From Rhododendron vialii (Eukaryota; Streptophyta; Magnoliopsida; Ericales; Ericaceae): a stretch of DNA of 64,000 nt. Each line of letters begins with the position of its first letter. The stretch's first letter is position 1. Below the pieces are notes generated by a model, which saw only the letters and a program-made list of their open reading frames with translations, had not been told where the DNA came from and did not search any database. The stretch covers positions 771,501 through 835,500 of the forward strand of contig NC_080557.1 of assembly GCF_030253575.1 (NCBI RefSeq), written 5' to 3'. The translations under genes and the position numbers were made by a program. Below, in pieces: positions 1-64,000 of this stretch.

Positions 1-739
1 ATTTTTTGCCGTTTAAAAAAAAAAAACAACTTGCGATTGAAATAGTCTAAAATATCATAATTTGCATGTCGACAGAGCTTTATTCTTAACTCTGGTTATG
101 ATCTAAGGTTCCCCGTGTTTTCCGTTGATCATGATCAACATAACGATAATGCTATGATGTGCACAAGTATTGTATGTCGTATTCGATGTGTTATTAAATA
201 TCTGATGTTTCATATGATAAACTGATGACTGTAGACTATCAAACGATATGTTATGATAACGTGTTCCCTAAAAATTGTTGCAGTAACTTGGAATTAACCC
301 CACGTATCTGTTCTTCGGAAAAAAAACATGAATTTACTCACGTGTATATTAGCAATTCATGCATGTTGACCAAGGATTTGATAATGGGAAATCTTAAACC
401 CTATTTTCCTGACTGTCGAAATGTATATAAACACATAGAAGAAACCTTATAAAAAGGGCCAATTAAGACCCTGTTCCGTTGAACTTTTAGCACCTTTGTT
501 GAGTTTTTAATAAAAAAAATTTTGCTGATCAAAAAAAAATAAAAATAAAGGTATTGAGTCTTGGTTTGGCTCTAAATTGTGCTTAGCTTATCAAGGATAT
601 GATGTCATTTTTTTTATTCCCGTTAATCTTTGTAACAATTTCAGAGATTGATAAAAAAAAAAAAAAAATTCACGGATCAAGCAAAAAAACAAAAACTGCA
701 CGTTGTCAAACACTTAATTCAGAAAGAAATATGCATGCT

Positions 740-766
740 TTTTTTTTTTTTTTTTTTTTCTCTCGG
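740..766 (-). mobile_element. Minimal LINE/SINE insertion: tail only
   Basis: A 27-bp insert made of 20 T, then C and TCTCGG, lies between perfect 16-bp direct repeats AAGAAATATGCATGCT (724-739 and 767-782). Units 2 (near 30703) and 3 (near 46909) have a single copy of that word and no insert. The insert reads as the last few bases of a non-LTR element plus its poly(A) tail on the minus strand. Confidence 0.8.
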
Positions 767-1206
767 AAGAAATATGCATGCTAGGAGACTAAACGAATCA
801 AAATCTTTAATTATCGATACCATAAAATCTATATAGCCACCTTTCAACTAATTAACACGTCCCCTTAACACTTTATTTTTTTGATCGGCGAAAAAAGGCT
901 TTATTATAAAACACCTTATTGCATGAGCTTTGCATGTGGGTTTTGGAATTATTTAATTATTTTGCAGTGCGGCGATTCGAACAAACTGGCGTCTACAATA
1001 GAAAATACAGTACTATATAACAGTATAAGAAGACGACAGTACTTATTCCTTAATTTTTTCAATCGTCCCAGATGACTCCAGGCATAAGATCTTCTGATAT
1101 GATTGGTCCATGTGTATTTTTTTATTTTTATATATAACTTAGGTGTCCAAGACAATTGACACACACTATGACTAATCCTAAAAGCCTAATTTCACCACCT
1201 ACTTAG

Positions 1207-1225
1207 ATATAATAATAATAATAAC

Positions 1226-1258
<33 letters not shown>
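1207..1258. repeat. (AAT)n microsatellite
   Basis: About 52 bp of ATA/ATAATA triplets with one ACA interruption. Units 2 and 3 have only two or three triplets at this place (AATAATAAGAC), so it expanded in unit 1 only. Confidence 0.9.
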
Positions 1259-1260
<2 letters not shown>

Positions 1261-2045
1261 ACTCTTACGTTATGCCATTGTACGTACACGGTTGTGCTAA
1301 ATATTATCCACAACCTAAGCAAAAACTAATGCAGTGCAGTCTCTTTTTACGAAATTGTTTGCAAGAAAAATACACGAACAATGTTTGAGCCAGATGTACT
1401 CCCTATTTGAACAAATGAATTTTAGATAAATCTCGATTTTTATTAATACAATATCAAAATTTGCCGAGCCCTAATGCTTACAATGAATATAAATAGCGTG
1501 GTAGAATCCCTGAACAACTTAGGAAATGATTAGGGTCGAGAATCAAACCCTAATTGCAGAAATTACGAAAATTACAAAAACCTGAAAATTCTACATTCAC
1601 TAGAGAATCAAATATTAGTACGAAATATAAGGTTGCCAAAACAAGCGGCAACTAAAACAGAACTTCCTTTCAAAAGTTATTAGCAGTCTAAATATTACTA
1701 TAAACGGCAAAATAGCCCTTACAGAGGCCTAAACAGTATCGAACGGCCAAAAAACATTGATGATCATCTTCCTTTGGAACATGAGTATTGATCACTAGGC
1801 CGTTCCACTTCAACCCTATGGCCCACTGGTTATTCTGTCACTGTTGCCCCCGCCTCTAGTTTGGTTTGGCTTGAGCTCGGTTCAGATGCTCAAGGAACGT
1901 AAACGCGACCCATTCTACATCAAATACACTGGCCAATTGTATTTTCAAAAGTTAAGGAAGGTAGTACAATGAGATAGTCCAGTCAAGCACATAATTCGAA
2001 TTCCAGGCCTTATCCACAAGAGCTAACCTATATTAATAATAACTA

Positions 2046-2185
2046 GAGGCTGGAGCACACGCGATGCGTGTGCAAATCTGATTTTGTCAAAATTTGTGAA
2101 AATTCGATCAAACATCAAACTGGAGGCTATTGTACAAAATTTGATAAAATTTGAGTTGCACACGCATCGCGCGCGCTCCGACCCC
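2046..2185. mobile_element. MITE with GAGGCYGGRGCACACGCG inverted ends, copy 1
   Basis: About 140 bp that folds back: the left end GAGGCTGGAGCACACGCG and the right-end reverse complement GGGGTCGGAGCGCGCGCG are followed by a shared GATGCGTGTGCAA. Same family as 3995-4136. A half-arm of the same motif occurs at 2230-2258. Confidence 0.7.
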
Positions 2186-2616
2186 TTTAGTTCACATAAA
2201 AGGAGTGGCCTTTTATAATAACTAATGCCATGGCACACGCAACGCAATGCGTGTGCACAATTTGTTGAATTAGATTCAAAGTACATAATCAATGGTTTAT
2301 TCTTTAGATGAAGCTCATACTCATGAGGTATTTGAAACTAACAAAGCAATCGAACGATGAGTTACGAAATTTTTGTTACTGTAACTATTGAAGAAGAAGC
2401 AGAAGAGAAATAATAATTAATACATACTACTAACCAAGGTCGATTCCGTAGTCAATGATCATCTGGTCGAGCCGTTTTCCTATCCCATCTCTCATTCAAA
2501 AGTTTGCCCATGAACCCATCAATTCTCTGTAACGTCAATTTCTGAAAAAGAACAAAAAATATTATAAGCTTATAATCTTCAAGTATAAACGCCAACACAA
2601 ATTTGTATCACATGTA

Positions 2617-4439
2617 TATCTATTCTAATATATAAAGGGAGAGCATCAATTTGGTGTCTCCCTTTTTGTGTAATGTATTTTCCTTTCCTAATTAAAATGC
2701 CCTCTAAAGAGAAAAAACACACAAAACAAAATAGTTAGTTTTTGGGATATATTAGACATTTTAACACAAAAAAATAAACTACCAAAAATAGTTACCACCC
2801 CTTTTCCCATCAACTGCTCCATTGTAATCTGCGACACAGAAATTCCAGCAGAAAATGACCCGGATTCTCACTCCATTGTAATATGCGACAGAGAGAAATT
2901 TCTTGCTCCATTGCATGCCAAATCTGAAGTGGGTTTTTGTGCTATACACAAAAACTTTCAGCAGTTTCCATTTATTCCACATCACTCTTTCGGCTGTTCC
3001 AATTTTAAGGTACTTTCTCTCTCCCTCTCAAAAGTAGTACGGTTCTGCATCACTGTTTTTGTTTTTCTTTTGTTACTTTCCAATAGTTTTGAATGCTAAA
3101 GTGCTATGGCCCCACCTCTTCTATTCCTCAATACAAAATAGCAGCAAAAAATCAGAGGAAACTTTTCCTTCATCAGCATGAGAAACTTCCGTCCCAATTT
3201 TATAGCAAACTGTTGATATTTTGTAGCAAACTGTTTTGTATTAGAATAGAGAAATTTAAGGAAGAAACAGAAAATGGGAAAATTAGTTGGAAAAAATAAT
3301 TGATTTCAGTTTTTAACCTCTTCCAAGTTTCATTCAATTTTGTTGGACAAATGCAACAATCGGCTCAATGGTGATGGTGCTCGGTGGCGTCGACGGTGGG
3401 AGGTGAAAATGGGATCGATGATGGGAGTAAAAGTGAGTCAACTAGAGAGGGTGTTTGGTTTGGAACTGAGTTAGTGAAGTTTGGTATGAAGTGTTGGGCA
3501 AAATGGTGAAATTTTGAATTGAAAAATATAAGAGATGGGGCCCATTACTGCATCATGTCAGTTGCCACATAGGTGGTATACATATGGTGATGATTTTGGA
3601 ATTTTGCCCGAGAGTGCATTGTTTATGGTGCTTTATGGGCATTTGAATGCATAGAAAAGTTAGAACCAGTTTATAGCTTCGTGCTTATTAGAATAGATTG
3701 TTGTTGTAACACTTTCAATGCTTATAAGGGACACCACTATGGAGGATAGATCAGAGCAAATATCTACAGAATGGCTACAGCGTGTAAGAGTACAAAATCG
3801 TGACAGCCAACAGCGCCGTCAACAACGTCTCAATCCTCAACAAGCTGCGCAAGAAAGACAGACGATGTTAGCAAAACAGTGGTGATTAGCATGGTAATGT
3901 ATAGATATGTATATACATATTAATTATCACTATAGTATATGATCGATTTTTCGAGAATTTAATTGTTGTTTACAATCACAATAGGTTAATCCTAGAGGCT
4001 GGGGCACACGCGATGCGTGTGGAAGTCGAATTTTCAAAACATTTGTGAAAATTTGATCAAACAATAAGTGATAAGTATTTTTACAAAAACATTGTGAAAA
4101 TCCGACTTGCACACGCATCGTGTGTGCCCCGACCTCTAGTATATAGAAAAGGGGGATAAAATGGACATGAAGTCTGAAGCATAACGAACCATTGTGCTAC
4201 GATTCCTCTTCTCCAACTGGACCGTGTAGAAAAACTGCCAGCAGTTACTTATTAGAGGAGCGGTTACTAATCGGAAGGTGAATTACCTGTTTATCCTTGC
4301 ATTAAGGAATTCAAGAAGCTTAATTAATTGTAACAAAAAACAGGGAAAGAGGGACTTTTAAGGAAATTAAAAATGTGACCCAACTTCGAAGGGAAGTCCT
4401 CACCAAATGGTGCTCCCCTTTTATATATTAGAATAGATA
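2617..4439. mobile_element. Unclassified DNA transposon-like element with ~40-bp inverted ends
   Basis: The left end TATCTATTCTAATATATAAA and the reverse complement of the right end TATCTATTCTAATATATAAA agree over about 40 bp (continuing through GAGCAYCAWTTTGGTG). A third TATTAGAATAGAT end occurs at 3686-3699, suggesting nesting. Units 2 and 3 lack the insert: there ACTTGGAGAATTAAG directly follows TAATAAT. A short readable stretch near 3739-3885 encodes a Gln/Arg-rich segment (VQNRDSQQRRQQRLN) but no recognised transposase. It could be a MULE-like element or a Helitron relative. Confidence 0.5.
3995..4136. mobile_element. MITE with GAGGCYGGRGCACACGCG inverted ends, copy 2
   Basis: 142 bp with 27-bp terminal inverted repeats differing at about three positions, flanked by TA on both sides (3993-3994, 4137-4138). 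No coding capacity. It lies inside the larger inverted-end element at 2617-4439. Confidence 0.75.
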
Positions 4440-4505
4440 CTTGGAGAATTAAGTAAATATCCGTGCATTAATTTCAGGATATGATTTAGAATAGAATTAG
4501 GGTTG

Positions 4506-5195
4506 AACTAATTTCAGGTTTTCCCCCGCCCTGTTGATGTTCGGCCTATCTCCCGCTAGTTTTCTTCCACTGGTCGTCTTCGCCGGCCACCCTCCTTCAC
4601 TCATCCCTGTCGTTGGTCAACCGCCGGTCAACCTGTTGGGGTTTTCTGGTTTTGCCTAATGGCTAGACCCCCCGCGGGATGTGGTTGCTTGGGTCCGCGC
4701 GTCTCTGCCAGTGTTTCTCCTGAGATCACTCGGTTCTTGGCCTAACAGCTGTGGGGCGGTGGCAGCGTTTTGGGTGTCTCTCTGGGCTGTCTGACGTGGT
4801 GGCTAGGGGGGGTGCTATCCTTTTGCCGTGGTGGCTGGTGGAGGTGTTAGCGAATGATCTCGTCGGCAGTAGCTAGGGTTTTGATTGATTTGTATTGGTT
4901 GGGCTTGTCCCATTATTTGGACTTTTAGGCCTTTAGGTGTTTGTTTTGTCATTTTTTTATTTGGGCTTTTAGGTCGTCGGGTGTGGGCTTTGCCCCAATG
5001 GGGTTTCCGTGTTTGGTTTCTTGCCAAACTTGGGAATTGGATCTCGGATGGGCATATGATTATTCTAATTAGCGTTGTAGATCGTCTGGATCTCGGGTTA
5101 GGAATTTGATGTTATCATTCTTTATTCCAATTAATCTTTGTAATATTTTCAGAGATTAATGAATTTTTTTTTGTTTTTTCAAAAAAATAAAATAG
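4506..5195 (+). mobile_element. SINE-like retroelement
   Basis: Insert absent from unit 2, GC-rich at the 5' side and G/T-rich after, ending in TTAATCTTTGTAATATTTTC, AGAGATTAATGAA and an A-rich tail. The same 3' motif ends related inserts at about 620, 11870, 14790, 35400, 46815, 50530 and 53215. The shared tail and the lack of an ORF point to a non-autonomous retroelement using a LINE 3' end. Confidence 0.55.
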
Positions 5196-5451
5196 GGAAT
5201 ACATTCCTGGCATTTGAATATATAATGATGACGATTAGTGAAGTGGTGATATGCCTGGCACTACTTAATAGAAAATCGATCCCACAAAACAAATCAAGAG
5301 ATATCTGATATGTGGACAGATGTAGTAGTATTATTAAGGACATCAAATAACTTTAACTAGTCGACAGTCGACTCAATTGATTCCTACGTCGGCCAACCAA
5401 ACATATCATGTGAGTTCATTAGATCTGTTTAATTAGTTGCTCACTTCACAA

Positions 5452-5461
<10 letters not shown>

Positions 5462-5542
<81 letters not shown>
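5462..5542. repeat. (GA)n microsatellite
   Basis: About 40 GA dinucleotides after a short CA run. The equivalent site has about 11 units in unit 2 (33206) and about 28 in unit 3 (48329). Confidence 0.95.
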
Positions 5543-5545
<3 letters not shown>

Positions 5546-5751
5546 TATGGCATTACAACTTAATTGCACCGGACAAGTACATTGCTATGCTTTGATGAAG
5601 CTGGTCATCAACATGAATCAAAAGCTTATTTCAACATTACATGAAGAACGTAAAAAAAAAAAAAAAAGAACTGAAACAAAATGAATGAGGAAAAAAAAAT
5701 GAAAGAAATTAGTAATTTGAGATTATTGAAAGACCGGCACTGAGTCATTGG

Positions 5752-7148
5752 TTTTTTTTTTTTTTGGTAAAAGACGACTCATTAAAACATAATTAAGCGT
5801 TTACAAGTTTAGGATATGCAACATCGCTCAAATCCGCATACAATAATATAGCAATACAACTTGAAATAAAAGGGTAGACATGAAATTCTCCCACCAACAC
5901 AGGGGCATCATTTGCCAACGCATCCGCATAGCGATTTGCTTCCCGGTAGATATGGTAGATGGCGACCACATCAAGCTCTAGCATCAGAGACCTGCAATCA
6001 AGCAATATGTTACGAAGCGGATAATTCACAGCATTAGCATCGTTTTTTTTTTTGCTCAGCGAAGAAAATATTATTGGCTCGAAAAGGGTACATCGAGAGA
6101 GAAACTCACTAAGCACACACGCTTACTGAGAGAGGAAAACAAAGCGGGAAAGAAAGCAATTTACACAGCATTAGCATCGTTGAGTAGTTGAATGACACCC
6201 CTAGCATCCACTTCCATTTCCAAATTATGTAAATTGCTTTCTTTAGCTAAAGTTATTCCATTCCTTAAAGCCCAGATTTCAGCCATAAGGCTGGAACTAG
6301 CACACATGTTTCTGTGAAACCTGCCAACCCATTGGCCATGATGATCCCGAATAATCCCACCCGTGGAGGCAGCCCTTGAAGTTGAGTTAAAAGCTTCATC
6401 CGTATTAAGTTTATAGTGGTTAGAAAACGGTGGAACCCAACCAACAAATTAAGATGTCTTTTTTCGAAGGCGAATTCTTATGGTGAACCATAAAAAACCA
6501 CTCCAAGAACTTACTCAAGATAGTTATTTAGTAGAGTGAGGTCCATAGCATTCGAGTTTGAATTGTAATCGAACAAACAGCAGTTGCGGTCTGTCCAGAT
6601 GTGCCAGATGGCAAAGAGGAACACAATATTATAAGGGACACCTGAATATGGTGATTGCCCCCAACTTTCGAATTAGCCAAAATCCAAGTATATGGGTCAT
6701 CAGAATGGTTTGACAAAGGTATTTGGAGACTAGCCCAAACATCAGAGGCACGACTACAATCACATAAAACATGGCAGGCTGTTTCTGTGGCATGCCGGGC
6801 ACCAAACAAAGTGGGGTGAGGAGGTGATATGGCGCAAGAAGAGATTGTTGCGAGTGGAAAGGCGATCTTGTGGGGCAAGCCAAACAAAGTGTTGGATGCG
6901 GTAAGAGCAAGGGAGGTGCCAAATCCACTTCCAAGAGAGATGAGAGGGTAAATTGGTATCAGGAGGAAGGAGTGAATGGACAGAGTTACAGCTGAAATCC
7001 CCATTGGCAGTAGGGTTCCAGATAATTTGATCGGGGGTAGGGTTGAACCACTGGAGAGTGGTTGCATGGATAAAGGAAAGGATATCATCCGGAAGAGTGA
7101 GAGAAAGGGAACAAAGATTCCAGGAGTGCTGAGACCAACAGTCTCTAA
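5752..7148 (-). mobile_element. 5'-truncated L1-type LINE next to zinc finger copy 1
   Basis: Minus-strand LINE 3' end with a poly(A) tail (poly-T at 5752-5765). It matches the 3' part of the larger LINE at 20449 onward: RNase H remnants (REANRYADALAND), zinc-finger-like RT linker, then 5' truncation at 7148, where similarity stops after CAGTCTCTAAC. Frames are broken and a 119-bp insert interrupts it. Compared with units 2 and 3, the DNA that holds the zinc finger gene's 3' exon is missing here, so insertion came with, or next to, a deletion. No clear TSD. Confidence 0.82.
6045..6163 (-). mobile_element. Short LINE-tail insert nested in a LINE
   Basis: 119 bp starting with poly-T and TTGCTCAGCGAAG, flanked by 18-bp direct repeats CACAGCATTAGCATCGTT (6027-6044, 6164-6181). 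The paralogous LINE at 20449 onward has this word once. The body resembles the 3' end of the second LINE family (compare 36579 and 43612: GGATACATCGAGAG), so it is a very short 5'-truncated copy. Confidence 0.8.
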
Positions 7149-7173
7149 CAAAAGGATAATTGATGACAATTGA

Positions 7174-8427
7174 CTATATAGATTTCCTTACTGGTTCACT
7201 TCTTGGAGTTCTACATTTGAAGCATTCCATCCTGCAAGCATAGTTGTGTGCATCGCATCCAGTCCTGCCAAATTAAATACCAAATTCGGATTCGTATTTA
7301 GACGAGATGCTACGACACCAATTGTAAGTGGCTACAAACGAATTTGTAAAGCAATAGCTAGCACATTGCACTTGTTTCTGCAGTTGTGACATTCATATCT
7401 TCTGTGAGCTTTTGCTTTGTTGCTATGGATTTTCTCGCACATTTCATGAATCTATACGCAAATTTTACGAATTTAATTATATGCATATATGTATGAATTG
7501 AAGGCAATTCAAAAAATGCAAACCATACGCAATCAAATAGGGCTTGCATTCCCAAAACAATATAAGGATAATCTTGTTCATGTTTCCTACGGATTTTTTT
7601 GTCTCTAACCTATAGATCGCGGATTAGAACTGTGTAACTACATATAATAGCACGAGAACTAAGTAACTACATACAATGCTTAAGTTAAGATGATGTTTGA
7701 GTTTAGTTACTTGTACAAAAAGTAATGCTAGGGAGAGAACTTTAAAACACAACTTCATACACAATTGTATCAGAGTTGTTTCGAAGCATAAGGGCTCACA
7801 TACATCGGACGCCTCAAAACATAGTTGTGTTCAAAGTTAAATTCCTAGCTAGACGTTTAGTTTTAACAATGATACCAATTTCACCTCATAAACTATGAGA
7901 GATAAAATGTTAAACGGCAAGATAAGTTGAATTCCGCTGCCTCAAGTCGTGCGCAAGGGTGAAGAAAATCCTCCCTTATTCTAAATTATTCAAACCCCAT
8001 CTTCGTACAGCAGTTTCACGAAAAATATACTAGCTAATTGATGTTTGTACTAATAAAAAGATGTATGCTAAATTGAAGTCATCTAACACAAATAAATGCT
8101 AACTAACCTAGCACAAATCCAGTCACCGGTTTTCCATCCCGGGAGACCACCGCCGGCTGAGGCCACCACGCCTCCACCATAAACATTACAGTAGCCGTTT
8201 TTTGTCGCGCTACATTTATAGCAGTTTGATCGGCTAGCGTAGTTGTGTGCTCCACAGTTGATGACATTGCAGTACCAGTCCCCCGGTAAGACCTCGATCC
8301 TGTTTAGTCCGAGCGATGGCACATCGACACCACCTCCGAACTTGGGGCATCCACATCGCTGGCACGAGTCCCGCCTTTTGAAGTTCATGTGTTGGCATGA
8401 GCAGCAAATCCAGTCTCCTGAGCTCAT
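7174..8427 (-). CDS. RanBP2-type zinc finger protein, copy 1 (altered 3' end)
   Basis: Two coding exons on the minus strand: 8427-8108 and 7264-7174, joined by GT-AG sites (donor GTTAGT at 8107, acceptor GGCAG ending 7265), give 136 residues. Three RanBP2/NZF fingers follow W-x-C-x(2,4)-C-x3-N-x6-C-x2-C: W6/C8/C11/N15/C22/C25, W51/C53/C58/N62/C69/C72 and W103/C105/C110/N114/C121/C124. The intron splits finger 3 in phase 2 after A106. Plants have a family of three-finger proteins with this layout; animal relatives bind single-stranded RNA or ubiquitin, but the target here is unknown. The start is the first ATG in the spliced leader. Oddity: where copies 2 and 3 read TAA, this copy reads GAA and continues seven codons, through sequence that is intron in the others, to TAG at 7176-7174. 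The 3' exon of the other copies is missing and a LINE sits immediately downstream. It may be expressed with a changed tail or be decaying. Confidence 0.8.
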
Positions 8428-8901
8428 CTTTCTCAACCTTGATATCTGGAAAGTACAAAAATGGGAGTTAGGAAATATGTTATCATCACTGTTTCTTCAT
8501 TCAATCCAGCTCTAGCCTCAAATAGTTTACTTCGGATGAATGTATAATAAAAACTCTCTACAACCCTTTTGAGTTTAAGTCTTTTTGCGGGAAAATAGGC
8601 CATGTTTTCAGAGAAGTATATAGTGCTACTGCAAAAAATCAAGGCAATTCGAAACTTTTTTTGAATGATGTTCGGGAAAGTTTCATAGAAATTTCTCGGA
8701 TTTACTCGAGGTGCTTGCAAGTTGGTCTGGACATCTGGTTATAAAAAAAAGTTTCGTCGAAACTAGAGGAACATCTCTATGATGAAAAGATCAAGGAATT
8801 AATACTCAGAGACATATCTAGGATTTGAATCATCTGGTCAATAATCGAGCCAATAATAGTTTTAGCTTGCTAGTTCTTAATGGCGAAGTAGAGGGGCTTA
8901 C

Positions 8902-9024
8902 CTCAAGAAGATGAAGGAATGAAACCTGAAATAAAAGAACTGAGATGTATTAACTAAGCTGTTGCTGCAGAAATCGAAAGAGGAAATGGTGATTTTGATG
9001 GATGGATTGAGATGGACTTATATA
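8902..9024 (-). promoter_or_regulatory. Core promoter and leader exon of zinc finger copy 1
   Basis: A TATATAAG box at 9024-9017 on the minus strand is followed about 30 bp later by a predicted transcription start near 8990. The leader runs to CTTCTTGAG at 8902, followed by the donor GTAAG (8901-8897). It joins exon 2 at 8445 (acceptor CTTTCCAG). The leader contains no ATG, so the start at 8427 is the first available. The block is well conserved in the other two copies. Confidence 0.65.
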
Positions 9025-9337
9025 CTGGTAATTTGTATAAGGCCTAAAGATGGGGTGGGGCCCTGGTTTGGGAACAAATTCCAAGGCTCCATTTGTTTGG
9101 CCGTCAAATGTTTTACCTATTTTTCGGTGTTTAGTTGTATAAAAAAAGAGAAAAATATTTTACATATGTAAAACATTTTCTATTAATTTGATGAAAATGA
9201 CTTACTCTTAAATCTTCCGTAAGTTATTTTTCGAAATGAACCCGTTGCCTTCTACTGCAATTCTCACCACTCAGTTTCCTCACTCCGAGTCCCAACCCTT
9301 TTTGATGTCCTTTATGGTGGAGGAATTCTAACTGCAT

Positions 9338-9500
9338 TTTTTTTTTGGAACAACGAAGAAGAGTTTTATTAAAAGAAGAGGAAAGGATAGTACAGATAAA
9401 AGGCTAAGAGAGGGCATCACAACGTAAAGATAGCATCCCAACTATGTTGACACCGTGTCCGGCGACATTCATCTGTATCTCAGCCCGCTAGTTGATAAGG
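9338..9500 (-). mobile_element. Short non-LTR insert with TSD
   Basis: 163 bp beginning with poly-T, between AATTCTAACTGCAT (9324-9337) and AAATCTAACTGCAT (9501-9514). Unit 2 (35898) has one copy of TTCTAACTGCAT and no insert. Minus-strand orientation; no ORF. Confidence 0.75.
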
Positions 9501-10023
9501 AAATCTAACTGCATGGTATATAACTGCATGCATGGAATCACGTATTGTTTGGGTTCGTTTTTGGTGTTGTTAGGGAGTCTATAGCATTTCTTATCGAGGC
9601 AATGTATGACTCAGATCCGTAAGGGCCGAGATAAAATTTGAACCATTAATTATTGAGATATATGGTTCAGATTGCACGCACTACAGTTCTGTAGTGCGCC
9701 CCTAGGTGCGATATATTATTATATGCATTACCAAAAACTAATTCGAAATTGTTATGCCATATTAGTGTACGCAAACGCTAGAAGATGCCAACTTTACATG
9801 ATCAAAAAAATCACGACTGTAGCAAAGCTTTGCCCGTCATTTCTAAGCAAAATCAGATGGAGCCAACTTTACATGATTCTCTCTGCATTATTTGAGAGAA
9901 GTTTTTTTTCCTCTTTCAAGTTTGATTCTCTTTTCTTCTGGCAAATTGGGTAAGGTGTTATGCAGGAAAGTTTGTATCTGAAATGTAAAATGTTGTCACA
10001 TGCACGTGCATAGGTCACATGAG

Positions 10024-10205
10024 AAATTCTACTCTCTGTGTTTCATAATTTTAGTCGATTTTCCAAAACCGTCCGTAAATTCTTTTTTCTCCGTTAAAAA
10101 AAAATATTGGGTACAGAGGGATTATGTTTTCCAAGAAATGACGAAAATTATAGAACTGAAAGGAGAATGTCTCACTTGATTTTTATCACCATTTCATGTA
10201 TATGA
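10024..10205. repeat. Direct repeat left of the SINE/hAT insert
   Basis: The block CTCTCTGTGTTTCATAATTT to ATCACCATTTCATGTATATG is repeated at 11889-12180. Units 2 (36405) and 3 (51530) have one copy each, so this is a local duplication in unit 1 flanking the insert at 10217-11885. Confidence 0.7.
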
Positions 10206-10237
10206 GCATTTAGATACTTTTTTTTATTGGTTTCTTG

Positions 10238-11748
10238 TAGGGGTGGCAAATTAAACCCAAACCCACTCATTAAAAAATAGACCCAACGCAACCCATTTAA
10301 TAATTAGAGGAGGAATACACTTATATACACCTCGCTAACTAACTATTACGTACAATCTTTTTCTAACTAACTGAACAGCCGGATCAAAAAAAAAACTAAC
10401 TGAACAGCTTAGCACTAACTAATTACATCTGTTAATTACTTGGCATTTTGTTTTTTATTTATATTACTTGGCATTCCAACACTTTCCACGCAAAATATCC
10501 ACTGTCTCCATTTCTCTCCCTTCCTTTAATCGATCTCGATACAGAGAACACCGTTCTCTTCTCTCTCTGAATTATCCTTCTACCACCCTAATGCACCAAA
10601 CGAAGAATCGTTTATTGAATGTACTGTTCTTTCTTTTCCTTTTTCTTTTCTTTTAGCCCTATGTTCTACCTCATCCGTTTGTGGCTTACATGACTGTCTC
10701 GATGTACCATTTGTCGAGTTATTAATAAAATTTATTTTGCTGATAAAAAAAAGTCGTTTGTTCATTCACAAAGATGTGCCAAAAACTTATCCACCTTATA
10801 TTTGCACAAAATCGAGAACTGCTCTTCCATGCAGGAGCTGCTAATTAATAATCGGTCTTGCTATTGTCAGCCCACTGGGCTGACGATAAACACACTAAAA
10901 GACAAGAAAAACACGTATTTTTGTGCACTTTTTACATCATTTAATACACATTCACACACCTACTATCGTCAGCCCATTGGGCTGATTTTAGAATTTTCCA
11001 TTAATAATTAGTTGCTAAAAGTAGAAAAAGAAAGAGATTGCTTTCATCAAGGATAAGAGGAAGCGACTCCGATGACGGTCTTCTCACTGGTCTTCTCAAC
11101 ACGCTAGTCCGGTTATTGGATTTTTTGCCGGGGAGGGGACTTCGACGAAGTCGTTTGCGAGAAAGAGAAGATCGATAGAATTCTGTATTTTTTAGTCCGA
11201 AGAGTATCACAATTTCGCTAACCAATGCGAATTCTTTGATACTTTTTTTTCACTGGACACTTTCTAATGTCCAGTAAAAATAAGAATGAGTTTTTTCCGT
11301 GTGCTTTATAAAAATATTATTGGTATATCTGATTTTTTCATTTTTATCTAAGATAAAAAAAAAAGATAAATAAATAAAAAAGTAAAATTGTTTGTCAACA
11401 AGTAGTTGAAAGAACCAGAAAATGAAAAAACGCAAAGAAATATTTTGGTCATTTTAGTAGTAGAGGGATAGTAAAGTAATTTTATAGGGGTATTTTAGTC
11501 ATTTAGATTTATAGGGATAATATGGTCATTTTAGAGTACATTGGTACTTTAATCATTGTAAATTTCAGTATATAGTATGCAATTTGGTTAATGGCCAGGT
11601 CGGATTTGATTTTAAATAAATAAGTCGGGTTAGGTATGTGTAATTAAACTCATAATTAATGGGTCTAAATGTGTCAATAACCCATTAAAGACTTAACCCA
11701 TTTACAACTTACCCAATTTGACCCAAACCCGTTCATTTGACACCCCTA
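10238..11748. mobile_element. Non-autonomous hAT element
   Basis: 1511 bp with inverted ends TAGGGGTGGCAAAT and, as reverse complement of the right end, TAGGGGTGTCAAAT, flanked by a perfect 8-bp target duplication GTTTCTTG (10230-10237, 11749-11756). Eight-base duplications and TAGGGGTG ends are hallmarks of hAT transposons. Subterminal blocks rich in CCCAAACCC/GGGTTT words are present at both ends. No transposase ORF is seen, so it would need a helper. It is inserted in a SINE-like element (GGTTTCTTGCCAA... as at 5015). Confidence 0.85.
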
Positions 11749-11888
11749 GTTTCTTGCCAATCTAGGGAATGGGTCTCGGGTCTTTAGGCACTGGATTATT
11801 CTTAGATTTAGGAATATTGTTCTTAGATTTAGGGATATGATGCCGCCAATCCTTATTCTTTTAGTCTTTGTATCATTTTCAAAGATTA

Positions 11889-12180
11889 TAAAATGCTACT
11901 CTCTCTGTTTCATAATTTTAGTTCATTTTCCAAAACTTTCGGTAAATTCTTTTTTCCAGTTGAAAAAAAAAGAAAAAAGGAGAAAGAACAGGGAACTAAG
12001 TATATGAAGAAACTAGATTGACAAAACGATTGAAAAATAAGTTATGCGGAGAAGTAGTTTATACTCCCCGTCCCAAAACTGGGTACGGAGGGAATATGTT
12101 TTTGAAGAAATGACGAAAATTATGGAAGTACTGAAAGGAGAATATCTCACTTGATTTTTATCACCATTTCACGTATATGA
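11889..12180. repeat. Direct repeat right of the SINE/hAT insert
   Basis: Second copy of the block at 10024-10205, with an extra segment (GAACAGGGAACTAAGTATAT region) that unit 2 also has. Its ends resemble Stowaway-type sequence (TACTCC...GGAGGG near 12061-12091). Confidence 0.65.
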
Positions 12181-12254
12181 CGTATTACCCGCTTCTGTGA
12201 CCATATATACTAGTATACAGTAGCATTTACGAAAAGATACTACTAATAATAGCC

Positions 12255-12770
12255 GGAGGAGGCCTGGTGGTGTTTTGGTGGTGGCGATATGGTGGCTGGT
12301 TGGATTTGGTGGTCGGTGGTGGCTGGAAACTTTGATTGAAGCTGTGCGGAAGAGTAAGGTTAGGTTTTGGACGTTTTGGGGCTGTGTTCCTAATTTTCAG
12401 GTATGGGCAGTTTTAGGCCTTTTTCTTGGGCTGTATTTGTATTATTTGGGTTTTTTTAGGTCTTTAGGGTGGTGGAAAAATGACGGCCAATAACGTGTTT
12501 TGATAATTAATACATGTCAAAGACATTTTTAGCATTAACAAATGTTCTAGTATGTTCTTGGCAGATATTAATTATCAAAATACGTCCTGGGCGGTCATTT
12601 CCTCGATGGGTGATTTGTACTTCGTTTGTTTTATCTGGGCATTTCAGTGGCCCTTAGATGTTTCGGGCTTGGCCCACTAGGTGTTTGTTCAACGTTGGTT
12701 GGATTCCCCTCCCATTCCTCTTACTTGTTGTAGCCTTTGACAAGTACCTTTAATAAATTTTTTGGAAGAA
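12255..12770 (+). mobile_element. SINE-like G/T-rich retroelement with nested MITE
   Basis: A G/T-rich 5' part (GGTGGTGTTTTGGTGGTGG) and a 3' end CTTGTTGTAGCCTTTGACAA, like the one at 47662-47755. It is interrupted by a fold-back element at 12478-12600. No credible coding sequence. Confidence 0.45.
12478..12600. mobile_element. Small fold-back MITE
   Basis: About 123 bp with 35-bp inverted repeats: the left arm begins AAATGACGGCCAATAACGTG and the right arm, read in reverse complement, begins AAATGACCGCCCAGGACGTA; both end TTTTGATAATTAATA. Confidence 0.75.
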
Positions 12771-12771
12771 A

Positions 12772-14650
12772 TTAAATAGGCATCCTAAATAGAAGACTTA
12801 TTTAGGTGTTCATCCTACTGTGTTTGAATACTTATGTTCTCATCCTCAAATTGTCATGTTGTCCCAAGATGCCCTTGGTTATTAATTAATATCTATATTG
12901 TATTTTACATATCCATAATTATAAGATCAGTAGGAGGTTCCTAAATTTGTGGGATTTAGTTAAATTTGATTCTCTCTCTCTCATCCATCAAAATATCCAA
13001 CCATCCACCAGCCAAAATTGAAAAGAATAATCTCGAGACAAAAGAGAGAAAAGAACAAGGCAAAAAGATTAGTAGTGTTCAACGGAATGATATACACACA
13101 GAATCAGCACTACAAAGCATTACAACCATTGACTCAAAATACATCCTAATAACCGTGGAGGAAAAAGTATGAACATGATGATAAAAATTGTGAAATCACC
13201 ATAAAACAAAAAAAATTTGTGGAATCGTGACAAAATTTGTGGAATCTCCATGAAACAGAAAAATCATAAATGCTAAAGTCGTGCCAAAATTTGTGGAATC
13301 TTTATGAAACAGAAAAAATCATAAATACTTAATGTAAAATCGTGCCGAAGAGCTCACTACTGCACCAACACCCGCACCTGAACATACTTGAATCTCCATG
13401 GCTACTCGAATCCAGTTCTCTCTGAAAAACATGCAGCCTCTGGTTCCTATCATCATCTCATCTACGCTCCCATCAATTCCAAAGGACTCCAATATCTCAA
13501 GAATCGCCTCCACTTTCTTCCCAGTCTAATCTCTTCGTTTTCGTCCCAAAGAGCTCTCTACTGCACCTGCAAATATTGAAATCGTGACAAAATTTCTGAA
13601 ATTTCCATGAAACAAAAAAAATCATAAACATGTAACGTAAAATCGTGACGAAGAAACTCTAGTAAACCAAAATCATGACAGTTTTGAGAAATCGCAACAC
13701 ACCTACCGAAATCATGAAATTTTTTGTAGAATCAACATACAACATAAATTATCATGAATACGTATTGTAAAATCATTCCTACGGAACTACAGTAAACAAA
13801 AATCATGACAAGATTTGGAGAAATCGAAACACACATACCGAAATCATGATAAAAATTGTGAAATCAACATAAAACATAAAAAAAACCATAAACACGTATC
13901 GTAAAATTATGACGACGAAACTACAATAAACCAAAATCAGGACAAACTTCGACAAACTGAAACACATCTACCGAAAACACGACAAAATTTGTGGAATCAC
14001 CATACAACATAAATTATCATGAAAACATAACAGAAATCATGACAAGATTTGGAAAAATCAAAACATATATACTGAAATCATGACAAGAATTGTGAAATCA
14101 CCATAAAACAGGAAAAAAAAATGTAAGTATGGTTTAGAAATTGCAACTACGAAGTCTAGCCATTCCAAATCGCTGATATATGTCACCGCCTAAGGTTTTC
14201 CAACTGAGTTCGATGGAAGGGGGGTTTTGTATAGGATTTCCTTACCGGAACTTAATGTAGATCGCCGACCGGAGGATGGAACGGAACCGGTCCTTTCGTT
14301 TCCCCCTTTCTTCTTTTTTCTGTTTTGGATTTGGACGATAGGGAATGGGAAGTGGGGCATGTAATTTGTGGGATGGTGGGACCCTCCTTGAATAATGGGA
14401 TATTTTTCCTCCTCACATATCGTCTAATCCCCAATTTTAGTTAAAACAGGACCTCTCTCAAACCTTTTTGTCCGGTAGTTATATATAATCCCTTTAAATC
14501 TATTTAACTAAAAAAAATAGTAAAACAATTATTAAGGGTGAAATGGGTGTTATTTAAATTTCAGGATGACGACATAAGTTTTTAAACCTACTAGGATTAG
14601 GACTTAAGTATTTATATAGGGCAGGATCTATATTTAAGTTACCCAATTTT
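12772..14650. mobile_element. Mutator-like element with long degenerate TIRs and internal repeats
   Basis: The left flank (about 12775-12890) and the reverse complement of the right flank (about 14530-14640) align over roughly 100 bp (for example AATACTTATGTTCTCATCCT against AAAACTTATGTCGTCATCCT). Long, imperfect inverted ends are typical of MULEs. Units 2 and 3 lack this DNA. The interior is AT-rich with repeats and no transposase. The exact ends and a 9-bp TSD could not be fixed by eye. Confidence 0.5.
13170..14130. repeat. Degenerate tandem repeat, period about 160 bp
   Basis: About five to six diverged copies carrying words such as AAATCATGACAAGATTTG, GTGGAATCACCATAAAACA and GTAAAATCGTGACGAAG. 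Inside the Mutator-like element. Confidence 0.6.
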
Positions 14651-14654
14651 TTGT

Positions 14655-14656
<2 letters not shown>

Positions 14657-14699
<43 letters not shown>
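14657..14699. repeat. (TA)n microsatellite
   Basis: About 21 uninterrupted TA units. Confidence 0.95.
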
Positions 14700-14704
<5 letters not shown>

Positions 14705-15544
14705 GACCATATGATTGTCAAGAGTATGTGTGCCAACATAGTTGAGATGCACTTCTCTTATTGTGATGTCTTTTTCTCATGGTCCTTTTAATCTTTGTAA
14801 CATCTTCAAAGATTAATAAAATTATCTTTTGCCTTGCAAAAAAATAAAAATAATAGACCATATGAAAAAAATACTGTAAATGTTTTTCCGTTGATTTATA
14901 TAAATGTTTGAAATATATCAAACAGTAATTGCAAGAACTAGTAAGGCTTCGTTCTGCTTAGGAAAATAAGTACTTATTTTTTGAATTAAAGGGAATGTAT
15001 TTTTGAAAGAATGACCGACCAGTATTGTAAAATGGAAAATAAGTACTTAAAAAATAAGAATCTTAACTGTACGGGGCCTAAGTTGATCTAATTGGTTAGG
15101 TGCTTGGCAAAATTCATCTTAGTGATCAAGAGAAATTACTTAATAGTACAAAATTGCAATTACAGAAAATGTAACAGGTGACATATGCATCGATGTACCC
15201 TTTAGAGTTTTGAATAAAATTTCTCTTTTACCGACCCAAAAAAAAAAAGACTGCTACTGGCAAATAAACCTCCCTGAGTCGATGGGCTCATAATATTACT
15301 CACTCGAACCCAGCTGATTGCGCAAAATTCAAAATTCAAAAATATCTATTCTTCCTTTGTTTGAAATTCCCTTCCGGCATGCAATAATTCAAAAGCCACA
15401 TCAAGATTCATGCCTTTGGCATCACTTGTGACGTCTCTTGAGTTGTGAGTTTGGGACTTGCACAAAATTCTCAGTTTTATTATTATTATTATTATTTTCA
15501 GTCTAAAGCCATGCATGGTATAATAATGGGAGGCCATAATTAAG

Positions 15545-17263
15545 TGTCACACCTCAAAATGAGAAGTGACCAGTCATGAACCACAAGACCAAAATTCGTA
15601 GAACGTGCAACCTAAAAATAAATTTTATAAAAACTCCCAAGCAAAGATCTACTAAACAATCAACCATTTTTTTATTCAGACCATCCCCAATCAATAAATT
15701 CCACAAAAAGAATGGGATACAAACATCTCATGAACAAATAAAATCTAGTAATCCAACAGTAATAAACGAATCCAGATGTCTGACAAAATGTTTCAAATGT
15801 GGAAGCGATTACTAAAATAAAAATATGATGAGACACTCTAAGTAGGTCAAACTAAAAGAAGTCCCTGAGATGCCACCAGAGTCCTTGCCTAAATCCCCGA
15901 CTAGGAAAAAGAAGTTGGAATAAATCCATCAGCTGACAAGCTCAGTGAATGACAAAACATGTATATTAGAATAAGGTTCTGAAAAGGATCAAAATAATTT
16001 ACTATGTTGACATAATTTGGCATCTGCGGTGAACAACAAAATATAAACCAACCCAATGAACAATTCAACCAATAACTTAATGGTGATCACAATACAATAT
16101 CCAACCACGATGGGGAACCACAACCAATACCAAATAGTACCAAGTGCCAGTGAATAAATATCTCAAAATTGGATCCAATATCGAAACTTAGAGTCACCAG
16201 GAATAGGCAGCCCGTGGAACTTTTCTTAAGAATGATCCGATCAATAACAACCGTTGAGCATTAAGATCGCCGGCCTAAACCGGTCTCTCTCCTAATGGCC
16301 AGAGTCACCCGCACACAGAAGATTAATTTCCTTGGATTTTCAAAATATGTTCCCATCAACATTCACAAAGTTCTCACCAAAAGATTATTCGATCAACAAA
16401 TGGTTTTACCAATCCGCATGCCAATTTCAAAAACCAAATAGAACGAATACATGTTCCCAATTTCAATCATTAATTTTCTAGAACAATAATTTAAGGGATA
16501 CGGAGAAGTTCGCAAATACGTAACATGTTTAACCACTCACCTGGATCCGAAAGTAATGCAATCGAACAACGCAAAACGATCATAACTTGAACAAAGAATC
16601 ATTTAGCAGTATTATCACTAACCGTATATCAAGTATTACCAATGTAGGACTGCCTGCCTAAAAGAGTGTTTAACTAACCTAGACTAATTACCCAAGTCAC
16701 CAAACTAGCAAACTCAAAACTCTAATTCCCAAGTCCAAGTTCCACGTACACATGAACCCAACTAGAGCCCAATTGAAAGACCTGATGGCTTTGTGAAGCG
16801 ACAGATTTGAAAACGATGTAGATGAAAACTAATTGCCTCAGAGAATCCAAAGAAGACCACTCCGAAACCCTTGACTGCTGCTCTCGATTTCGACTGTTGC
16901 AACTTTTCTCTCTCAAAATAAACAACCCTAGTCTAATATAATGACTTCCACTAACCCACGTTCACTCCAAATAAAAACCCTACTAATTCGTGAAAATATC
17001 TCCTTACGAGTAACTTTATAAAACTACCCGCTAATCACAAACTCCCACAATATAGCCATCTAGTTAAAACAAAATATCTAAAATTCTAACTGAGGTAAAA
17101 ACTAAATTACTATGGTTAATTAAGCTCATACCTTTGTACTTATACTAACGACAATTGTATCTGTTGTGTATGCAAAAATAATTAATCAGGACCCAACCAT
17201 AACACCCAATTAAATAATGGCCAAAATAATTAATAAAATAAATTAAAATTCTAGGCCATAACA
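15545..17263 (-). mobile_element. Ty3/gypsy LTR (3' LTR of a truncated element)
   Basis: On the minus strand this 1719-bp LTR begins TGTTATGGCC and ends GTGTGACA. Directly upstream (plus 17264-17280) is the polypurine tract AAGGGGGGAAGGA, as expected just 5' of a 3' LTR. Unit 2 continues through this position (39490) without it. The 5-bp target word next to the LTR end is TTAAG; its partner is lost with the truncated end. Confidence 0.75.
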
Positions 17264-17490
17264 TCCTTCCCCCCTTAAAATAAATTTCGTCCTCGAAATT
17301 GCTTACTAATTAACCTCATGCATACAAATACAGGTATTTCTCGCGCATCTCCTTATCACACTCCCATGTAGCTTCTTCAACCGTGTGATTGCACCACAAT
17401 ACCTTGACCAATAGAATCTTTTATTACAGAGCATCTTCTCCTTCATATCTAGAATCTAAACAGATTGCTTATCATAGGTTAAATCATTCT
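17264..17490 (-). pseudogene. Chromodomain end of gypsy polyprotein (remnant)
   Basis: Upstream of the polypurine tract, minus-strand frames read ILLVKVLWCNHTVEEATWE then CDKEMREKYLYL and stop: the C-terminal chromodomain of a Tekay/Del-type chromovirus integrase (KVLW...EATWE is its signature). A frameshift precedes it, and the element ends near 17490, where shared unit sequence (GGAACCAAATCGCATCAAAT) resumes. Only the last part of the polyprotein survives. Confidence 0.7.
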
Positions 17491-17970
17491 GAACAAACAA
17501 GATGAAAAAGGAACCAAATCGCATCAAATTTGCGGACTGCAATTTTTTTGACAACCAAGATCAATCCAGTTATATTAATACAAAAATAAAGTACAATGAA
17601 AACAACGAAGCAAAATACAACAAAACAAAACAAAAATAAAGAATAGCCGTATGAAACTAGACGCTGGAGTCGGATCCATCGGTCGCACTCGTGAACGTTG
17701 GTGGCGTGGCCAAGCAAGACCCGCACCAACTTAGACCCACAACCAATTTGAGCTAGACCCATAACCACCATGAACTTGTTTCTGTAGTAAACTGAAGGAC
17801 CATTTCTAAATCTACTGCAGACGCTACCACTGTTGCCATCAGAGCGCACAAAAATTTGTTGATGAAGCTGAATGGATCAAAAAGTCAAAACTCAAATCTA
17901 GTTCTCCATATCTAGCTCTTGAGTCCAAAAATGATGGGTAGAATGAGAGATAGATCCTCCCTAAGGAGAG

Positions 17971-18456
17971 TGATGCAGGAAAGCGTATAAGAAATTGAAA
18001 ACGGAACAGCAAGGACAATCACAAACACAGTAGTTTTAGAGAAAACTCTCTCTAGACTCTTTTCAATATTCAATAATCATCTCCTTAGCCTTGAGGCGAA
18101 CAACTAAATATAAAGGACGCAACTCTAAACCCTAGAAAGCGTAAAATAGAGGAAAAAACAAGAGTTCTGAAAAAGAACGACTTGAAATGGAGTTTCCTAT
18201 GAAAAGTTATAAGCGAAATAAAAATTGCCCAAAAATGGTTCGAATGCCCGTTCAGAGACCCAAACGGCCTTAGAAGGCTAAAAAACACGCGGCACATAGC
18301 CAAAGACAATGTGTCCTGACCGTCGGGCCATTTCAAATTGAACCCAGGTGGGCCCAACACCAAATTCCTCGATCGATTATTTACGAAAATACCTATTAGT
18401 ACAAATTGGCCTTGGAATGCTTAAGGTGGTACTTCTCCTCTTTGGCTACTGCATCA
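17971..18456 (-). mobile_element. Solo LTR of TGATGCAG family, minus orientation
   Basis: 486 bp bounded by TGATGCAG and CTGCATCA, flanked by GAGAG and GAAAG (4 of 5 bases alike). Unit 2 (39810) has the uninterrupted target. The minus strand holds a TATA-like TTTATATTTAG at about 18103. It aligns with the LTR at 18964. Confidence 0.65.
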
Positions 18457-18963
18457 GAAAGAGTCTCAAGACTCTCAACTATCTCACAGCCATGGAGATA
18501 GGAGAGAAAAGAGAGTCTGGGCTAAGGCGAGCTGCAATTTTTTGCTTCGCTTATTGTCCTTTCATTCCTCCATTAATTCATTCCACAACTGCATTCATAG
18601 AAATGAGGACCTCCAACTAAAGAAATACTTTATTTGTGTCTATTTAAGTGTTCATTGCATGTTATTTTCATCAGCTTATATCTCTTGAGATATATTATAT
18701 TTTATGTTTTTAAAATCATTCTCTTATAGAAATAATAATATTACATCTCTTGAAGTGAGTGTATTTTAAATTTATAATGCTAGCCTTTTACATGCATTCA
18801 AGATCGTAGTTGGTAATCTTAATTACTTCTATTAAACAAAGGTCTAAAAATCATAAAAATATCAAAAAATTGAAAACTATAAGTAATTTACAAATGACAA
18901 GAATGTCCAAAAATGAATAAGAAATCTGGGGGAGAGGGAGTTTTAAAAATATGGACACTTACG

Positions 18964-19565
18964 TGATGCAGATGCCATAGAGGAAGAGTATCTTAGGCAT
19001 TTTAAGCCTAAGTTGGCAAGACCGTAAATACGCGACTGTGGAGTTATGTGACGGGTCCATATGGGTTCGATCCGAAACGGCTCAACAGTCAAGACATGCA
19101 CATCGCCTTTTGGCCATGTGCCGTGCATTTTTTAGCCGTTTACGACCGTTTAGGATCCCAAAAGCCCAAATTTGCCGTTTAAGGAAAGATTTGACTTGCT
19201 TATAAATTGGGCAAAGAAAATCCGAATTAAGCCGTTCTTTTGGGAGAAGTCTTAGAATTTTCTCTATTTTCCAGTTTTGCTATTATTCTGAATTTTTTCA
19301 TTTTTGGTAATTTTCGTTAGTAATTGATTCGGCTTCTGTTTTGGGACGAATCAATTAGGGTTAGGGTTTTCTCTTCCTGTATAGTAAGTTGTAAGCCTTC
19401 GAGGCTGGACAGTTGTTGATTATTTTTAAATTAAAAGAGTCTAGAGAGCGTTTTTTCTAACTTTACAGTTTGTGTTAATTTTTGTTGTGCGTTTTCTCTA
19501 ACTTTACAGTTTGTCTCCATTTTTGTTGCGTGATTATTCTGTAGTTTATACGGCGCCCTACATCA
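18964..19565 (+). mobile_element. Solo LTR of TGATGCAG family, plus orientation
   Basis: 602 bp from TGATGCAG to CTACATCA with a perfect 5-bp target duplication TTACG (18959-18963, 19566-19570). Unit 2 (43165) has the single-copy target CTTACGGCTCACC. A TATA-like CTTATAAATTGGG lies at about 19198. The last 130 bp plus flank is tandemly repeated to about 19710. Confidence 0.75.
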
Positions 19566-20484
19566 TTACGGCTCACCGAATTGTAATCTGTTATAGAATT
19601 GACTCAATTTTTGTTGCGCGTTTTCTCTAACTTTACAGTTTGTGTCCATTTTTGTTGCACGATTATTCTGTAGTTTATACGGCGCCCTACATCATTATGG
19701 CTCACCCAATTATAATGTTTATAGAATTGACGCTCTCGCGCTCTCACTCCCTCATTTGCTTTGCTCGTGCTCGTGCTCGTGCTCTGTGTGACTTAGGATG
19801 AACATTGCATGCACCCTTTTGAATTGGCTTGGATTCATAACAGCTGCATACAAGTTCCTAACATTTGCATAAAATTAATTCACAATATGAAAACAAAAGC
19901 TTACTTCAAATGTGTGATTAATTTTCGATATACTTCAAGGGGTACATATCGTATACTCTCAAAACTGAGGGCATGCATTGTAGCATTCTTCATAGCTTTT
20001 ATCTCAGTTTTTTTTTGTTATTGGCAAAAAAAAATTATAAATCTTTGAAAGATATTACAAAGATTTCATGGGTCACGGGTACATCAACATAACACTACCC
20101 AAGAACCAAACTCAAATGAAAGGCAAGAAGCTAACCAAAAGCACCACAACCAAGACCACCACACCCTCTAAAGCAACCCAAACAAAATTAATATTTTAAT
20201 GGCTGCCTCTAATTCCACGAACAGTTTTCCTTGTGCCACGAGCATTAATTGTTCTTGTGGGTAAAATGACTCTTTTGTCCTGTTGTGGTCAAAAGCTGTC
20301 AGCCCATAAATGACTCTTTTGTCCGGTGAAGGTTTTTGCATTGCAAAGTGTATTACTATTTACTACTACTTTAATTAGGAGAAAGTTCCAAGATAAATTC
20401 TTTTTGCTGTGCCAAGAATATGGCAAAGAGCAATTGTAAGGTTATTCTTTTTTTTTTTGGTAAAAGACGATTCATTAAAACAAA

Positions 20485-23310
20485 TTAAGCATTTACAAGT
20501 CTAGGGTATGCAACCCTGCTCAAATCCGCATACAATAATATAGCAATACAACTTGGAATAAAAGGGTAGACATGAAAATCTCCCACCGACACCGGAGTGT
20601 CATTTGCCAATGCATCCGCACAGCGATTTGCTTCCCGGTAGATATGGTTGATGGCGACCACATCAAGCTCTAGCATAAGAGACCTGCAATCAAGCAATAT
20701 GTTACGAAGCGGATGATTCACAGCATTAGCATCGTTGAGCAGTTGAACGACACCCCTAGCGTCCACTTCCACTTCCAAATTATGTAAATTGCTTTCTTTA
20801 GCTAAAGTTAATCCATCCCTTAAAGCCCAGATTTCTGCCATAAGGCTGGAACTGGCACACATGTTTCTGTGAAACCCGCCAACCCATTGGCCATGGTGAT
20901 CCCGAATAATCCCACCCGTGGAGGCAGCCCCTGAAGTTGAGTTAAAAGCTCCTTCCGTATTAAGTTGGAATTGTGATCGAACAAGCAGTAGTTGCGGTCC
21001 GTCCAGATGTGCCTAATGGCGAAGAGGAACACAATATTATAAGGGACACCCGAATGGTGATTGCCCCTAACTTTCGAATTAGCCAAAATCCAAGTATATG
21101 GGTCATCAAAATGGTTGGACAGAGGTATTTGGAGACTTGCCCAAACATCAGAGGCACAGCTACAATCACGTAAAACATGGCAGGTTGTTTCTGTGGCAGC
21201 CGGGCACCAAACACAGTACAGTGTGGAGGTGATATGGTTCAAGAAGAGATTGTTGCGAGTGGAAAGGCGATCTTGTGAGGCAAGCCAAACAAAGTGTTGG
21301 ATGTGATAAGAGCAAGGGAGGTGCCAAATCCACTTCCAAGAGAGATGAGAGGGTAAATTGGTATCAGGAGGAAGGAGTGAATGGGTAGAGTTGCAGTTGA
21401 AATCCCCATTGCCAGTAGGGTTCCAGATAATTTGATCGGGAGTAGGGTTGAACCACTGGAGAGTGGTTGCATGGATAGAGGAAAGGATATCATCAGGAAG
21501 AGTGAGAGAAAGGGAACCAAGATTCCAGGAGTTGTGAGACCAACAGTCTCTAACTTTGAGATCAATCTCGTTGCGGGCAAGAGGACCAAAAATTCTGGAA
21601 CGAAGAGGGCCCTCACCCGTCCAGTTATCCAACCAAAAAGAAGTGGAGAGACCATCCCAAGACGCATGCGCGTACCTTTATAAAAAAGATCTTTCCCGGC
21701 CTGAATGCCCCTCCAAGTAGTGGAGGGTCGAGAGCTCATCCAATTGGTGGAGCGATACCTACCTTTAAGAACACGAACCCAAAGGGAGTTTGGATTTTTG
21801 GTAAATTTCCAATTCAGTTTAGCCATGGCCACAAGATTGTTATTCCTTTTTTTCCTTAATCCAAGACCCCCCACAGATTTAGGCTGAGTAACTTGGTTCC
21901 AATTAACCGCATGGGGTTTTCGTTGGGTTGAAGTTGAACCCCAAAGAAAATTGCGGCTTAATTGGTCGATTTTGTTGGAAACAGAGACCGGAAGGAGATT
22001 ACAATGCATGATGTGGGAGGGAATGGTCTCAATAATAGATTTAAGCAAGGAACATCTACTTGCAAGCGACAGGTGTTTGCGCTTCCAACCCGAAAGTTTG
22101 GCCTCAATCTTATCGATAAGGAACTGGAATGACTGTTTAGTCGGGCGGGAATGGTGAATCGGGCAGCCAAGGTACTTACCAAATGAAGAAGTTTTAGGAA
22201 AGCCAAGGGCAGTGGAGAGGGAGGTTTGCACATCAAAGGGAGTGTTGCTGGAAAAGAGAACTTTTGACTTGGTCAGGCTCACCTTAAGCCCCGAACATGT
22301 ACAGAAGTCATGAAGAATATTATTGATAGTATCACAATTATCCAAGGTGGCTTTCGCAAAGAGAACAAGGGCATCGGCAAAAAAGAGATGAGACAAGAAA
22401 GGACCGCTCCTTCCTGTCTTAATGGGGGTCCAACTATTGTCTTCACATGCAAGCGTAATTTGGATTGACAGATATTCCATGCACAGAATGAAAATGTACG
22501 GAGATAAAGGATCACCTTGGCGGATACCCCTAGAAGGGTAGAAGGTATCGGTAATGCTCCCATTAAAGAGAATGGATAAAGAGGAGGAAGAGATGATCGA
22601 CATTATGAGATTGATCCAAAGAATAGGGAAGTTGAAAAAATAGAGAACTTTTCGGATGAAATCCCACTCAAGCCGATCATAAGCTTTTTCCAAATCCAGT
22701 TTGATAGCCATGTTGCCTTTAGAACCTTTCATGACATGAAACCGATGAATAACCTCTTGGACAATGATAACATTATCAAACTAGACTGAAGGGGGCTAAT
22801 AAGGTCATCAAGGAAAAGGGCGAATGCGACTAACAAGGATTTTGGTCACAAGCTTGAGGATGGTATTACACAAACTAATTGGTCGAAGTTGACCTACTGT
22901 TTGGGGATTGGATATTTTCGGCACCAAGCAAAGATAAGTATGGTTCGGGTTATGAGGGATCTGACAAGGGAGAAAGCCATCTCAATCACTTGAAAAATGG
23001 AATGGGAGACAAGATCCCAAGATTTTTGGAAAAACCCCGGATGAAGGCCATCCGGTCCTGGCGCTTTCCAAGGTTTAAAGGTCCAAAGTACCCTCTTAAT
23101 CTCTTCCATAGAAGGAACAGAGCATAAAGAAGGGTGGATATCTGTATCCAGATTGGGAAAAGGGAAAGGGGGGTGAACAAGGCTAGTGCTTGAGAAAAAC
23201 TCAGTGGTAAAAAGGTTTTTGAAATGGGTAGTGAGGACCTCTTTGATGATGCTATCCTCGTATTGCCAGATTCCAGCTTGACTTAAACAAAGCTCTGCAT
23301 GGTGGTCCAT
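20485..23310 (-). pseudogene. LINE ORF2 C-terminal part: RT, zinc-binding linker, RNase H
   Basis: Frames on the minus strand give, in order: the start of the RT domain (WKAPGPDGLHPGFFQKSW), RT core (IKLDLEKAYDRLEWDF, GIRQGDPLSPYIF), thumb, zf-RVT (WKWIWHLPCSYHIQHFVW ... CHVLRDC) and RNase H (SSLMAEIWALRDGL, VEVDA, REANRCADALAN). The frames are split by several shifts near 22,740, 21,600 and 20,850. The catalytic FADD box reads FADA (GAT GCC at about 22,377), so even the open RT frame would lack a key aspartate. Inactive remnant of a plant L1 with an RNase H domain. Confidence 0.85.
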
Positions 23311-24905
23311 GGTTTGTTAGGCCTCATTTTATTTCCATTAGAAAATGGGAAGCAGGTTTTCAACCCTCTCTTGCAACGATCTCTACTTCGGCAATCTGGG
23401 TTCAGCTACCCGAGTTGCCATTGGAAATGTGTGATAAAGAAATCCTTCGAAAGATTGGTACTAAAGTTGGGACACTTTTGAAAATCGATGTTCAAACTGA
23501 ATCAGGTGTAAAACTAAGGTTTGCACGTTTATGTGTCCAAGTGGACCTTAATTTACCTCTGATTTCCTGGGTTAAGATTGGCAAACATCGTCAACGGGTT
23601 GCCTATGAGGGGGTATCCTCTATCTGCTTCCATTGTGGAGTGCTTGGTCACAAGATTCATGATTGTCCTCAAAAAGAGCCGGCCAAGGAGAGCACGCCGA
23701 TGGTTGAGCAATATGAGAAGTGGATGCTTGCCGGTCGGAAAAATCCTCCTCACCAACAGAAAAATAAGCCTGTCAAGCCGCTTCCTTATTTGGAAACTGG
23801 TAGGGGTAAGCAGCCGCTGACTATGGGAAAAGGAACAAAGCAGAGTGCTAAGCCCCTGACTTCTACCGTTGACCCTTCTAGCTCGGGCTCTGCAATCACT
23901 TCTACCAACCCTTTTCAAATTTTGTCCTCTTGCAACCAGCCTTCTGACCCTCCCTCTGTAACCACCTTGAGTATCCTTAACACTGCAACCCCTGCAACCT
24001 CGTCTAACCTCACCTTGCTTCCTCGGACTCCCATTGTACCCATCAACAGTACCCAAAGTCCTGCCAAAGTCAGCCTTGCATTAACTCCTTCTCTGCCCCT
24101 CTCCCCAAAAAAATCTTCTACTTTTTCTAAATTATCCTCCCCTTTACAAAAAAAACCCTCACAGAAAACCTCAACCCAGCACAACCATGGCAAACCGCCA
24201 CAGATCCAAAGGAAACAACTCCCAAACCCCCAACCAAAATCCAACCACAGCTCCTCTGATACCCTTTTCTTTGTCCAACATGGACCGAGCAAGTCTCCCG
24301 GGCTGGTATCTCGAATATCGGACAAACCACTCCCTATTGAGCAACGACCTCCTCCAATATGTGAGACGGCACCCGGACACCATTCTGGACTTCACCAGCC
24401 CCGAGGTGATTCAGGCTTGGACCAACCTCTCGCCATTTTACCCGATACCCCCACCCCAATCCATCCCTTAAGACCAATGGCGATAGTAACTTTTGTTCAG
24501 TCCCCGTTCATCCATGCAGTGGATTTTCCAACCCAAACCATACAGTTGATCCACAATATGATCCCATCAACATCCCTCCTCCCAAATCTCCAATCGGTGA
24601 CCCAAACCCTATCAACAGAAACTCTGATCCCGTCCATTCTGGACCCATACTGCAAACTCCACATGTTGGAGAAGGAACCATTGAAATTCATTTACCGTGC
24701 GGGGAGGTCCCGAGTGGATGTGTTAACAGTCCCTACATCCGTGAAGTTCTTGACCCTAAGCAGTCACTTCGCAAAACCGCCCGGTGAAGTGGAATTCCAC
24801 CACTACCTAACCTTCCAAGTGAAACAAGAGGAGTTGAATGCTCCGATAATGGGGCCGGGACAACTGTCCTTGAAGGAGGATGCAATACCAACCAACAGTG
24901 TTTTG
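23311..24905 (+). pseudogene. LINE ORF1 (DUF4283-like plus CCHC knuckle), 5'-truncated
   Basis: Reads without a stop on the plus strand. The N-terminal half of a gag-like domain is partly present (WVQLPELPLEMCDKEIL, KIGTLLKIDVQT, ARLCVQVDL), then the zinc knuckle CFHCGVLGHKIHDCP (C-x2-C-x4-H-x4-C, about 23,625-23,670), then a long Pro/Ser-rich tail. ORF1 proteins of plant LINEs bind the element RNA. The start is missing because the insertion is 5'-truncated. It continues in frame into the endonuclease at ATG 24906. Confidence 0.8.
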
Positions 24906-25129
24906 ATGCAGATTCTAATATGGAATTGTAGGGGAGCTGCGAATCCGGCATTTTGACATCACTTTCGCGAACTAATCCGTCAGTACAAACCAGAGATGGT
25001 TATTATCACCGAAACTCGTATTGGAGGAGAGAGGGCCACTAAAGCTAGTGCTAATTTGGGTTTTACTAAGGTCGCCATATCAGATTCAGCTGGGTTTGCA
25101 GGGGGTATTTGGCTGCTATGGAATGAGGC

Positions 25130-27000
25130 TGTTTACACCCATTTTTGGCCAAAAATCAGGAAATGGATTTACGGGTTAAAAGGTAGCCTCGAGGGTCGAG
25201 GCCCTAGCCTTGAAAGACCTTACGACCAGTTGCCCACGAATTAGGGCCGGTTCTTAAGAAATGATGGGCCTTCCATATAGGCCTAAATCAGTCAAAGGCC
25301 TAAGGCTTGAATCAGTCCACTAGGCCTGAGTATTTTGTCCAGGCCTAACCCAAATTCCTAAAAGTAACAAAGGCCTAAGAAATGGGCCCAAATCGGTAGA
25401 AGCCTTGGTTTTCTCACCAGGCTTGGGCTCAGAAGGCTTACATTGGGCAAAGGCCCATGATTTACCAATAAGTTCAGGCCCAATTGATGAAAGGCCCACT
25501 GCTTTAAGAGCATCGTTAAAGCCTTTAATGAGCAATGACGGGGCCTTAAGCTGCTCACAAGTAGCTCAAAGGCCTTAAGCTGCTCACAAGCAGCTCACAA
25601 GGAGCTCAAAGGCCTTAAGCTGCTCACAAACAGCTCACAAGTAGCTCAAAGGCCTTAAAACTGCTCACAAGCAGCTCACAAGGAGCTCAAAGGCCTTAAG
25701 CTGCTCACAAACAGCTCACAAGTAGCTCAAAGGCCTTAAGCTGCTCACAAGCAGCTCACAAGTAGCTCGAAGGCCTTAAGCTGCTCACAAGCAGCTCACA
25801 AGCAGCTCGAAGGCCTTAAGCTGCTCACAAGTAGCTCAAAGGCCTAGAATATTCCTGATAGGCAGGTTTGGGTAAGCTGCTCACAAGCAGCTCAAGGTCT
25901 GAACTGGTGGGACCCCATTCTTCAGCATGAAGCAGGGCCAGAGACAGGTGGCACACATGCAGCCTTTGGAGCTGTTGGTGAATGATTCATGCAGACCTAA
26001 GCAAGCTGCTCACAAGCAGCTCATCCAAGTCTGGTTAATCCTTTGTTTCTGGATCCTTCTTCCGTAAAAGATGAACCTCAGAGGATTTAGAGGGCCCACA
26101 AGTATGCAAGGTCCAATAAAATGATAAGAAAGGCTTGGTGAAGTATTGGTCTGCAGCTATGGTGGGCCCGGAATGGCCTGGATACTGCAGAAACTGAAAT
26201 TTTCTTTGCCCTTTTTCAAAGTTATATGCAGAAAAGAAGGATTTTTCAGGCCTTTGCCCTTTTCTTGGAGTAAAAGGCACGTTTTGTTCAGAGAGTAGCC
26301 CCTCATTGGAGCATTTCGAAGCTGCTCAAGCTCAAGCCTCTGATAGAAGGCCATGTGGCAGCCATGCATTGGAGTATTTTGAAGCAGCTCAAGGCCTGTA
26401 GCTCCTATAAATCACAGTTCTGAAGGCCTTGGCCAAGGTCCACGACCATCAAGCCCCCGGCTTATGCAAATTTATGTTTTAATTATCTTCTATCTTTTGG
26501 TCCACGACCATCAAAGCCCATGGCTTATCCAAATTTCATTTCATTTATCTTTTAACTATTTTTATCTTTCGGTCCCCGACCAAATAAGCCCACGGCTTAT
26601 CGTTCAATTACCTTTACTTTCTAGAATAGTTTGTACTCGATCTAGCCAAGCCTAGATTTTATTTCATTTCCTTGTAATCAGACTTTGTTAAACCGTTAAT
26701 AAAGTCCATTTATTTCTGTTTTAGGCCTTGCTCTACCTTTCTGTCCATTTTTCACACGATTAGGAAATTTTAAGTCCTTAGCCCGCAAAGGCAAACCACG
26801 AACCTCCTCACGGTCTCCACCCTTAGGCCGTGCACTTTCGTTCGATTAGAAGTCAGACTGAGGCTTTCAGGCCTTGATACAAATTTGGACTGCAATCCAG
26901 TCCTTGCATGAGGCATACAGGCCTTGATACGAATTTGGGCAGCAATCCTGCCCTGGCACGCCCGCATCAAGCCTAGAACTGCACTACTCGCTGTTCCTAG
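25130..27000. mobile_element. Probable solo LTR nested in the LINE
   Basis: About 1.87 kb starting TGTTTACACCCATTTTTGGC, with no ORF, a tandem repeat in its left half, a TATA-like CCTATAAATC near 26404 and an AATAAA signal near 26697, about 290 bp apart. This U3-R-U5 order is what an LTR shows. The right end and TSD could not be fixed by eye, so a truncated LTR or another element class remains possible. Confidence 0.55.
25533..25850. repeat. 40-bp minisatellite with hairpin-forming units
   Basis: About six units of 40 bp and two of 29 bp, each AGGCCTTAAGCTGCTCACAA followed by one or two CAGCTCACAA blocks. AGCTGCT-CACA-AGCAGCT inside each unit is a short perfect hairpin. Single copies of the hairpin recur at about 25875 and 26003. 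Confidence 0.85.
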
Positions 27001-29512
27001 GCCAATTGTTAATTTTTTGGAAACAAACAGAGGGTGACCTTCAGTGTGACATCCTCGATGTGACACCGCAAGAAATCCACGCCTGCATCCAGGTATCTCC
27101 TACCTCTACTCCTTGGATTCTTTCGGCTATCTATGCTAGACCTAATTATGCCGTTCGTCGTGAACAGTGGGATAACCTTACTCAATTTGCTGACTCGCAT
27201 AACTCACCTTGGATTATGGCGGGAGATTTCAACGAAGTTTTAAGTAGTAGTGATAAATTTGGAGGCCGACCCATCTCCAACAGTCGCTCCTCCGCTTTCT
27301 GTAATTGTATTGATTGTTGTGGCATGCACGATTTGGGGTTTTCGGGCCCGCGCTTTACTTGGACTAATACCCAAGTCACAGGTGGACTCATTAAAGAAAG
27401 GTTGGATAGAGTGTGGTCCAATTCGAGTTGGAATTTGATTTATCCCGAGGCTCATGTATCGCATTTACCCCGCACCCACTCTGACCACTGCCCGATTCTT
27501 CTCTCCACTGTCCCTAACTCTGGTCCTCCCAACCCTCGTCCTTTCCGGTTTGAATCAGTTTGGTTCTCTGATCCCTCTGTTTTCTCGGTTATTGAGGATA
27601 GTTGGTCTACTCCTTCCCCCTCCTTTGCCTTCACGACTAACCTCTTTGCCAATAAAATCACTATTTGGAATAAAGAAAACTTTGGACACATTTTTCATAA
27701 AAAAAAGAGACTCTTGGCTCGTTTGAGTGGTACCCAAAAAGCCCTTGATCTTAATCCCAACAAATTCTTAACTGATCTCGAGCAAACCCTCATTTCAGAC
27801 TTCAATAAGATTTTGATTTTGGAAGAAGAGTTTTGGGCCTTAAAATCCCGTGTCAATTGGTTGAGTGATGGGGATCGAAATACCAGGTTGTAAGGTTATT
27901 CTGGTGTAGGTATTATTGGGCTTCTTGAATTGCTGATTGACTACTTTCTACATGAGCTGGATATGCTAATTTATTGTTTTATTAGAAGTTTTGACCAAAT
28001 TAGGAATGTTATGATCAATACCGACTAATCTGTAAAACGCGGAAATTTTTTCTATCCAACATCGGGTAAATTAATTAGCATATTTTTATGGTCCTTTCAG
28101 GATGGATTAGGACTACACATGGTTTTAACTATTTAACTACTTTAGAGAAATTCAATGTCTGAGATTCTCAATTCTATTCTATCCTTTCCGTTTCAACTCC
28201 AATTATTGGAAGTAGCATTTATTTATTAAGAAATGACATCAACTCCATGAGAAGAAATGGTAAAAAGTTTACAGAAACCCAAAATAAAAAAAAGACAAAA
28301 AAAAAAAGCAATCTGGACTAAGTTACGTTAGTGGTCAACAGTCTAAGACTCACGACATTACGGCAGTCAGAAAATATACATTCTTATCTCAACAACTTGC
28401 GATTGAAAAAAATCTAAAATATCAGAATTTGCATGTTGATAGAGCTTATGCTTAACCTTAACCCTGGTCATGATCTAAGGTCTCATGTTTTCTGATGATC
28501 ATGATCAACATATCAATAACGATATGATGTGCACAAGTATTGGATGTCCTATTCGATGTGTTATTGAACATCTGATGTTTCATTTTACGTGAACTATATA
28601 ATCATAAATTGATGACTATAGACTATCAAACGATATGTTATGATAACATATTCCCTAAAATTTGTTGCAGTAACTTGTTATTAACCCCACGTATCTGTTC
28701 TTTGGAAAAAAGTAAAACCTGAATATAAAAACATTAGAAGAAAATTTAGAAAAAGGCCAATTAAGGCTCCGTACCGTTTAACTTTTAGCACTTTTTGGAG
28801 GTTTTGTACTTATTAAAAAAAAAACCCTGTCCGTTAGTATTTTAATATATACACTTTTTGCAAAAAAAGCCAATTGATTTTTAATTTTTTGAATAAGGAA
28901 AAAACCTTTAAAAAAAAAAACACTTTCTGCTTAATGGTACAACAACACTTAAGCATGCACACTTTAATATAAACACATTAAAAAAATTACTGAAAAAAAG
29001 GGCCAAGCATGCACCCAACACTTTATATTCTCCAACAGTGACTAGTCTCAAAAGGGTGAAAATTTTCCCCTGATCAAATATGATACTTTGAAAGGGACCA
29101 GATTCTAGTTGTTGTTGATGGAAAACAGCCTTTACTTGCATGTGAATGTCGTTTATTCCCCCTTTTCCATTTTATGCTATCTGATTTTGCAATTTCGACC
29201 TTGAATTTGAATGACTGTAATGATTAAAAAGAACAAGAACAAAATGGCATCAAAACGGAGGAAGCATATCAACGAGATTGATACCCAACTCCATGGCAAT
29301 TCCTTGCCACTCGAGCTCCATGAGGTTACAAGAAGTCAACCTACAACACAAAACCGAAAGAAAACAAACATTTTTTTTTTCGACACGAAATCTTGTCTTC
29401 CATAATTGATTAATATCTTCATAATCAAACTAAGAAATTTCTTCGCAAACACCCCTTTATCAATACAAAAAGAAAATGGAACGCGGTGATATCAGTACAA
29501 ATTATGTAGTAC

Positions 29513-29665
29513 AAAAATGCTACCACGACACTCGTATATACACCGAAATAAACATCCTCACACTACATGGGTGTGTGGGTCCCACACACAATAATGGTGT
29601 TGTGTGTGTGGGCCCCCACACCAATGTGAGTCTGCGTGTACATTTGGGTGTGGTTGTAGAATGAT
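29513..29665. mobile_element. MITE-like fold-back with CACACCC words, unit 2
   Basis: Palindromic sequence (GTGTGTGGGTCCCACACACA at its centre) with ends TACACCGAAATAAAC and TACATTTGGGTGTGG. A related copy is at 46130-46275 in unit 3, so insertion predates the split of units 2 and 3. Confidence 0.55.
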
Positions 29666-30081
29666 GTGATGTAGTTGTAGAAGGATTGTGATGTAGTACA
29701 AGGAAATGCGTTACTCGTATTTGTTTAGAATACAAAGATTAAAGTCATCCATTCCTTTAAATGATTTAAGTTCTTAGTTAGATGAAATTGTTTGAGTGCG
29801 CGTAGGCCCAATCCATTAGGGAGTGTCCACAGAGTCTATACCATATCGCCTGGACTCAATATACATTAAATGATCCATATCTATTTAAAAGATTTAGTCT
29901 TATGAGTGGTCAGTCATCCAATTGTGTATTAAAGTTCAACGCTTTTCTTATTTATCCGATGTGAAACTCAATCCTTCACATATGTTCCCAAACACGTAAA
30001 AAAAAAAGATTTCGTAACTTGTGTCTTCTTTCTCTCTCTAACTCTAACTTTTCTCAGCTATTAGGATTCCCCGCATTTTTA

Positions 30082-30319
30082 GGGAAAATTTCAAAATATC
30101 CCCTGACCTTTCGCACAAATCACACACAGGCACCTGACCTTTTAAAATTATCAAAAAAACACATTTTCAGCATTTCCGTTTGTTTTGGATGGGAAGTTAA
30201 CGGCGGGTGTAAAATTGATGGATTTTTAAATAGGTCAGGTGTTTTTTTGATAATTTTAAAAGGTCAGGTGCCTGTATGTAATTTGTGCGAAAGGTCAGGT
30301 GCTATTTTGAAATTTTCCC
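30082..30319. mobile_element. Mutator-type MITE with 9-bp target duplication
   Basis: 238 bp with inverted repeats of about 80 bp (GGGAAAATTTCAAAATATCC at the left; the right-end reverse complement starts GGGAAAATTTCAAAATAGCA), flanked by GCATTTTTA (30073-30081) and GCATTTTTT (30320-30328). Very long TIRs and 9-bp duplications fit MULE-derived MITEs. The arms contain repeated AGGTCAGGTG words. Confidence 0.8.
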
Positions 30320-30712
30320 GCATTTTTTTTTTTTTTTTTGGGGGGGGGGGGGGGGCATCTATTAGGTTCCCCACTTCTTCTTTTTTTTTTGGGAGGTGGC
30401 GCCTCCTCCTCCCAAGCATCTCTCCCCCCTCTCTCTCTCTCACACGCACACTCTCATAGCTTCCCCCTTTTTCCTTTCTTGGTCTCTCCTCTCTTGGATT
30501 CTGTTTCCTCCGGTGAACTCTCACCGGTTCTACTGCTGGGTGGATCTGGTTATGCCTAGTGGTGTGTGGCCTAGCTCTTGTCAAGGAAGGAGATCGAGTC
30601 AAGTTGCCTCTTTTTCTCTCTGTTTCTCTCTTTTTTCTGTTCTTCCTGGTCTTTCCCTACCTGGTCGATTCTCTCCTGTTTCCCACTGGATCCGTTTGTG
30701 CCAAAGAAATAT
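30320..30712 (+). mobile_element. SINE-like GC-rich insert with poly-T/poly-G start
   Basis: A run of T and then about 18 G (to 30356) is followed by CT-rich sequence and CTAGCTCTTGTCAAGGAAGG, related to 46600-46740. It ends at the word AAGAAATATGCATGCTAGG shared with units 1 and 3. ORFs here are low complexity. Confidence 0.4.
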
Positions 30713-32366
30713 GCATGCTAGGAGACAAAACGAATCAAATTCTTTAGTTATCGATACCATAAAGGTGGTGTTCAACTTTTGTGGAAAAGTTATTTTAAAA
30801 AAAAAAGGTAATTTCAAGTTAAAAAATCATGTGTTTACGCAAATAATTTTCCTACCAATATGGATCATGTTTGATAGATTTCATTAAGATCTTTTAAACA
30901 AAATAAAAAAAATTGAAAAAATATTTTTCATTTTTATTATATTTGAGTTTGAAATTACCTTTTTTTTTCAAAAATTTCTTTTTGGAGAAAGTAGAACACC
31001 CCCAAAATCTATATAGCCACCTTTCAAGTAATTAACACGTCCCCTATTAACACCTTATTGCATGAGCCTTGCATGTGGTGTGGGTTTGGAATTATTTAAT
31101 TATTTTGCAGTGCGGCGATTCGAACAAACACCCAATCTTTAGTAGTACTGCATAAGATAAGATAAGAGAAGACGATTTAGTTTTTTCAATCACCCAATCT
31201 TCTTTTTTAATCACAGACGACTCCACGAATAAGATTCTGATATGATTGGTCAATTTTCTTTTTTGTTAATAACCTGGGTGCCTCGGACAGTTGACACACA
31301 CTACAACTAATCTTAAGAGTCTAATTCCACCCGCCTACTTAAAAACAATAATAAGACATTCTTACTTTATGCTATTGCACACGGTTGTGCTTAATATCCA
31401 CAACCTAACCAAAAACACTGGCCGATTGTATTTTCAAATGTTAGGGAAGGTACCCTGACTTGATGTACGTACTATTTGATAAATTTTTTGGAATAAATTG
31501 TTACTTTTGCCTGAAAAAAAAAAAGAAAAAAAAGAAGAAGTCAGGGAAGGTAGTAGGACCATGAGATAGTCCAGCCAAGCGCATAATTCAAATTCCTGGC
31601 TAGCTTGTTCTTATCCACAAGAGTAAGATAGGTTAATAATACTTGGAGAATTAAGTAAATATCAGGTTATATCTGATTAGACGGATTAAGAATAGGATTA
31701 GGATTGAATTACATAAAATAGGGAATACATTCCAAGCATCTATATTATAAAATAGAGAAGTTTCTGTTAAAAATCTCTAGGCATATAAATAAGAGCAACT
31801 TCTACAACCGTTAGATCGCTTTCTGTTAACTTTGTAGCCATTAGATAGTTTTTTTAAAAAAGATACAAAGAATATTCTTTTAATAAATTTATACTTTTCT
31901 ACCCTCACTTTTTAGGCTATGTATCTTTACGTAAATATTGACTTTTATGATCAAATAAGGATTTTGTTTAGGTCTGGACATCCGGATTTTGTTTAGTTCA
32001 AATACTCGTGTACCATTGCTTTTAACCCGTGAACTAATTTTACCCGAGATGCCTTCTCTTTTTTTTTTGCTTGGCGAGATGCCTTCTCTTTTCGCAACCG
32101 TTAGATGAGATTCAACAGCTTAGAGCAAATGTCTGGACCTAAACAAAATCCGAATGTCCAAATATGAATAGCCATGTATAGATAATTGTAGCTGATACTT
32201 TGTGGTGATTACAACTATCGCGTAGAACAGTTGTGTAGAATGGATAAATTATTTAAGCAAAGACTATGTTACATTGCATCCGCTAGTTTGAATATGTAAT
32301 GATGATTAGTGGATCACAATATGTCTACACATGCATCTATTAGAAAATCAATCGCACAAAAATATG

Positions 32367-33020
32367 GATGATGCTATGGTGTCCCCGGTCATTTTGGAGA
32401 CACCGTAATATTTGGCATAATTTCACCATTATGAGCATAACTAAAACTCATTACAAGCATAACCAAACCCAAACAAGGTATAATTAAGGAATATCCAAAA
32501 AATCAACCAAGGCATAACCAAACCTAACCAAGGCATAACAAATAAGTTATGTTTTGCTATGGTTCTGTTATGCTCATAATGATTTTGGTTATACTCATAA
32601 TGGTTTTGGTTATGCGCATAATAGGTTTTAGTTATACTCATAATGGTTTTGTTATGCCAAAAGTTACGATGTCCCCAAAATGACTGGGGACATCGAAGTC
32701 ATTCCCAAATATGCGATATATAAATAAGAGAATGACTTCGGTAACCAATTTTAGGGACACTGTAACTTTTGATATAATAAAACCATTATGAGCATAACCA
32801 AAACCCATTACGAGCATAACAGAACCATAGCAATGCATAACTTGTTTGTTATGCCTTGGTTGGGTTTGGTTATGTCTTGGTTGATTTTTTAGATATTCTT
32901 TGGTTATGCCTTGTTTGGGTTCTGTTATGCTTGTAATGGATTTTAGTTATGCTCATAATGGTAAAATTATGCAAAAAATTACGGTGTCTCCAAAATAACC
33001 GATGACACCATAGCATCATC
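32367..33020. mobile_element. Double fold-back MITE
   Basis: 654 bp whose outer 42-bp arms (GATGATGCTATGGTGTC... each side) match at about 39 positions, flanked by ATATG on both sides (32362-32366, 33021-33025); units 1 and 3 have one ATATG. Inside, two further ends of the same type (near 32660-32695 and 32735-32770) show it is two related MITEs side by side. Both halves carry many copies of TTATGCTCATAATGG or its complement. No ORF. Confidence 0.75.
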
Positions 33021-33205
33021 ATATGTGGAATGATGTAGTATTCTTAAGGAACTATAACCAGTCGACTCATTTGATTCCTAAGTCGGCCAAACAAACAAAT
33101 CATGTGAGTTTTTTTTTATATTCCTAAGTCGGCCAAACAAACAAATCATGTGAGTTCAATAGATCTGTTCAGTTGCTCACACACAAAAGACTTGCAAAAA
33201 TTTCA

Positions 33206-33228
33206 GAGAGAGAGAGAGAGAGAGAGAG
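33206..33228. repeat. (GA)n microsatellite, unit 2 allele
   Basis: Short version of the repeat at 5462-5542, in the same position relative to the zinc finger gene. Confidence 0.9.
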
Positions 33229-33622
33229 GTAAATATTAAAATGGTTATGGCATTACAACTTGCACCGGACAAGTACATTGCTATTGTTTGATGAAGCTGG
33301 TCATCAACCTGAATCTAAAAGCTTATTTCAACCTGACATGATGAAGAAGGTGAAAGAAAAGAAGTGAAACAAAATGAACGACGAAAAAAGAAAGAAAGAA
33401 AGATAGAAATTGGTAAACAAAAGGAAAATGCATTTAGAATAGTATTATTCCCTCATCGCTCCTTGTGTTCAACCTCCTGAAAATAAGAAGGATGACAAAT
33501 TAACAAAAGGAAAATGCATTTAGAATAGTATTTCACAAAGAAAATTTTAAAAAAAATGGTTTATCTCTACTAGGTAAACAAGAATAATTTACCACAATAG
33601 GCTATGTAGATTTCCATACCGA

Positions 33623-34032
33623 TTAAGTTCTTGGTGCACCACATTTGAAGCATTCCATCCGGCAAGCATAGTTGTGTGCACCACATCCAACCCTGGCAAA
33701 TTAAATACCAAATTTGGATTCCTATTTAGATGAAATGTTACAATTGTAAATGGCTACAAAGGCGCGAATTTGTAAAGCAATTAAATAGCACATTGCACTT
33801 GTTTTTGCAGTTGTTCCGGCCGGATGCTAGAGACATTATGGAAAAATTTGGCAAATGCTATAGACACCTCACATATACATATTTGGACATAGATGCATTA
33901 AATGAAAAGCTTTAATAAAATAAAAATTCACCACCTTTGGACACAAATTCAAAGGACCTGGCCATAAATTCAAAACATCGACTTTGAATTTGTGACGTTC
34001 ATTTGTTCTGTAAGCTTTTGCTTTGATGCTAT

Positions 34033-34087
<55 letters not shown>

Positions 34088-35024
34088 TGCACATTTCATG
34101 AATCCATACGCAAATGTTAGGACTTTATATGCACATATGTACGAATTGAAGGCAATCAGAAAATACAAACTATACGCAATCAAATAGGGTGTGCATTCTA
34201 GCACTTCCAAACAATATAACGATAAAATCTTGTTCATGTTTCCTTCGGATTTTCTCTCTCTATCCTATAGAGGATTAGAACTGCGTAACTACATATGTAT
34301 AATAGCACAAGAACTAAGTAATTACATGCAATGCGTGCTACTTTTACAAAGGTAATGCTAGGAAGACAACTTTAAAACACAACTCCATGCACAATTGCAT
34401 CAGAGTCGTTCAATGAATATGGGCTCATATACATCGGACGCCTCAAAACATAGTTGCGTTCAAAGTTGTTTTCCTAGACTTTTTGTTTCAACAATGATAC
34501 GCACCTCATAAACTATGAGAGATAAAATGTCAAACGGAAAGATAAGATTTCTGCAATCAAGGGTGAAGAAAATGTCAAACGGAAAGATAAGTACGTTCAA
34601 AGTTCGTACTGCATTTTCACGAAAAATATACTAATTGATGTATGTACTAATAGAAAGATATATACTGAATTGAAGTCATCTAACACAAATAAATGCTAAC
34701 TAACCTAGCGCAAATCCAGTCACCGGTTTTCCATCCGGGGAGACCCCCACCGGCAGAGGCCTCCACTCCTCCACCATAAACATTACAATAGTCGTTCTTT
34801 GTCGCTCCACATTTATAGCAGTTTGGTCGGCTAGCGTAGTTGTGTGCTCCGCAGTTGATGACATTGCAGTACCAGTCCCCGGGTAAGACCTCGGTCCTGT
34901 TTAGTCCGAGCAGTGGCACATCGACACCACCTCCGAACTTGGGGCACCCACATCTCTGGCACGAGTCCCGCTTTTTGAAGTTCATGTGTTGGCATGAGCA
35001 GCAAATCCAGTCTCCTGAGCTCAT
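33623..35024 (-). CDS. RanBP2-type zinc finger protein, copy 2
   Basis: Coding exons 35024-34705 and 33692-33623 on the minus strand splice (donor GTTAGT, acceptor GCCAG) to a 129-residue protein with three complete RanBP2 zinc fingers and Gly-rich linkers. The first ATG after the leader splice site is the start (MSSGDWICC). Finger 3 ends ...KCGAPRT followed by TAA. A donor GTATGG lies three bases after the stop and an acceptor (TTTTCAG) at 33477, so a 3'-UTR exon beginning at 33476 is likely. All zinc ligands are present. Compared with copy 1 there are scattered substitutions (for example PLLGLNRTE for PSLGLNRIE), but the frame is intact. The coding intron holds a long (AT)n run at 34035-34084. 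The role is probably nucleic-acid or protein binding; no more specific function can be read from the sequence. Confidence 0.87.
34035..34084. repeat. (AT)n microsatellite in zinc finger copy 2 intron
   Basis: 25 AT units; units 1 and 3 lack the expansion at this site. Confidence 0.95.
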
Positions 35025-35634
35025 CTTTCTCAACCTTGATATCTGGAAAGTACAAAAATGTTTGAGTTAGGAAACATGTAATTATCACTATTATATTTCC
35101 GTCATTGGATCCAGCTGTAGCAACCAATAGTTTATTTGGGATGAATGTATAAGTAAAACTCTCTACAACCCTTTTTCCGAGAAGTAGTGCTAGTACTGCT
35201 ATGTAAAGGAAGAGAAAAGTTGTTAAAAAATCAAGGCAATTCGAAACTTCTTTTGAACGATGTTCAGGAAAGTTTTACAGAAATTTCTCGGATTTATTCG
35301 AGGTGTGTGCAAATTGGTTTGAACATATGATCATATGTTTAGTTGGCGTCTTGCCTGTCTTAAGGTCTTGGGTGGCTTTTTGCCGGTGTGTCTTAGATCT
35401 TTTTAAATCTTTGTAATCCTTTATAAAGATTAATAAATTCTTTTTGCTAAGCCAAAAAAAAAAAAAACAACATATGGTCATAAAAAAAAATGTTTCGTAG
35501 AAGAACTTCTCCAAGACGAATGATCAAGGAATTAATACTGAGAGACATATCTAGGATTTAAATCATCCGATCAATAATCAAGCCAATAATAGTTTTTGTT
35601 TGTTAGTTGTTAATGGCGAAGTAGAGGGGCTTAC

Positions 35635-35757
35635 CTCAAGAAGATGAAGGAATGAAACCAGAAATAAAAGAACTGAGATATATTAACTAAGCTGTTGCTG
35701 CAAAAATCGAAAGAGGAAATGGTGATTTTGATAGATGGATTGAGATGGACTTATATA
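35635..35757 (-). promoter_or_regulatory. Core promoter and leader exon of zinc finger copy 2
   Basis: TATATAAG at 35757-35750, then a leader ending at 35635 before a GTAAG donor; exon 2 begins at 35042. Conserved with the equivalent blocks of copies 1 and 3, which supports a functional promoter. Confidence 0.65.
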
Positions 35758-36578
35758 CTGGTAATTTTGTATAGGGCCTAAAGATGGGGTGGGGCTCTGG
35801 TTTGGGAACAGATTCCAAAAGTAGAAAGATTTCTGGAAAATTAAGATAGACTTCTCCGAGTCCCAACCCTTTTTGATGTCCTTTTTGGTGGAGGGAATTC
35901 TAACTGCATGCATAGAATCACGTGTTGTTTAGGTTCGTTTTGGTGTTGTTGGAGAGTCTATAGCATCTGTTATCCAGGCAATATGGACACTCAGATTCAT
36001 AGGGCCGAGATAAAATCTGGACCATTGATTGTCGAGATGGACGGCTCGAATCGTAGCCTACATTTATGTAGTGCACCCCTAGGTGCGATCTATTGTTATA
36101 TGCAATACCAAAAACTAATTTGAAATTGTTATGCCATATTAGTGTACGCAGACGCTAGAAGATGCCAACTTTTCATGATCGAAAAAATCACGACTGTTGC
36201 AAAGCTTTGCCCGTCGTTTCTAAGCAAAATCAGATGGTGCCTTCTTTACATGATTCTCCCTGCATTATTTGAGAGAAAAGTTTTTTTTCCCCTTCAAGTT
36301 TGATTCTCTTTTCTTTTGGCAAATTGGGTAAGGTGTTATGCAGGAAAGTTTGTATCTGCAATGTTGTCACATGCACGTGCATTCGTCACATGAGAAATGC
36401 TACTCTCTCTGTTTCATAATTTAAGTTTATTTTCCAAAACTTTCAGTAAATTCTTTTTTTTCCCGTTATAAAAAGAAAAGAAAAGAACAGGGAACTAATT
36501 ATATGAAGAAACTAGATTGATAAAACGATTGAAAAATAAGTTATGCATTGTAAGACTGCTAGCTCCTCCATTAATTTT

Positions 36579-39103
36579 TTTTTTTTTTGCTCGGCAAACG
36601 AATCATTTTATTGAACTCGAAAAGGATACATCGAGAGGAAGAAAATTAGATGAAAGGTGCAACAAACTATCCAACCAAGGTTGGATAGACAATACGCCTA
36701 AAGATTACGCTACAACTTCACTTTCCGAATCCCTTCTAGATATCCTTTGAAATCCTCCACTGTATAAACCTTAATGTCAAACTTGGCCTTTATCCACATG
36801 GCCACTCTAGTTTTGATTAGATCCACTACTTCCCATGCTTGAGTTGAAACATTGTTGAAAACATATCCATTCCTCACAATCCAGATAGACCAGAGAATTG
36901 CAAAAAAACATACCTCCCAAATACTTTTTTCCAAGTTCCGAAACCCGTTCTCAAACCACCACGATGCAAGTTCAGCTAGAGAGGATGGGCAAACCCACTG
37001 TATTTTCCACCATTCCAGAATACTAGACCAAACTTCCCACGAAATTCGACAATGCAGGAGTAAATGAAGGGGGGTCTCAACAACATTGGAACAGAGGGGA
37101 CACAATGCCTGTTGGATTTCAGTAATCAAGTTCCTATGAAATAGCACTGACCTTGTTGCAATTCTTCCTTGAACGGCCATCCAAGAGAAGATTTCCACCT
37201 TTGGGGGGCTCAAATTCCTCCACAGAGAACCCAAAACACTATTACTTGATTGAGTCTGAAGTTCCCATTGCCTATACACTGATTTGGTGGAGAACTTTTT
37301 GTCTACAGACCAAATCCACAGAAGGGAATCCGGTTTTGATGGATCTAAGGTCACTCCCTGCAGTCGTTGCTTCATCTCCTCCAGTTGTTGACTCGCCCGT
37401 AAGCGCAACCTTCCCCTAAATTGCAAATCCCAATTGTCACTGCCCCTTCCGATACAAACCTCGCTTAGAACAGCATCTTTTTGCGTGGAACGCAAGTACA
37501 GCCGTGGAAAGTCCTCTTTCATAGCTGAATTACCCAACCACACATGATCCCAGAACAGTGTATCACGGCCTGAGTTTACTTGCACTTGAAATCCCGCCCG
37601 GATGGAGAAACCAAGGTCCGAGTCATTATTTCCCACTGAACAAATATCCCTCCAGACATTTGAAGTTGGGCCATTGTCTTGTATGTACGGGAGCCAACTC
37701 CTTCGGTCTAGATTATATTTCCCTCTAATAACCTTTGCCCAGAGAGAGTCCTTCTCGTTACCGAACCGCCACCACCACTTAGCAAGTAGAGCCAGATTTT
37801 GTTGTATCAATCGCTTGACCCCTAAACCCCCGTTTTCTTTCTTCTTGGAAATCCCCTCCCAACTAACCAGGTGCATCTTCTTCTTGTCCGGTGTATCTCC
37901 CCAAAAAAACTGTCTCTGTATTTTCTCAAGGGTCCTTGCTACTGCCGTTGGCATTTTGAATAATGACATGTAGTAAGTTGGCAGCGTACTGGAGTTGGAA
38001 TTAACAAGAGTTAATCTGCCCCCTGTAGAGATGGTTCTCGATCGCCAAATATTTAATCTCTTTTGGGTTTTTTCAATAATGGGCTCCCATGTTTTAATCC
38101 TCCTTGGGTTAGCTCCTAGAGGTAACCCAAGGTATTTAATAGGCAAAGATTCCACTCTACAACCCATCACCAGAGCCAGGGCTTCAATCTCCCCCTGTTG
38201 GACCTTAACACCACATAGGGAACTCTTGGAATAGTTAATCTTCAAACCAGACATCAATTGAAAGCATCTAAGTATCCTCTTAATGTTCCCCATCTCCTCC
38301 AGATCGTTGTTGCAGAATAGGATTGTATCATCCGCAAATTGAAGATGAGAAATTGTCACACCATTATTTCCCAACTTAACACCTTTAATGATGTTTTTCT
38401 CACGGGCTCGTTCTAGCATAATATTGAGAGCTTCGGCTACAATATTAAACAGGAACGGAGATAAAGGATCCCCCTGTCTCAACCCTTTTTGCGTTTGGAA
38501 CTCTTGAGTGGCTGACCCGTTGATCAAGACAGACATATAGACTGAGGAGCAACATTCCTTAATCCACCCACACCACCTCTCCCCAAAACCCACATTCTTA
38601 AGCATATCCAGCAAAAAACCCCAGTTTACACAGTCGTAAGCTTTCTCAAAATCCAATTTAAGGATTAACCCCCCTTGAGATGAATGTTTCCAACTGTGAA
38701 TGGCTTCGTTAGCAATAAGAACACCATCAAGAATTTGTTTACCCCCCACAAATGCCGCTTGAGACTCACCAATAACAGAAGTAAGATGTTGCTTAAGCCT
38801 ATTAGCAAGGACTTTAGAGAGAATTTTGTAGATACTCCCCACCATGCTAATAGGCCTAAAATCTTTAAAAGTAGTTGGGCAATCAACCTTAGGAATCAAC
38901 GCAACAAAAGTAGAGTTAATACCTTTCGTAAGCTTTCCATTTGAGTGAAATTCTGAAAAGAATTGGAGCACTAAATCCTTCATGAACTCCCATCCTTTCT
39001 TGATGAATGAGAAGTTAAATCCATCTGGACCTGGAGCCTTTAGACTGCTACACCCTTTCAGAGCAGCCCTAATTTCTCCTTCTTCGAACTGACTTTTCAG
39101 ACT
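36579..39103 (-). mobile_element. 5'-truncated LINE with TSD, recent-looking
   Basis: Bounded by 17-bp direct repeats GCTCCTCCATTAATTTT (36562-36578 and 39104-39120), with poly-T then TTGCTCGGCAAACGAA at the left (minus-strand 3' end). Unit 3 (51945-51975) shows the related uninterrupted site. Second LINE family of this window, without RNase H. Confidence 0.88.
36710..39103 (-). CDS. LINE reverse transcriptase, partial (open to truncation point)
   Basis: One uninterrupted frame runs from the 5' truncation to TAA/stop near 36710, about 797 residues. It enters at the RT finger region (KAPGPDGFNFSFIKKGW), then shows FRPISMVGSIYKILSKVLA, motif A KLDFEKAYDCVNWGF, GLRQGDPLSPFLF, the catalytic HLQFADDTILFC, a thumb with LPIKYLGLPLG, and a zf-RVT domain near the end (PPKVEIFSWMAVQ ... 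CPLC ... HLLLHC). RT of this type copies LINE RNA at a nick. The endonuclease and ORF1 are absent through 5' truncation, so it cannot move by itself. The lack of stops or frameshifts, unlike the sister copy at 40309, points to a young insertion. Confidence 0.85.
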   Translation of the reverse strand, partial: SLKSQFEEGEIRAALKGCSSLKAPGPDGFNFSFIKKGWEFMKDLVLQFFSEFHSNGKLTKGINSTFVALIPKVDCPTTFKDFRPISMVGSIYKILSKVLANRLKQHLTSVIGESQAAFVGGKQILDGVLIANEAIHSWKHSSQGGLILKLDFEKAYDCVNWGFLLDMLKNVGFGERWCGWIKECCSSVYMSVLINGSATQEFQTQKGLRQGDPLSPFLFNIVAEALNIMLERAREKNIIKGVKLGNNGVTISHLQFADDTILFCNNDLEEMGNIKRILRCFQLMSGLKINYSKSSLCGVKVQQGEIEALALVMGCRVESLPIKYLGLPLGANPRRIKTWEPIIEKTQKRLNIWRSRTISTGGRLTLVNSNSSTLPTYYMSLFKMPTAVARTLEKIQRQFFWGDTPDKKKMHLVSWEGISKKKENGGLGVKRLIQQNLALLAKWWWRFGNEKDSLWAKVIRGKYNLDRRSWLPYIQDNGPTSNVWRDICSVGNNDSDLGFSIRAGFQVQVNSGRDTLFWDHVWLGNSAMKEDFPRLYLRSTQKDAVLSEVCIGRGSDNWDLQFRGRLRLRASQQLEEMKQRLQGVTLDPSKPDSLLWIWSVDKKFSTKSVYRQWELQTQSSNSVLGSLWRNLSPPKVEIFSWMAVQGRIATRSVLFHRNLITEIQQALCPLCSNVVETPLHLLLHCRISWEVWSSILEWWKIQWVCPSSLAELASWWFENGFRNLEKSIWEVCFFAILWSIWIVRNGYVFNNVSTQAWEVVDLIKTRVAMWIKAKFDIKVYTVEDFKGYLEGIRKVKL

Positions 39104-39242
39104 GCTCCTCCATTAATTTTACCGGCAAATAAACCTCCCTGAGTCGACGGGCTCAGAATATTGCTTTCTCGATCCCAGCTGATTGCGCAATTTCCATTTA
39201 GGAATCAATTTATCCTGATGCATGTACATCAATTGCAAAATT

Positions 39243-39245
<3 letters not shown>

Positions 39246-39288
<43 letters not shown>
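39246..39288. repeat. (AT)n microsatellite
   Basis: About 21 AT units next to the unit block that in units 1 and 3 reads TTCAAAAATATC or TTCAAATATTC. Confidence 0.9.
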
Positions 39289-39290
<2 letters not shown>

Positions 39291-40308
39291 CTTCCTTTGT
39301 TTGAAATTCCCTTTCGGCATTCAATAATTCAAAAGCCACATGAAGATTCATATCCATTGCCATTGGCATCATTTGAGACGTCTCTTGAGTTATGTCTAAT
39401 ATGCATTCATGTTTGGGACATGCCGAAAATTCTCAGTGTTTTTTTAATCATTTTCAGTCTAAAGCCATGCATGGTAATAATGGGAGGCCATAATTAAGGG
39501 CATGCAGAATATATATTTTTAGATGAAAATGGAACCAAATCGCATCAAATTTGCGAGCTGCATGGAACCAAATCACATCAAATCGCAACCAACTTGAGCT
39601 AGACCCGTAACCACATGAGCTTGTTTCCGCCGCATACTTAAAGACCATTATTGAATCCGCTACAGACGCCGCCACCGTTTCCGTTAGACTGCTCAAAAAT
39701 TCGTCAACGAAGCTGAATGGATTAAAAAGTCAAAACCGAAATCTAATTCTCTAAATTAATATGGCTCTTGAGTCCAAAAATGATGGCGAGAATGGGAGAT
39801 CTATCCTCCCTAAGAAGAGAGTCTCAAGACTCTCAACTATCTCATAACCATGGAGGTAAGAGAGAAAAGAAGAGAAAAGAGAGTCTGGACTAAGGCGAGT
39901 TGCAATTCTTTGAATCGCCGATTGTCCTTTCATTCGTCTATTAATTCTTTCCACAGCTGCATTCATAAAAATGAGGACCTCCAACTAAAGAAATACTTTA
40001 TTTGTGACTTTTTATTAAGTGTTCATTACGGTTCTACGTGCTATTTTCATCGACTTAAATCTCTCAAGGTATATTATATTTTATATTTTTAAAACCATTG
40101 TCTTATAGAAATAATAATATTACATCTTGAAAGTGAGTGTATTTTAAATTTATAATGCTAGCTTTTTACATGCATTCTGGATCGTAGTTGGTAATCTTAA
40201 TTACTTCTATTAAACAAAGCTCTAAAAGTCATAAAAATATCAGAAAATTGAAAACTATAAGTAATTTACAAATGACAAGAATATCCAAAAATGAATAAGA
40301 AATCTGGG

Positions 40309-43118
40309 TTGTGGAGGCTCTCAGACTTGGTGGAATCGTTCTAGAAACAAAAATCTCGTGTGAAGTGGCTGAAGCTTGGGGATCGAAACACTAGGTTTTT
40401 TCAAATTTCAGCTAATAACCGATTTAAGAGGAACCTAGTAGGAGCAGTAAGGGTCAATGGGAGCGTGCTGGTGGATCTTGTTCAGATCAAAGAAGCAGCC
40501 TCAGAACACTTTCGGGCCAACTTTACAGAAGAGAGAAGGTTTAGACCAGATTTGGGAGGTTTTTTTACGAGGAAAATCAACCAGGAGAGTGTAACGCAGC
40601 TTGAGAAACCTTTTGAGGAGAAGGAAATTCTGGTAGCTTTGCAAGATTGTAGTAGTCATATAGCCCCTGGTCCTAACGGCTTTAACTTTGCTTTTGTTAA
40701 GAAAGGGTGGGTCTTCATGAAGGAAGCGGACCTCAAATTCTTCTCAAAATTCCATTCAAATGTGAAGCTGTGCAAAGGTATTAATTCTACTTTTGTCTCT
40801 CTTATTCCTAAAGTAGCTTGCCCTAGCTCTTTTATGGAGTATAGGCCCATTAGTATGCTGGGATGGGTATATAAGGTTTTGTCCAAAGTCTTGGCGAATC
40901 GAATAAAGGGGCAATTACGGTCAATGATAGGGGAAGCCCAAGCGGCCTTTGTTTACGGGAAGCAAATACTGGATGGAGTCCTTATAGCCAATGAGGCCAT
41001 CCATAGTTGGAAAAATAGGGCGAATGGGGGTATTATCCTCAAGTTAGATTTTGAAAGAGCATACAATTGTGTCAATTGGGGCTTCTTGAGCAGTATGTTA
41101 TTGAGGTTGGGCTTTGGGGACAAATGGAAGGGTTGGATCTTAGAATGCTGCTCATCGGTTTCCATGTCAATTTTGATCAATGGATCACCCTCCCCGGAAT
41201 TCCACACTCAAAAAGGACTGAGGCAAGGCGATTCTCTTTCTCCATTTTTATTTATTATAGTCGCGGAGGCCCTTAATATACTATTAGAATGAGCAAAGGA
41301 GCAAAATATTATTAAGGGAACAAAAGTGGGGAGAAACGGGGTTATTGTTTCTCACTTACAATTTGCGGACGATACAATTCTATTTTGCAATAATGATTCG
41401 GTGGAAATGGCGAACATCAAACGAATTTTGAGGTGCTTTCAATTGATATCCGGGTTGAAAATTAATTTCTTGAAGAGTTCCCTTAGTGGAGTGAACATCC
41501 CACCGGAAGATATCACATCTCTGGCCAAGATTATGGGATGTAAAATGGAACAGCTCTTGATTAAGTACCATGGTTTGCCTTTAGGTGCTAATCCAGGGAG
41601 GATTAAGACGTGAGACTCTGTCATTGAAAGAACTGAGAAGGTGTTGACTATTTGGTGCACTCGGTGTATTTCCACCGGGGGGAAGGTTGACTCTTATTAA
41701 TTCCAATACGGCAAACGTTCCCATATACTTTACGTCCTTGTTCAAAATGCCAGCTGCTGTTGCGAGGAAATTGGAGAAAATGCAGAGACAATTTTTTGGG
41801 GTGATTCGAATGACAAAAAGAAAATGCATGTGGTCAAGTGGGATGAGATTACTCGGAAGAAATCTAATGGAGGCTTGGGGTCAAGAAGATGATGCAACAG
41901 AATCTTGCTCTTTTGGCAAAATGGTGGTGGAGATTTGGTACGGATAAAGAATCACTATGAGTGAAGGTGATAAGGGGAAAATACGGTTTGGACGCTAATT
42001 GTTGGTTACCCTATGGTCACGGCGCTAAAGCCATGTCAAGAATCTAGTCAGATATTTGCTCTCTGGATAATCCTTCATCCCCATTGAGCTATTCCATCCG
42101 AGACAGCTTTCGAGTCCAGGTAAATTCGGGCGATGCAACGGTGTTTTGGGAGCATGTTTGGCTAGGTGAATCCTCATTAAAAGAAGATTATCCTCGACTT
42201 TTTTCTTTATCTACCCAAAAGGAGGTGCTGATCAGTAATTTGAGGGTTGAGGGATCACGGGAATTATTGTTCCGAAGAGAATTTTTTGGTCAAGAAAAGC
42301 AGGAGTTTGACAACTTGAAAGAGCGGCTTCAACGGGTTATCCTAATCCCTTCCAAACCGGATGCTTTGCAATGGAGATGGTCAAGTAATGGAATTTTTTC
42401 TGTCAAGTCAGCCTATGGGCAATGGGAATTGCAATCCCATTCTAGTTGTGCGCTGCTTGGCTCTGTTTGGAAGAATCTGGGCCCTCCTAAGGTGGAAATC
42501 TTTGCGTGGATGGCAGTAAAGGAAAGAGCGGTAACCAGGTCTGTCCTTCTTAGCAAAAATTTGATCAGTGAAATTCATTTAGCTTTGTGCCCCCTATGCT
42601 CCCTGAGTCTGGAAACTCACCAGCATCTATTTCTTCACTGTCATTTCTCCTGGAGTGTTTGGTCGATAATCCTAGATTGGTGGAACACCAAATGGGTTTG
42701 CCCAAGTTCTGTACCTGACTTAGCAAACTAGTGGTTTTTTAATGGTTTCTCCAACCTTGAGAAACATGTTTGGGAAGCTTGCTTCTATGCTACGTTGTGG
42801 TTTATTTGGTTGGCAAGGAATGATATTATCTTCAACAATTCTATGAACCAAGTGTAGGAGGTGGGGGATTTAGTAAAAACTAGAGTGGCGATGTGGATGA
42901 AAGCGAAGTTTGACATCAAGGTCTACACCGTTGAGGAGTTCAAGATTTTCTTAGATGGTATCCGCAAACTGAAATTGAAACCCAGTTCTAAGGAGAGTCT
43001 CCAACTGTTGGTTGGATGTGTTTGTAATTTTGGGTTCAACCAAGCTTTGGCTTAGGTTGAATTTCCTCGATGTACCCCTTTTGAGTTTTAATAAAAATGT
43101 TCCGTTTGCCGAGAAAAA
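40309..43118 (+). mobile_element. 5'-truncated LINE, plus orientation, decayed
   Basis: Bounded by 15-bp repeats AATAAGAAATCTGGG (40294-40308, 43119-43133); unit 1 (18915) has the empty site. It ends with GATGTACCCCTTTTGAGTTT and TAATAAAA followed by a short A tail, the family 3' end. Same family as 36579-39103. Confidence 0.88.
40360..43055 (+). pseudogene. LINE reverse transcriptase pseudogene
   Basis: Homologous to the frame at 36710-39103 but broken: open 40360-41292 (WLKLGDRNTRFF to IVAEALNILLE), stop TGA at 41290-41292, a further open part with the FADD box (LQFADDTILFC) to a stop near 41612, a frameshift near 41,690, then 42084-42731 (zf-RVT: CPLC ... HLFLHC) and a stop at 42729. Motif A reads LDFERAYNCVNW, so the catalytic Asp in LDF remains. 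At least four disabling changes make it non-functional. Confidence 0.85.
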
Positions 43119-43405
43119 AATAAGAAATCTGGGACAGAGCGAGTTTTAAAAATATTGGCACTCTTACGGCTCACCCAATTGTAATCTTTTATAGAATTGA
43201 CTCTCTCACTCCCTCATTTGCATTGCTCGTGCTCGTGCTGTGTGACTTAGGGATGAACATTGCATGCACCCTTTTGAATTGGCTTCGACTCATAACAGCT
43301 GCGTAAAAGTTCCTAACATTTGCATAAAATTAATTCACAATATGAAAACAAAAGCTTACTTCAAATGTGTGATTAATTTTCAATATACTTCAAGGGGTAC
43401 ATATC

Positions 43406-43575
43406 GTAAGGTGAAATTGTGATGGAATCCGAAAGGTGAAATTGTAATTTAGATTTAGGTGTGTTTACATCCAACTATCTGTTGGATGTTTGTTTTATTT
43501 TCTTTTTCATTCGGTCCCTCAATGTATCCCTTTCGAGTTTATAAAAGTTTCGTTTCTCGAGAAAAAAAAGAAGAA
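43406..43575 (+). mobile_element. LINE 3'-end fragment with TSD
   Basis: 170 bp ending CGAGTTTATAAAAGTTTCG and TTTCTCGAG plus A-rich tail, flanked by GGTACATATC (43396-43405, 43576-43585). Unit 1 (19935) has a single copy. Confidence 0.8.
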
Positions 43576-43611
43576 GGTACATATCATATACTCTCAAAAC
43601 TGAGGGCATGC

Positions 43612-44108
43612 TTTTTTTTTTTCTCGGCAAAACGAAGTTTTATTAGTTCGAAAGGAGTACATCGAGAGGGAAACTCGCTAAGCACAAATGCTTACGAGTG
43701 AAAGGATAACAAGGACCAAAAAAACAAGAAAAATAAATTAGAGGACCGTCCAATAGAAAATTGGACCACACCACCCTTCACAAAATCTATTACACTTTCA
43801 CCTTCCTCATTCCATCAAGGTAACTCTTAAAACTCTCCACCGAGTGCACATTTATATCGAATTTCACCTTAACCCATATTGTTACTTTGGTTTTAATTAA
43901 CTCCCCAAGATCATTCACACGCCATGAGGCATTGTTGAAGACAAGATCATTCCTTACCAACCAAAACGACCAAGTTGTGGCATGGAAGGTTATTTCCCAC
44001 AAATACTTCTCCAGGTTTTTGAAGCCCATACCTAGCCACCAAGTAAACAGGTCTAATAGGGAGGCAGGGCACACCCAATTGACATGCCACCAATCCAAAA
44101 TCAAAGAG
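43612..44108 (-). mobile_element. LINE 3' fragment with zf-RVT tail
   Basis: 497 bp, poly-T start, flanked by GAGGGCATGC (43602-43611, 44109-44118); unit 1 (19967) has it once. The minus strand encodes the C-terminal end of the second LINE family (ILDWWHVNWVCPASL ... FDINVHSVESFKSYLDG) over about 105 residues. Confidence 0.85.
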
Positions 44109-46129
44109 GAGGGCATGCATTGTAGCATTCCTCAGAGCTTTTATCTGAGTTTTTTCTTCTTCTTTTTTATCGGCAAAAAAAATTTATAAATCTTTGAAAG
44201 AGATTACAAAGATTTAACGGGTCACGGGCACACCAGTGTAATGCTACCCAGGAACCAAACCCAAATGGAAGGCAAGATGTCAACCAAAAGCACCACAGCC
44301 AAGACCACCACACCCTCTAAATTAAGCAACCCAAACAAAATTAATACTTTAATTAACATGATTTCACAGCCAGATTACGGTCATAATACTCGTCCGGTGA
44401 AGGTTTTTGCGTTGTAAAGTGTATTACTATTTACTACTACTTTAATTAGGAGAATGATCCAAGATAAATTCTTTTACTGTGACAAGAATATGGCAAAGCA
44501 ATTGTACGTAGGATTATTCTGGTGTAGGTAATAGGTATTCTTTGGCTTCTTGAATTGCTGATTAACTTTCTACAGCTGGATATGCTAATTTATTATTTTA
44601 GAGTTTATTAGAAGTTTTGACCAAATTAGGAATGTTATTAATCAATACAACTAATCTGTAAAACGCCGAATTTTTTCTATCCAACATCAGGTAAATTAAT
44701 TAACATACTTTTATGGTCCTTTTAGGATGGATTAGGACTATACTACACATGGTTTTAACTATTTAATTACTTTAGAGAAAGTTAATGTCTGAGATTCTCA
44801 ATTCTATTCTATCCTTTCCGACTCCAATTATTGGAAGTAGCATTTATTTATTAAGAAATGACATGAACTCCATGCGAATAAATAGTAAAAAATTCACAGA
44901 AACCTAAAAAGAAAAAGAAAAAGAAGCAAACTAGATTAAGTTGCGTTAGTGACTTAGTGGTCAACGGCCTGAGACTTAAGGGGTTTTTCCCATCTTATCT
45001 ACATCACAAAATTTTTTTTTTTGCTCGGCAAACGAAGATTGAAAATATTACAATATGTGATATCTACATCACAATATTACGGCAATCAGAAAATATACAG
45101 CCTTATCTCAACAACTTGTGATTGAAAAAAAATCTAAATATCAGAATCTGCGTGTCTACAGAGCTTATTCTTAACCCTGGTCATGATCTAAGGCCTCATG
45201 TTTTCCGTTGATCATGATCAATATATCGATAACGATATGATGTGTACAGGTATTGTATGTCCTATTCGATGTGTTATTGAACATCTGATGTTTCATTTTA
45301 CGTGAATTATATAATCATAAATTGATGACTATAGACTATCAAACGATATGTTATGATAACGCGTTCCCTAAAAATTGTTGCAGTATCTTGGAACTAACCC
45401 CACGTATCTGTTCTTCGAAAAAAAATAAAACCTGAATTTACTCACGTGTATATTAGCAATTCATGCATGTTGACCAAGGATTTGATAGCGTGGAATCTTA
45501 AACCCCATTTTCCTGACTGTCGAAATGAATATAAACACATTAGAAGAAACCTTAGAAAAAGGGCCAATTAAGGCTATGTTCCGTTTAGCTTTTAGCACTT
45601 TTTAGAGGTTTTGTCCTTATTTAAAGAAAAATCCGTGTCCATTAGTATTTTAATAAACACTTTTTGCGGGAAAAAAAAACCAATTAATTTTTATTTTTTT
45701 TGAATAAGGACAAAACCTCACAAAAAAAAAAAAAACTTTTTGCCTAATGGTACAACACTTAAGCATGCACATTTTAATATAAACACATTAAAAAAAATTA
45801 AAAAAGGGCCAAGCATACAACCAACACTCTATTCTACAACAGTGACTAGTTTCAACAGGGTGAAAATTCTCCCCTGATCAAATATAGTACTTTGAGAGAG
45901 ACCAGATTCTAGTTGTTGATGATGGAAAACAGCCTTTACTTGTGAATGTTGTTTATTCCCCGGCCCCTTTTCCATTTTATGCTATCTGATTTTGCAATTT
46001 CAACCTTGAATTTGAATGACTGTAATGATTAGAACAAATTGGCATCAAAACGAGAGAAGCATCTCAACAAGGTTAACACGGGCACCCAACCCCATGACAA
46101 TTCCTCGCCACTCGAGCTTCAAATTATAA

Positions 46130-46275
46130 AAATGCTAATTCCACACCCATGTACACCCAAATAAATATCCTCGCTCACATGGGTGTGTGGATTCCACACA
46201 CAATAATGATGTAGTGTGTGTGGGTCTCCACACCAATATGAGTATGAGTGTACATTTGGGTGTGGTTGTAGAATG
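46130..46275. mobile_element. MITE-like fold-back with CACACCC words, unit 3
   Basis: Paralogue of 29513-29665, with ends CCACACCCATGTACACCCAA and TACATTTGGGTGTGG; no ORF. Confidence 0.55.
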
Positions 46276-46371
46276 ATTGTTATGTATCATAGGAAAATGC
46301 ATCACTCGTACGTTTTTGTTGAGAATACAAAGATTAAAGTCATCCATACCTTTAAATGATTTGAGTAACAA

Positions 46372-46590
46372 AAATGCTACTTGCACAACTGTTGTGTTGG
46401 TTGTGTGCGTAATTCTGACCATCCAAATTTATTTAGACGGTCTAGATTTTATAAAAACTCTTCCAAAGAAAAGTTTAACTTTTATGGGGAAGAGTTTGAG
46501 CGAATCCTGGCCATTTATTACAGCAATGGACGGCTAGAGATTGGTTGTGTGTTGTGTTTTACACAACCGTTGTGTATGTAGCACTTTTGT
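46372..46590. mobile_element. MITE with 28-bp inverted ends
   Basis: About 219 bp: left AAAAATGCTACTTGCACAAC, right end in reverse complement AAAAGTGCTACATACACAAC, both continuing into GTTGTGT. Flanks TTTGAGTAA and TTTAAGTTA may be a diverged 9-bp duplication. Absent from unit 2. Confidence 0.7.
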
Positions 46591-47267
46591 TTAAGTTATG
46601 CCTAACTGCGGCCTCTTGTCAGGGAAGGAGATCTAGGCAGGTTGCAGCTTTTTCTTTCCGTTTCTCTCTCTTCTCTCCTCTTCCTTATCTCCCCCTACCT
46701 GGCCGGTTAATTCTCTCCTATTTCCCGCCGGATTCTTGCTAACAAAGTGATGGGTCTCGGTTTGGCACTGGAATATGCTTAAGCTTAGCTAGGGATATGA
46801 TGTCGTTTTCTTTATTTTCATTAATCTTTGTAACAATTTTAGAAATTAAAATAAAAAATAAATAAACGAGGAAAAAAACAGCACGTTGTCAAACACTTTG
46901 AATTCTGAAAGAAATATGCATGCTAGGAGACTATTAAAATCTATATAGCCACCTTTCAAGTAATTAACACGTCCCCTATTAACACCTTATTGCATGAGCC
47001 TTGCTTGTGGTGTGGGTTTGGAATTATTTAATTATTTTGCAGTGCGGCGATTCGAACAAACACAATCTTTAGTATAAGAGAGACAAGACGACACTGATTC
47101 CCTAGTTTTTTCAAGCACCCAATCTTCTTTTTTAATCACAGATGACTCCACGCATAAGATTCTGATATGATTGGTCCATGTTTTTTTTTTTTTCATAACT
47201 TAGGTGTTCGGGACAGCTGACATACACTGCGACTAATCCTAAGAGCCTAATTCCAGCGCCTACCTTA

Positions 47268-47630
47268 TTTTTTTGATAGGAAACAAAATTTTATTAGAAC
47301 TCGACAAATGGGACATCGAGGCGAGACCAAATATAGACCATAGAGATTGAGGTACTGTAAGAGACCTAAAAAAAAAGAGCAAAAAAGAGAAGAGAAAAAT
47401 ACATTCAATAAAAATTGAATGAGCCTAACGACAAGACCGCCCAAAACACCACAAAATCATTCCAAATGAAACATTGAATGCCAACATAAGACAAGCAGTT
47501 GGAAAGCATCAAGTTCTAGTAACTCAGCTCGCAAGGTCCAATTGATTCATTTTGGACAAAAGGTCCAATTTGATTCTTATCTTTCAGAACTCATCATAAA
47601 ACCAAACATCCACATGAACTCATCATAAAT
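47268..47630 (-). mobile_element. Non-LTR 3'-end fragment
   Basis: Starts with T-rich sequence and GATAGGAAACAAAATTTTAT, then TGGGACATCGAGGCGAG, resembling the second LINE family's 3' end on the minus strand. Flanked by short GCCTAC repeats. Unit 2 (31335) lacks it. Confidence 0.6.
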
Positions 47631-48300
47631 TCCACCGTACCGCCTACTTGGAAACAATAATAAGACTTTGGTTGGATTTCCCTCCCTCTTTCCCCTTACT
47701 TGTTGTAACCTTTGACAAGTTCCCCTAATAAAATGTTATTTTGCCGATCAAAAAATAATAATAAGACACTCTTACTTTATGCCATTGTATAAGGTTGTGC
47801 TAAATATCCACTACCTAAGCAAAAACACCTGCCAATTATATTTTCAAAAGTTAGGGAATGTACGCCGACTTGGTGTACTATTTGTCAAGTTTTTTGGAAT
47901 AAATTGTTACTTTTGCCGATGAAAAAAATAAAGTTAGGAAATGTAGCACCATGTCCACCCAAGCACATAATTCGAATTCCTGGCTAGCTTGTTCTTATCC
48001 ACAAGAGCTAACTTAGATTAATAATACTTGGAGAATTAAGTACTAAATATCTGTGCATTAATTTCAGGTTATGTTTGATTAGATGAATTAAGAATTAAGT
48101 AAATATGAGATATATAAATAATATGTGGACTGATGTAGTATTATTAAGGACATCAATAACTAGAACTAGTCAGGACATCAATAACTAGAACTAGTCGACT
48201 CATTTGATTCCTAAGTCGGCCAACCAAACAAATCATGTGAGTTCATTAGATCTGTTCTGTTGCTCACACACAAAGACTTGCAGAAATTTCACTTAAACGT

Positions 48301-48322
48301 GCACACACACACACGGGGGGGG

Positions 48323-48386
<64 letters not shown>
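48301..48386. repeat. Compound (CA)n-(G)n-(GA)n microsatellite, unit 3 allele
   Basis: CA repeats, a run of about 10 G, then about 28 GA units; paralogous to 5462-5542 and 33206-33228. Confidence 0.9.
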
Positions 48387-48389
<3 letters not shown>

Positions 48390-48782
48390 ATTTTAAAATG
48401 GTTATGGCATTATAACGTGCACCGGACAAGTACATTACTATTGTTTGATGAAGCTGGTCATCAACAAGAATCTATAAGCTTATTTCAGCATGACATGATG
48501 AAGAAGGTGAAAGAAAAGAAGTGAAACAAAATGAACGATGAAAAAAGAAAGAAAGATAGAAATTGGTAATTTGAAATCGGTAGTTTGCTACATATATGTG
48601 TTATTCCCTCATCGTTCCTTGATGAGTTCAACCTCCTGAAAATAAGAAGGATGACAAATTAACAAAAGGAAAATGCATTTAGAATAGTATTTCACAAAGA
48701 AAATTTTAAAAAAAATTGGTTCATCTCTACTAGGTAAACAAGAATAATTTACCACAATTGACTATGTAGATTTCCTTACTGA

Positions 48783-50157
48783 TTAAGTTCTTGGTGCACC
48801 ACATTTGAAGCATTCCATCCGGCAAGCATAGTTGTGTGCACCACATCCAGTCCTGGCAAATTAAATACCAAATTTGAATTCCTATTTAGATGAAATGATA
48901 CAATTGTAAATGGCTACAAACGCGCGAATTTGTAAAGCAATTAAATAGCACGTTGCACTTGTTTTTGCAGTTGTTCCGGCCGGATGCTAGCGACATTATG
49001 AAAAACAATTGGCAAATGCTATAGACACCTCACATATACATATTTGGACATAGATCCGTGAAATGAAAAGCTTAATAAAATAAAAATTCACCACCTTTGT
49101 ACACAAATTCAAAGGACCTGGACATAAATTCATAACATCGACTTTGAATTTGTGACATTCATATGTTCTGGAAGCTTTTGCTTTGATGCTATGGATATTT
49201 TTATTTTTTGCACATTTCATGAATCTATACGCAAATGTTAGGACTTTATATGCACATATGTAAGAATTGAAGGCAATTCAGAAAATGCAAATTGTACGCA
49301 ATTAAATAGGGTGTGCATTCTAGCACTTCCAAAACAATATAACGATAATCTTGTTCATGTTTCCTACGGATTTTGTCTCTCTATCCTATAGAGGATTAAA
49401 CTGCGTAACTACATATGTACAATAGCATGAGATCGAACTAAGTAATTACATGCAATGCATGCTACTTTTACAAAGGTAATGCTAGGAAGACAACTTTAAA
49501 ATAAACTCCATGCACAATTACATCAGAGTCGTTCGATGGATATGGGCTCATATACATCGGACACCTCAAAACATAGTAGCGTTCAAAGTTGTATTCCTAG
49601 ATTTTCTGTTTCAACAATGATACAAATTTCACCTCATAAACTATGAGAGATAAAATGTCAAACGGAAAGATAAGATTTCTGCAATCAAGGGTGAAGAAAA
49701 TCTTCCCTTATTCTAAAAAATATTCAAACCCCATCTTCGTACTGCATTTTCACGAAAAATATACTAATTGATGTATGTACTAATAGAAAGATATATACTG
49801 AATTGAAGTCATCTAACACAAATAAATGCTAACTAACCTAGCGCAAATCCAGTCACCGGTTTTCCATCCGGGGAGACCACCACTGGCGGAGCCCACCACG
49901 CCTCCACCATAAACATTACAATAGTCGTTCTTTGTCGCGTGACATTTATGGCAGGTTGGTCGGCTAGCGTAGTTGTGTGCTCCACAGTTGATGACATTGC
50001 AGTACCAGTCCCCCGGTAAGACCTCGGTCCTTTTTAGTCCGAGCAATGGCACATCGACACCACCTCCGAACTTGGGGCACCCACATCGCTGGCACGAGTC
50101 CCGCTTTTTGAAGTTCATGTGTTGGCATGAGCAGCAAATCCAGTCTCCTGAGCTCAT
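48783..50157 (-). CDS. RanBP2-type zinc finger protein, copy 3
   Basis: Same architecture as copy 2: coding exons 50157-49838 and 48852-48783, 129 residues, three W-x-C-x(2,4)-C-x3-N-x6-C-x2-C fingers with every cysteine present. The phase-2 intron falls inside finger 3. The stop TAA is at 48785-48783, followed three bases later by a GTAAGG donor; an acceptor ending at 48636 suggests a 3'-UTR exon. Finger 2 reads TCHKCHATK where copies 1 and 2 have NCYKCSATK and NCYKCGATK, so non-ligand positions vary while ligands are kept. The open frame extends upstream of the ATG, but a splice acceptor (CTTTCCAG, exon start 50175) precedes it, so the upstream residues are intron and the ATG at 50157 is preferred. 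Paralogue of 7174-8427 and 33623-35024 within the tandem segmental duplication. Confidence 0.87.
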
Positions 50158-50763
50158 CTTTCTCAACCTTGATATCTGGAAAGCACAAAAATGTTGAGTT
50201 AGGAAACATGTAATTATCACTATTTCTTCATTGGATCCAGCTCTAGCCTCCAATAGTTTATTTGGGATGAATGTATAAGTAAAACTCTGGACAACCCTTT
50301 TCAGAGAAGAAGTGCTAGTACTGCTATGTACAGGAAGAGAAAAGTTGTTAAAAAATCAAGGCAATTCGAAACTTCTCTTTTGAACCATGTTCAGGAAAGT
50401 TTCTTAGAAATTTCTCGGATTTACTTGAGGTGCGTGCAAGTTGGTCTGAATATATGGTCATATGTTCGGTTGGCATCTTGCCTGCCTTTAAGTCTCGGGT
50501 GGCTTTTTGCCGGTGTGCCCTTGATTCTTTTAATCTTTGTAATCCTTTATAAAGATTAATAAATTCTTTTTGCTTAACAAAAAAAAACATATGGTCATAA
50601 AAATTAAAAAAAAGTTTCGTAGAAACTAGAGGAACTTCTCGAAGACGAATGATCAAGAAATTAATACTGAGAGACATATCTAGGATCTGAATCATCCGAT
50701 CAATGATCGAGCCAATAATAGTTTTTGTTTGTTAGTTGTTAATGGCGAAGTAGAGGTGCTTAC

Positions 50764-50886
50764 CTCAAGCAGATGAAGGAATGAAACCAGAAATAAAAGA
50801 ACTGAGATGTATTAACTAAGCTGTTGCTACAGAAATCGAAAGTGGAAATGGTGATTTTGATGGATGGATTGAGATGGACTTATATA
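50764..50886 (-). promoter_or_regulatory. Core promoter and leader exon of zinc finger copy 3
   Basis: TATATAAG at 50886-50879, then a leader ending at 50764 before a GTAAG donor; exon 2 begins at 50175. Same arrangement as in copies 1 and 2. Confidence 0.65.
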
Positions 50887-53848
50887 CTGGTGATTTTGTA
50901 TAGGGCCTAAAGATGGGGTGGGGCTCTGGTTTGGGAACAGATTCCAAAAGTAGAAAGATTTCTGGAAAATTAAGATAGACTTCTCCGAGTCACAACCCTT
51001 TTTGGTGGAGGAATCCTAACTGCATGGTATATGACTGCAAGCATAGAATCACGTGTTGTTTGGGTTCGTTTTTGGTGTTGTTAGAGAGTCTATAGCATCT
51101 GTTATCCAAGCAATGGACGACTCAAATTCATAAGGGCCAAGATAAAATTTGGACCATTAATTGTCGAGATGGACGGTTTAGATCGTGGCCTACATTTATG
51201 TAGTGCGCCCCTAGGTGCGATCTATTGTTATATGCAATACCAAATACTAATTTGAAATTGTTATGTCATATTAGTGTATGCAAACGCTAGAAGATGTCAA
51301 CTTTACATGATCGAAAAAATCACGACTGTAGCAAAGCTTTGCCCGTCGTTTCTAAGCAAAATCAGATGGTGCCTTCTTTACATGATTCTCCCTGCATTAT
51401 TTGAGAGAAAAGTTTTTTTCCCCCTTTCAAGTTTGATTCTCTTTTCTTCTGTGGCCAATTGGGTAAGGTGTTATGCAGGAAAGTTTGTATCTGAAATGTT
51501 GTCACAGGTATGTGCACATGAGATATTCTACTCTCTGTGTTTCATAATTTTAGTTCATTTCTTAAAACCATCCGTAAATTCTTTTTTTTTTTCCGTTAAA
51601 AAAAAAATTTGGGTACAGAGGAATTATGTTTTCCTAGAAACGACGAAAATTAGTAGAACTGAAAGGAGAATATCTCATTTGATTTTTATCACCATTTCAT
51701 GTCTATATATGATGGTTATTATGTGCTTGGCAAAGTTCATGATCTAGGTTCCGAGTCAGCTAGTTTTGAGCAAACTAAGCCCTTAATGTTGTCTGCTAGA
51801 GATGCCCTTAGCAGAACGGGGTTTAAGTTGACTCAATTGGTTAGGTGCTTGGCAAAGTTCATCGAAGTGATGATCAAGAGAAATGACTAAAAGCAAAACA
51901 ACAATTACAGAAAACGTAACAGGTGACATATGCAATGTACGTAAGACTGCTAGCTAGCACCTCCACTTTACTGGCAAATAAACCTCCCTGAGTCGATGGG
52001 CTCATAATATTGCTCGCTCGATCCCAGCTGATTGGGCAATTTTCCATTTAAAGAATCAATTCCTCCCGATGCACGTACATCAATTGCAAAATTCAAATAT
52101 TCTTCCGATCCTCCTTTGTTTGAAAATTCCCTTTCGGCATGCAATAATTGATCAAAACCCACATAAGATTCATATCCATTGGCATCATTTCTGTCTCTTG
52201 ATCGAGTTGGGATCGGACTTGCACAAAATTCTCAGTGTGTTTTTTTAAAATCATTTTCAGTCTAAAGCCATGCATGCATGGGTAATAATAAATTAATAAT
52301 ATTGGGAGGCCGGCCATATATATATATATATGAATTCTTTTTGGTGATCGATGCTGGATTTGGATGACTGACTTCAGGCTTGCTTTTGCCCCTATGAGTA
52401 CGTGTTACAACTGGAATGCCCTTTGTGTTACAATTGGCTGTCCTGGTTTTGGACTCATTCAATCATCATTGGATGTAGTTTTTCTTTTCCCTCTGACTTT
52501 TTACTGTGTCTCAATTTCTGTGGTCTATAATTGGTCTCTCTTTCTCTCGATATATTTTTTATCAAGTTTCTAATTGGGAGGCCATATAGGGCATGCAAAA
52601 TATCACTTGTTTATTTTGTATCAAGTAGGGCTTTTGAGCCAAGACACATGTATAAGTAATTTCCAAATGACAAGAATGACCAAATATAAACAAGAAATCT
52701 GGGACGGAGGGAGTTTAATTTAAATATTGGCACTAGGCTCACCCAATTATAATCTTTTTTAGAATTGATGCTCTTGCGCTCTTACTCCCTCATTTGCGTT
52801 GTTCGCGCTCGTGCTCTGTTTGACTTAGGGATGAAAAATGCATGCACCCTTTTGAATTGCCTTAGATTCATAACCCCTGCATAAAAGTTCCAAACATTTG
52901 CATAAAAATTCACAACATGAAAACAAAAGTTTACTTTAATTTCGATATACTTCAAGGGATACATACCGTATACTCTCAAAAGTTTACCTCAACTTAGGTT
53001 TTTCCGCTTTTGGGCTTGGCCCATTAGGAATGAGTTTGTCCCAATGGGTGCAGGGCCTGTCTCTAATAGGAGTGGGGTTGTCCCATTGGTGTTCTCTTGA
53101 TTGGTTTCTTCCTAACCTCGGATTTAGGTCTCAGATGAGTATAGGATTATTTTTTCCTTTGTAACCTTGATGGGTCTCGGGTTAGGGATATGATGTCATA
53201 ATTCCTTGTCTCTATTAATCTTTGTAACAATTTCAGAGATTAGTAAAATTCTTTTCGTCTTTCAAAAAAAAAAAAAACATGATTTTTACAGGCATAATAC
53301 TTGACCGGTGTAGGTTTTTGCATTGTAAAGTGTATTACTACTAACTTTAATTAAGAGAAGGTTCCAAGAACTCTTTTACTGTAACAAAGAATTAAGAATT
53401 AATATATGGCAAAGAGCAATTGTAAGGTTATTCTGGTGTAGGTATTATTGCGCTTCTTGAATTGCTGATTGACTTTCTACATGAGCTGGATATGCTAATT
53501 TATTGTTTTATTACAAGTTTTGACCAAATTAGGAATGTTATGGTCAATACCGACTAATCTAGCTGTAAAACGCCGAAATTTTTTCTATCCACATCAGGTA
53601 AATTAATTAACATATTTTTATGGTCCTTTTAGGATGGAGAGAATATTAGGATTATTACACATGTTTTTAACTATTTAATTACCTTAGAGAAAGTCAATGT
53701 ATGAGATTCTCAATTTTATTTAAGTTACGTTAGTGGTCAACGGCCTACGACTTAAGGGGTTTTGCCCATCTTATCTACATCACAACATTACGACAGTTTG
53801 AAAATATACAAACAGAAGAAAAATTACGAGTAAAATTATATACTCGCA

Positions 53849-53871
53849 AAAAAAAAAAAAAAAAAAAAAAC
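53849..53871. repeat. Poly(A) run
   Basis: About 23 A in the unit 3 to unit 4 transition; could be the tail of a minimal retro-insertion, but no TSD was identified. Confidence 0.6.
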
Positions 53872-53945
53872 AGCCGTAACTTCTGGTTGGAGATCGAGGA
53901 CTTCTTGAACTGAAACAAGAGCAAGGAATTTGGCTAATTACAACC

Positions 53946-55850
53946 TTATCTAAACAATTTGCGATTGAAAAAACCTTTATATTAGAATCAGTATGTCGAC
54001 AGAGCTTTATGCTTAACCCTGGTCATGATATAAGATTTCTCATGTTTTCCGTTGACCATGATCAACATCTCGATTATGATGTGCACAATTATTGTATGTC
54101 CTAGTCGATGTGTTAAGTTAATCATCTGGTATTTCATTTTATGTGGACTATATAATCATATTAGACCGATGACTATAGATTAACGATTAGATGATGTGTT
54201 ATGATAACGTGTTCCCTAAAAATTATCACAGTAACTTGGTATCAACCGCATGTATCTATTCTTCTTCGAAAAATAAAAAATAAAACCCCTGAATTTACTC
54301 ACGTGTACATAAGCAATTCATGCATGCACACTTTAATAAAACACATTAGAAAATTAAAAAAAAGAAAAGGGCCAAGCATCTACCCAACACTTTATTCTAC
54401 AACAGTGACTAGTCTCAAAAGGGTGAAAATTCTCCCCTGATCAAATATAATACTTTGAGCGAGACCAGATTCTAGTTGCTGTTGATGGAAAACAGCCTTA
54501 ATTTACTTGTGAATGTTGAATATTCTCCCTTTTTCAGCGGTTCTACGCCCACTGCTCTGTTTCACCGCTCAATATCTCATCGTCTGTCTCGGCAATAAAT
54601 GGTCCGGATTTTAAAAAACTCTTCCAGCGAAGAGAAAAACTCTTCAAATATTGACCGTCCAAAACACTTTTGGACAGTGAAATTGAGAGCAAAAGAGAAG
54701 AGTGGTGAATTTTGAATGGTGGGCATAGATTTTCTGTTTTTCATTTTATGCTATCTGATTTGCAATTTCAATCTTGAATTTGAATGACTGTATGTTATGC
54801 TGCTAATTGTTCTAGACGCCCTTTGGGATTGGCATGGGCCTAGCTTCCATATCCTAGAACTCCGCTAAGCTTTGTTAGATTTTTTTTTGGACAGTGAAAA
54901 GTAATTTCTTTTTCTTCCCAAAAGGATAACCATGAATAACATGAGAGTACATCCATCCTTTATCAACGGCCCACAACGGTCGATAGACTTTCCAAATAGG
55001 AACAACTGATCATCCATAACCCTTACAAACAAAGCAATGAGCCACGCCATTACCAATACTCTTCACAAAACTAAACTCACACAAAGAAAGTACTCACCAA
55101 TCTCCTAGAATCTTCCACAAGGAGGACACTACGCTTACAAAACTAAAACCACACACAGAAAAATACACACCAATCTCCTGGTAACTTCCACAAGGACTCC
55201 AGCATATGGACCTAGACCGAGTCATGCTGAGTTAACTACGAGCCACACCAACACAGGCCATCTCGAGGCCAAGGCTATGTCTCCGTCAAGACCCCGGCGA
55301 CCTCGACCACAAAAACTCGCCTCCCGCGGCCACGAACTGCAAAACACAACCTCCAACAACTGTCGGACTAAGCGGCAGAAGAGGCAGAGGAGGGGCGGCG
55401 TATGGTGGTCGGGAGAGGAGGAGGATGGGGGTGATGGAGGAAGGAGAGGAAACCTCCCAAATCTAGGATCGGGAGAGGAAAAAAACCCACAAGGGGGATA
55501 AATCCCTCCCCTCTCGCTGCCCATTAGGGTGTAAAATCCTTTGGAGAGAGAGAGAGAGAGTAGTTAAAAGGAACAAAAACAAAATAGCATCACGATGAGG
55601 GAAGCATCCCAATGAGGTGGATACCCAACCCCCATGACAAATTAGTTGCCACTCGAGCTCCAAGAGGTTACAACGGGAACAAGAAGTCAACCTACAACCC
55701 AAACCGAAAGAAAACAAACAATTTTTTTTTTTCCTCACGAAATCTTGTCTTCCATAATTGATTAATATCTTCAAAATAAAACTAAGAAATTTCTTCACAA
55801 ACATCCTTTTATCTATACAAAAAGAAAACCGAACTTGGTGATATGACTAC
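53946..55850. repeat. Partial tandem unit 4 at the right end of the array
   Basis: Matches the start of units 2 and 3: 53957-54530 resembles 28391-29130, and 55570-55850 resembles 29225-29490. A 0.7-kb insert (about 54882-55560) and a short MITE-like insert (about 54535-54725) separate the parts. Similarity to unit 2 fades near 55850, which is probably the right breakpoint of the array. No zinc finger gene is present. Confidence 0.8.
54882..55560 (-). mobile_element. Probable non-LTR insert in unit 4
   Basis: Starts with a T run (TTTTTTTTTGGACAGTG) and ends in a CT/GA run; GC-rich on the 5' (right) side with imperfect repeats of ACCAATCTCCT near 55096 and 55169. Units 2 and 3 lack this segment. 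Open frames here are compositionally biased and not credible. Confidence 0.4.
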
Positions 55851-57316
55851 AATATGTTTGTGTTACCAACTATCTAAATGTGATTCAATTACACAATATA
55901 ACACATGTTTGACCCGTTTATGAAAAAGAGTCCAGCCACCCATAAAGATACGTTAGCTATTTTTGTTTTGCACCCCTTCCTCTCAAGGGAAATTCCAACT
56001 CGCGCAAACAACTAGAATTACGATGGTCCATATCCTCTGTTTTTCTGAAGTCTTGAAATGAAGTTTCCTCCCAACTGATGTAAAATGGAGTTTGATTGCC
56101 AAAAGTCCAATGAGGAGCCCCCAAAAAGAAAGAGAACCACTCAATGCAAAACAAAAGAAATTAACCCTGTTAGAAATAGCCAAGAAAAGATTGCAAGTTT
56201 AACAATTATCCAAATTGAACCTGATAACAAAATGATGTACATGTTCCTCTGTGGAAAGCAAAATGGTGGTATCCAATTTACTATGCTTGCAAGCAAGAAG
56301 ATTATTTCACCGAATCAATCTATTTACCTATTTGCGCCACATACTAAGCACGTGTAATACACATGACGTGTGCTTATAGTTTCAAAAAACAAGAGAGACA
56401 AAATTATGAAAAGTTTAACGTCAACCATCTACATTCTCTCACGTCCCGCCCTCCCTTTTCCTTTTCGAACTTTCGCTAATTGTTATGCGAATTGTAAGGA
56501 GGACCTCTCTCATCCTTTTCATTTTTACCATCTCTAATTTGAAAGCTAGCACAGACCCCTGGGTTATTAAAAAGCACATTGGATAAGATGATCCCATGTT
56601 TTCTAAAGATGAAGATTAACCCATTACAAAATGTTAAATCATAGCATGCAGGAAAGAAATATCATTTAACTGAGACTATCGATTCCGTGAGGTAATCCAT
56701 GCTTGCTTGCCTAAAGGAGGATTGGCCTTTTTTAGGCATGTAAGCGACCACCACTTTTTGCCCCAAGATTCCCATTTGAGCACCCTGATTGGGGAGCCTC
56801 AAGGCTAGAGGTCAGGGGCCATCTCGACTTTTTGCTGCTACAGTGAGCTAATGTTCATGTACTATAGCGATTTTTAAAATTTTACTTTAATGGGTTTTTC
56901 GACTTTTTACCATTTTCCTCTATGTCCTTTTTCCTTCTTAGTTTCTTGCTTTTTTGTCCTTTTGCGCAGGGTTACTTGGGTAAAATCATGTCGGGAAACC
57001 TTCAAAAATCAGAAGCAAAATCTTGGGAAGATTTTGCTAAATTTTGATGAGAGAGAGAGAGAGTCAACCAAGGATTTGATTCTGATTCTGATTTTAATAA
57101 TTTGATTTTGATTCTTATTTTGCATCCAATGGTGGAAAAATAATTTGAGAGCTTGAGCAGTTGAAAGCAAGATTTAAGGTGAATTGTGAGGGATCCACTG
57201 AGCAATACAAAGAGCAATGAGCACAGAACCACATGCGAGGATGTCGTGCTCAGCCTAGTAAAATTTCAGTTTCTCTCCTCTCTCTACTTGAACCTTCTGG
57301 ACGGGAGAACTTGGGC
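55851..57316. other. Intergenic region between array and EG45 gene
   Basis: About 1.5 kb with no recognised gene. A 90-codon open frame at 56085-56357 and one on the other strand at 55957-56154 show no known domain. The Arg/Lys-rich start and a MMYMFLCGKQNGG segment are all that stands out. GA-rich and GATTCTGATT repeats occur near 57048-57110. Confidence 0.5.
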
Positions 57317-57324
57317 TATAAAAG
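57317..57324 (+). promoter_or_regulatory. TATA box of the EG45-domain gene
   Basis: TATAAAAG lies 105 bp before the ATG in a CT-rich context, giving a predicted start near 57350 and a leader of about 80 bases. No upstream ATG is seen in the leader after that point. Confidence 0.6.
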
Positions 57325-57428
57325 AGAGCTAAAACCACTAAAATTTTCATTGATCACAATAAACTCCCAAAAGGGTTCCAAGGTATAGAGATATTCAGTG
57401 TGTTGTCTATATCGGTGCAACAACAAAG

Positions 57429-58252
57429 ATGGGCAGTTTGATCCGATTTGTGCTCATGGTCATCACAGTAACGAGCCTAATCTCATTTGGGTCCGCATTC
57501 ACGGCCCGTGCAACATACTACACAAAATATATCCGTAAGTGGTTACATATATATACCGAACCCAAATAAATATACATACATACATACATACATACATATG
57601 TGCAAGTGATTAACAAGAATAAAACATCCGCGGTCATATAAGCCTGCGTTCTTTAAGTGAGGTACGTAGTTAGGATTTGGCCTCGAGGGGGAGTCAAGTT
57701 TAAAAAGCGAATGTATAAATTTTGGTTATTCTAATTTTTACAGGACGTGTTTTTCGATAGATTAAAGAAAGAAATCTCAAGAATCAGACGATACCGTTAC
57801 CATGAATTAGTAACCACTAGGTCCACATGCCAAATTTTAGAGAATAAATTCGGTTATGTTTCTGGATATGGGACACAGTTAATGTATTTTCTCCATGTAG
57901 GTCCTTCGTCGACTTTCCAATGCCGTAACCCATGAATCGCGTAACTCTGTTTTTTGCAGCATCTTCATGCTATGGCAATGTGGATCAAGGCACAATGATC
58001 GCAAAAATTGGAGAAGAGTTTTACAGGAAGGGGTACGAATGCGGGAAGAAGTTCTACGTTCGATGCGTTGAAGGATTGAACACAACCACTTGCCGAGGGG
58101 ATGGTACTAATTTCGTAACCGTTAAGATTGTTGGTCTATGTTCATCAAGTGAATGCCCATCATCATCTTTCAGTATTTCCCTCTCCAAGGAGGCTTTCAA
58201 CAAGATCGCGTATCCTGGGCAAAGAACCATACGAGCCGAGTTGGAAGTGTAA
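57429..58252 (+). CDS. EG45-like domain protein (plant natriuretic peptide-like)
   Basis: Exon 1 57429-57534 and exon 2 57960-58252 (donor GTAAGT, acceptor TTTTTTGCAG) encode 132 residues. Residues 1-24 form a hydrophobic signal peptide. The rest is a single EG45 (expansin-like, double-psi barrel) domain with ATYYT, SCYG, DQGTMIA, VTVKIVGLC and the IxLSKEAFxxIA signature, and six cysteines (39, 63, 71, 80, 96, 101), as expected for the family. The length matches plant natriuretic peptide / blight-associated p12-type proteins, which are secreted to the apoplast and linked to water and ion balance and stress responses. Unlike expansins it has no second domain. An alternative GT donor at 58249 and acceptor at 58381 would change the end to V-A-stop at 58388, making a three-exon gene; both endings give almost the same protein. 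The intron spans 425 bp. Confidence 0.88.
57567..57597. repeat. (TACA)n microsatellite in EG45 intron
   Basis: Seven to eight TACA units, 33 bp after the splice donor of exon 1. Confidence 0.9.
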
Positions 58253-58556
58253 GCTATATAATGCATATTCCCTAGTGTTAAACTTATCTTGCCTTCCTTT
58301 TTGAAATTCAGAATCTATGCGATAAGGTTCATCGTATGTTATCGAGGTTCTAAATAACACGAGTGTGTGTGTTATTTTCAGGGCATGAACAAGCGACAGA
58401 TCAAGTTAAGGCTATGTTTTTCGAAATTGCAATTGGGAGCTCCCAGAAAATAATGTAACCTTGCAATCAGCTAAGAAAGAATAATCTGGAGATTTGCAAT
58501 CAGCTTGCTATGTTGTATCCGACATGAACTCTCAATGCAAAGATATTAGTAAATTG

Positions 58557-58749
58557 GGGGTGCCGGACAGCATGCGTGATGGGCCAATCCGGGTCGTCCG
58601 TGCTCAGCAATGAATGACTCAGATTGCATCTTGACCGAACAGATCTCGATCGTCTATTGCTGTTCAGCTGAGATACAATATGAGTTGTCCATTGCCGAGC
58701 ATGGACGGCCCGAATCGGCCCAACACACATGTTGTCCTTAACGCACCCC
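58557..58749. mobile_element. MITE with ~60-bp inverted ends downstream of EG45 gene
   Basis: 193 bp: left GGGTGCCGGACAGCATGCG, right end in reverse complement GGGGTGCGTTAAGGACAACA; both continue through GGGCC, CGGG, CGTCC and GCTC words. Lies between the two convergent genes. Confidence 0.7.
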
Positions 58750-59222
58750 GTATTAAGGGCTCAAGCAATGAGACATTAATCTCCATGGGTTCGTTTAGTT
58801 TGCCTATTTTACTTATTTATTTAGGCTTCATTTGGCCCAAATTTTGGCGACTTTTTGGCAAGCTCTTTTTGGTTCTTCTCTCTTAATTCTCACTAGATTC
58901 CGTTCTACTTTTAACATCACATCGTTCGCCTCGATGAGAGAAATAGAAAAAGTATCAATATCTTATCGAGACAAGCAATGCAATGTCAAAGTTTGAACCA
59001 TATCTCGTAAGAATTATACAATAAAAAAACAAACGCACCAAAAAGTTGCCAAAAAATTAGGCCAAAGGGGGCCTAATACTTAATTTGCTAATCTACTTGG
59101 ATGCTCGTTTCGCTTATTAACTTAATTTGTTAACTTATCTGCTCTTAGTTTAGTTGAAAATAAATACTACCCCTGCTCCGAGTGATCTGATGTGTAAATT
59201 TTACCATTGCCATGGACCTATG

Positions 59223-59443
59223 AGAAATTTTTCGGTCCCGGGCGGGTATATCCCTCGTGGTACCCGTTCGGCACATTCGGACCATTTAATACACGACTCA
59301 GATTGAAACTCTCTCTCCTCTCATCCCAACACTCTCTTTCCTTTTTCTTTCTCCAAATTTGAGCCGTCCAAAAACGCAATAAACAGCTCGAATGCTCTGA
59401 ACGAGCACCACGTGATACCCACCGACACTGAAAATTTTTCCGG
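59223..59443. mobile_element. MITE-like inverted-end element downstream of UGT
   Basis: About 220 bp; left GAAATTTTTCGGTCCCGGGC and the right arm in reverse complement GAAAAATTTTCAGTGTCGG, with GGGTAT and GTGGTRC words in both arms. Sits 130 bp past the UGT stop. Confidence 0.6.
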
Positions 59444-59574
59444 TCTGTAGCCGCGAAAGTCACTTTTCCCAAAAGGAAAATTGCTCCATTAGTGAACAAT
59501 AAAACGGCATTTATAACAAAGCAAAATCCCATATTTTAATACTAGTTGCAAGATACTAGTAATTCCAAGCATTT

Positions 59575-61933
59575 CTAAAGGTCGTACCCTGCTACTATGT
59601 CCATCAATGTGTTCAAATTTTGAGTCGATCTCCCTTTGGGTCCAAAAGCCTTCAAAGCAAACTCTTTGTACTTTCCAACTTGCTCCCTCAATTCCTTCCC
59701 CTTCTCATGGGACAAAACCAGTTCAAGGGCAGACATTGTGCTACCTTCTGTGAAGACTCCACCCTCCACCCTCACCCCAATCTTCCACACATTCTCCACC
59801 ATCCACGCGTCCACCTGTTGATCCCCGAAGAACGGCCTACCGATGATTGGCACGCCGGCCTCGACGCTCTCCATCACCGAATTCCAGCCGCAGTGGGTTA
59901 AGAAAACCCCGACTGAGCGATGCTCTAAAACTTGCACCTGAGGCGCCCACGGCACTATTTTCCCTAGCTCACTTGTTCTCTTCAGGAATCCTTCCGGTAG
60001 ATGTTGTTTGAAATTGTCTCTGAGAGACCAGAGAAACGGTGTGCTTCTAGCTTCTAGTGCTTCAGCTAACGCCGCTAGCTGTTCAAAATAAATTACAACG
60101 TTATATATATAATTGTACATTTTAAGAGTTCAAGCTTAATTTTAGTACACTACCTCAACCGGTGGCGGTGTAGCCACAGATCCAAAGCCGATGTACGCCA
60201 CTGAAGCTGCTTTACGCCGGTCCAACCACGGGATACACCCGTACTCATCCAAGTTGGACGACGGCAGTGGTGATATCGAGTTGAACGGGCCACAGGTGAG
60301 GAGCTTCTGAAACTTCGACGCGAGAACTTTCATGGGTTCAGGTTCCAGTTCGTCGAAGGAGTTTATGGCAACTGCGGTCGCTTTGTGCAAAACCTGGCCC
60401 ATTTTGTATAGCATCATTGAGAAGGGTGATTCTAAGTTTCCATACACGACTCCGCTGGGCAAGTCCCCGAGTCGTACCTCCGAAAATCCCGGGACGAATT
60501 TCACGATTTCGTCTTCGCGTCCAGCAGTATCTGTGTGTATCAAGAAGTAGTCCATCAATTATTGAATCACAAGTGTTAGAGTACATGAAAACAAAACATG
60601 AAAGGGTCCATGAAATTCGAATGAATGGTTCAGAAAACAAAACATGAAAGGGTCCATGAAAGATGTGAATCTAAACCGTTCATTCCAGTTTCTTGGACCA
60701 TTTCATATTTTGTTGTCATGTATCATACTATTCCTCTTATTGAATCGTTAAATGAGCTAAATAAATGAAGCAACATCTCTGAGGTAGTTTTAGAGTTAGA
60801 TAATGTCTTGAACCAAAGATTAGAAAAGAATACTCACTCCGTCCCCTTTTTGGTTTTATTGTTCTAAAATTATTGTCCCAGTTGAAAAGTCAGGGGAAAG
60901 AAGCAGTGAGTTTACTCTTTTACCCTTACTTTTTGAAATTAAGCACATGCAATGATGCTATTTTGAAACGTAGAAGGGAAAAAAATATGATATTTCCTAA
61001 TAAGTTGAGATCTCCAAAAGAGACCGATAAATTGGAACCGAGTGAGTAGTCAAGCAGCAAAAGCTATGTGGTGCCCGGGGCACCACCTAGCAGGTGGTAT
61101 GTAATGACATAAACCTTTTGTCCCTTCCGATACCATTGCATCCTGATATAATGCAAAATCGCAAGTGTATGGGCCGTTTTTCCGTTAAGTGTCAGTCCGG
61201 TTTTAATTCATGAACCGGTTGACAACTGATATATACTTGACCCTTGCATGTAATTTAGGAGATGAACAAGTTTTTTTTTTTCAAAAAAACGATTTTGAGA
61301 TCGACAACCGTGACAACCGATTTCTACTGCGTATCGTTTGACACTTCCGATACTGTTATACCACGATCACTAGCTAGCTACTTCATATTTTAAACCTTGG
61401 TTAATTATGTTTATAGCTTACACCCAATTATCAACCGGAAATTACTTACCATGCATTCCAACAGTTTCCCTGATAAGATCAGTATAACAATGAGCCGCAA
61501 GTGAGCATGCCCCCGACGTCCACAGCGCGACCCACGGCACCCCCATCTCCTCTGCCAACTCGCATGAGAACCACATAAACGCATCCGACACCACACAATC
61601 AATCCTCCGCCCGGTCTCCTCCTCAGCCGCCTTCATCCCGGCCTCAAAGCTCTCCTTCCCTGCCGCCAGGAACAAGTTGATGTCTTCATGGTGCTTCCCT
61701 GAGAACACGAACCCCTCGGGAACGCCGTCCGATGTGGCGTGAGGTCTTATGTTGTTTTCGCGATTTTCGGATGGGAACAGGGTTTGGATGGATTGAGGAG
61801 TGCTGAAGAAGGAGAAAGTGACGTTGGGAGCGGCAGAGGCGAGGCGGCGGATGATGCTGAGGATTGGGGCGGCGTGTGTGGAGAATGGGAATGGCAAAAC
61901 GGCGACGTGTCGGTCTTTTGAGGAATTGGTCAT
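59575..61933 (-). CDS. UDP-glycosyltransferase, UGT78-type flavonoid/anthocyanidin 3-O-glycosyltransferase
   Basis: Three minus-strand exons, 61933-61450, 60530-60154 and 60078-59575, join at GT-AG sites (GTAAGT/CACACAG and GTAGTG/GAACAG) into 454 residues, the usual length for this family. The catalytic His is H20 (PFSTHAAP) and its partner Asp is D117 (VVSDAF). The 44-residue PSPG box runs from W331 ([10 protein letters not shown]) to Q374 (FFGDQ). A final Gln is typical of glucosyltransferases, whereas several galactosyltransferases have His. The N-terminal [17 protein letters not shown] and the VATPPPVE region match the UGT78 group, which moves glucose from UDP-glucose to the 3-OH of anthocyanidins and flavonols in the cytosol; substrate and sugar are inferred, not proven. 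The last 75-bp intron and the 919-bp first intron hold no coding signal; the first contains a Stowaway-like MITE. All frames are intact, so the gene looks functional. Confidence 0.9.
60833..61046. mobile_element. Stowaway-like MITE in UGT intron 1
   Basis: About 214 bp with imperfect inverted ends (CTCACTCCGTCCCC at the left, GGAACCGAGTGAG at the right) flanked by TA on both sides, the Tc1/mariner-type target duplication. AT-rich and non-coding inside. It lies fully within intron 1, so splicing is probably unaffected. Confidence 0.6.
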
Positions 61934-62057
61934 GGTTTGTTTTTGTGATGGCTCTGGGGTTTGTTAAGTGCGAGAGAGAGAGATGCTATAAAGATAAGGA
62001 ACACGAACTTGGGAATTACAATGAAACAGAATAAGCGAGTAACATAAGAAAAGCAGA

Positions 62058-62065
62058 TTTATATA
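62058..62065 (-). promoter_or_regulatory. TATA box of the UGT gene
   Basis: TATATAAA on the minus strand lies about 125 bp before the ATG at 61933. The leader between them carries a short CT microsatellite (GAGAGA on the plus strand near 61974), common in plant 5' leaders. Confidence 0.5.
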
Positions 62066-63849
62066 CTGAGAGAGAGAGAGAATGGTGGTGGGCTCGTGGG
62101 ATTGTGAACTGGTTGTTGGGAGTGAGGTTGAGGATATAGTCTGAGGAAAGTGAGGGGGGTTAGCACAAGGGTACTCGTACCTTTCAATAAAAGACACAAC
62201 TACCCCACTTTTGCCCCTCATTAATTTGTCAACAGGATTTGCACGGTTCCTATGGCTTAGCTATTAGCTAATGGCTTATTGACATTTTTGCTCCCGAAAC
62301 TATTTATATGCATAAGTCTGTGTTTGAAATTATGCCAAAATAACACCGAACCGATCCAATAATATTAATATTTGTTGAACTGTTGATACACTAGCAACCT
62401 AAGAACAACTTTGACCTCAACTAAAATATCCAGCCATTTAGGGTCTTCGTGGAAAATTGGGAGAGAAGGTGCGTGGGGGACTGGACTTCATGGAAAATTG
62501 ATTATGCACAATTGCGCGCAAGAACCTAGTGGGGCATAATCCACCGGGAAGGACCGGCACAATATGAGGAGATACTCACAATGCAATTTTGCATGAATTG
62601 TACCGGGTCACGATGGATCATCCGCCGAGAATAAACATTGAGTCGTGCAACTCATTAGCAGTGGTTGGGTTGTGCGGTTGCTTTCCAGGCTAGTATTGGT
62701 CCGACGACTCAGCAGCTATTGGCTCCACGTGGGCATCAGGTGACAATGCTCAGCCACGTAAGGTTCGACTATAATGCTCAGACCCATTCCGCTAAGATTT
62801 TTATTTTTTAACTACTTATTTTTTGTTTTACGGGACATATTATTCTCTCAATATACATCACCTTTAAATAAAAAAAGCACTTACTCCTATTTGAAAAATA
62901 AGTACTTATTTTCATTAGAGGAATGGGGACGTTTACTGAAGCCCAAAACATAAAAGGCTGTTCTAATTAATTTGAGACCTAAAATAAGCCCGAAAGGCTG
63001 GATGGTACAATCCAATCTCTGCTTTCGGCCCACACAAAATTGGCCTCAGTTGCCTCATAATGGACAGGTGTCTATGGGCCGGACCCAATTACATTTCATT
63101 ATACTTGTGAGTGTTAGTTACAGATTACCTCCTTAAACTATCACATTTTTGTACTTTAACCCCTCCAACTGAAAAAATCTACACCTTGCTCTCTTGATCT
63201 ATCAAGGAGTTCTGACAATTTAATACTATTATTTTGTGGAACAGCTTAGAGATAGTCCGAATTTATCCCGAGTCCTGACAATTTCGTCAATCACCATGAA
63301 AAGATATCCTCTGTTTAATCATTCAAGGATTTCTGTAAAATGAAAAATTAGATGGTAGGACAAGTGTTATTTCTTAAGGGAAATTCATTTTAGCACTCCT
63401 TTTTTTCTTTAATACTAAGGAACTCCCTATTTAATCCTTATCCATGTGGAACGGCAAATTTTTCATTTAAACATTTGTTCTACAAACATAAAAATGTTAA
63501 TCTTGTAATCTACACAAATAAAAAGGAGTGAAAAATTCATTTCACTTTAAACTACACAAATATTGCAGAAAAAAAGGAAAGAAAAATGATTTCTACACTT
63601 GGTTTATATGCATTAACAGTTTTATTAATGTTTATAATTGCGAATTTACAACAATACACTGTCTTGAATTAAGCATAAAATGGAAATACTTGTGTTGGAA
63701 TTTTACTATATACCTACCTAGGGGGTATACCAACAGAAAAGTAGTAGAAAAATCATTCTGCATAAGAAAATGCATTATATGGGCTAGTACAACATACATT
63801 AGTAAAGGAACACAACCTTCACACCGAACTTGGGGGGCATATATGCTGC
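62066..63849. other. Intergenic region upstream of the UGT gene
   Basis: About 1.8 kb with no gene I can support. An open frame at 63528-63944 runs through AT-rich DNA into a MITE and has no recognisable domain. Short inverted words (ACTTATTTTTTG and related) near 62805-62920 suggest another AT-rich repeat. The first few hundred bases probably include the UGT promoter. Confidence 0.5.
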
Positions 63850-63995
63850 ATGTTGTGGACAATTCGAGCCTTTGGATCGTGGATCCGACAACTCGGATCT
63901 CATCTCGGCAATGGACGTCTGAGAACCCTTTATTGCCAAGATGAGATCCTAAGCTATTGGATGCACGATCCGACGGCCGAGATTGTGCACAAAAC
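63850..63995. mobile_element. Hairpin MITE at the window edge
   Basis: Two arms of about 60 bp fold back: GGATCTCATCTCGGCAATGG pairs with TTGCCAAGATGAGATCC, and the outer part GGATCGTGGATCCGA pairs with the region GGATGCACGATCCGA. The right boundary is close to, or beyond, the end of the window. Confidence 0.7.
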
Positions 63996-64000
63996 CCATG

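Follow-up and report, generated by a model that had tools for sequence, protein, structure and literature searches.

A LINE whose two halves lie on opposite strands inside one target site duplication (TSD) was found in the genome of Rhododendron vialii, a plant of the Ericaceae, and we have hardly any doubt that it entered as a single insertion by twin priming. The element occupies 20449-27887 of the window, as we call the whole 64,000-nucleotide stretch analyzed here (GCF_030253575.1, NC_080557.1, positions 771,501 to 835,500), and it is one plant-type LINE, inverted internally and enclosed by a single 15-bp TSD. Twin priming is understood from work on mammalian L1, and Ostertag and Kazazian reportedly explained 5′-inverted L1 insertions in this way in 2001.

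Anatomy of the Inverted Element

The features of the element and of two unoccupied sites in the window are given below, where L017 is an uninverted relative and L050 a close relative of part of the plus half.

20434-20448, plus strand: left copy of the TSD (TTGTAAGGTTATTCT), exact match
20449-20458, minus strand: poly(A) tail ending the 3′ half, a run of 10 T when the plus strand is read, seen directly inside the left TSD copy
20449-23276, minus strand: LINE 3′ half, the putative first-strand cDNA, with RT, zf-RVT, RNase H (RVT_3), and the 3′ end (Pfam; collinear with L017 3525-5845 and 6011-6489)
23274-23276, no strand: internal (inversion) joint, with the microhomology CAG and 68 nt of the element missing relative to L017 (comparison with L017 and L050)
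23277-27887, plus strand: LINE 5′ half, the putative second-primed cDNA, with ORF1 (DUF4283, zinc knuckle) and endonuclease, 5′-truncated (Pfam; collinear with L017 819-2606, gapped, and 2615-3456)
25130-27029, plus strand: solo LTR, TG...CA, within the endonuclease region (constant ends in genome copies)
27888-27902, plus strand: right copy of the TSD, exact match, with the second-primer microhomology TT as its first two bases, which relatives have directly behind the last retained LINE codon
44392-44951, plus strand: another empty paralogous site, with a diverged target (flank alignment)
53301-53720, plus strand: unoccupied paralogous site with one intact TTGTAAGGTTATTCT at 53420-53434 (flank alignment)

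Pfam identified RVT_1, zf-RVT, and RVT_3 in the minus-strand frames of 20485-22780, and DUF4283, zf-CCHC, and Exo_endo_phos in the plus-strand frames of 23250-27893, in agreement with the initial annotation, which had read the 3′ half on the minus strand and the 5′ half on the plus strand. The element holds an ORF1 with DUF4283 and a zinc knuckle, Exo_endo_phos, RT, and zf-RVT, the domain set of the group to which we presume it belongs, the plant L1-type LINEs. It resembles such LINEs (DUF4283 ORF1, zf-RVT, RVT_3) in domain content, and L017 resembles them in domain order, which, like the RNase H of L017, was assigned by DNA alignment to the window element; unlike them, the window copy is inverted and truncated at its 5′ end, has frameshifts, and is interrupted by a solo LTR. 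The inverted segment, 2711 nt without the LTR, is the 5′ part of the element, and the poly(A) end is in its normal position.

The repeat that interrupts the plus half is flanked by GAGGC (25125-25129) and GAGGG (27030-27034), which as a short TSD would have 1 mismatch in 5. Among the 40 of 410 genome candidates that were scored, many copies extend from query position 1 to 1900-1902 (the query, 25130-27031, ran 2 bases beyond the LTR end at 27029), and several form pairs on one strand, spaced by about 4-6 kb. Because the ends are constant and such pairs occur elsewhere, while a single copy is present here, we read the repeat as a solo LTR, and its arrival after the LINE insertion is the simplest reading.

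A Single TSD and Two Unoccupied Sites

That one 15-bp TSD surrounds both halves of one LINE was claimed in the initial annotation and is borne out by the exact copies at its two ends. A search of the window for TTGTAAGGTTATTCT with up to 2 mismatches gave 3 hits, all exact, namely the two TSD copies and 53420-53434. A TSD produced by chance is unlikely and was rejected, because none of 100 shuffled sequences yielded 3 hits of this 15-mer and an exact match of at least 15 was reached in only 1 of 2998 random 50 × 50-base pairs of window stretches.

The third hit lies in a paralogous unit that had already been named as carrying the unoccupied site: the flanks of the element, up to 28178, align without interruption to 53301-53720. 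A second empty site can now be added, since the flanks (20319-20448 and 27888-28333) also align uninterrupted to a paralogous unit at 44392-44951. As two paralogous units are unoccupied, the LINE insertion would be later than the duplication of the unit, assuming no precise loss in either of them.

One Element in Both Halves

The host genome (532.6 Mb, 13 contigs) was searched with the endonuclease part of the element, which gave 8 matches, the best non-self match being at 73%. The relative L017 (contig C2) is uninverted and has the whole element order in line, and both halves of the window element are collinear on it with zero overlap. Identity to L017 is 64-70% in the ORF1 region, 73% in the endonuclease, 68% in the RT, and 70% at the RNase H end, so that divergence is similar between the halves. 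On this non-overlapping collinearity with one relative, we reject an origin of the halves from two LINE families.

We regard it as practically out of the question that this arrangement arose from two separate LINE insertions, one inside or beside the other. The window is indeed rich in LINE insertions, with at least three others, two of which have their own TSDs. However, no repeat of at least 7 bp, as an inner TSD would leave, was found between the inner joint and either element end, and no run of at least 6 A or T was found within 60 nt of that joint. Aligned to one relative, the halves are free of overlap, and one TSD encloses them. Separate TSDs for the two halves are likewise rejected, given the single TSD around the whole and the lack of any at the inner joint. 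Two families or separate TSDs were the outcomes that the initial annotation had named as contrary to its reading, and neither was found.

Joints of the Inverted Element

The junction between the halves had been placed near 23,305, about 30 nt away from where it lies, because the blast boundaries against L017 meet at 23276|23277 and the comparison with L050 agrees. L050 (contig C11) is 96% identical to the ORF1 part of the window plus half over 591 nt, and its ORF1 sequence continues through the inversion joint, where CAG (23274-23276) is common to the minus half, as read from L017 on that side, and makes a 3-nt microhomology. A complete close uninverted relative was sought at L050 and L051, and within 16 kb the match was limited to the same 5′ part.

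A loss of bases at the junction had also been suspected, rightly, but the amount is 68 nt relative to L017 rather than a few dozen; diverged relatives (68-73% identity around the inversion point) underlie this figure, as they do the reading of CAG on the minus-half side and that of the TT microhomology described next. At the second-primer joint, the relatives carry CGTTTTTTTCAT where the window has AGG and then the TSD (TTGTAAGG...), and TT is therefore shared. Microhomology at the junction, which was to be looked for, is accordingly present as CAG at the internal joint and TT at the second-primer joint. The L1-type nick consensus is TTTT/A, from which the first-strand nick of the window copy, TTCT/GG, differs, a point that counts against twin priming.

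Four Further Inverted Copies

Three LINE families were used as DNA queries against the genome, and the counts of clusters with matches on both strands are given here for what such searches detect, short or diverged inverted segments being liable to escape. L017, with 40 of 135 candidates scored, gave 59 matches in 37 clusters, of which one, the window element, showed both strands (1 of 37). L056, of a third family, gave 58 matches in 35 clusters and both strands in 0 of 35 (40 of 1751 candidates scored). L049 represents a young family, with three copies at 100% identity, query included; it gave 45 matches in 33 clusters (33 of 873 candidates scored). Both strands were matched in 4 of these clusters; the 33 include 11 that are full-length or nearly so by our reading, and no TSD was required per cluster. 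The survey for other inverted copies that the initial annotation had proposed has thus yielded four, all of the L049 family and each with one TSD round it; the lengths missing at their inversion points were taken from reference coordinates.

L052: TSD of 16 bp (TTAAATGATCTTAATT); about 27 nt missing at the inversion point; internal joint 2 nt; second-primer joint 2 nt, assuming a small deletion
L053: TSD of 17 bp (TAAGGTCTCAATTTGTT); 99 nt missing; internal joint 3 nt; second-primer joint 4 nt
L054: TSD of 17 bp (ATCATTTAAATACCATT); about 1.7 kb missing; internal joint with about 20 nt of filler; second-primer joint unreadable
L055: TSD of 14 bp (ACCATAAAACAGTT) at 1299-1312 and 4965-4978; 126 nt missing; internal joint 2 nt; second-primer joint 2 nt

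In the five copies, window included, microhomology of at least 2 nt was seen at 8 of the 9 readable joints (10 in all), which random joints would give with p of about 3e-6 to 3e-5; the microhomologies of 2-3 nt are short, the joints were read by eye from the sequence, and the references need not be the source copies. The filler of L054 (3288-3309) resembles CATGGAGTGGAGAA, which follows immediately downstream, and looks as though the template had slipped during copying. A LINE remnant lies outside the TSD of L055, at 619-673.

A protein-based survey of coordinates, in which the strands of endonuclease and RT were compared, drew 138 endonuclease places from 839 candidates and 122 RT places from 2371. 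Among the matches listed, 54 endonuclease/RT pairs within 12 kb were on the same strand and 2 on opposite strands, 83 of the 138 endonuclease and 67 of the 122 RT places had no partner, and no inverted copy besides the window was found. The second opposite-strand pair was rejected as an inversion, being a cross-pair with a separate LINE at 36579-39103 that has its own TSD, and at least one same-strand pair (on C9, 7.6 kb apart and in the wrong order) is probably a cross-pair too. Judging from the reference coordinates, L052-L055 do not have endonuclease and RT on opposite strands, and the protein survey therefore could not detect them.

An ordinary 5′-truncated insertion in which 23277-27887 was later inverted by DNA breakage or recombination is likewise compatible with one outer TSD. 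Such a history would, however, need one breakpoint exactly at the border of element and TSD without any loss and another that lost 68 nt, and a similar coincidence would be required in the four other copies; we consider it very improbable. Twin priming, as read in the initial annotation, is supported by the collinearity on L017, by the joint microhomologies, and by the four further single-TSD inverted copies.

Proposed Course of the Insertion

From the arrangement of the sequence we infer the following order of events under twin priming. The endonuclease of the element would nick the plus strand after TTGTAAGGTTATTCT, and reverse transcription would start from the nicked 3′ end at the poly(A) tail of the RNA and produce the minus-strand 3′ half as far as 23276. 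With this first cDNA still incomplete, the other strand would be cut 15 nt away; its 3′ end (...ACAA) may have paired over about 2 nt within the same RNA, slightly upstream of the point where the first cDNA stopped. The second cDNA, from this second reverse-transcription event on one RNA, would then copy the endonuclease and ORF1 and halt inside DUF4283. Joining of the two cDNAs via CAG would leave the 5′ half inverted, 68 nt uncopied, and one TSD round the whole.

Dual priming, in which two different RNAs of one family prime the two strands, was proposed for human L1 (PMC2837659). Against it, the halves abut with a small gap in the window (68 nt) and in L052, L053, and L055 (about 27, 99, and 126 nt), an arrangement expected if one RNA was copied; L054 lacks about 1.7 kb and says less on this point. 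We therefore see only a slim chance that two RNAs were involved and prefer twin priming on a single RNA.

RNase H and Inversion Frequency

RVT_3 is present in the window element and in L056 (Pfam), and L017 aligns to the RVT_3 part of the window, while RVT_3 was not detected in the L049 protein (Pfam, E 0.001). Inverted clusters number 4 of 33 in the family without detected RVT_3 versus 1 of 72 in the two RVT_3 families (Fisher p 0.033), and when only copies with 90% identity or more to the query are counted, the query itself excluded, 3 of 10 (L049) versus 0 of 17 (RVT_3 families) are inverted (p 0.041); the comparison is suggestive only, having been made post hoc, after the counts were seen, and being confounded by age and identity. 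RNase H may alter how the RNA and the first cDNA stay together and so lower inversion. We think it rather unlikely that plant LINEs commonly undergo twin priming in a way that depends on their own enzymes, with families bearing RNase H inverting less than those without.

Other LINE Sequences in and near the Window

The LINE at 36579-39103 (minus strand; RT, zf-RVT) is separate, 5′-truncated, and uninverted, with a 17-bp TSD (GCTCCTCCATTAATTTT) and 76% identity to the L049 family. In the opposite direction lies another uninverted 5′-truncated LINE at 40309-43118 (plus strand), with a 15-bp TSD (AATAAGAAATCTGGG). At 5752-7149 (minus strand) there is a 3′ fragment of the family of the inverted element (93-95%), with about 143 additional bp at 6412-6554; a TSD of at least 7 bp was sought and not found around the fragment, and about 170 bp of the unit is apparently replaced. 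One unit has about 690 bp at 43409-44100 that another unit lacks, and part of this is similar, on the minus strand, to the 3′ region of a LINE; here too no TSD of at least 7 bp was found. Several LINE 3′-end matches in scrambled order lie at C1:766046-766978, about 5 kb upstream of the window.

Comparison with Mammalian L1 and Implications

The anatomy of the window element fits the description of twin priming in PMC2837659. Like 5′-inverted human and chimpanzee L1, it has one TSD of about 15 bp, two inverted fragments of one element, a terminal poly(A), bases missing at the inversion point, and short microhomology; unlike them, it has a plant host, as its LINE protein domains and the genome size also indicate, and a long inverted segment. 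According to PMC2912911, the TSDs of all 17 5′-inverted L1 insertions from an earlier study in HeLa measured 10-17 bp, a range that also holds the TSD lengths of the five inverted copies here, and microhomology of 2-5 bp was present at about 70% of human and chimpanzee L1 5′ junctions. The paper also gives 639 of 2068 (30.9%) human and chimpanzee L1 insertions as 5′-inverted (PMC2912911), against 4 of 33 clusters for L049 and 1 of 72 for the other two families together; the 4 of 33 is lower (Fisher p 0.021), in a count that includes full-length and nearly full-length clusters and misses short segments. A paper on twin priming with a focus on plants was sought in the open-licence literature and none turned up among the titles listed, which shows its absence weakly.

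Because four further inverted copies are present in the same genome, twin priming recurs here and is an accident not special to mammals. LINE annotation that follows one strand would split such copies in two. They offer natural copies in another kingdom for measuring the inversion rate, the microhomology, and the position of the second-strand nick. The same anatomy five times, across a LINE family with RNase H and one in which it was not detected, suggests that twin priming comes from the LINE integration reaction itself and not from mammalian repair.
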